Source: a filamentous cyanobacterium CCP2
GTDB lineage: Bacteria; Cyanobacteriota; Cyanobacteriia; Elainellales; Elainellaceae
DNA length: 35,836 nt
Direction: 5' to 3'
Assembly: GCA_003003615.1 (NCBI GenBank)
Contig: PVWD01000032.1
Coordinates: forward strand, 1 to 35,836
This document shows positions 1-35,836 of the stretch, piece by piece. The position numbers and the translations under genes are program-made. The notes beneath the pieces are model-generated. The model searched no databases, was not told where the DNA came from, and saw only the letters and a list, made by a program, of their open reading frames with translations. Each line of letters opens with the position of its first letter. The first letter of the stretch is position 1.

Positions 1-47
1 GGGTTAGGGAGTAGGGAGTAGGGAGTGGGGAGTAGAGGAGTGGGGAA
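1..47. repeat. Heptanucleotide tandem repeat, G-rich
   Basis: About six imperfect copies of the heptamer GGAGTAG/GGAGTGG run from the window edge and may continue beyond it. The block lies just past the stop codon of the leftward gene at 71-685. The same heptamer recurs at 1086-1120 and, in inverted orientation, at 1389-1440. Short tandem heptamers of this kind are a known feature of filamentous cyanobacterial genomes. Confidence 0.8.
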
Positions 48-70
48 CTCTCTTTTGCTTTTGCGGAGGA

Positions 71-685
71 TTAGGGATTGAGAGGGAAACTGGGGCGGAT
101 GGTTTCTTGGAGAGGGGATGGGCTTCCTTCAGATTCGTAGGTGGTGCGTCCGGCAGATTGAATCACTAAACGGTACTCCCCCTCTGGAGACACGATCGCC
201 TGATACGTCACCCGTCCCAGCAAGTTGGTGTAGATGGTGCCATTTTCTGTTTCAATTACCTGAGCCAAGGCTCGGTCTAGCTCGATTTTTGAGGCAGTGC
301 GATCGTATACGGTGAGGTAAATTTGCTCGACTAGGCGCAAAACTCGAACGGTGTATTCATCTGTTTCAAAGAATACTAAACTTTCGATCGGACGCTGCCC
401 CCTGGGTAGAGCATAGGGATTGACAAACTCCACAATGCTGCCATCCGATGTGACTCGGCAAAAGCCTGCTATGCCGCGATCGGTTTGCCAACGGAGCAAA
501 ACTAACCCATTCAGCAATTCCAGTCCCGGAGTAAATTCGATCGTGCTTCCGGGTAGCTCTGCTTCAATACGCTGCTCACAATTTTCCAAGGCCACCTCTA
601 ACGGAGTCGCATTCCCCGCAAATGCTAGGCTAGGAACGATCGCAAAAGCAACAAAAATTGTCCGCAGTGTATTCTTGATATGCAT
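71..685 (-). CDS. Secreted protein of unknown function
   Basis: This is a 204-residue protein I do not recognise. The first ~23 residues look like a signal peptide: basic MHIKNTLR, a hydrophobic stretch, then a likely cleavage after AFA. The mature protein would therefore be periplasmic or exported. The rest is a mix of predicted strand and helix with two cysteines (in ENCEQR and GFCRV) that could form a disulfide, no transmembrane segment and no catalytic motif I can name. The ATG at 685 is preceded by AAGGG at a suitable distance. The gene diverges from the DUF2358 gene with only 31 bp between the two start codons, so at least one promoter must lie inside the opposite coding sequence. Its 3' end abuts the heptamer repeat block at 1-47. 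Reading frame and signal peptide are convincing; the function is unknown. Confidence 0.75.
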   Translation of the reverse strand: MHIKNTLRTIFVAFAIVPSLAFAGNATPLEVALENCEQRIEAELPGSTIEFTPGLELLNGLVLLRWQTDRGIAGFCRVTSDGSIVEFVNPYALPRGQRPIESLVFFETDEYTVRVLRLVEQIYLTVYDRTASKIELDRALAQVIETENGTIYTNLLGRVTYQAIVSPEGEYRLVIQSAGRTTYESEGSPSPLQETIRPSFPLNP

Positions 686-716
686 CTATGCCCTTGACTG
701 AAACGCCTGGCTGAAC

Positions 717-1106
717 ATGGACATTTTGGAAATCTTGCAGGAAGACTATCGCAACTTTCCTCAGAACCAAACCTACAGTATTTATGCAGATGATGTGTAC
801 TTTAAAGACCCGATGAATGAATTTCAGGGGCGCGATCGATATCAGCAAATGCTCAAATTCATCAACACCTGGTTTCGTCATCCTCAACTCGATCTTCACC
901 AAATTCAGCGCAACGGCAACAACATTCGTACCGACTGGACGCTCACCTGGAACACCCCCCTCCCCTGGAATCCTCGCATTCGTATTCCTGGCTGGAGTGA
1001 ACTCAAATTAAACGATCGGGGTCTAATTGTCTCCCACATTGACTACTGGCACTGTTCCCGGTTAGATGTGCTGAAACAGCATTTTGGAGTGGGGAATGGG
1101 GAGTAG
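717..1106 (+). CDS. DUF2358 family protein
   Basis: This 129-residue protein matches the DUF2358 family, conserved in cyanobacteria and plant chloroplasts. Recognisable conserved segments are SIYADDVYFKDP near residue 22, the WTLTWNTPLPW stretch near residue 75 and HIDYWHCSRLDVLKQHF near the C-terminus. The family has a SnoaL/NTF2-like small alpha+beta barrel look; its biochemical role is unknown and no enzymatic residues can be assigned. The ATG at 717 gives the family-typical N-terminus MDILEILQEDY. The last residues (GVGNGE) are encoded by heptamer repeats that run through the stop codon, so the tail after KQHF is probably repeat-derived. Divergent from the secreted protein gene at 71-685. 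Confidence 0.88.
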   Translation: MDILEILQEDYRNFPQNQTYSIYADDVYFKDPMNEFQGRDRYQQMLKFINTWFRHPQLDLHQIQRNGNNIRTDWTLTWNTPLPWNPRIRIPGWSELKLNDRGLIVSHIDYWHCSRLDVLKQHFGVGNGE

Positions 1107-1120
1107 GGAGTAGGGAGTAT
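1086..1120. repeat. Heptanucleotide tandem repeat overlapping a stop codon
   Basis: Five heptamers in phase (GGAGTGG, GGAATGG, GGAGTAG, GGAGTAG, GGAGTAT) cover the last six codons and the TAG stop (1104-1106) of the DUF2358 gene. Same family as the blocks at 1-47 and 1389-1440. Confidence 0.85.
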
Positions 1121-1173
1121 CGATCGCGGGCTACCTGAAAAAGTTCGATAAATAAGACTGGGAAAGGGTTTTA

Positions 1174-1292
1174 GTCCATTTATAGAGGTTGAAAATTAAA
1201 TTGGGTCATTGCGATCGAGCATCATCCCCCTGGCAGGCAAGATGCCTGCGCTACGGATTACCTGATTAAATTCTTAACTTCCATAAATGGAC
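1174..1292. repeat. MITE-like inverted-repeat element
   Basis: The arms at 1174-1197 and 1269-1292 are inverted copies matching at 20 of 24 positions, with outer ends GTCCATTTAT/ATAAATGGAC identical. Between them a perfect hairpin, GCAGGCA-AGA-TGCCTGC, occupies 1233-1249. There is no coding frame inside. The layout is that of a small non-autonomous element or a structured intergenic repeat. No clear target-site duplication is visible, so the exact class is not settled. Confidence 0.6.
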
Positions 1293-1388
1293 GTGATTTC
1301 ATCGCCTGCAATTCATTTGCCGCCAAAAATCAGAATTTTGATAAATTCACATTCCTTACCTGTCAATCCAACATCCTATTTATCTACC

Positions 1389-1440
1389 TCCCCACTCCCC
1401 ACTCCCTACTCTCCATTGCTCCCCATTCCCTACTCCCCCC
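1389..1440. repeat. Heptanucleotide tandem repeat, C-rich orientation
   Basis: Seven imperfect heptamers (CTCCCCA, CTCCCTA, TTCCCTA and variants) form the reverse complement of the repeat units at 1086-1120, giving an inverted pair around the spacer. Confidence 0.8.
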
Positions 1441-1499
1441 AAAAACCGATACATTAAGTAAAGGAATATAAAGTTTTTTCAGAAAAGGCTCGACGATCC

Positions 1500-2681
1500 A
1501 TGCGTGTAATTTTGATGACGGGTAAGGGGGGTGTTGGTAAGACCTCTGTGGCGGCAGCAACAGGATTACGCTGTGCAGAATTGGGGCATAAAACTCTGGT
1601 ACTTAGTACTGATCCGGCTCATTCTTTGGCAGACAGCTTTGATATGGAGTTGGGGCATGATCCTCGTCAGGTGCGCCCTAACCTGTGGGGAGCTGAGCTA
1701 GATGCACTGATGGAGCTAGAAGGCAACTGGGGAGCTGTCAAGCGATACATCACTCAGGTGCTTCAGGCACGAGGGTTGGAAGGCGTTGAAGCGGAAGAAT
1801 TGGCCATTCTGCCGGGCATGGATGAGATTTTTAGCCTGGTGCGAATGAAGCGGCACTATGACGAAGGCGAGTTTGATGTCTTAATCATTGATTCGGCTCC
1901 GACAGGAACAGCCTTGCGTCTGCTGAGTTTGCCGGAGGTGGCGGGCTGGTATATGCGCCGATTTTACAAGCCCTTGCAAGCGGTGTCGGCTGCCCTCAGA
2001 CCGCTCGTAGAGCCATTTTTCCGCCCGATCGCCGGATTTTCCCTACCCGATCAGCAGGTGATGGAAGCTCCTTACGAGTTCTACCAGCAAATTGAAGAGC
2101 TAGAAAAAGTTCTTACCAATAACGTTCTAACCTCAGTGCGACTGGTGACAAATCCTGAAAAAATGGTGATTAAGGAATCCCTACGCGCCCATGCCTACCT
2201 GAGCCTCTACAACGTTGCCACTGATATGGTGGTTGCCAACCGGATCATTCCTGATACTGTAACCGATCCTTTTTTTCAGCGATGGAAAGAGAACCAACAA
2301 CAATATCGCCAGGAAATCCAGGATAATTTTCGCCCACTGCCTATCAAAGAAGTTCCGCTTTATTCTGAGGAAATGTGCGGTCTAGATGCCCTCGATCGCT
2401 TGAAGGAAACCCTCTACGCTGATGAAGACCCGTCTCAGGTCTACTACAAGGAAACCACGTTGCGGGTTGTCCAAGAGCAAAACCAATACAGCTTGGAGGT
2501 TTATTTACCTGGAATTCCCAAAAATAAAGTGGAACTGAGCAAGACAGGAGATGAGTTAAACATTCGGATTGGCAATCACCGTCGGAATTTAGTCCTACCC
2601 CAAGCGTTGGCAGCTCTGCAACCTGCGGGGGCAAAAATGGAGGAGGACTACCTGAAAATTCGATTTGCTCAATCGGTTTAA
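1500..2681 (+). CDS. ArsA/Get3-type ATPase with HSP20-like C-terminus
   Basis: A 393-residue SIMIBI-class P-loop ATPase. The deviant Walker [11 protein letters not shown] is at residues 8-17, followed by [12 protein letters not shown] (36-47, switch I region) and the [12 protein letters not shown] motif (131-142, switch II). Residues from about 318 to the end ([17 protein letters not shown] onward) resemble the alpha-crystallin/HSP20-like domain found at the C-terminus of many cyanobacterial ArsA proteins. The Get3/TRC40 relatives deliver tail-anchored proteins, while classical ArsA drives arsenite export. No ArsB, ArsD or arsenate reductase gene is nearby, and there is no duplicated ATPase half, so a protein-targeting or chaperone role fits better than an arsenic pump. 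That is an inference. The ATG at 1500 begins directly at the ATPase core; an AAGG lies 10 bp upstream. An ArsR-type regulator follows 147 bp downstream on the same strand. Confidence 0.88.
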
Positions 2682-2747
2682 AACTTACCGAAAGTTAATT
2701 TTTGTCTATTTTGTTCGACGATCGGCGTAATTCTATCTATTACTCCA

Positions 2748-2775
2748 TTGTCATACAAGGTTTGAATGATACAAT
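2748..2775 (+). promoter_or_regulatory. Candidate sigma70-type promoter of the ArsR gene
   Basis: TTGTCA (2748-2753), a 16-bp spacer and TACAAT (2770-2775) match the -35/-10 consensus at five of six positions each. Transcription would begin near 2782, which rules out the in-frame ATG at 2766 as a start and supports the ATG at 2829. An ACCT-GTGT-AGGT inverted repeat (about 2812-2823) between the -10 and the start codon could be the operator for autoregulation. Confidence 0.5.
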
Positions 2776-2828
2776 CTGGGGTTAGATCAACGGTTGGAAT
2801 CCGTCATAACCTGTGTAGGTATATTTGC

Positions 2829-3182
2829 ATGAAAACAGCGGAGTCTGTGCCGACAGAAGTTGTCCAGCAAGTTGCTGAATACTTCGGTGTGTTGAGTGAA
2901 CCAATGCGATTACGCCTTCTCAACCTGTTACGGGACGGCGAGAAGTGTGTCCAGGATTTGGTAGAGGCAACCCAAACCAGCCAAGCCAATGTCTCAAAGC
3001 ACCTGAAGGTGATGCTGCAAGCTGGAATTTTGACCCGTCGCAGCGAAGGAACATCGGCGTACTATAGCGTCACCGATGACTTAATTTTTGAGTTGTGTAC
3101 ATTAGTGTGCGATCGGCTGGCGAGCCGTATTGAACAACAGGCGCAGTACTTCCGGGCTTTTAGCCTTACCAGCAAACAATAA
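2829..3182 (+). CDS. ArsR/SmtB-family winged-helix regulator
   Basis: A 117-residue repressor-type protein. The winged helix-turn-helix is clear: SEPMRLRLLNLLRDGEKCV (23-41), the recognition helix region TSQANVSKHLKVM (50-62), and the wing RRSEGTSAYYSV (70-81). The family binds DNA as a dimer and lets go when it binds metal or its thiols are modified. The classical CVC arsenic/cadmium motif is absent. Three cysteines are present: C40 just before the recognition unit, and C90 and C94 in the last helix (ELCTLVCDRL). They could form a metal or redox site. The longer frame from 2766 is rejected because a promoter covers that position. The ArsA-type gene upstream is a possible target or merely a neighbour; inducer unknown. 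Confidence 0.88.
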   Translation: MKTAESVPTEVVQQVAEYFGVLSEPMRLRLLNLLRDGEKCVQDLVEATQTSQANVSKHLKVMLQAGILTRRSEGTSAYYSVTDDLIFELCTLVCDRLASRIEQQAQYFRAFSLTSKQ

Positions 3183-3449
3183 CCACAAGACAATTTAGAG
3201 ATTTGCACATCAAGGATTTTGCAAAGTTCAGGGCAATCTCTAAGACAATCAGTAGAATGGTGCATAGCCGAATGCAATTTTGGATCTTACGGTTTTAGCT
3301 CTGATGATTTTGCAAAGCTTGCTCGTTAAGCATTGATAAGTCTCTGGCTTAGAATTCTGTCCAAAGTGCATCGGCTTAGAACTACAATCTGGAATTTCAG
3401 GAAACTAGCCTGTAGTTACTGTTTTGGTTGACTCCTGTGTTGAGCGTGC

Positions 3450-5843
3450 ATGACATCACCGCAGACTCCTAACCCATCCCCTGATCCTCACAATCAGCCG
3501 TCCAGTCAAGTGAACCGATCGACTCACTTGTCGAACTCACCTGACCCTACATCGCCTGATCCTTCCCCTCAACCCGCTCCAACTCCTTCACCACCGTCAG
3601 GAGGTAGTTCAAATACTATCCTGGGGGCCCTGACACGAGCAGTTCAGACGGTCAAAGCGCGGGTTAATTTCACTCAACTGGTCTTAAAGCCGAATGCGAG
3701 GGTTCCGGAAATCTGGATTCAAGACAGCGATGACCCCCAGGCAAAAGTTTATCCATTGGTTGGAGAATATTACAAGCTGGGACGCAGTTCGCGATCGTGC
3801 GATATTGTGGTACGGAATCCAGTTGTGAGCCAGGTGCACTTGTCTTTAACGCGGGACAAACGCCAGCGCAGTGCGCCTTTCATCCTGCGAGATGAAAATT
3901 CGACTAATGGCATCTATCGAGGCAAACGTCGCATCACCAAGCTCCCCCTCCGCCATGGGGATATGTTGACGCTGGGGCCACCAGAATTAGCGGCTGCTGT
4001 GCAGGTGCAGTACAACTATCCTCCTCCCTGGTATGTAAAGGCGGCTCGGTATGGGCTATACGGGTTTACTGGGGCAACGGCTCTAGTTGCTGCCTGGATT
4101 GGGCTGGAGTGGCAAAAATTTAACGTTTATCCATTGCCCGCCTCCGTGCAGGGGCCAGTTGTGGTTTATGCCCGCGATCGAGAAACCCCACTGCGTCCTG
4201 TGGAAACCCGTGCCCATGTAGAACTTAGCAGCCTACGCGACTTTTCCCCTTATCTACCAAACGCGGTGATTGCCTCGGAAGATTCCCGCTACAACTGGCA
4301 TTTGGGTGTTGACCCGATCGGCATCCTGCGGGCATTAGTCACCAATATTCAAGGGGGAGAAATCCGTGAGGGAGGCAGTACAGTCACTCAGCAGCTAGCG
4401 CGGAGCGTGTTTCGAGACTATGTGGGCACGGAGGATTCGGCAGGACGGAAGCTGAGAGAAGCAGTGGTTGCGCTTAAGCTGGAAACTTTTTATAGCAAAG
4501 ATGCTTTGATGTTGACCTACCTGAATCGGGTGTATTTGGGTAGCGGCAACTATGGTTTTGAGGATGCCTCGCAATTTTACTTCGGTAAGTCTGCCAGCGA
4601 CCTCACCCTGTCTGAAGCCGCAACGCTGGTTGGCATTCTTCCGGCTCCCAACAACTTTAACCCTGTGCGGGACTACGACATCGCAGTTGAACTGCGCGAT
4701 CGGGTGATTAACCGTATGGTGACACAGGGCATGGTCAGCGTTGAAGAAGCACAACGGGCCAGGCGTTCCCGAATCGAAATTAACCCCAGGGCGATCGAAG
4801 AATTGGAAAGCATCCGCGCTCCCTACTTCTACGGTCATGTGTTTGCCGAGCTAGAAGACCTTTTGGGTGATCAACTGGCGCGAGAGGGTAATTTTATCGT
4901 AGAAAGTACTGTTGACTTGGGGATGCAAGCAACGGCTGAAGCGGCTCTAGAAAATGAAGTGGCTGGAACAGGTTTGGTGCTGGGCTACTCGGAAGGTGCC
5001 ATTGTTACGCTGGATGCTTCCACAGGTGAGGTGCTGGCATTGGTTGGCGGCATTAACTATCAGCAAAGCCAATTTAACCGAGCGACCCAGGCTCTAAGGC
5101 AACCCGGTTCAACCTTTAAGGTTTTTGCCTACACTGCCGCACTAAACCAGGGAATTTCGGCAGGTTCTACCTACTCCTGTGACTCCATGGACTGGATGGG
5201 GCAGATTTTTGAGGGCTGTCGAGCCGGACGTGGTGGCAGTATGGATATGTACACAGGCATGGCTCTGTCGGAAAATGTTGTGGCTTTGCGAATTGCTCAA
5301 CAGGCTGGGTTAGACAACGTCGTGCGGATGGCTCAGCGCATGGGCATTCGATCGGATCTGGCTCCAGTTCCTGGACTTGTTTTGGGACAAAGCGAGGTGA
5401 ACTTACTGGAAGTGACTGGGGCATATGGAGTGCTGGCGAATCAGGGAGTCCGCAACCGTCCTCATACGATTAGCCGTATTCTAGACAGCAGCGATTGCGA
5501 GGATGTGAACAACCCCGATACTTGCCGCGTGATCTATGAATTTGGTCAAAGCAGCGAATCGAATCTCCAGGTTCTTGACCCTCAAGTTGCAAATACAATT
5601 ACTTCAATGCTTCAGGGAGTCATCCGCAGTGGTACGGGCGGCAGTGCGGCTCTGGGCTATGGTGAAGCTGGGAAAACGGGAACCACGAATGATAGTGTTG
5701 ACCTATGGTTTGTGGGCTATATTCCCAGTCAAGCTCTGGTGACAGGGGTTTGGCTTGGCAATGATGACAACACGCCGACATCGGGAAGTAGTGCGAATGC
5801 AGCCCAGCTTTGGCGGAGCTATATGGGGCAGATTTTGCCCTAG
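3450..5843 (+). CDS. Class A penicillin-binding protein with FHA domain
   Basis: A 797-residue bifunctional peptidoglycan synthase. In order: a Pro/Ser-rich cytoplasmic tail (1-55); an FHA phosphothreonine-binding domain (about 95-185) with G111-R112-S113, S127xxH130 and N150xTN153G; one transmembrane helix (about 200-219); a GT51 transglycosylase (about 245-430) with the ASED motif holding catalytic E277 and GGSTVTQQLAR at 308-318; and a transpeptidase (about 510-780) with S554TFK557, S607EN609 and K742TG744. Both active sites look intact, so it should polymerise lipid II and cross-link peptides in the periplasm. The FHA domain in the cytoplasm implies control by a Ser/Thr kinase, which is not encoded here. 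The ATG at 3450 keeps the full FHA domain. The next gene, hisH, begins 35 bp downstream, probably by position rather than function. Confidence 0.95.
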   Translation: MTSPQTPNPSPDPHNQPSSQVNRSTHLSNSPDPTSPDPSPQPAPTPSPPSGGSSNTILGALTRAVQTVKARVNFTQLVLKPNARVPEIWIQDSDDPQAKVYPLVGEYYKLGRSSRSCDIVVRNPVVSQVHLSLTRDKRQRSAPFILRDENSTNGIYRGKRRITKLPLRHGDMLTLGPPELAAAVQVQYNYPPPWYVKAARYGLYGFTGATALVAAWIGLEWQKFNVYPLPASVQGPVVVYARDRETPLRPVETRAHVELSSLRDFSPYLPNAVIASEDSRYNWHLGVDPIGILRALVTNIQGGEIREGGSTVTQQLARSVFRDYVGTEDSAGRKLREAVVALKLETFYSKDALMLTYLNRVYLGSGNYGFEDASQFYFGKSASDLTLSEAATLVGILPAPNNFNPVRDYDIAVELRDRVINRMVTQGMVSVEEAQRARRSRIEINPRAIEELESIRAPYFYGHVFAELEDLLGDQLAREGNFIVESTVDLGMQATAEAALENEVAGTGLVLGYSEGAIVTLDASTGEVLALVGGINYQQSQFNRATQALRQPGSTFKVFAYTAALNQGISAGSTYSCDSMDWMGQIFEGCRAGRGGSMDMYTGMALSENVVALRIAQQAGLDNVVRMAQRMGIRSDLAPVPGLVLGQSEVNLLEVTGAYGVLANQGVRNRPHTISRILDSSDCEDVNNPDTCRVIYEFGQSSESNLQVLDPQVANTITSMLQGVIRSGTGGSAALGYGEAGKTGTTNDSVDLWFVGYIPSQALVTGVWLGNDDNTPTSGSSANAAQLWRSYMGQILP

Positions 5844-5878
5844 GTTTGCGAATGAGCCATGAATGAACAGGAGAAGCT

Positions 5879-6532
5879 ATGACAACGATCGCAGTGGTAG
5901 ATTATGACATGGGAAATCTCCACTCTGCCTGTAAGGGCTTGGAGAATGCCGGGGCCATTACTCACGTCACCGATTCAGCGAAGGAGCTAGAACGGGCAGA
6001 TGCGATCGTCCTGCCGGGAGTTGGTTCGTTTGATCCAGCAATTCAGCATTTGCGCGTTCGTGATTTGATTCAGCCTTTGAAAGAGGCAATTGTCAGCGGT
6101 AAGCCGTTTTTAGGCATTTGCTTGGGGCTGCAAATTCTGTTTGAGGGCAGCGAGGAAGGAAATGAGCCAGGTTTGGGCATTGTTCCGGGGATGGTACGCC
6201 GATTTCGCCATGAACCGGGCATCACCATTCCGCACATGGGCTGGAATCAGCTTGACTTGACTCAACCCGATCTTGCACTTTGGCAAAACCTACCTACCCA
6301 ACCCTGGGTTTACTTTGTCCATTCGTACTATGCTGATCCGGCTGATCCTCAGATAACCGCCGCAACGATTACCCACGGTAGCCAAACTGTAACTGCCGCG
6401 ATCGCCCGTGATAACCTTATGGCAACCCAGTTCCACCCTGAAAAGTCTTCGGCTGCCGGGCTACAAATCCTGTCTAACTTTGTCACATTGGTTAAAAGCC
6501 AGCAGTTAGCGGGAGCAAGTCGCACAGGCTAG
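5879..6532 (+). CDS. hisH: Imidazole glycerol phosphate synthase subunit HisH
   Basis: A 217-residue class I glutamine amidotransferase. The nucleophile is C81 in GICLGLQ, and the other triad residues are H186 and E188 in QFHPEKS. The N-terminal VVDYDMGNLHS and LPGVGSF (45-51, oxyanion region) are characteristic of HisH. The enzyme releases ammonia from glutamine and channels it to HisF, which makes imidazole glycerol phosphate and AICAR in histidine synthesis. No hisF is in the window; dispersed his genes are normal in cyanobacteria. The start is well supported by AGGAG five bases before the ATG. It sits 35 bp after the penicillin-binding protein gene and 18 bp before rsmD, so the three may be co-transcribed. 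Confidence 0.97.
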   Translation: MTTIAVVDYDMGNLHSACKGLENAGAITHVTDSAKELERADAIVLPGVGSFDPAIQHLRVRDLIQPLKEAIVSGKPFLGICLGLQILFEGSEEGNEPGLGIVPGMVRRFRHEPGITIPHMGWNQLDLTQPDLALWQNLPTQPWVYFVHSYYADPADPQITAATITHGSQTVTAAIARDNLMATQFHPEKSSAAGLQILSNFVTLVKSQQLAGASRTG

Positions 6533-6550
6533 ATTTTTTAACTTTATGCT

Positions 6551-7105
6551 ATGTCTCTCCGTATCTATGGCAATCGCCAACTGAAGACCTTACCTGGACA
6601 GGCAACCCGCCCCACTCCAGCGCGAGTGCGGGAAGCTTTATTTAACATCTGGCAAGGGGAGATTGCAGGCTGCCGTTGGCTAGATTTGTGTACGGGTACA
6701 GGGGCAATGGGGGCAGAAGCACTGTGTCGCGGAGCCAGGGAAGTAGTCGGCATTGAGCAGTCTGGGCGAGCATGCAGCGTGATTCAGCAAAATTGGGCCC
6801 AGGTTGCCCGTTCAGAGCAAAAATTTCGGGTGATCCGGGGCAATGTGGTGCAGCGCATACCCGACTTAGCGGGGCAGATGTTCGATTGCATCTACTTTGA
6901 TCCACCCTATGCCAGCGATTTGTATGAGCCTGTACTAAAATTACTGGCGCATCATCAATTCCTTGCCCCAGAGGGAGAATTGGCTGTAGAGCATAGTCCC
7001 GACCGAGTTTTGCCAAACGCGATCGACAGTCTGACTGCTTGTCGGCAAAAAAGCTACGGTAACACGGCGATTACGTTCTATCGAGCGCAGTCTACAACAA
7101 CCTAA
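6551..7105 (+). CDS. rsmD: 16S rRNA (guanine(966)-N2)-methyltransferase RsmD
   Basis: A 184-residue SAM-dependent methyltransferase. The N-terminal RIYGNRQLKTLPG and TRPTPARVREALFNIW are the RsmD signature. The SAM-binding motif DLCTGTGAMGAEAL is at 45-58 and the catalytic DPPY at 117-120. RsmD methylates N2 of G966 in the small-subunit rRNA during assembly of the 30S head. Length and motif order are normal for the family. It follows hisH by 18 bp and is convergent with petG, 259 bp away. No strong Shine-Dalgarno is visible before the ATG, which fits translational coupling with hisH. Confidence 0.95.
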   Translation: MSLRIYGNRQLKTLPGQATRPTPARVREALFNIWQGEIAGCRWLDLCTGTGAMGAEALCRGAREVVGIEQSGRACSVIQQNWAQVARSEQKFRVIRGNVVQRIPDLAGQMFDCIYFDPPYASDLYEPVLKLLAHHQFLAPEGELAVEHSPDRVLPNAIDSLTACRQKSYGNTAITFYRAQSTTT

Positions 7106-7282
7106 TGTGTAATTTCCCTAAACTTCCTCTGGGATAAGCACCTTACCTATCCAGAACCAGCAAAATTTCCAGGCTATGAGAAAGTGTATGCTGTCCTTGG
7201 GTTTACAGCACGCATGTAGATCAATGGCTGGACTGAGAAACAGGATGCTCAATCCAACCAACATTTTTATGACTTCCCATAA

Positions 7283-7298
7283 TCCGATCGCGATCGGA
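7283..7298. repeat. 16-bp perfect palindrome of HIP1 type
   Basis: TCCGATCGCGATCGGA is a perfect palindrome built from overlapping CGATCG units, in the spacer between the convergent rsmD and petG genes. It could act as a small hairpin at the 3' ends of both transcripts, but no U-tract follows, so a terminator call is not justified. Confidence 0.6.
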
Positions 7299-7364
7299 AC
7301 TTAAACGAGTCCCGCTTTACCTTGACCGGAACGAAGGAATGGTACCTATAGAAAATCCACAAGC

Positions 7365-7478
7365 CTATAGGTTAAGCTGATTGCCCCGCTTATACTGCAA
7401 ATATGCAGCTACAAACAGCCCTGCTAAAGTCACAGGGATCAGACCCAGAACAATTCCTGAAAGTAAGGGTTCTACCAC
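7365..7478 (-). CDS. petG: Cytochrome b6f complex subunit PetG
   Basis: A 37-residue single-helix membrane protein, read as V(M)[15 protein letters not shown] followed by [21 protein letters not shown]. This is essentially the universal PetG sequence: short lumenal N-terminus, one transmembrane helix (about 4-28) and a basic stromal tail. PetG is one of the small subunits that stabilise the b6f dimer carrying electrons from plastoquinol to plastocyanin or cytochrome c6. The start is a GTG at 7478-7476, decided by a perfect GGAGG at 7490-7486 with seven bases between; there is no ATG. The gene is too short for ordinary ORF filters. It diverges from a cytochrome c gene (cytM-like), so two electron-transport genes share one intergenic region. 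Confidence 0.95.
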
Positions 7479-7833
7479 AACTCAACCTCCGTATCGTTAA
7501 TCTGGATTTTATCAAATTCTTAGACTGAGAAGACTCCGTAACATTTTGTAGCCATCTATCATAATTAGTAGAAGGATACGCATTATTGGGAAGCCTTCTG
7601 CTCGTCATAATGAGATTACCACAACAGCCTCATCAAAAGGTTTTGAAGTCGTTTTTGTAATGGAGCAAGATGACCAAACTTCATTGAATGGCATGGTAAA
7701 TGCTTTGAAAAGCTTAAATTTTGCCACCGTCTAACATGAAGTAAGTTAAATTCTTAGAATATATTGTTAACTAAACCCGTCCAAGTCATTCAGAGTGTTG
7801 ACCCAAAAGCTTTTGAATAATCAGATTACCGAC
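7479..7833. promoter_or_regulatory. Divergent petG/cytM intergenic region
   Basis: This 355-bp region must hold the promoters of petG (leftward) and the cytochrome c gene (rightward). On the cytochrome side AGAATATATTG near 7757-7767 offers a -10-like TATATT, without a convincing -35. It also contains the protein-like open frame described at 7552-7734. Confidence 0.5.
7552..7734 (+). other. Protein-like open frame lacking a normal start
   Basis: Sixty codons stay open from the stop at 7549 to TAA at 7732-7734. The translation from about 7582 reads IIGKPSARHNEITTTASSKG and then FEVVFVMEQDDQTSLNGMVN, ending ALKSLNFATV. The amphipathic strand/helix pattern looks like real protein rather than random sequence. 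The only ATGs are internal (7660 and 7696). An AGAAGG lies six bases before ATT at 7582, so a rare ATT start is conceivable; a decayed gene remnant is at least as likely. I do not recognise the family. Confidence 0.3.
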
Positions 7834-8205
7834 ATGGATACTCCGCTATCAGAGGAGCATTCTGTTAAGAAAACAATTTTTGTGTGGCTAGCCGTTTTGC
7901 TAGTCGGGTTGTTGGTAGCCTTTGGGGTTTATCAAATGCGTCATTCTGATCCTTATATTCAAAGCGTGTTGTCGTCTCAGGGCGATCCCGCAAGAGGGCA
8001 GGTGATTTTTCAGCAAAATTGCTCGGTCTGTCACGGCTTAAACGCTGATGGGCGGGTTGGGCCGAGCTTGCATCATGTCGGTTCTCGCAAAACTCGAATT
8101 GGCTTAATTCATCAAGTGACGAGCGGCGCAACACCTCCCATGCCGCAGTTTCAACCCAGTCCCCAGGAAATGGCAGATTTGCTGAAGTATCTGGAAACGC
8201 TGTAG
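7834..8205 (+). CDS. cytM: Membrane-anchored c-type cytochrome, probably cytochrome cM
   Basis: A 123-residue monohaem cytochrome from the ATG at 7834. Residues about 13-32 form an uncleaved hydrophobic anchor (FVWLAVLLVGLLVAFGVY). The haem-attachment motif CSVCH follows RGQVIFQQN, and the methionine ligand is in PPMPQF. The segments SDPYIQSVL, GDPARGQ and the C-terminal MADLLKYLETL match what I recall of cytochrome cM (CytM), a low-abundance cyanobacterial cytochrome implicated in regulating photosynthetic and respiratory electron flow. A GTG at 7795 would add 13 residues. I prefer 7834 because it places a short acidic/basic tail before the anchor; neither has a strong ribosome-binding site. 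The gene diverges from petG. The cytochrome call is firm, the cM assignment likely. Confidence 0.85.
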   Translation: MDTPLSEEHSVKKTIFVWLAVLLVGLLVAFGVYQMRHSDPYIQSVLSSQGDPARGQVIFQQNCSVCHGLNADGRVGPSLHHVGSRKTRIGLIHQVTSGATPPMPQFQPSPQEMADLLKYLETL

Positions 8206-8636
8206 GTGGCTGTGCAGGTGATTATTTATTGATAGCGACTTGGCAAGCAGCTAACGATCGCGCTTGTTGAAAAATTCTTGAACATTGCGGCTTGGGAAAG
8301 GCTGCTCAAAGGGGGCTGGAAAACTTCCCAAAGATGCTGCATGGATACCAAAAGACTCTGTTCAATTGTGGTTCGAGATAATCTGCTTTTAACCTTTGCT
8401 AGATAGAAATACCCCACCTCAATTTCCTGAAGCTAATTTCTGAAGCTGGTATATCAGCATATTGCGCCATTGTTCTTATCCTGACTCAAGTTGACCCAGC
8501 CTGAGATCAAAGGGCTTACGGCTCGATCGGTTTGGACTGGGGTTTTGTCAAGGGGTTGGACTCAGATGCAAACTAGTACAGGTTAAAAATTTTTTAGAAA
8601 TGTTGGTTTAAGGTCTAGACAAGATTTGTATTTGAT
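8206..8636. other. Gene-free spacer before lexA
   Basis: There are 431 bp between the cytochrome gene and the LexA box. The only sizeable frame (leftward, 8226-8417) has no family resemblance or ribosome-binding site. No hairpin with a T-tract was found after the cytochrome stop. An A/T palindrome, AAAAATTTTTT, lies near 8585-8595. Confidence 0.5.
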
Positions 8637-8650
8637 GGTACAAATGTTCT
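8637..8650 (+). promoter_or_regulatory. LexA-binding box
   Basis: GGTACAAATGTTCT matches the published cyanobacterial LexA operator consensus RGTACNNNDGTWCB at every position. It lies 71 bp before the lexA start codon, as expected for autoregulation. Confidence 0.85.
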
Positions 8651-8721
8651 GAGGAGTGATTTGTACCTGTTTGCTTCACCCTTACGTTAACCCCTATCTT
8701 GTTTGCTCTACCTTATGTTCT

Positions 8722-9333
8722 ATGGATGCCCTAACTGAAGTCCAGCAACAACTATATGATTGGTTGGTGGAATATATTCGTGAGAATCAGCATTCTCCTT
8801 CCATCCGCCAAATGATGCGTGCAATGGGTCTAAAATCGCCAGCCCCGATTCAAAGCCGTTTAGAGCATTTGCGAAATAAGGGCTATATCGATTGGACGGA
8901 AGGCAAAGCCCGGACGATTCGAGTTCTCAAACCAATGGGAATTCCAATTTTAGGGGCGATCGCTGCGGGTTCAGTGGTTGAGTCCTTCACCGATACCGTC
9001 GAACAGCTTGATCTATCCAGTACGCTGCTACGACCAGGTGACTATGCCCTGCGCGTTCGGGGAGATAGCATGATTGATGCCCTCATTGATGATGGCGACG
9101 TGGTTATTATGCGCCCCATCCAAGATCCGCAGGCTCTGAAGAACGGCACGATCGTTGCAGCAAGGGTTGGTGAAGATGGAACAACGCTGAAGTATTACCA
9201 CCGCAAGGGTAGTGAGGTGATGCTGAAGCCTGCAAACCGCAACTATACTCCTATTGAGGCGGCCGCCACAGACGTGGTTGTTCAGGGGGTTTTGGTTGGC
9301 GTGTGGCGTGGGTATCATCACGTTGCCTCTTGA
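8722..9333 (+). CDS. lexA: LexA repressor
   Basis: A 203-residue transcriptional repressor and self-cleaving protease. The N-terminal winged helix has HSPSIRQMMRAMGLKSP (24-40) and SRLEHLRNKGYI (45-56). The C-terminal S24 peptidase domain keeps the cleavage site A82-G83, the nucleophile S116 in RGDSMID and the general base K157 in TTLKYY. All parts needed for RecA-stimulated self-cleavage are present; some cyanobacterial LexA proteins, such as that of Synechocystis, have lost them. The ATG at 8722 gives the normal LexA N-terminus MDALTEVQQQLYDWL. A longer frame from a GTG at 8656 would begin only six bases after the operator and is rejected. The LexA box upstream indicates autorepression. Its TGA overlaps the ATG of the DUF429 gene, so the two are probably translated from one DNA-damage-inducible message. 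Confidence 0.96.
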   Translation: MDALTEVQQQLYDWLVEYIRENQHSPSIRQMMRAMGLKSPAPIQSRLEHLRNKGYIDWTEGKARTIRVLKPMGIPILGAIAAGSVVESFTDTVEQLDLSSTLLRPGDYALRVRGDSMIDALIDDGDVVIMRPIQDPQALKNGTIVAARVGEDGTTLKYYHRKGSEVMLKPANRNYTPIEAAATDVVVQGVLVGVWRGYHHVAS

Positions 9334-10136
9334 TGAGATGTTTAGGAATTGATTTGGGTTGGCAATCGCAGCCTAGCGGTCTTTGTTGTCTAGATTGGCA
9401 GGAAGGCTCTATGAGACTGCGAGATTTGTGTCGTCTGAATACAATTCCCGAAATTCTCGATTGGGTTGATCATTGGACAGGTTCAGGTGAACCTGCGATC
9501 GTCGCTGTAGACGCACCGACTTTAATTGCCAACGCAACTGGGATGCGGTTGCCCGATCGCCTGACTCACAAATATTTTGGGCGGTATCATGCTGGTTGTT
9601 ATCCAGCTAATTTGGGCCGTCCTTTTGCAGAGCGTACCGTTGGGTTTGGGTTAAGCCTAGAAGCGCGTGGATTTGTTCATGCTCCTGTACTCGTTGCAAA
9701 GCAGCTTGGACGGTATCAAATCGAGGTATTCCCTCATCCTGCCACGGTTCATCTGTTTGGGTTAGAACGAATTCTTAAATACAAGAAGGGGAAAGTAGCA
9801 GAGCGGCGCAATGAGTTAATTAAACTACGGGATTATATTCTCTCGGTTTTGCCAACCCTAGATCCTCCCCTTTCGATCGCCCCTGAAGAACCTGTTTATT
9901 CGTTGCTGCTGAACGTTCCTTTCACGGCCACAGCGTTGAAAGTTCTGGAAGATCAGCTAGATAGCATTATCTGTGCTTATGTTGCAGGGCATTGGTGGCA
10001 CTGGGGAGCGGAGCGAAACTGGGTATTGGGGGGTGCAACGCCAGAAGAGTCTTGCACAACAGGCTACATTATTGTGCCAGCTCCTTACAGAAGTACCCTC
10101 AAGGGGAATGTGGATGGGGTTCTCTGCTCGCCATAA
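9333..10136 (+). CDS. DUF429 family predicted nuclease
   Basis: A 267-residue protein of the DUF429 family, an RNase H-like fold in which acidic residues after strand 1 (GIDLGW, residues 5-10) and in VAVDAPT would bind metal. Other family features are RYHAGCYPANLGRPF, the EVFPHPA segment and the late SIICAYVAGHWW helix. Nuclease activity is predicted for the fold, not demonstrated to my knowledge. The start is the ATG at 9333-9335, which overlaps the lexA stop (ATGA) and suggests translational coupling. The GTG at 9303 would only add ten residues copied from the lexA frame. Co-expression with lexA would place it in the SOS regulon, which fits a role in nucleic acid processing. Confidence 0.85.
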   Translation: MRCLGIDLGWQSQPSGLCCLDWQEGSMRLRDLCRLNTIPEILDWVDHWTGSGEPAIVAVDAPTLIANATGMRLPDRLTHKYFGRYHAGCYPANLGRPFAERTVGFGLSLEARGFVHAPVLVAKQLGRYQIEVFPHPATVHLFGLERILKYKKGKVAERRNELIKLRDYILSVLPTLDPPLSIAPEEPVYSLLLNVPFTATALKVLEDQLDSIICAYVAGHWWHWGAERNWVLGGATPEESCTTGYIIVPAPYRSTLKGNVDGVLCSP

Positions 10137-10287
10137 TAGGATCACGAACTCACTAGTTACGGCAGTCAAATAGGTTGTGTACCACAGGGTAGGCATTGAA
10201 TTGGCTAAGTTGCTCCAGCCAAGTAAAATGTCTCCCTGTGTTTCTCTTGGAAAGAGCCTGGAACGGCTTGTGTAGAGAAATCCGATC

Positions 10288-10316
10288 TTCAGACCCACTA
10301 CAAACTAAATTAAAAT
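10288..10316 (+). promoter_or_regulatory. Candidate promoter of the DUF1825 gene
   Basis: TTCAGA (10288-10293), a 17-bp spacer and TAAAAT (10311-10316) form a plausible sigma70-type promoter. Transcription would start near 10323 and give a leader of about 97 nt, containing the mini-ORF at 10341-10352. Confidence 0.4.
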
Positions 10317-10340
10317 AAAGTTAACTGAACAGGAGTATTC

Positions 10341-10352
10341 ATGCTTCTTTGA
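10341..10352 (+). other. Possible leader mini-ORF (MLL)
   Basis: ATG CTT CTT TGA is preceded by a perfect AGGAG at 10331-10335 with five bases of spacing. This is a better ribosome-binding site than that of the gene downstream. It could be a regulatory upstream ORF for the DUF1825 gene 68 bp away, or chance. Confidence 0.25.
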
Positions 10353-10419
10353 GGCTAGTGATAGAAGTAGGCTAGCATCAGTTGATTAAACCAGAATTTA
10401 GCACTGAACTAGGGTAGTG

Positions 10420-10743
10420 ATGGGATTTTTTGACTCTGAGATCGTCCAGCAAGAAGCAAAGCAACTGTTTGAAGATTATCAGTCTCTTGTCCAACTGGGA
10501 TCGGACTATGGCAAGTTCGATCGCGAGGGCAAAAAAATCTTCATTGAGCGTATGGAAGAAATCATGGATCGCTGGCGGGTATTCATGAAGCGGTTTGAAT
10601 TGTCTGAAGACTTCATGGCCAAGATGACAATGGAGCAGTTCAAGACGCAGTTTGGTCAATTTGGTGTCACTCCACAGCAGATGTTTGATCAAATGCATAC
10701 GACCCTAGAGCGAATGAAAGCTGATATCGATCGGCAAGGTTAG
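10420..10743 (+). CDS. DUF1825 family protein
   Basis: A 107-residue, highly charged, mostly helical protein of the DUF1825 family, which is restricted to and nearly universal in cyanobacteria. Conserved pieces are MGFFDSEIVQQEAKQLFEDYQ at the start, the YGKFDREGKKIFIERMEE region and FMKRFELSEDFMAKMTMEQ. It is cytosolic, has no cysteines, no membrane segment and no known function. The ATG at 10420 is chosen over the GTG at 10417 because family members begin MGFF and AGGG lies five bases before it. The stop codon overlaps the stop of the leftward gene at 10740-11810 by a few bases, a tight convergent arrangement. Confidence 0.9.
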   Translation: MGFFDSEIVQQEAKQLFEDYQSLVQLGSDYGKFDREGKKIFIERMEEIMDRWRVFMKRFELSEDFMAKMTMEQFKTQFGQFGVTPQQMFDQMHTTLERMKADIDRQG

Positions 10744-11810
10744 AAATTCACCTTACCATTGCCAAATAGTTCTTTAAGCGATCGAGCGTAGGGAAGTAAA
10801 AGCTGCTTTTGGGCGGTGCTGACTTGGGCGATCGTTTCTTCAATTAACAGGTGCAGCATATGTTGCACGAGTTCCCATTTGACACCAACACTAGGAAAAA
10901 CCATCACGCAGAGCGGTAATAGTTCCTGCTCAATCGGTGAAAGATTTTCCTCTAGAAGGCTAAGCCACAGGTAGCCTTGAACCATAATTAAGTCGCGTAA
11001 CGTAGATCGGGCAACGACGGGGTGGTTTAGCTCACCTTGGCGGCTCCGGTGGTTTGGATAGTCCTGAACTGCTCGATAATAGGTTCTTTCAGCAATTTCA
11101 TGGCAACGTGGTAACAGGGCTTCGACAAGGGCAAACATGGGCGAGTTTGTTAAGTGACCTGAAGCCGCAGCACAGACCCGCTGCCAAGGAATGCAAACCT
11201 GCTCTTCGACAAATCTAAAGTAAGGCATGAGCAGCACCTGTTCATAGGGGTTGAGCTGTTTTGTGATTTCCCTGGTTGTGAAGTGGAATTGACTTGTCAG
11301 AAAGCCGATCGCACGTGGATCATCAGATTGTAAATATTCTTGCTGAAGGGATAACAGGGTTGGTTCCAAGCTTTCGGCTAAACGAGTGATTGCGGGTAAA
11401 ACGAAGAACGGCATTGCCAATCGAGCAAACAGGTCAGGCGAAGAGTCGATGAATTTAAGGAAGTGGTTAGGCGGTTGGTGTTGGCTGTAGATATTTAAGA
11501 CCTGTTCGTAAACCTGATTAGCGGATTGAGCAATGCGCCGCGTTTCAGAGAGTTGAACAATGTTTGGAATATAAGAATACAGGCTCGTTGCCTCTATTCC
11601 TGCCACTTCGCAGCTAATACTCAAAACTCGCTTGACGGTTTCGATCGTTTTGGTGCGACCTGCTGGAGAGGCAGTATCAATCAAATCTGCGGCGGGAAAC
11701 TGATCGCCCTGTTGAGAGAAACTAGTCAGATCGGGCAGATAACGAACAGCCCAAAGTTTAAGGAGTCGATTTGCAGCAGAATTATCGGCAATGCTAGTCG
11801 TTTTCAGCAT
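10740..11810 (-). CDS. Helical protein of unknown function
   Basis: A 356-residue protein from the ATG at 11810, predicted almost entirely alpha-helical, with no transmembrane segment, signal peptide or recognisable catalytic motif. Landmarks are SISCEVAGIEATSLYSYIPN, the FHFTTREITKQLNPYEQVLL region, and the late hydrophobic helices DLIMVQGYLWLSLLEENLSP and ELVQHMLHLLIEETIAQV. I do not recognise the family, though the composition and absence of low-complexity sequence argue for a real gene. A GTG at 11879 would extend it by 23 residues; neither start has a clear ribosome-binding site, so the N-terminus is uncertain. Its TAA overlaps the DUF1825 stop convergently. It diverges from the roadblock/LC7 gene across a 1-kb spacer. 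Confidence 0.75.
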   Translation of the reverse strand: MLKTTSIADNSAANRLLKLWAVRYLPDLTSFSQQGDQFPAADLIDTASPAGRTKTIETVKRVLSISCEVAGIEATSLYSYIPNIVQLSETRRIAQSANQVYEQVLNIYSQHQPPNHFLKFIDSSPDLFARLAMPFFVLPAITRLAESLEPTLLSLQQEYLQSDDPRAIGFLTSQFHFTTREITKQLNPYEQVLLMPYFRFVEEQVCIPWQRVCAAASGHLTNSPMFALVEALLPRCHEIAERTYYRAVQDYPNHRSRQGELNHPVVARSTLRDLIMVQGYLWLSLLEENLSPIEQELLPLCVMVFPSVGVKWELVQHMLHLLIEETIAQVSTAQKQLLLPYARSLKELFGNGKVNF

Positions 11811-12813
11811 AGTGTCTTGGAAAGCGTGAAGAATGATTTGATTCACGATCGCAACTATCCGGTAGAAATTCTGCACCACAAAACGAATGAGAAAAGGTTA
11901 GCGCAATTGAGAGAATTAAACTTGCGAAGGTGTAGGATGCAAAATTTGAACTAATGCGCTTCTTTCCAGCAATACGTTGCACTTATGTACTGCAAGGATT
12001 GTATTGCAGCAAGAGCAACATTAAGTTGAACTTGATTGTTTCTGGTAAGACGACGAACCTCTTGAACGCTGTCTTAACTTATTTCAAGATTGATCGGTGA
12101 TTTCCCTATTTTGATCATAGCTAATTCAATAAAGTTTTGTATAGTAATCGCGGTAATTCTTTAAGAGAACCATCAATTATTCCCTAAGTTATCTATCAGT
12201 TTTTACGGCATTAGAGATAACGAGATAAGACAGATTTTGTATTCCAAAGCACTCATTACAAGTTTTGTCTTAATGAATGATTTCACCCTTTTTATCGAGT
12301 GCCATATTTTTCGAGCAGTACACTGTAACTCACTAAAAGTACGCCTGTAAAATTATGATGACTTGATGTTGACTGCTCTTCACTTTATATAAACTTCACA
12401 AAGCTCTGCTAGAATTCTGGAGAGTTTCACGCAATGCAGACATTTCAGCCGAACGTGAACTGAAAAACCTAAGTAGAGTTTTAAGGTTTAAGCCTGGTTT
12501 AGCTTTCAGACGGGCATTTATTCAGGGATTTACCATTCATTGCAGCCTGCTGCTCAGTCAAAAGACTGGAAAGCTTAGGCATTCATCGCATGTTAAGAGC
12601 AAAGGCGACTCATGGGTTTGGGCTAGAAATTTACTTTTAGTTTAGTTATCAAGCGAGTTGTGTTCCTGGGCTGTTAAATAGATTTTTTCAAGTTATCGCG
12701 GATTGTTTTCTGGCGATCGAATTGACGAATCAATTGACTTGGTAAGTTCAATCACCAAGCCTTCTTTGTGCAGGTAATTTGTGTAGGTCATTATTTTCAA
12801 TTGAGGATACACG
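11811..12813. other. Long A/T-rich divergent spacer
   Basis: About 1 kb without a credible gene; only very short frames occur (for example 25 codons near 12274). It is markedly more A/T-rich than its surroundings. It must contain promoters for the leftward unknown gene and the rightward roadblock gene. The best candidate for the latter is TTGATG (12363-12368), 17 bp, TATATA (12386-12391), which would give a leader of roughly 415 nt. A small TGCAA...TTGCA inverted repeat lies near 11992-12010. Confidence 0.5.
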
Positions 12814-13209
12814 ATGGCAATTAATACAGAAAAGCTGGGATATATTCTACAGAGTTTTGTCAGTTCAACCTCTGATGTTCAAGGGGCTGCTTTAGTGACC
12901 CCAGATGGTTTACCTTTGGCAGCTAACCTGCCCGGTGCCATGGATGAAGAACGAGTTTCTGCAATGTCGGCAGCAATGTTGTCTTTGGGTGAACGAATTG
13001 GAGTGGAGTTGGGACGCGGTACGATCGATCGGATTTATGTAGAGGGTGAAGAAGGTTTTAGTATTTTGACAAGCTGCACCCAGGATGCCGTATTTTTGGT
13101 ATTAGCAAATCGAACTGCAAAACAAGGAGTTTTGCTATTAGAAATTAAGCGCACGGTAACAGAGCTTAAGGATGTACTTCAGGTGAAGCTTGGAGGAGAA
13201 GGATATTAA
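12814..13209 (+). CDS. Roadblock/LC7 domain protein
   Basis: A 131-residue single-domain protein of the roadblock/LC7 superfamily, to which the bacterial small-GTPase activator MglB belongs. Diagnostic pieces are GYILQSFVSSTSDVQGAALV (9-28), TPDGLPLAANLP, the MSAAMLSLGERIGVEL helix and the VFLVLANRTAKQGVLLLEI strand pair near the end. Such proteins dimerise and often act on Ras-like GTPases such as MglA. No partner GTPase is encoded in this window. The ATG at 12814 has GAGG 8-11 bases upstream. The next gene, a STAND ATPase, lies 230 bp on with a MITE-like element between, and the pix phototaxis cluster lies just beyond. A signalling or polarity role is plausible but not shown. Confidence 0.88.
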   Translation: MAINTEKLGYILQSFVSSTSDVQGAALVTPDGLPLAANLPGAMDEERVSAMSAAMLSLGERIGVELGRGTIDRIYVEGEEGFSILTSCTQDAVFLVLANRTAKQGVLLLEIKRTVTELKDVLQVKLGGEGY

Positions 13210-13232
13210 AAGGGAGAAGGCAAAAAATATAA

Positions 13233-13334
13233 TATAGCAATCCCATCTAAATCATGATCATAGGGCAGTAATCTTGCCCGCACAGGCTAGTAACCTGCAC
13301 TATAAATGTTCATCAATTATTCAGGATTGCTGTA
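13233..13334. mobile_element. 102-bp MITE-like element
   Basis: The ends TATAGCAATCC (13233-13243) and GGATTGCTGTA (13324-13334) are inverted copies with one mismatch, and similarity extends over about 29 bp (21 matches). TA at both ends is compatible with insertion at a TA dinucleotide, as in IS630/Tc1-type elements. Inside are two small hairpins, GGGCA...TGCCC (13263-13279) and CAGG...CCTG (13283-13297). There is no coding frame. It lies between the roadblock gene and the STAND gene. Confidence 0.65.
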
Positions 13335-13439
13335 GAAGATAGAGAATGTTTGGGAACTGCAAACCTCATGATTCTTTGTTCCCATTCTTCTCTTATTTGA
13401 AAGAAGTCTAAACTCGCTGTAGCAGCAAGCAAAGAAATT

Positions 13440-15302
13440 ATGACTGGTCATCAATCAGGGTACCCGCTATATTTTTATGGTGCTGTTCAGGAGCTTCAAG
13501 GTGATTACGATCGCATCACTCAGCAGATTCAAAGCCATCTCGTATCAACTGCTTCTCTTTATCAACTGCCACCTAGTTTAGAAGACTTTACAGGACGTTC
13601 GGCAGAGTTAAGGCAAATCTTTTCTGTAGTCAACCAAAATATTTATGAGCGTAGGAAAACTGCAACTGTAATTGTGATTACAGGTCAGGCAGGTGTAGGG
13701 AAATCGTCCCTGGCAGTTCAACTGGCGCACGGTCTCAAAAGTACATTTTTAGATGTTCAGCTTTATGTTGATTTGGGTGGAACAGAGCAATATCCAAAGC
13801 AACCCAAAAAAGTTTTAGCAGGTTTACTCAAGCGATTGGGAATTGATGAAAATGAATTACCAGAAGGAGAGGCTGAACGACTAAATTTAGTGCAATCGCA
13901 GTTAATGGATAAACAGTCTTTATTGCTTCTGGATAATGCAGTTGATGAGAACCAAGTTCGATCGCTTATCCCTATTCACTGCTGTAGTGTTGTGCTGATT
14001 ACCAGCCGTAAACCATTCACCGACTTAGACGGGGCAACTGTCCTCAATGTAGCTGAGTTATCTGAGGCTGAAGCTTTAGATTTGCTATACCGATTGATCA
14101 ACAAAGAGGTGATTCAGCTACCCTCCAGCATGGCTCAAAAGTTAATTCAGCGATGCCATTATTTGCCATTATCCATTCGGTTAGCTGCCAGTGCGATTCA
14201 ACATCAACCATCTAAACTAATTTCAGAGCATTTAGAACAAATCGATCGCCACTATCAACAGGTTAGATTGCTTCGATCAAGCCATGCCGAGGTAAGACCC
14301 AGTTTCTTATTCAACTATCAACAGCTTACTCCTGATGCAGCACGGCTTCTCCGATTATTAGGTTTGCTTACTGAATCTCACTTCACCTCTGCAATGGCAG
14401 CAACATTACTCGAAGTAAAAATAGATGATGTGGGGCAAGCTGTCGGTCAACTGGTAGATTTAAAGCTAGTAAAGCGAATTGGCGGTGGGCATTATCAAAT
14501 CGTTCATGATATTGTGCGGCTGTTGGCAAGAGGGCAACTGGCTACTGAAGAACCTCCTGAAGCAAGGCAGTGGGCGCGGATGCGAATTAGTCAATGGTAT
14601 TTGGATGTTTGTCAGACAATGGCTTTAAGTCTAGATGCGCAAGGATGCAATATCTTGGCTCAAGTGGCAAACAAAGCGAAACGGCAACCCATTTCCAAAG
14701 CTGAACAGCAACTGATTGAAGGAACATTAAACTGGTTTGAAACGGAGCGATCGAACCTGTTGGCGGCTGTAGAATGGACATCTCAAATCGAGGCGAATGA
14801 GCTACTGATTGAATTGACAAAAAGTTTGGCACTGTTTTTTGATTACCGCAAAGATTGGGCAGATTGGCAACGAACGAACCAACTCGCAATTGATGTTGCT
14901 CATCAGCTTAAAGATTCCCTACAGACAGCCCAGCTAATGAACAATTTAGCAAATTTTTACCTGCGGCAAAATCAATTTGAACAAGCAAAAGAGTTGTATG
15001 AACAAAGTATTACCCTTTTTCAATCAATCGGTGAATCTGATTTAGAAGCCAAAACGCTTACAAATTTAGGCGTTTTATACCTCCACTTTGGACAACTTGA
15101 ACTCGCCATTCAACAGTGGAACAACGCCCTCCATCGATTGCCAAAAGCTTCGCGAGAACAGCAGCGATTGCAACGCTGGATGCAGCATGTGGAACCAAAG
15201 CTCTGGCAACAGCTACACGAAGCGGAAAGCGGCGATCGGACTTCCTCACGCAGATTATTTCAATCCGTTGGAAATGCGATTCGACGGTTTATTTTAGAGT
15301 GA
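13440..15302 (+). CDS. NB-ARC/STAND ATPase with TPR repeats
   Basis: A 620-residue signal-transduction ATPase. Residues 1-45 carry no recognised domain. The NB-ARC core spans about 50-275: entry motif TGRSAEL, P-loop GQAGVGKSS (82-90), Walker B LLLLD (161-165), sensor TSR (188-190) and the GLPL-like YLPLSIRLA (241-249). A winged-helix region ends with IVHDIVRLLAR (354-364), equivalent to the MHD switch, as in AfsR-type regulators. The C-terminus (about 490-570) has two TPR units for protein binding. STAND proteins rest in an ADP state and oligomerise on ligand binding. Here no DNA-binding, TIR, protease or other effector domain is visible, so the output must lie in the short N-terminus or a partner. 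It is convergent with the pentapeptide-repeat gene. An operon with the roadblock gene is possible but is broken by the MITE-like element. Confidence 0.88.
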   Translation: MTGHQSGYPLYFYGAVQELQGDYDRITQQIQSHLVSTASLYQLPPSLEDFTGRSAELRQIFSVVNQNIYERRKTATVIVITGQAGVGKSSLAVQLAHGLKSTFLDVQLYVDLGGTEQYPKQPKKVLAGLLKRLGIDENELPEGEAERLNLVQSQLMDKQSLLLLDNAVDENQVRSLIPIHCCSVVLITSRKPFTDLDGATVLNVAELSEAEALDLLYRLINKEVIQLPSSMAQKLIQRCHYLPLSIRLAASAIQHQPSKLISEHLEQIDRHYQQVRLLRSSHAEVRPSFLFNYQQLTPDAARLLRLLGLLTESHFTSAMAATLLEVKIDDVGQAVGQLVDLKLVKRIGGGHYQIVHDIVRLLARGQLATEEPPEARQWARMRISQWYLDVCQTMALSLDAQGCNILAQVANKAKRQPISKAEQQLIEGTLNWFETERSNLLAAVEWTSQIEANELLIELTKSLALFFDYRKDWADWQRTNQLAIDVAHQLKDSLQTAQLMNNLANFYLRQNQFEQAKELYEQSITLFQSIGESDLEAKTLTNLGVLYLHFGQLELAIQQWNNALHRLPKASREQQRLQRWMQHVEPKLWQQLHEAESGDRTSSRRLFQSVGNAIRRFILE

Positions 15303-15315
15303 TGAGATGAAAGAA

Positions 15316-16032
15316 TTACCGGATTGAATCCGGTAGAATTGCAAAATCTAACCGAGCATTTGTTAAATCTGTGCCTTCTAAATTGGCGTTTGATAAGTCA
15401 GCATAGCGCAGATCGGCTTCGCTGAGATCGGCTCCAGCCAAGTCAGCATTTCTAAGAATTGCTCCATACAGGCTTGCATGATGCATCCTGGCATTTTGCA
15501 ACGTGGCAAAGCTCAAATCTGCATCTCGTAATTCGGCGTTTTCCAAATTGGCTTCTGTTAAATTTGCCTGGGAAAAACTCGCATGAAGTAGTTGTGCATT
15601 TTCCAGATTAGCCCGTTGTAAATTGGCTGTTTTTAGGTCAGCTCCATACAAATGAGCCTTGCTTAGGTTCGCTTGGCTGAGGTCTGTTCCGATCAGAACG
15701 GCATTAACCAATTTACTGCCCTGAAGGTTTGCCCCGGTCAGGTTAGACTGCCGTAAGTTAATTCGGCTTAGGTCTCTGCTCTGCCAATCTACCCCCCTCA
15801 GATCGCATTCAATGCACTTGCGGTTATGGCCGATCGCCCCAACGTCTTCAGTTGGTAAGTTAGCCTGCGAATCTTCTGTATCACCTTCTTCCATATCACC
15901 TGCTGTAGAGACTGTCCCCTGGCGTGATTCTGAGGTTAAACCAGAGATATGAATGATCGCAGGGATAATTGATACGCTAATGGCGGCGATCGTGACCAGA
16001 GCAGAAGCATTTATGGGGCGAAATAAATTCAT
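15316..16032 (-). CDS. Pentapeptide-repeat protein with N-terminal anchor
   Basis: A 238-residue protein. Residues 9-31 (SALVTIAAISVSIIPAIIHI) form a signal anchor or signal peptide. A spacer with acidic residues follows, then CIEC (near 73-76). From there to the end, about 32 pentapeptides of the A(D/N)LXX type form a right-handed quadrilateral beta-helix. This puts the repeat domain outside the cytoplasm or on the membrane face. Cyanobacteria have many such proteins; their roles are mostly unknown, and the gyrase-protection function of some relatives does not fit an exported protein. It is the last gene of the leftward pix unit, 35 bp after the MHYT gene. The last codons and stop lie inside a palindrome at 15318-15334. 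Confidence 0.88.
   Translation of the reverse strand: MNLFRPINASALVTIAAISVSIIPAIIHISGLTSESRQGTVSTAGDMEEGDTEDSQANLPTEDVGAIGHNRKCIECDLRGVDWQSRDLSRINLRQSNLTGANLQGSKLVNAVLIGTDLSQANLSKAHLYGADLKTANLQRANLENAQLLHASFSQANLTEANLENAELRDADLSFATLQNARMHHASLYGAILRNADLAGADLSEADLRYADLSNANLEGTDLTNARLDFAILPDSIR
15318..15334. repeat. 17-bp palindrome at a convergent gene junction
   Basis: ACCGGATT-G-AATCCGGT is a perfect inverted repeat in the 13-bp gap and the final codons between the STAND gene and the pentapeptide gene. It could form a 3' hairpin on both messages. The leftward side is followed by TTCTTT, only weakly terminator-like. Confidence 0.55.
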
Positions 16033-16067
16033 GGTATTCAGGGCAGGATTTACTAAAAATGGAGCAA

Positions 16068-16802
16068 CTAATGTTCTTGCGCCTTTTTGGGTTCAATATA
16101 GATCAGGGCTAACATGAGTCCCAAAACAAATATGACGTAAAAGCAAACCAGAGAAGCCAACGAAACATTATCCAAGCCAGAGGGCGGCACGATCTTTTCA
16201 GGGTTTGGCTCTAAAACAACGGCTGCCATTCCTGTATAGTGCATGCTGGTGATGGCTAATCCCATGACGATCGCACTCAGAATTTTGAACCGCTTTTGCG
16301 TGGTTTTGTCGTCCCGAAACAGCATAAACAGCTTTAACGCGACGTAAGATACAGAAATGGCAATGCCAACGGATAGGGCAAACAAGACGGGCTGATAGCT
16401 CAGGTCAGCAGCCATTTGCATGGCAGCCATGCCAACATAGTGCATGATGGCGATTCCTAACCCAGCGACCACCCCTCCGATGAGCAGCGTTGAGAATTTG
16501 GTAACTGGGCGGCAGGTGATGGACAAAGCCTGTAAGGCAGAGATGATAGGCAGGATCAGCGATAGTACCAGAATTGGCACATTGTATGTGACACCCGTCG
16601 GCAGGGAGACAGCCAACATACCAATAAAATGCATTGACCAAATGCCTGAGCCAAGCGCGATCGAGCCTGCCGTGAGCCAGAAGGGACGAAATGTACCCTT
16701 TGCGGTGAGTAAACGATTTGTCATCTCAAGCGCAATAAAGGAAGCCAATATTGCAGTCAAGGCAGATATTACAACAAGTACAGGATTGTAACTAATGGGC
16801 AT
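16068..16802 (-). CDS. Free-standing MHYT-domain membrane protein
   Basis: A 244-residue integral membrane protein with about seven transmembrane helices and three copies of the MHYT signature: SMHFIGM (56-62), IMHYVGM (119-125) and SMHYTGM (186-192). In the MHYT family these Met/His residues at the outer membrane face are proposed to bind a metal, perhaps copper, and to sense oxygen, CO or NO. That proposal is from family analysis, not proof. MHYT is usually fused to GGDEF/EAL, histidine kinase or other output domains; here it stands alone with only a short EPKKAQEH tail. The ATG at 16802 is chosen because AGGA lies six bases before it; the frame could be extended to a TTG at 16850 inside the CheW gene. 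Its place in the chemosensory operon suggests it feeds a signal to that system. Confidence 0.9.
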   Translation of the reverse strand: MPISYNPVLVVISALTAILASFIALEMTNRLLTAKGTFRPFWLTAGSIALGSGIWSMHFIGMLAVSLPTGVTYNVPILVLSLILPIISALQALSITCRPVTKFSTLLIGGVVAGLGIAIMHYVGMAAMQMAADLSYQPVLFALSVGIAISVSYVALKLFMLFRDDKTTQKRFKILSAIVMGLAITSMHYTGMAAVVLEPNPEKIVPPSGLDNVSLASLVCFYVIFVLGLMLALIYIEPKKAQEH

Positions 16803-16839
16803 CTTTCGTCCTAAGAAAATTTGAAAGTAGGAAAGCGTT

Positions 16840-17403
16840 TCACGGATCAACGATTCCCGGTGGTAGCGTTGCGGGGCTTTGTATCAACTGATTTGGATTC
16901 AGCAAAAAGATGGGAGATTCATCTTTAGAGGGAACGATTAAAGCACTAATACACCGAATGCTGCCTTGTTTTAAGTATTCAGTGGGAACAGGAGCAAATG
17001 CAGAATCGGGAACGCGACGAAGAGAGGGAGGGGACTCTAGCGGAATGCCCATTAACTCACCATGCGAAGTTTGCATCAACAATAAGTGTTGCTGATTGAA
17101 CGAAGTCAATGAACTCGATCGTGAAGAAGAAACAGAATCAAGTTCACCTGAGATTAAATACTGCTCAGGCGAACTGAAAAAGATGCGGCGTTGAATATCA
17201 ATGACTAGCACATCACGATCTTGATAGCGCGTTAAGCTAATTCCTTCATTGCGACACATTCCGTAGGTTTGTCCCATGGGAATCACCTTATAGGCAAACC
17301 GGATGGGAAGTGCGAACCATTCATGGCGAATCCGAAACACAATCAACTGCTGAGTTGCCTGGTTTCGACGGGCAGCTCCCCGACGGGAGGGTGAGGGGGT
17401 CAT
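16840..17403 (-). CDS. Second CheW-like adaptor
   Basis: A 187-residue protein with a CheW-like fold: QLIVFRIRHEWFALPIRFAYKVIPM (19-43) is the first beta-unit and DVLVIDIQRRIFF a later strand. A Ser-rich insertion (SVSSSRSSSLTSFNQQ) interrupts the domain, and the C-terminus ISALIVPSKDESPIFLLNPNQL completes it. CheW proteins bridge the receptor tip to CheA. This copy is more divergent than the PixI-type CheW at 24300 and begins with a basic tail (SPSRRGAARRN). It starts 11 bp after the CheA stop, so it is almost certainly co-translated with pixL. It may couple a different receptor, or the MHYT protein, to the same kinase; that is an inference. Confidence 0.8.
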   Translation of the reverse strand: MTPSPSRRGAARRNQATQQLIVFRIRHEWFALPIRFAYKVIPMGQTYGMCRNEGISLTRYQDRDVLVIDIQRRIFFSSPEQYLISGELDSVSSSRSSSLTSFNQQHLLLMQTSHGELMGIPLESPPSLRRVPDSAFAPVPTEYLKQGSIRCISALIVPSKDESPIFLLNPNQLIQSPATLPPGIVDP

Positions 17404-17414
17404 GGGTCAACTCC

Positions 17415-20400
17415 TCAGCTTGCTGGAGCTAACTCAATGAGCTTTTCGAGCGTTTGCAGAAGTGCTTGCTCATTGTAAGGCTTTGAGAAGTAGGCAGTCG
17501 CACCTAAGTTCATTGCAAGTTTGCGGTGTTTCTCACCACTGCGAGAAGTCAGCATGGCAACAGGAAGACGTTCAAAATCTGGTGTTGCTTTGACTTTTGC
17601 CAGGAATCCATAGCCATCTAGACGGGGCATTTCAATATCGCAAATGACCGCTTGCACTTGTAGCCCAGCATGTAGTTTGTCGATCGCATCTTGCCCGTCC
17701 TTGGCTTGCGCCACCTGATATCCTGCTTTTTCCAGTGTCAGAGCCAGCAACCGTCGAACATTGATGGAATCATCCACCACTAAAACAGTAGGTTTTCGGG
17801 CAGGCATGAGGGCAGGTGAAACGGGAAGCCCGCCCAAAGAGCGAGCGTGATCTACCTGAAGATAGTCGGGCAAGTTAAACTCTGATCGATTACAACTGGC
17901 AATCCAGTGGAGCATTTCTGACACATTTACCAAAGGCACAACGCGCCCATCACCCAAAATGGTGCAACTATTGAATCCGGGTGGTAATGGCAGGTTTCCT
18001 TCGACTCTGCGAAGTGCCACCTCTTGCTCACCCCAGCAGCGATCGATTTGTAGCCCGACTTTTTGGCTGCCTTGATTCAGGATCAGCACAGCCGGAGCGT
18101 TAATTGTCGGTGGCGTTTCCAACCCTTCCATCTGCCGTGGACAGTTAAACTTGAGCCAATGGGAGAGCCGAATCAGTTGCACCATTGCTTCTTGCCAGCG
18201 CATCACCTCATTTCCCGCAGTCACAACTACTTGCTCAGGCTGTAGCACCACCATTTCATCAATCACATCCGTTGGAAATGCCAGCAGCATTCCACCACTT
18301 TCCGCCAGCAAGACCCTGGCAACGGACAGCGTAAACGGCACAGACAGGGTAAATGTGGTTCCCAAGCCTGCCTGCGTATTGACCTTAATTTCTCCGCGAA
18401 TTTGTTTAAGGTTATTCCGCACTACGTCCATACCAATACCGCGTCCAGATAAGTCGGTCACACGATCGGTTGTGCTAAAACCAGGTTCAAAAATGAGTGA
18501 TAGGAGTTCTTCATCGCTCGCAGCAGACAGCAGTGTTTCATCTAAACCCATTTCCCGCGCCCGCGATCGGACTTTATCCAGAGGAATCCCGCCACCATCA
18601 TCGCTGATTGTAATTACAGTGCGATTATGTCGATGAAACGCTCGAATTTCAATCAACCCTTGCTCTAGCTTGCCGCGTGCTTTCCGAGTTTCTGGTTCTT
18701 CAATACCGTGATCAAACGCATTCCGAATTAAGTGTAATAACGGTTCGTTTAAAGCTTCTAGAATGTTGCGATCGACCAGAGTTTGCCCACCATGAATCTT
18801 AAGCTGGACAGGCTTCTTATGCTGCAATGAGAGTTCACGAAGGGCTTTAGGGAAGCGATCGATAATATCAGACAGTGGACGCATCCGGACATGGCTCAGG
18901 CTAATTTGCAATTGTTTTGTTGTTTTGTGCAAATCGCGGTTAATTTGTTCTGTGTCGTCTAAACCCAGTTCAATATCGCTGGTAATTTCCTGAACCTGCA
19001 CGATCGTTTCCATCACTTCCTGAGACAGAAGATGTAGCTCATTATAGCGATCCATCTCCAGCACATCAAAGCGATCGTTTGTTTCAATCAAGTTATTGTA
19101 ATGCTCAAAGGGCGAGGAGTGATGCGAATCCGCGACGGGTAATAACGGCAGCGAAGAGTCTGGAATTTGGGTGGCAACGCGATCGTAAGCTGTACGTAGT
19201 TGAGTATTTGACTGATCTAAAATTTGTACCCGTAGCGACATTGTTCGAATCAAGCTACGTAAACGCTTGAGGTGAAGATCTAACCGATTTCGTTCGATCG
19301 TCAGTTCACCCATTAAGTCATTCATTTGATTCAAATGGCGAACTGGAACTCGTACAGAATTTTCCTGAACTTCTTCTGAAATTGGTAAATCTGAAATATC
19401 GTTGCTGATGCGAAATTCTGTTGCTTGAGTGTGTGCCTGGGGTTCGTAATGAGACCGATCGTTGTTTTGAACCGGAACAACGGAAGCATCAATGGGCAAA
19501 ATTGGATCAAATTCTGCATCTTGTTCTGAATTAGATTCTGAAATTGCATTAGAAACTGAATGAGCCTCAATCTCAGCATTTTCCTCTGATTGTTCTAACT
19601 GAGAAAACTGAAACTCATCAACTAAAGCTTCAGTAATGGAATCATCATTTTCTAAAAATGCATCAAAAGAGTTTTCTTCGATCGCTTCAAATTGGGTAAA
19701 CTCAGGTAAATGCTCAGGATTCATCCCGTTTGGAATGAAGTCTGCTGAAATATCAATTCCTTCAACGTGAATTGCGATCGGTAAAGCATTGAGATTGCCG
19801 GTTAAAACCAATGCCTGGGTTTGTCGCCATGCCTGCAAAGCAGCTTCTGCCACTGCTTCAACCCGATCGCCCGCAAGGGCCATATGATGCAAAACAGACT
19901 CACAAAGCCGACAAAACGCCGATAGTTGTAGCATTTCGCCCAACCCACCAAGCTCCTGCGCCAGAATCTCAACTTCTTCCCGCAGGCACGGATCTCCGCT
20001 ATACAGAACTGTTTCCAACCGTTGTAAACAGCCTTCTACTTCTGTCTCGAACAATAACGGAACGATATCTTGTCCTTCTTCCGGAGAAAGTACCGAATTT
20101 GCATCCTCAGCCTGGGGATCACCCAACCGATCGTGCAGTTGTTCAAAAACCGGAGAGGCATAGTCATCTATCCACTGAGGGTCAATGTTATGCCGGTGAC
20201 GACGCTGATCAACCACATGGCGCAAACAATCTGCCCCTGATAGTAATAGGCGTTCTAAATCTGCATCAATGTCGATCGAATTTTTTTGTACCTTCAACAC
20301 TTTGAAGGAGTCTTCCAGGCGGTGAGCCAACTGGCTCAGAATCTGAAATCCCATCATGGCGGCTCCTCCTTTGACAGAGTGAGCGGCTCTCAAAGCAGCA

Positions 20401-20525
20401 TTAATTTTTTGGCTATCCACGCCACTGCTGGCGATTCCTAAAAGAGATGCTTCGATGGTGTCCAGGTACTCCTGCGCCTCATCGAGAAACTGAAGCTGAA
20501 TTTCGAGTTCCTTATCCTGTGACAT
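17415..20525 (-). CDS. pixL: Hybrid CheA histidine kinase, PixL type
   Basis: A 1036-residue hybrid kinase. In order: an N-terminal Hpt domain with phospho-accepting H49 in AAHSVKGGAAMMGF; a long region with a second helical Hpt-like segment (about 150-245) lacking a clear histidine; an acidic linker (260-370); the dimerisation region; the HATPase with NAFDHGIEEPETR (N box), DDGGGIP and GRGIGMDVVRNNL; a CheW-like regulatory domain (about 745-885); and a C-terminal receiver (912-1036) with D918/D919, phospho-site D963 and K1015. It takes the receptor signal from PixJ via CheW and phosphorylates PixH, PixG and its own receiver. In Synechocystis the PixL system controls positive phototaxis by type IV pili. 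It begins 157 bp after pixJ and is followed by the second CheW-like gene after 11 bp. Confidence 0.93.
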   Translation of the reverse strand: MSQDKELEIQLQFLDEAQEYLDTIEASLLGIASSGVDSQKINAALRAAHSVKGGAAMMGFQILSQLAHRLEDSFKVLKVQKNSIDIDADLERLLLSGADCLRHVVDQRRHRHNIDPQWIDDYASPVFEQLHDRLGDPQAEDANSVLSPEEGQDIVPLLFETEVEGCLQRLETVLYSGDPCLREEVEILAQELGGLGEMLQLSAFCRLCESVLHHMALAGDRVEAVAEAALQAWRQTQALVLTGNLNALPIAIHVEGIDISADFIPNGMNPEHLPEFTQFEAIEENSFDAFLENDDSITEALVDEFQFSQLEQSEENAEIEAHSVSNAISESNSEQDAEFDPILPIDASVVPVQNNDRSHYEPQAHTQATEFRISNDISDLPISEEVQENSVRVPVRHLNQMNDLMGELTIERNRLDLHLKRLRSLIRTMSLRVQILDQSNTQLRTAYDRVATQIPDSSLPLLPVADSHHSSPFEHYNNLIETNDRFDVLEMDRYNELHLLSQEVMETIVQVQEITSDIELGLDDTEQINRDLHKTTKQLQISLSHVRMRPLSDIIDRFPKALRELSLQHKKPVQLKIHGGQTLVDRNILEALNEPLLHLIRNAFDHGIEEPETRKARGKLEQGLIEIRAFHRHNRTVITISDDGGGIPLDKVRSRAREMGLDETLLSAASDEELLSLIFEPGFSTTDRVTDLSGRGIGMDVVRNNLKQIRGEIKVNTQAGLGTTFTLSVPFTLSVARVLLAESGGMLLAFPTDVIDEMVVLQPEQVVVTAGNEVMRWQEAMVQLIRLSHWLKFNCPRQMEGLETPPTINAPAVLILNQGSQKVGLQIDRCWGEQEVALRRVEGNLPLPPGFNSCTILGDGRVVPLVNVSEMLHWIASCNRSEFNLPDYLQVDHARSLGGLPVSPALMPARKPTVLVVDDSINVRRLLALTLEKAGYQVAQAKDGQDAIDKLHAGLQVQAVICDIEMPRLDGYGFLAKVKATPDFERLPVAMLTSRSGEKHRKLAMNLGATAYFSKPYNEQALLQTLEKLIELAPAS

Positions 20526-20682
20526 GGTGCTAACGAGGGGGTAGGGAGTGGTGAAGGAGCAAGGTAAAGGGTCTGCTCGGTGAATGGGAGGGTTAAAATT
20601 GAGGGCTGAGGCAGAGAAAAGCCATTCAGAGCATTCAACCGAACAGACAGCTCAAGGAAAGCGGCGAATCAACCTCAAAGGG

Positions 20683-23600
20683 TTAATTAATGCGGTGGAT
20701 TTCGCTGCCCACTTCAAAGGTGCCAACTGATTCTTGTAAGTCTTGGGCAACTTCTACCGTGCGCCGTAGGGCAGAAGAAACTTGCCGCGAGGATTCGGAG
20801 GTACGTTCTGATACGTGGGCAATCTCTTTCATGAGCTTGGAGACGGTTTCAGACGTACTAACCTGGGAAACGGTTGTTTCTGAAATGGACTGCACCAGTT
20901 GGTCAATTTGGCGAGACACATCCAGAATTTGGTTTAGGCTCAGTTTCGCACTTTCAACCAGTTGAGTTCCCTCTACAACTTGGGCCGTACTTTGTTCCAT
21001 CGCTTCGACCACCTGACTGGTTTCGCGTTGAATGTTGTCTACAATGCGCTCAATTTCCTGGGTTGCAGCCGCCGATCGCGCCGCCAGTTCTCCAACTTCC
21101 TCCGCAACCACCGCAAAGCCTTGTCCTTCTTCTCCTGCCCGTGCTGCCTCAATTCCGGCATTAATGGCAAGCAGGTTGGTTTGCATGGCGATTTGATTAA
21201 TCAAAGACACCACCTTAGAAATCTGCTGCGACGATTCGCCGAGCCGCTTCACCTTTTTCGCCGTTTCTCCTACCGTTTCCCGTAGGTTCAAAATGTTGTG
21301 TACTGTCAAATCCATTGCCGTTCCACCTGCTTCAGCCGTCGCCGATGCTTTATGAGCCACTTCTGCGGCTTGCTGGGCCTGAACTGCCACCACCTGAATC
21401 GATTGGGTCATCATTTCCATTGAGCTAAGGGTTCGCATGGTTTCCTCTGCCTGCCGCAGGGCTTCATCGGCAAGTTGGCGAATCGCAGATTCGTTTTCAC
21501 CCAAAGAGTCATTCACCTGAACGACCGATCGCTTCACCTGGGTCACAATTTGACGCAGACTTTCCACGATCGAGTTAAAGAAGTCTGCAACAGTACCAAT
21601 TTCACCTGCCGTGACATCGGCTCGCACTGTTAAATCACCCCGTGCGGCTCCTTCCACCTGGCTCAATAGCTCAATCAACTGCAATTGCAAAGACTCTTTC
21701 TGGAAGCGTTGTTCGTCAGAGAGGGCTTCCGCCTTGAGGCGAGCCTGCTGCAACTCGGTGAATAGGTCAGCTTGCTCGATCGCATACCCAAGCTGAAGAG
21801 CCACTTGCCGGAAGAAGTTAATTTCTCCATCTTCCCAAACGCGGGGTGCAGAGCAGTTATGGGCAATGAATAATCCAATCAACCGATCGCCAATCAGAAT
21901 GGGTGCAACTAGGTTTGCTTTAACCTGGAACGGTTCTAACTGCTTCAGATGACATTCGGTTAGCCCAGCATTGTGAATATCGTTCGTTGCGTGAACGCGC
22001 CCCTGACGATATTGCTCTACATATTTGTCAGCAAAGCACGGGTCAGCAATTTGCGCTCCCATTGCCACCGGATAACCGGGCTGCACCGATTCTGCAACAA
22101 TTTCGCCCTGCCATTGATCGTTGAACAGGAAGATAATCACGCGTTCGGTATTCATCACTTCTCGCACATCCCGCACCACGCTGCGGAACACCTTTTCACG
22201 CTCTAGCGACTCCCGCATATGGAAGATAATTTTGTTCAATCGCCGTTCGCGTTCGGCGGTAAATTCCTGCTGTTCCAGGAGCTTGGCTTGGGCAAGGGCA
22301 TATCCCACCTGAACGGCAATTTGCCGCATCAGTTCAATTTCGTCTACTTCCCAGGAACGCGGACGAGAGCATTGATGGGCGCACAACAGTCCGATGAGTT
22401 CATCACCCACGACGATCGGTGCAACGATATTAGCCTGCACTTCCATCCGTCGCAAAATTTCGCAGTGGCAATCAGACAGTTGGGCCTCTGACAGGTTTTC
22501 GATCGTTGAAATCCGACCACTCTTGAAGCGTTCGATCGCCCCTGGCACAAGCGGGTCATGAATAGTTTGGCCCTTTGCCTTTAGCCAACCATGCCCAACG
22601 GATTCTGCCGTAACAAATCCACTCTTATAGTCAGGATTAAAGCGGTATATTAAGACACGATCGACCTTCAGCACTTCTCGTACACCCGTGACGGAAGTTT
22701 TGAGAATATCTTCAAAATCCAAAGATTGGCGAATGCGGCTGGTTAACTCTGCTAATAGCTGCGCTCGTTTCGTTGCAACTTCTTGCCGACGGAATTGCTC
22801 CTCTAGTTCTTGCTCAGAGGCCAACACAACATCTGCCAGGCTATTAAATGTTTCAGCAAGTTGCCCAATTTCATCTTTCGCAAACACTTCAGCGCGGGTT
22901 GTCCGGTTGCCAGAAGCAAACCAGAGATTTGCTTGGCGTAGTCGCTCAATGGGGTTGGCAATTGCTCGTCCCAGAAGAATTGCCAGTCCGACATCTGCTG
23001 CTAAGGCGATCGCTGCAACCACCAACTGCATCATTAAGCTATTCCGTAACAGTGTATCTAAAGCTGCTTCTGATGTTCCTCTAACCAGAATACCGATCGG
23101 TTCATCATTGAAGTTATTAATGGTTTGAGCTGCAACCGTATAGGTTTGATCGCCAATCTCTAAGCGTTGTGTTACTGTTTCACCAGGACGTTCTGTTGCC
23201 CATTCTAAAATTGCAGTATCCGGTAAGGGGATATTTGTCTGAGCCAGATCAACACTTTCTTGATCCCCCATGTCAAGGGATGTGGCCAACTCATATTCCC
23301 CGTTATTTCCTCGCATATAAATTGCGCTGTAACCGTTATCAAAGGCTTCAATTGTTCCTTCAACGATCGGCAATTTTTTGTTAACAATATCTCCTGAAAC
23401 TAAAACACCAATCACCTCTTGCGTGTTTGGATCTCTTACAGGAGTTAGGGTGTAGCGAATCAGGGCATCCTGGTTTGAAAAGCCTTCTGGAAGTGGAGGA
23501 GCTTCCCGCTGTAATTCTTCCCAACTGACGATCGCACTGGTTTTAATTTGGCGAGGGTTGGTTAAAACGGTTCCCACTAGGCCGCCTGGATCAAATCTTT

Positions 23601-24189
23601 CACCCGTGCGATCGGCATTCGCACTGGCAATAATTTGTAAATCTCTTCCCACCAAAGTGGCATATTCAATTTCGCGAGCCGTGACTTCATTTCGTAAAAT
23701 TTGCTCAACCTGTTGAATCGTTTCTGGGGCGGTGGGTTGCCCTCCTGTGGCTTGTCTAGCAGCAGCAATAATTGCCGCATTGTCTGACTGCCCCCGGAAG
23801 CCAAACCCCATCTGATCAACTTTAATGTTGTACTGAAGGTCTGTAACCGCTAGCTCAGACGATGCCTGATTGACTAATTGGGCACGCCCTCCCGCCACAA
23901 TTAAAACCGAACTTGCACCCACCAGCCCTACGACTGAAATTGCTTCAGAGCTAAAGAGTCCAAGTAGCTGCTTACTCCGCACTGGCAGGTTATAAAACCA
24001 TTGCAGTTGAGAGCCTTCTGTAATGGGTTGCGTACCATAACTGATGCCGCGATACCGCAGAACACCAGATTCGTGGTTCAGGTTGCCATTTTCGTCGGCA
24101 GGCTCCTCTAAGCTAGATTGCAGGAAGAGGGTTTGATCGGTTGGGTGTTGAGGTTCGTCGGTTGAAAAGTGGCGCGGTTGAGTGGTCAT
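20683..24189 (-). CDS. pixJ: PixJ-type phototaxis receptor with cyanobacteriochrome GAF
   Basis: A 1168-residue methyl-accepting photoreceptor. In order: a cytoplasmic tail; TM1 (about 76-100); an extracytoplasmic sensor region (105-380); TM2 (386-407); HAMP (408-460); GAF1 (475-640); GAF2 (650-810); a second HAMP-like segment (835-890); and the signalling hairpin, whose tip ([20 protein letters not shown], then [12 protein letters not shown]) is canonical. GAF2 has the DXCF motif D716PCF719 and the bilin cysteine C746-H747. The two cysteines are 28 residues apart, as in TePixJ (C494/C522), predicting a blue/green phycoviolobilin photocycle. GAF1 keeps a CH pair (C574-H575) but has DPLV where DXCF would be. 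The MCP domain presents the signal to CheW (PixI) and CheA (PixL). Gene order and domains match pixJ of known phototaxis clusters. It starts 110 bp after pixI. Confidence 0.94.
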
Positions 24190-24299
24190 ATCACAGATTC
24201 CCTTATACAGGTGGGTAAGTGGGAAAGGAGAAGGAGACAGAAAAGATCAAGGAATAAAAATTCAAGATTGAAAATTAGTCGAAAACGAGGTGCAGGAAT

Positions 24300-24806
24300 T
24301 TAAGGATTTCGTAGAATGGAGGACTGGGCAACGGCTTCGGCATCCAGCACCATGAGGAGGGTTTTGGCTTGGTCTTGCTGCTGAATGGCACACCCCCTGA
24401 GATAGGGAACCAGGGATGGCATAACCTGCCCGATCGGAGATTGAATTTGATTGGGTTCGATCCAGGTGATGCCTTCAACTCGCTGCACTGCTAAACCCAA
24501 CGTGACTAAACCAACTTGAATAATGACCAGGTTGTACTGTTGAACGGTGGTGTCTAATGCGGCTAAACCGAGCATTCGGGCGAGATCAACTACCCAAAGG
24601 ACTCGGCTGCGACGGTTCATTAGCCCTAGCATACAGGCAGGCATACTGGGCATTGGGGTCAGACGACGAACTGGCAACACCATTGCCTCTTGCACATGCC
24701 GCATTGAAAATACAGCAGAGGTGTTGGGGTAAAGCTCAAACCGGAGGTAGGCATCTCCTGCCGCCTTTTTAGGACGGGCGGTTGGGGTCAATGCGGAAGT
24801 ATTCAT
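24300..24806 (-). CDS. pixI: CheW-type adaptor, PixI type
   Basis: A 168-residue CheW protein: AYLRFELYPNTSAVFSMRHV near residue 19, PSMPACMLGLMNRRSRVLWV (the conserved loop and strand at about 52-71), DLARMLGL, and QYNLVIIQVGLVTLGLAVQRV at about 88-108. It should bridge the PixJ signalling tip to the PixL kinase. The family-typical arginine in GLMNRRSRVLWVVDL is present. The ATG at 24806 lies four bases after the pixH stop and has no clear Shine-Dalgarno of its own, implying coupling to pixH translation. pixJ follows after 110 bp. Confidence 0.92.
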   Translation of the reverse strand: MNTSALTPTARPKKAAGDAYLRFELYPNTSAVFSMRHVQEAMVLPVRRLTPMPSMPACMLGLMNRRSRVLWVVDLARMLGLAALDTTVQQYNLVIIQVGLVTLGLAVQRVEGITWIEPNQIQSPIGQVMPSLVPYLRGCAIQQQDQAKTLLMVLDAEAVAQSSILRNP

Positions 24807-24810
24807 GGAG

Positions 24811-25188
24811 TTAAATCACAACAGACTTGATGGCACGGACGAGTTGCTCACGGGTAAAAGGTTTTGTAATGTAGGCATCTGCCCCTTGCTTCATTCCCCA
24901 CAGCCGATCGATTTCTTGGTTTTTGGAGGTGCAAATGATGATCGGGACTTTTTCCGTTGTGGGATTCTTTTTAAGATTGCGGCATAGCTCAAAGCCACTC
25001 ATCCCTGGCATAACAATGTCTGTCACGACAACGCTAGGTTTTTGTTCGATCGCAATACTCAGTGCCTCTTTTGCACTGACTGCACTAATGACGCTATAGC
25101 CACTCTCCTTCAGGTAGTGCGTAATTAATTCCATTTCAGAAGGCGTATCTTCAACAATCAGAATTGTGCCCATCAAGGTTGTGTTCAT
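24811..25188 (-). CDS. pixH: CheY-like response regulator, PixH type
   Basis: A 125-residue single receiver domain with acidic E13-D14 pocket residues, phospho-acceptor D57 in VVTDIVMPGMSG, T87 in ICTSK and K109 in ITKPF. There is no output domain, as in CheY/PilH. In the Synechocystis phototaxis system PixH and PixG are the two targets of PixL and help set pilus activity or polarity. The start at 25188 is supported by AAGGAA about eight bases upstream; a GTG at 25206 and an ATG at 25173 are less likely. The spacer to pixG is 168 bp and contains a hairpin and a wider inverted repeat; that to pixI is only four bases. Confidence 0.92.
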   Translation of the reverse strand: MNTTLMGTILIVEDTPSEMELITHYLKESGYSVISAVSAKEALSIAIEQKPSVVVTDIVMPGMSGFELCRNLKKNPTTEKVPIIICTSKNQEIDRLWGMKQGADAYITKPFTREQLVRAIKSVVI

Positions 25189-25218
25189 ACGATATTTCCT
25201 TGCCACCTAATACTATTT

Positions 25219-25348
25219 CTGACATCATGAGCAATATCCGAATTCTTTTGAGGTTTTGTTGAGCCATGATTCAACAATTAGAATGAATTCGCGATCGTTT
25301 TCCGTAGGCAGAAGTTACATTCGCGACGCAATTTCTCGATGATGTCAG
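25219..25348. repeat. Inverted repeats in the pixG-pixH spacer
   Basis: CTGACATCAT (25219-25228) and ATGATGTCAG (25339-25348) are perfect inverted copies that bracket the spacer. Inside them a hairpin, TTGTTGA-N8-TCAACAA, occupies 25256-25277. No T-tract follows on the transcribed strand. An RNA processing or attenuating structure that sets pixG relative to pixH is possible. Confidence 0.5.
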
Positions 25349-25356
25349 TATTTTTT

Positions 25357-26457
25357 CTACGTCAGGTGTTTGAACACCATTTTGACTAAATCAGATTGGG
25401 TAAACGGCTTAGTGAGATAGCCCGATGCCCCAACCAGTTTGGCTTTCGCTCGGTCAATTAATCCAGTATTACCTGTCACCATGATGACGGGAGTATGCCG
25501 GAAATGAGGATGTTTTCTCAGGAGAGAACAAAGTTCATAACCATCCAAATTTGGCATTGTGACATCCAACAAAATTAGATCGGGCTTACTCCGAACAATT
25601 TGCATTAATGCTTTCACTGGATTATCGATCATCAACACAGTAAAGCTGTTGTCATCTAAGAAAGAACGAATGGCTTGCAGAACTGTGGGGCTATCATCAA
25701 TGCAAGCGATCGTATACTGCGTTTTTTTAGGCGGAGCCGATGCCGACAACGCATTAAATTTGAAGCGTGGATATTCTGATGGAGTCGCTGGGTTGGGTGG
25801 CTCTGCTGGATTGTTAGACATGGGGTTGTCAGACATCACAGAGGCTTCTGGCATTTTACCCGCACCATTTTGCTCTGCAATCACAGGCGATTCAATAATG
25901 GGCTGAGTTGCGGTGGGGCGAGGGGTTTGCCGTTGGCGTTGGCGGGTTTGGCACTGCTCCACCAAAAATCGCAAATCAAGCTGGCAGAACTTGGGAAATT
26001 CGGTTCCTTGCTCCAGGGAAATGAGTTCGTGGGTGCCGTCTTGCACCGATAAAAATGTCTCAATCACTTCGATCGCCAGTTCTTCAACGAGCAGACTGGC
26101 TTGGTTGGAAACCAGATGCTGTTGGTCTACCAGCCAGCAAATGGCTCTGTAATCGTTGGGCAGAGAGGAAGTTGGTTCGGCACTTTCAAACAGCAACCGC
26201 ACCTGAACCCGTACAGCACTCACTAAGCTGGGCACTTGGGCACTGAGGCGACGCAGGTGGCGATCGAGCCGCTCAAATGGATTGGTGGAGTTGGTGGCAT
26301 AAACCAGTTTGCCTTGCTCCAAGTACAATGACCAATTGACCGATCCATTGGATACCTGTAAGCAGCCATTTGCTTGACGGCTGGAAAGTTGCGCTAGCAA
26401 GGTTAATGGATGCAACTTTTGAAAAGGTCTATAACTACCCATAGTGATGGTATTCAT
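25357..26457 (-). CDS. pixG: PatA-type response regulator, PixG
   Basis: A 366-residue protein. The N-terminal part (about 8-170) is a PatA-like/DUF4388 domain: FQKLHPLTLLAQLSSRQANG, then SLYLEQGKLVYATN at 43-56, and CWLVDQQHLVSNQASLLVEE at about 107-126. A Pro/Asn-rich linker (173-245) leads to a receiver (248-366) with D254/D255, phospho-site D298 in LLDVTMPNLDGYELC, T328 and K350. PatA/PixG proteins are the first genes of many cyanobacterial chemosensory loci and appear to transmit the signal to the pilus machinery, though their exact partner is not fixed. The ATG at 26457 has GGAG seven bases upstream. This is the first gene of the leftward pix unit; a 9-bp inverted repeat lies in its leader. 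Confidence 0.92.
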   Translation of the reverse strand: MNTITMGSYRPFQKLHPLTLLAQLSSRQANGCLQVSNGSVNWSLYLEQGKLVYATNSTNPFERLDRHLRRLSAQVPSLVSAVRVQVRLLFESAEPTSSLPNDYRAICWLVDQQHLVSNQASLLVEELAIEVIETFLSVQDGTHELISLEQGTEFPKFCQLDLRFLVEQCQTRQRQRQTPRPTATQPIIESPVIAEQNGAGKMPEASVMSDNPMSNNPAEPPNPATPSEYPRFKFNALSASAPPKKTQYTIACIDDSPTVLQAIRSFLDDNSFTVLMIDNPVKALMQIVRSKPDLILLDVTMPNLDGYELCSLLRKHPHFRHTPVIMVTGNTGLIDRAKAKLVGASGYLTKPFTQSDLVKMVFKHLT

Positions 26458-26485
26458 GTATACGCTCCAATTCGATTCTGGGGGG

Positions 26486-26518
26486 CTTGTAACTTTAAGA
26501 ATTGAGCCGAGTTACAAG
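26486..26518 (-). promoter_or_regulatory. 9-bp inverted repeat in the pix leader
   Basis: CTTGTAACT (26486-26494) and AGTTACAAG (26510-26518) are perfect inverted copies separated by 15 bp, 29-61 bp upstream of the pixG start. This is the size of a dimeric regulator's operator, or a leader stem-loop ahead of the GGAG ribosome-binding site. No regulator can be named. Confidence 0.5.
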
Positions 26519-27112
26519 AGAAATAGATACACCAGAGATAGGCTGCACAGGTTGCGGACAGACCCTGATGGCAATGGGCGATCGCACCTGAGGTTTAGAG
26601 GAGACACACTAAAAAAAAGAAAATTCTTACAAAAAGGCAGAAGCTTGAAAACTTGCACTAGGCTGAGTACGACATCAATGGAGAGCAGGAGCAAAAGGCA
26701 AAATCAAATCAGTCAAGGAGCTAAAAATTGACTGAAAATAACTCGCTGTCATTGATTTGGAAAACTCTTAAGGGTGGAATAACGCACTGACTCCTCTTAG
26801 CATCGTTGATAGGTTTCAACATTCGCTTTATCTTTGTCAACGGGGCAGTACATCCTGATTGCTGAATGAAAGGAACCGACTCAACAGATGGCAACGGTTC
26901 GATGATAAGAAGTCGGGTAGAGGCTCCATTTAGTCCATAGTATCAGACTTCCTGGCGATGTTTTGGAACCATCTATAAAGATCCCCATGAAAGATTTAAA
27001 GATGAGATGAGGCTCCATTGAGGCTGCAATTAATCGTGATTAAACGATATTCATGAAGCACAAAAATTGATCAAATTGCTACATTTTCATGACGATTGTC
27101 CCGTAATTGATT

Positions 27113-27200
27113 AGAACTTACGCAGGCTCTGTTTCATACCTCTAGATTTAGCGTAAGGTAGGCACTGCCCACCCTGCAAATGAAGGTTTGCATAAGTCCT
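27113..27200. mobile_element. 88-bp MITE-like element
   Basis: The ends AGAACTTACGCAGG (27113-27126) and TTTGCATAAGTCCT (27187-27200) are inverted copies (10 of 14), sharing the core ACTTAYGCA. An internal GGTAGGCACTGCCCACC forms a near-perfect hairpin. ACTTACGCA-type termini with a central GGCA-GCC hairpin are, as I recall, common in small cyanobacterial elements. No coding frame is present. Confidence 0.55.
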
Positions 27201-27270
27201 GTTGATGATGAACGATGGATAACTCATTCCCAAAACACCCTTCAATCTTGCGTCGATCGCTCAATAAAAA

Positions 27271-29868
27271 TTAGTCCAACGATCGCAGAATTCGGCGAAT
27301 TTTGTCCTTTTGTTGGCGATCTAAAAATTCAGGAAACCGTAATTCCATTGCAACGCGATGAGATAAATCATAGGTAGAACTTGCTGGAATCATGGCAAAT
27401 TCTTCAACCATTTGAACTTGGGCCAACAAACTATAAGTATAGGGGTCAGTGTTCGTTTGTCCCATTGAAAGCGCAATGAGGGGCTGCGTAATCCGAATCA
27501 TGTCTAGTTCAGCCACCGCATCTCCCACAATTTCCAGGCGCAGATCTCGCATTCCCATTTCCGTGACCCTAGCAGTGTAAGACTGTCCTTCCCAGCCCTC
27601 CCAATAGAGGTGGGCGATCGCATCTACCTGTTTCCGAACTTTCACCCCCACTTCTGGACGAAACTCTCTGAAGGCTCGCCTTAGGCTCGTTGAAATGAAT
27701 CGCAGGGAATCTAAAGGTTTGTCTACTTCAACTCGTTTTTGGGAGTACCACTCTTTTACGTCAGAATAAATCACAACAGATAAGTCATCTAGCTGGGTAC
27801 GGCTGACGTTGATAAAATCGATCGCTAGTAAAGTTTGCAATTTTTCGGTGGCAATACCGCGCACAATTTCCGCATCTAACAACGCCCTTGCCCCAAAATC
27901 TCCTACCAGTTCTACCCGCACTTGATCCGGAATATTAGGCCAGGAATCTAATACAACTAGCGTTCCGGATTCGCTAACGTTTACTGTTTTTCCTGCCCAA
28001 CGATGATCATCACTGTGGATAATTGCATCAATCTGGCGCGGCAAACGGTGCGATCGGCGGAGTTGAGGCTGCTCAAAAGCGGCCAGGCAGGCAGCAACCA
28101 CTAGAAGTAAATTAAATGTACACCAAAGGCTGTTGATTAAAACGGCTTCAGTATCGCGAGGACTCAACAACAACCAGAATGGAACAGCTAACAGCGAAGC
28201 TCCTGTAATCGCTCCTAAGATGACTAAATAACGAATCGACTCTAGATCAAAATTTCGCTTAGTAACGCTGAGTCCTTTGTCTGTTACGTTGAATGAACCT
28301 AGCCTCGGATTAATCATTGCCAATATGGTGACAATTCCTGCCTGGAAGGACATCGCAAATTCATAGATTTCATTCCAGAACGAGAACCGCACATGCTTAT
28401 AGCGGATATGGTTTGTCTGCATCGACAGAACAATATGAGGTAACGCATAGAAGAGCGTTTCTAAACCTAAACCACGTACAGAGTTGATCCCAAATAAAAG
28501 AAACAAAGTCGGAGCGACCGCATACATCAGGCGCGGAAAGCCAAAGAAGAAGTGGGAAGTTGCGCTTAAGTAACAGAGCCGTTGTCCGATCGACAATTTC
28601 AACTTGGGGTTAAACAGGGGATTTTCCAGCCGGAGAATTTGCGCCATGCCCCGCGCCCACCGGACTTGCTGCCCCACATAAGAGGAAAATTTTTCCGGAG
28701 CCAGCCCTGCCACCATAATCTTGTCGTAGTAAACCGTTTCGTAACCCTTGGAATGCAAACGCAGGGCCGTATGGCAGTCTTCAGTTACGGTTTCTGTTGC
28801 AATTCCGCCCACTTCCAAAACGTGTTTACGGCGAATCACAGCAGCCGAACCGCAAAAGAAGGCCGCGTTCCAAAAGTCATTTCCTTTTTGTAAAACTTTG
28901 TAAAACAGTTCATTACTGACGGGAACCCGCCCCCCTGTTCTCAAATTTCGCTCAAACGGATCAGGGTTATAAAACCAGTGAGGAGTTTGCACGAGGGCAA
29001 CTTTCTCCTTGAAAAAGAAACCCACCGTTTCTTTTAAGAAAGTGCGAGAGGGAATATGGTCACAGTCAAGGATCAAAATGAGATCGCCACTGGTTTTTTG
29101 AAAAGCAGTGTTAATGTTTCCAGCCTTTGCATGATCGTTATTTTCCCTGGTCAGCATTGTGCATCCTAATTCCTCACACATATGCCGAATTTCTTCCCGC
29201 CGCTCTGGAAATTTCCGTCCATCATCCAGAACATAAACCCGCTTTTTATCTGCCGGATAGTCGATCGCCAATGCACCTAAAACCGTCTTCCGCACAATCT
29301 CAACATTTTCGTTATAAGTAGGAATAAATACATCAACGGTAAACCACTGCTCTTGCGGAAACTGTTTTAAATCAATGGGTTTCCGAGTCTGAAGTTGGGC
29401 TGTTTGGAAGTAAGCCAGCATCAGCGTTGCAATGCCGTATAATTCCGCGAAGTAGAGCAACAGTGAGAAAAATGTATTCAGCCAGCTATCTAAATTGAGG
29501 GTGTAGGCAGTTCGGTAATAGAAATAGCGCAGGGTGACAAGTACGCTCAGACAAACGAGCAATAGATGCAAGTATTCACTAATGCGGCCTTGCGGATGAC
29601 GTTCCTCCAAGGTCAATAGAAATCGTCCAACTCCAATCATGAGCAGGGCCACCATGCCTTGCTGCCAAAAGGTGGGACGAATGGTAATCAGAGGAATACA
29701 TATCCACAGGAGGCAGATCATCATCAAGACCAACTGACGACGACTCAGCCATTGCAATAACCAATCAAAACTTTGTGGAATGCGATCGACCAGTACAGTG
29801 GTCGATATTGTATTTAAGCGATCTAACCATGCTGGGGTTCGACGGGGTTTACTGGAAGGACGGATCAT
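27271..29868 (-). CDS. bcsA: Cellulose synthase catalytic subunit BcsA with PilZ domain
   Basis: An 865-residue processive family 2 glycosyltransferase that polymerises UDP-glucose into beta-1,4-glucan and threads it through the membrane. N-terminal helices (about 44-155) precede the catalytic domain with the D,D,D,QxxRW set: DDG at 215-217, DCD at 268-270, TED at 362-364 and Q400QVRW404. More helices follow, then a PilZ domain with RRSHR and NVSESG, the RxxxR and (D/N)xSxxG motifs that bind c-di-GMP. This predicts activation by c-di-GMP. The ATG at 29868 has a strong AGGAG six bases upstream; the longer frame from a GTG at 29940 lacks one. After the PilZ domain a C-terminal region (about 180 residues) continues, with a second PilZ-like stretch (EGQSYTARVTEMGMRDLRLE). 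It lies 83 bp after bcsB. Confidence 0.93.
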   Translation of the reverse strand: MIRPSSKPRRTPAWLDRLNTISTTVLVDRIPQSFDWLLQWLSRRQLVLMMICLLWICIPLITIRPTFWQQGMVALLMIGVGRFLLTLEERHPQGRISEYLHLLLVCLSVLVTLRYFYYRTAYTLNLDSWLNTFFSLLLYFAELYGIATLMLAYFQTAQLQTRKPIDLKQFPQEQWFTVDVFIPTYNENVEIVRKTVLGALAIDYPADKKRVYVLDDGRKFPERREEIRHMCEELGCTMLTRENNDHAKAGNINTAFQKTSGDLILILDCDHIPSRTFLKETVGFFFKEKVALVQTPHWFYNPDPFERNLRTGGRVPVSNELFYKVLQKGNDFWNAAFFCGSAAVIRRKHVLEVGGIATETVTEDCHTALRLHSKGYETVYYDKIMVAGLAPEKFSSYVGQQVRWARGMAQILRLENPLFNPKLKLSIGQRLCYLSATSHFFFGFPRLMYAVAPTLFLLFGINSVRGLGLETLFYALPHIVLSMQTNHIRYKHVRFSFWNEIYEFAMSFQAGIVTILAMINPRLGSFNVTDKGLSVTKRNFDLESIRYLVILGAITGASLLAVPFWLLLSPRDTEAVLINSLWCTFNLLLVVAACLAAFEQPQLRRSHRLPRQIDAIIHSDDHRWAGKTVNVSESGTLVVLDSWPNIPDQVRVELVGDFGARALLDAEIVRGIATEKLQTLLAIDFINVSRTQLDDLSVVIYSDVKEWYSQKRVEVDKPLDSLRFISTSLRRAFREFRPEVGVKVRKQVDAIAHLYWEGWEGQSYTARVTEMGMRDLRLEIVGDAVAELDMIRITQPLIALSMGQTNTDPYTYSLLAQVQMVEEFAMIPASSTYDLSHRVAMELRFPEFLDRQQKDKIRRILRSLD

Positions 29869-29951
29869 CAACGGCTCCTGCGATAACGCTCCTGGAAAAT
29901 AAATCGGCGATCGGGTGGAAGATGCACCAGGGGCAATCACATTTGCAACTT

Positions 29952-32336
29952 TTACGACCGGCTGGCGGGGCTAACGCGCTGGAGGTAAAGCTGAGACACT
30001 CCATAAAGTAAAAGGGCTGCAATAATTAGGGCGGGCACTAGGATTAGCCAATTGCTTCTAAACAGCAACCACCAGCTGCGCTGATCGCCCACAATTTGCT
30101 GCTGAGGCGACAAACTCAAAAATTGCAGCGTGTAGTCATTGGCATCAAACGGTGAAGGATTCTCAGTATTGGCACTAATGAGTACCGTGTCGCCTTGCAG
30201 TTGGTAAAACAGAGGGTCTTGGGCAATCAAATCGCGGACATGACCCAACCCTTCTTCCGACTGGCTGCTGAGGGCCAGCAAAACTCGTTCCTCATTCCAC
30301 GGAGAAACCACCTGCTTGAGCACGCCTTCCGCATCGGGAGAAGACTGAATTTGGCTTTGCTGCCACTGCCGCAGGGAAGCAGGATTTAGGTTGAAACCCT
30401 CATCCCGAAAGGCTTCCGGGAAGGGAAACTGTTCCTGTTCGCCAATGCCAATCAAGTGAGCAGCCTCGCGCACTTCTGAAGGAAGCTGGCCAGTGCGGTA
30501 AACATTGAGCTTGACAGATTCTGCTTTGCTCAAACGTCCAAGCCGCTCACTGGTTTCCAACAGCAGCAATAAATCCGATTCAGTGGGATTATCGGGAATC
30601 ACGATCGCCGTGCTAGACAAATCCTGCGGAGCCGCAAAAGGATAGCCAAACCGGAACAGATCCAGGTCTGGGACATTCACCACGTTTTGCCGATTTAGAT
30701 CAAAGCTTGTATCTGCATGAATCGTTCCCCAAAGCTGCTGATCGGTGACACGGCTACAGGCGCGTCTTTCTCGCGGATCAAGGCGGAAGTTCACCTGCAT
30801 CTTAGAATCAGGACGAATGCGATCGGGCAAATCTAGCCGGAACTCTTGCCGCGTGGCACCATTCACCGAACTGAGCCGCCGACCGTTTACTGGAATCCCG
30901 TCTAGCTCAACTTCTACCAGGGAAGTGACTGGGTTTACCTGGGGGCTATAGCTATACCGCAGCACCATCGTATTTCCAGGCAAAAACTGATCGTCTGGCA
31001 ATGCCCGAAAGTCAAACTCCAGGGCCGGCGCATGGGAACCGCGTACCATCACATCGCCATAGGGCTGGTTGTCGTAGGAGCGGAGATCGCTTAACTGAAA
31101 GGAGTCCGTTGTTGGCAAATAGCCCGCCCAATCTCGCGAGGAGGGACTTGGAATATCCGTCACCTGACTCACAAAAATGACGCTGCCCGTACCAATTTTT
31201 TGATCCTGGGATTGCGCCAAAAACTGGACGGCTTTGGCCACCCCCTCGGAACTATTGCCCGTTGCCACCAGCACCGGAACCTGATTTTCGGCAGTCGTTG
31301 TCAGCATCAGCACACCCACATCAGGTGGCAAGGTTCGCTGCTGTCCGTCTAACACGCTGCCCGACTGAATCGACAGGGGCAAATCCAATGTGGCTAAGTC
31401 CGGCTGCTCTTCCGGCGTACCAATAACAATCAGGCGTTCGCTGTCTTCTACTTCGCTGAGGGAGTTAATCAGGCGCGTGTCCAGCGATCGATACTCAGCA
31501 ATTCGTCCGAGGGAAGTCTGGTAGCGGGTGGTCGTGGTGAGCCAGGATTCATCAATGGTTTGGGGCAGCAGATAAGCCACCTGATTTCCTTGAAGGCTGA
31601 GGGTGTCATAAACCGGGAAGGGATACCGACTAAAATCAAGGGCGATCGGCTGCGGTTCATAGTCGAAGACGATTTTGGAATCGGGGAGAATTTCTGTCCA
31701 AAGGGAGGGGTCGTAGGGATCTTGGGTGCAAGTGGGTGAATTATTTTGCAGCGCGGCAATCACCACTTCATTGTGATCTTGAATTAAGTTGACAGGCACA
31801 TCAAAGGCGACACTGCCAATTTCCCCTTGAGGCTTATTGAGCGGGACGCTGCCCACACTGGTTCCGTTCATCAACACCGTCAGGTTAGAACGGCTGGCGT
31901 ATAAAGCCGCAGAATGGCGAAACCGCAGCAGCACCTTCACCGATTCGGCTTCCCAATCACGGGGACGAGTAAACCGCAACCGAGCTTCATCATAAATACT
32001 CTGTAGCCGCAAACGGTTCCCCACCACGGGGCTACGATTAAACTCCAATACATACTGTCCCGGTTCAGAAGGGGCAACGGTGGGAGTTGTTGCTGAACGC
32101 GGTAGGGCAAACGTTTGGCTACGGGTAGGAGCAGGACTGGGGGAAGTTTCCACCTCTGAAGATTCAGGCGGAGATGACCCGTTTTGGGCTTGGACTAGAG
32201 AAACGGAACCAGCCAGAATGATGCTGCCCGTCAGCAAAAAGCACCCCAGTAGACGCGCCATTCGACCGATCGGGTTCGATCGCCGTTTACGGGTAGAGGA
32301 TGCAGCCAGGTTAGGTTTACGAATGCGATGGTTCAT
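29952..32336 (-). CDS. bcsB: Cellulose synthase regulatory subunit BcsB
   Basis: A 794-residue periplasmic protein anchored at its C-terminus. A basic N-terminus (MNHRIRKPNLAASSTRKRRS) leads to a signal sequence (LLGCFLLTGSIILAGSVSLV) cleaved probably after VQA. A Ser/Pro linker follows, then carbohydrate-binding and ferredoxin-like repeats: RLRFTRPRDWE, VLLRFRHSAALYASRSNLTV and the conserved NGTSVGSVPL loop in the first unit, and LVEVELDGIPVNGRRL in the second. The C-terminal helix (about 763-785, WLILVPALIIAALLLYGVSQ) is the anchor that docks on BcsA. BcsB guides the glucan chain across the periplasm. The ATG at 32336 lies 26 bp after the endoglucanase stop with only a weak GGA ahead. Operon position before bcsA is usual in reverse order to proteobacteria (bcsAB), so this BcsB-BcsA order is worth noting. 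Confidence 0.9.
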   Translation of the reverse strand: MNHRIRKPNLAASSTRKRRSNPIGRMARLLGCFLLTGSIILAGSVSLVQAQNGSSPPESSEVETSPSPAPTRSQTFALPRSATTPTVAPSEPGQYVLEFNRSPVVGNRLRLQSIYDEARLRFTRPRDWEAESVKVLLRFRHSAALYASRSNLTVLMNGTSVGSVPLNKPQGEIGSVAFDVPVNLIQDHNEVVIAALQNNSPTCTQDPYDPSLWTEILPDSKIVFDYEPQPIALDFSRYPFPVYDTLSLQGNQVAYLLPQTIDESWLTTTTRYQTSLGRIAEYRSLDTRLINSLSEVEDSERLIVIGTPEEQPDLATLDLPLSIQSGSVLDGQQRTLPPDVGVLMLTTTAENQVPVLVATGNSSEGVAKAVQFLAQSQDQKIGTGSVIFVSQVTDIPSPSSRDWAGYLPTTDSFQLSDLRSYDNQPYGDVMVRGSHAPALEFDFRALPDDQFLPGNTMVLRYSYSPQVNPVTSLVEVELDGIPVNGRRLSSVNGATRQEFRLDLPDRIRPDSKMQVNFRLDPRERRACSRVTDQQLWGTIHADTSFDLNRQNVVNVPDLDLFRFGYPFAAPQDLSSTAIVIPDNPTESDLLLLLETSERLGRLSKAESVKLNVYRTGQLPSEVREAAHLIGIGEQEQFPFPEAFRDEGFNLNPASLRQWQQSQIQSSPDAEGVLKQVVSPWNEERVLLALSSQSEEGLGHVRDLIAQDPLFYQLQGDTVLISANTENPSPFDANDYTLQFLSLSPQQQIVGDQRSWWLLFRSNWLILVPALIIAALLLYGVSQLYLQRVSPASRS

Positions 32337-32362
32337 GATCCAGGAACGAATATAGATAAAGG

Positions 32363-33829
32363 TTAAGATGCATTAACAGAACGAGTGATAGAACTGAACA
32401 GGTGGCAAGGAAACCAGCGAAGACAGCGAGCCTCGGTATGGAGAAATTCGTTAGGGGCAGCAGCAGGCAGTAAGCCAAACCAGGCAAGGTTCTGGGTGTA
32501 GTAGGCAGTGTCGTTGTCCCAAATTCCGTTGTTGTATACTGGCACCAGCTTTTGCTGATAAATTTGCTCTGCTACGTCTGGGTTTACCTGCTCAAAGGCA
32601 TAGTGGAGCATGGCGTATTGGGATGTGGCTTCGTAATCAACGATCGCCGCTCCAGTCAGGTCAATTTGGGCCGGAATCTGCTGCTCGGTTTGCCAGAGTT
32701 CTTCCAGATACGAGAGGTGACGATGCAGGAAGCGATCGGCTTTTCGTTCTTGAAACCAGGCTGCATCCCAGGCAATTCGCCACCAAACTCGATAGGCATC
32801 AAATCCATACCGAGTGATGAGAGGATGAGTAGCAGGCAAGGGCTGAAACCGCCCATTCCGGGGATTAATGGCAACCCAATCACTGGGCAACCCCACTTCC
32901 GACAGGGCCGCATCCTGAGCCAAGGCATCATAGCTACTGTTGACGAGCCGCATCCAGCGATGATCAGGGTCAACCTGGGCAAACAGGCGGAAGGCATAGG
33001 GCGCAAAGTAGGACGGGTTCAAAATATAGCCATCATCGTCATTCCAGAAGGCTTCCTTGGGGCCAGGAATGAAGTATTGCCTGCGGCGAATCGTTCCGGT
33101 AGAAAGTTCCCACAGGTCGTTTAGCTTTTCCCGTGCCAAATCGAGATATTGGGAACAGTCCCACCGTCGGGCAGCTAAAATCAGCGCGTAGGCAGCATCC
33201 AAATCAGCATCGCTGGCAAAGTTTTCATCCAAAATCCGCCATTCTCCGCTGGAATGTTGTCCCCATTTCCACGCCCAGAGCGAGTCGGTTGGTGCGCCAG
33301 CTTCATCTCTGCGACGGAGGTTATTTTCTGCCCAGGTAAACGTCCGATCGAAGGTATCTGGGTCGTTAATCATCACGGCCCGCAACATGGCATAGGCCTG
33401 TCCTTCTGACACCGTGCGATCGTTGTCTTCCCGATCGATAACGCGACCATCACCTTGAATAAACCGATTTCGGTAAGCTATCCAGCTTTCTACAAGAATG
33501 GCTAAATTCTCCGGGGATATTTCAGAAGATGCGACTGATGGAAGGGAGAGAGCTACCGACCCAGCGTTACTTCGACAGGCAGAGAGATTGTTTAAATCGG
33601 GGCTAGCTGAATCGGAATTGCTCACATTAGGGCGATCGACTTGAACCTGATGAGGGCTGCTTGGACTGTACCCTGGCGAACGGTTATTTGCGGAATGATC
33701 GGCTGCCAAAACAGGATTGATCAAAATCGACATCAACGCGGCAAAACTGCTGATAAAACCCAACCATAGCCGCTGTTTGGTGCGGTTTTGGACAATCGAT
33801 CGACTTAGACGAAGCAACAGTTTAGTCAT
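32363..33829 (-). CDS. bcsZ: Glycoside hydrolase family 8 endoglucanase (BcsZ type)
   Basis: A 488-residue protein from the ATG at 33829. A hydrophobic signal segment (LWLGFISSFAALMSILINPV) ends at a likely VLAA cleavage site, so it acts in the periplasm. The GH8 hallmarks are VSEGQAYAMLRAVMINDPDT (family SEGQGYGM; the Glu is the proton donor), ASDADLDAAYALILAARRWD (containing the conserved Asp) and the YRVWWRIAWDAAWF helix. GH8 enzymes of cellulose operons trim or edit the nascent beta-1,4-glucan. A GTG at 33856 would add nine residues; neither start has a clear ribosome-binding site. It lies between the TPR gene (45 bp) and bcsB (26 bp), and an operon is likely. Confidence 0.9.
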   Translation of the reverse strand: MTKLLLRLSRSIVQNRTKQRLWLGFISSFAALMSILINPVLAADHSANNRSPGYSPSSPHQVQVDRPNVSNSDSASPDLNNLSACRSNAGSVALSLPSVASSEISPENLAILVESWIAYRNRFIQGDGRVIDREDNDRTVSEGQAYAMLRAVMINDPDTFDRTFTWAENNLRRRDEAGAPTDSLWAWKWGQHSSGEWRILDENFASDADLDAAYALILAARRWDCSQYLDLAREKLNDLWELSTGTIRRRQYFIPGPKEAFWNDDDGYILNPSYFAPYAFRLFAQVDPDHRWMRLVNSSYDALAQDAALSEVGLPSDWVAINPRNGRFQPLPATHPLITRYGFDAYRVWWRIAWDAAWFQERKADRFLHRHLSYLEELWQTEQQIPAQIDLTGAAIVDYEATSQYAMLHYAFEQVNPDVAEQIYQQKLVPVYNNGIWDNDTAYYTQNLAWFGLLPAAAPNEFLHTEARCLRWFPCHLFSSITRSVNAS

Positions 33830-33874
33830 ATTCGCTGGCTGTAGGAGTATTTGCACCGTTAGAATCTGAAATTG

Positions 33875-35836
33875 CTAAAAACGTTCCCATTCTGGTTGAA
33901 AGCCACGTCGTCTTAACAGGTCGCCTTGCAGTTGCCGAATTCGGGTATCTACCCTCGGATCAGACAGTCCCGCTTCGGTTTGCAGGGTTTGCACTTCCCG
34001 CAGTTGTTCCAAAGCGGCGATCGGCTGATCTTGGGCAGCACTCAGTTCGGCCAACACACGACGAGTTTCCAGATCATTTGGTCTGAGGGACAGCACCCTA
34101 GTAAAGAGATCGGTCGCTTCAGAATAGCGTTGTTGCTGAAACCGCACCCCCCCTAAAGCCGAAAGCGCGTCTGGATTATCAGGTTGCTGAGCCAGGATCG
34201 TTTCATAGGACTGTCCAGCCAATTCCAAATCGCCGATCGTTTGGGCAAATTCTCCCTGCACATAGTACACATTTAAGTTTTCTGGATCACGAACCACTAA
34301 CTCGTTCACACGACGACGGGCTTCATCCGGATCACGAACCGCCAACACCTGCACCAAACGACGATTGATGGCCAAATTATCGGGTTCCAGGGTCAGCAGG
34401 GCCAGATAAAGTGGCTGGCGATCGACACTGGCAGGCAGTACACCCGCCAAATTAAATACCTCTGGAGGTGGCTCGGTGACAGGTTCAGCACGTTGCCAGC
34501 GATCGAGAACCGATTCGGCTTCAGAACGGGAAATTTGCTGCGTTTGGTAGGCAATACTGGCTTTACCAAGCTGACTCACTAAATCCTCTGGATTCGCGGC
34601 CAGCAGTTGGTCATAAATTGCTAAGGCATCGTTTAACTGTCCCTGCGCCAACCGAATCCCTGCCAGACCTCGCAAAGCATTTGTGACGATCGCCGGACGA
34701 GGATTCGCAGCCAAAATTGCTTCATAGCGTTGGGCACTCGTATTTAAATTGCCCTCCCGGCGATCGATTTCTGCTAGCAGTAGTTCTGGGGCAAAGTCCT
34801 GAGAGCCGATCGGGGTTGCACTGTATGCCCTGAGAGCCTGCCGAGCGTTGGTAAAATTACCCTGCTGCAAATAGATTTGTGCCAGCCGAAACTGAAGGAA
34901 CGGCACATCCACGTCAGATTGTAGTAAAGTCTGGTAAGTTGGCAACAAGTCTGGGGCAGGTGGATCAACTCGGATCAATGCCTGAGCTAAAAGTCGCTTT
35001 TCGCTTTTCGCTGTTGGCAACGTTTGTAAAACAGCTTGCAATTGTTCGTATAATTCTGTTCTTGAAATCTGCCCAATTTGATTCGCCACCACTAGCTGTT
35101 TGATCTGCAAACTCTGATTCTCAGGCTGTTCTGAAATCAGAGCTTGATACATCATTAAGGCTTGCGGCTGCGTCATCGGAAATTCACTCAACACATCGGC
35201 AATTTCCGTTCGTAATCCAGGGGAAGGGTTGGGAGTTTGTTCGAGTATCTGCCGATACAGTGTGACGGCTTCTGCATAGATATTCAAATCATCCTCTGCC
35301 CGTCCGATCGCACTCAACGCTCGCGCCAAAGGCAAGGTGGCACTGGCTCCCCGCAACGGTTCCAGAGTGGTTAAAGCTGCATCTAACTGATTATTTCGCT
35401 GATAGGCGGTGGCCAACGTGGTGCGAATTTGAATCGCTGTTTCATCCAGCCTTGGTAAGGTAGCCAGCCGACTGCTCAAAACTTGAATGGCGCGATCCGC
35501 ACGGCCCGTTTCCTGGAGGGCCAACCCATAGGCGGATACTTGATTGGTGGGAATCGTGGGGTTGGTTCTGAGATATGCTTCAAATAAAGCTAAACCCTGC
35601 GGATAGTTGCCGCTGTAGGTGTAAACTTCTGCCGCACCGAGGATGCGATCGGGGGTTGGCTCAGCCGCGAGAACCACTTCATAATCGGCAATGGCTTCAG
35701 CAAACTGCCCCTGATAGCCATACAGCAAAGCTCGCTGCGATCGGGCTTCCAGGTTAGATGCATCTGATTCCAGCAAAGTCGTTAGGGCTGAAATTCCTGC
35801 CTGCTGCCATTCAGAACGATAGCCGCCCAATTCTCC
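33875..35836 (-). CDS. TPR-repeat protein of the cellulose cluster (partial)
   Basis: At least 651 residues; the true start lies beyond the right edge of the window. It is made almost wholly of tetratricopeptide repeats (for example GYQGQFAEAIADYEVVLAAE, and near the end QQQRYSEATDLFTRVLSLRP). It is Leu/Ala/Gln-rich and resembles the periplasmic TPR part of BcsC, which lines up the cellulose export route. Unlike proteobacterial BcsC it ends right after the last repeats (RRRGFQPEWERF), with no outer-membrane beta-barrel, so the outer-membrane pore must be another protein. Whether an export signal exists cannot be seen. It is first among the visible genes of the leftward cellulose unit, 45 bp before the endoglucanase. 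Confidence 0.88.
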   Translation of the reverse strand, partial: GELGGYRSEWQQAGISALTTLLESDASNLEARSQRALLYGYQGQFAEAIADYEVVLAAEPTPDRILGAAEVYTYSGNYPQGLALFEAYLRTNPTIPTNQVSAYGLALQETGRADRAIQVLSSRLATLPRLDETAIQIRTTLATAYQRNNQLDAALTTLEPLRGASATLPLARALSAIGRAEDDLNIYAEAVTLYRQILEQTPNPSPGLRTEIADVLSEFPMTQPQALMMYQALISEQPENQSLQIKQLVVANQIGQISRTELYEQLQAVLQTLPTAKSEKRLLAQALIRVDPPAPDLLPTYQTLLQSDVDVPFLQFRLAQIYLQQGNFTNARQALRAYSATPIGSQDFAPELLLAEIDRREGNLNTSAQRYEAILAANPRPAIVTNALRGLAGIRLAQGQLNDALAIYDQLLAANPEDLVSQLGKASIAYQTQQISRSEAESVLDRWQRAEPVTEPPPEVFNLAGVLPASVDRQPLYLALLTLEPDNLAINRRLVQVLAVRDPDEARRRVNELVVRDPENLNVYYVQGEFAQTIGDLELAGQSYETILAQQPDNPDALSALGGVRFQQQRYSEATDLFTRVLSLRPNDLETRRVLAELSAAQDQPIAALEQLREVQTLQTEAGLSDPRVDTRIRQLQGDLLRRRGFQPEWERF

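Follow-up and report, generated by a model that had tools for sequence, protein, structure and literature searches.

A tandem-GAF PixJ of a filamentous cyanobacterium combining a DXCF domain with a conserved, putatively bilin-binding GAF domain of a distinct CHC type

Introduction

Cyanobacteriochromes with several GAF domains and several colours are already known, as are PixJ proteins with two GAF domains. For the sensor of light direction in cyanobacterial taxis, PixJ is the leading candidate. How yellow or red light can steer cells through a blue/green receptor is a standing puzzle (PMC5812497), and in Phormidium lacuna yellow light acts via PixJ (PMC13383048). In the two-GAF PixJ1 of Synechocystis phycocyanobilin (PCB) is bound, according to a review, at GAF2 only (PMC5812497). 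As to the motifs of these photoreceptors, WXDXXL is the mark of the XRG lineage (PMC11284453), second cysteines occur at several places other than the DXCF motif, and positions in helix 4 and strand beta-2 have been linked to teal-type tuning (PMC5240096).

The window analysed here is a stretch of 35,836 nucleotides (contig PVWD01000032.1) of the filamentous cyanobacterium CCP2, and all positions given below are those of this window. It encodes a PixJ in which, in our judgment, both tandem GAF domains are probably working bilin domains, GAF2 being of the DXCF type and GAF1 a single-canonical-Cys domain of a type designated CHC that binds PCB. A search of the open-access literature found no characterised PixJ GAF1 of the CHC type, and a PixJ lineage with a single canonical Cys and two extra cysteines apparently is, as far as that literature goes, undescribed.

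The pix operon and its expected pigment

As judged from the Pfam domains of its neighbours, the gene of protein P0001 sits within a complete pixGHIJL (pix/tax) operon (Table 1), whose gene order is common to most related loci in a neighbourhood comparison. The only Pfam domains of P0001 are HAMP-GAF-GAF-MCP, with no PAS or PHY domain around the GAFs, and on architecture and synteny the protein is assigned as PixJ. The genome yielded a single ferredoxin-dependent bilin reductase (FDBR), which scores above the NCBIfam PcyA cut-off, and PCB is therefore the expected pigment.

An earlier note on this DNA, made from the sequence alone, had proposed the tandem GAF domains and had placed them at 22000-22770; this interval contains GAF1 but cuts GAF2 short, C746 falling outside it. 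The residue numbers of that note (DPLV 545-548, C574-H575, D716-P-C718-F719 and C746-H747), checked on the translation, are all correct.

Table 1. Features of the pix operon and of PixJ (P0001) in the window
Feature	Position	Strand	Description and basis
pixG	25357..26457	minus	DUF4388 (PATAN-like) + receiver
pixH	24811..25206	minus	CheY-like receiver
pixI	24300..24806	minus	CheW
pixJ (P0001)	20683..24189	minus	membrane MCP, HAMP-GAF1-GAF2-MCP, 1168 aa; ORF, Pfam, synteny
HAMP, residues 405-453	22831..22977	minus	Pfam PF00672
GAF1, residues 491-632	22294..22719	minus	CHC-type single-canonical-Cys, cyanobacteriochrome-like; Pfam, alignment, structure model, tree
GAF1 D545-P-L-V-P	22543..22557	minus	bilin Asp kept, DXCF cysteine missing; alignment
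C574	22468..22470	minus	predicted canonical bilin-attachment cysteine; aligned with TePixJ C522
H575	22465..22467	minus	aligned with TePixJ H523
C576	22462..22464	minus	lineage-specific, two residues past the bilin cysteine; alignment
C603	22381..22383	minus	lineage-specific, beta strand, TePixJ I551 position; alignment and model
GAF2, about residues 664-804	21778..22200	minus	DXCF dual-cysteine cyanobacteriochrome GAF; PF01590 match
GAF2 D716-P-C718-F719	22033..22044	minus	DXCF motif; C718 at 22036-22038
GAF2 C746-H747	21949..21954	minus	predicted bilin-attachment pair; C746 at 21952-21954
MCP signalling domain (MCPsignal), residues 943-1126	20812..21363	minus	Pfam PF00015
pixL	17415..20525	minus	CheA-type hybrid kinase: Hpt, HATPase, CheW, receiver

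Two further genes of the minus strand lie 3' of pixL and may share the pix operon; they encode a second CheW-like protein (16840-17403) and an MHYT-domain membrane protein (16068-16850). Immediately upstream of the operon, also on the minus strand, is a cellulose synthase cluster (27271-33856) composed of a BcsA-like glycosyltransferase with a PilZ domain (27271-29940), BcsB (29952-32336) and a GH8 endoglucanase (32363-33856), followed by a TPR protein. Elsewhere in the window are a class A penicillin-binding protein (3450-5843, plus strand; transglycosylase and transpeptidase) carrying an FHA domain at its N-terminus and, on the minus strand, an ORF of 379 aa (10740-11879) for which Pfam gives no match at E 0.001.

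GAF2, a DXCF domain

The earlier assignment of GAF2 to the dual-cysteine domains is borne out by sequence, motif and tree: the DPCF motif and the Cys-His pair are present with the TePixJ spacing (28 residues from C718 to C746), the best PDB relatives are the TePixJ structures (top match 3vv4, 155 bits) and in the tree the domain falls into the DXCF clade that includes TePixJ (support 96/89). A photocycle of the blue/green type is thus the natural prediction and is likely but not certain, because in helix 4, eight positions after the bilin cysteine, F754 replaces L530 of TePixJ; since the teal-tuning positions include this helix (PMC5240096), a blue/teal cycle is also possible.

GAF1 and the register of its bilin pocket

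It had been noted earlier that C574-H575 of GAF1 stands in the place of the bilin-binding pair with DPLV instead of DXCF. Alignment and predicted structure agree in putting this pair at the position of TePixJ C522-H523; the comparison with characterised cyanobacteriochromes that the same note had proposed as a check superimposes C574 on C522, and not outside the pocket, both by sequence and in the model. Furthermore, D545 aligns with TePixJ D492 and N587 with N535, Q526 of TePixJ corresponding to I578 in GAF1. The AlphaFold2 model of GAF1, derived from an alignment of 66 relatives, has a mean pLDDT of 89.5, with helix 4 beginning at D573, C574 at the start of this helix and C603 in a beta strand. 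Its best structural match is TePixJ 4glq (Z 25.1, 148 residues, model 22-170 on chain 436-584), followed by miRFP670nano and PPHK, and among the matches listed all 50 of 50 are bilin GAF domains of the phytochrome family; by sequence the best PDB match is PPHK (6OAP).

The second cysteine of DXCF is absent in GAF1 and throughout the CHC clade, and GAF1 also lacks the trapped-twist Phe pair, whose positions (mapped by eye on the alignment) are occupied by V526 and M582. GAF1 has three cysteines that had escaped the earlier note, C576, C603 and C607, the last of which is common to TePixJ and ordinary DXCF domains whereas C576 and C603 are absent in TePixJ. The claim that GAF1 is a single-cysteine bilin domain stands in part: it gains support from the conservation across the lineage and from the existence of PixJ proteins having only a CHC GAF, both described below, but the term “single-cysteine” needs a caveat because two extra diagnostic cysteines are present and one of them, C603, has an equivalent, mapped by counting, that reportedly points towards the D-ring of the bilin (PMC11284453).

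Conservation and spread of the CHC type

The sequence comparisons place GAF1 in a distinct and conserved CHC clade of PixJ GAF domains, so that it is not an isolated case and not a remnant; the signature of the clade is IxDP[LM] ... C574-H-C576 ... C603, the last residue being in the beta strand. The two-GAF region is present in 27 of 60 relatives at E < 1e-100 and in nearly all 27 the ortholog alignment, made without selection, has GQTIxDPL...CHCEIL...GLLCxHQCS in GAF1. When a sample of 390 genomes of the class was scanned with a DNA pattern representing the CHCE motif, 44 genomes belonging to three families gave a match, and among the matches listed none is to the reversed control pattern. 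A search with the GAF1 alignment returned named relatives in Leptolyngbyaceae, Nodosilinea, Phormidesmis, Phormidium, Moorena and others; the CHC GAF occurs in at least three cyanobacterial families. Among 350 extracted GAF domains, 105 (duplicates included) have the Asp without the DXCF Cys, followed by C-H-C and the strand Cys. A chance cysteine at C574 is ruled out by the conservation across relatives.

In 23 thinned tandem PixJ proteins the invariant residues of GAF1 are D545, P546, C574, H575, C576, N587, C603, H605 and C607, an invariance that for C574, C576 and C603 is partly due to selection, these proteins having been picked for their CHC and DXCF types; the same pattern of these three cysteines is found in the unselected ortholog alignment. 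Within the 23 proteins the pairwise identity averages 59% in GAF1, as against 56% in GAF2. GAF1 is as strongly conserved as GAF2 and has invariant residues, and is therefore not a decaying domain.

Conservation could nevertheless reflect a function other than light sensing, and we regard it as unlikely, albeit worth serious weighing, that the fold and cysteines of GAF1 serve structure, dimerisation or signal transmission while the pigment is bound at GAF2 only. Synechocystis PixJ1 offers a precedent for this (PMC5812497), a PixJ-like paralog in the same genome has a GAF1 without the canonical Cys, and several members of the clade that lack C574 retain C603 and the fold; against it speak the invariance of C574, H575 and D545 in the 23 tandem proteins and, above all, those PixJ proteins that have no GAF other than the CHC type. 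Indeed, a PixJ consisting of HAMP, a single CHC GAF and MCP, in some cases with a Cache domain, is encoded in full pixGHIJL operons at six loci, namely L099, L103 (Phormidium tanganyikae; this region also appears as L160), L105 (Leptolyngbya FACHB-36), L107, L114 and L159. If these operons sense light like their relatives, the CHC GAF is the sole candidate sensor. Likewise, the Nostocaceae-type PixJ of another family (L154:1347-4895; family code f13), also in a pix operon, has two tandem CHC GAFs and no DXCF GAF. Such CHC-only PixJ proteins in pix operons are the strongest indirect argument suggesting that the CHC GAF binds a pigment.

C574 is lost in some members of the clade (R in L112 and L035, S in L115, T in L129, and also in L122/L123), and these losses, which are small in number, occur only in proteins having another GAF of the DXCF type. 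Part of the lineage thus functions with no bilin cysteine in this domain, which counts against pigment binding by GAF1. Most of them also hit C576 and D545, whereas C603 stays; this joint loss indicates that C574, C576 and D545 are tied together, and that C603 resembles a packing or tuning residue.

The paralog mentioned above (L002, contig C333) displays a GAF1 pattern that is the reverse of that of P0001, found also in L145, L146, L130, L117 and L125, in which the DXCI cysteine is kept, the canonical bilin Cys is replaced (A/G/E/K/D/Q) and the His is retained. In this sister GAF1 group (DXCI...xH), from which the canonical Cys is missing, D, H and N are conserved too; the conservation of these pocket residues was accordingly dropped as proof of bilin binding. 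A different single-canonical-Cys type (VDPxF ... CHR/CHK, with a strand Cys) makes up the GAFs of PixJ-like MCPs with four (L124:1805-6091) and three (L116) tandem GAFs and no DXCF domain.

Working model of a PixJ with two bilin domains

On the reading that both GAF domains carry a bilin, C746 of GAF2 would hold the pigment permanently and C718 would bind and release its C10 atom, yielding a blue-absorbing dark state and a photoproduct of the green type. GAF1 would form a covalent link to PCB through C574, D545 and H575 would hold the pyrrole nitrogens, and the domain would switch without a second thioether, hence absorbing at longer wavelengths than GAF2, presumably in the orange/red with PCB, or in the green if PCB is isomerised to PVB. 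A blue dark state of GAF1 is not expected in the absence of the DXCF thiol, unless C603 or C576 substitutes for it. The two domains would act on a common HAMP-MCP stalk, from which the signal would pass to PixI/PixL, then to PixG/PixH and finally to the pili; PixJ would thereby become the two-colour receptor that the earlier note had envisaged.

The substitution just mentioned amounts to a dual-cysteine photoreceptor of new geometry, in which the bilin is attached to C574 while C603 (or, with lower probability, C576) either makes a second, reversible bond to it or reacts with it after photo-excitation; a light-switchable ligand, or a proton or thiol partner, would replace the DXCF cysteine and generate a short-wavelength state. 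We consider such an arrangement improbable in both forms. C603 and C576 are invariant alongside C574, the position equivalent to C603 is reported near the bilin D-ring (PMC11284453) and second cysteines outside DXCF have precedents (PMC5240096), but C603 persists where C574 is lost, which suggests the packing or tuning role, a Cys at its position is also found in some DXCF domains (L005, L006 and L008), and the known second thiols bind C10 whereas the C603 site is near ring D. That the GAF1 cysteines constitute a redox or metal site, so that PixJ would join light sensing (GAF2) to redox sensing (GAF1), is scarcely credible: C574, C576, C603 and C607 are all conserved, yet C607 is common to TePixJ and ordinary DXCF domains, C574 coincides exactly with the bilin cysteine in a domain that retains the bilin Asp and His, and no motif for a metal or heme was recognised in GAF1.

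Were the new geometry nevertheless correct, the CHC GAF with its second thiol would be the sole or the first PixJ sensor across several cyanobacterial families. If, as we favor, GAF1 binds a pigment through the canonical cysteine, a second colour channel of longer wavelength would exist inside the same receptor, and this would provide an answer to the steering puzzle. A CHC-type domain may also explain the yellow response of P. lacuna, provided that the PixJ of this organism carries one.

Comparison with known systems

Synechocystis PixJ1 resembles P0001 in being a two-GAF PixJ with MCP output, encoded in a tax1/pix operon and having a GAF2 of the DXCF type; its GAF1 is reported in a review to be without PCB, whereas GAF1 of P0001 keeps the canonical Cys. 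With the blue/green DXCF GAF of Thermosynechococcus TePixJ (PDB 4GLQ/4FOF/3VV4) GAF2 shares the DPCF motif, the CH pair and the spacing between them, and differs from it in the helix-4 residue (L530 in TePixJ, F754 here). GAF1 has the same predicted fold as TePixJ and the same position of the canonical Cys-His, but lacks the DXCF cysteine and possesses C576 and C603 in addition.

A single canonical Cys without the DXCF cysteine is a property that GAF1 has in common with two known lineages. One is XRG (AnPixJg2, NpR6012g4 and Slr1393g3), which has WXDXXL where GAF1 has I543-x-D545-x-x-V548 (IxDPLV); the other is the NpR3784 lineage (parent of miRFP670nano) together with PPHK (6OAP), whose motif is VxDxYF as opposed to the IxDPL of GAF1. 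In the tree the XRG references form a clade of their own (100/96) with GAF1 outside, the NpR3784-derived reference and PPHK form another (100/99) with GAF1 apart from it, and the CHC clade comprises 27 rows (support 90/88) with a core of 21 rows (96/91). Membership of GAF1 in XRG and in the NpR3784 lineage is thus ruled out by motif and tree alike. The tree is unrooted and the direction of change, a loss, is deduced, but the second cysteine seems to be missing in the CHC lineage independently of XRG and NpR3784; if this is true, the CHC domains represent an independent lineage of single-canonical-Cys cyanobacteriochromes standing beside these two.
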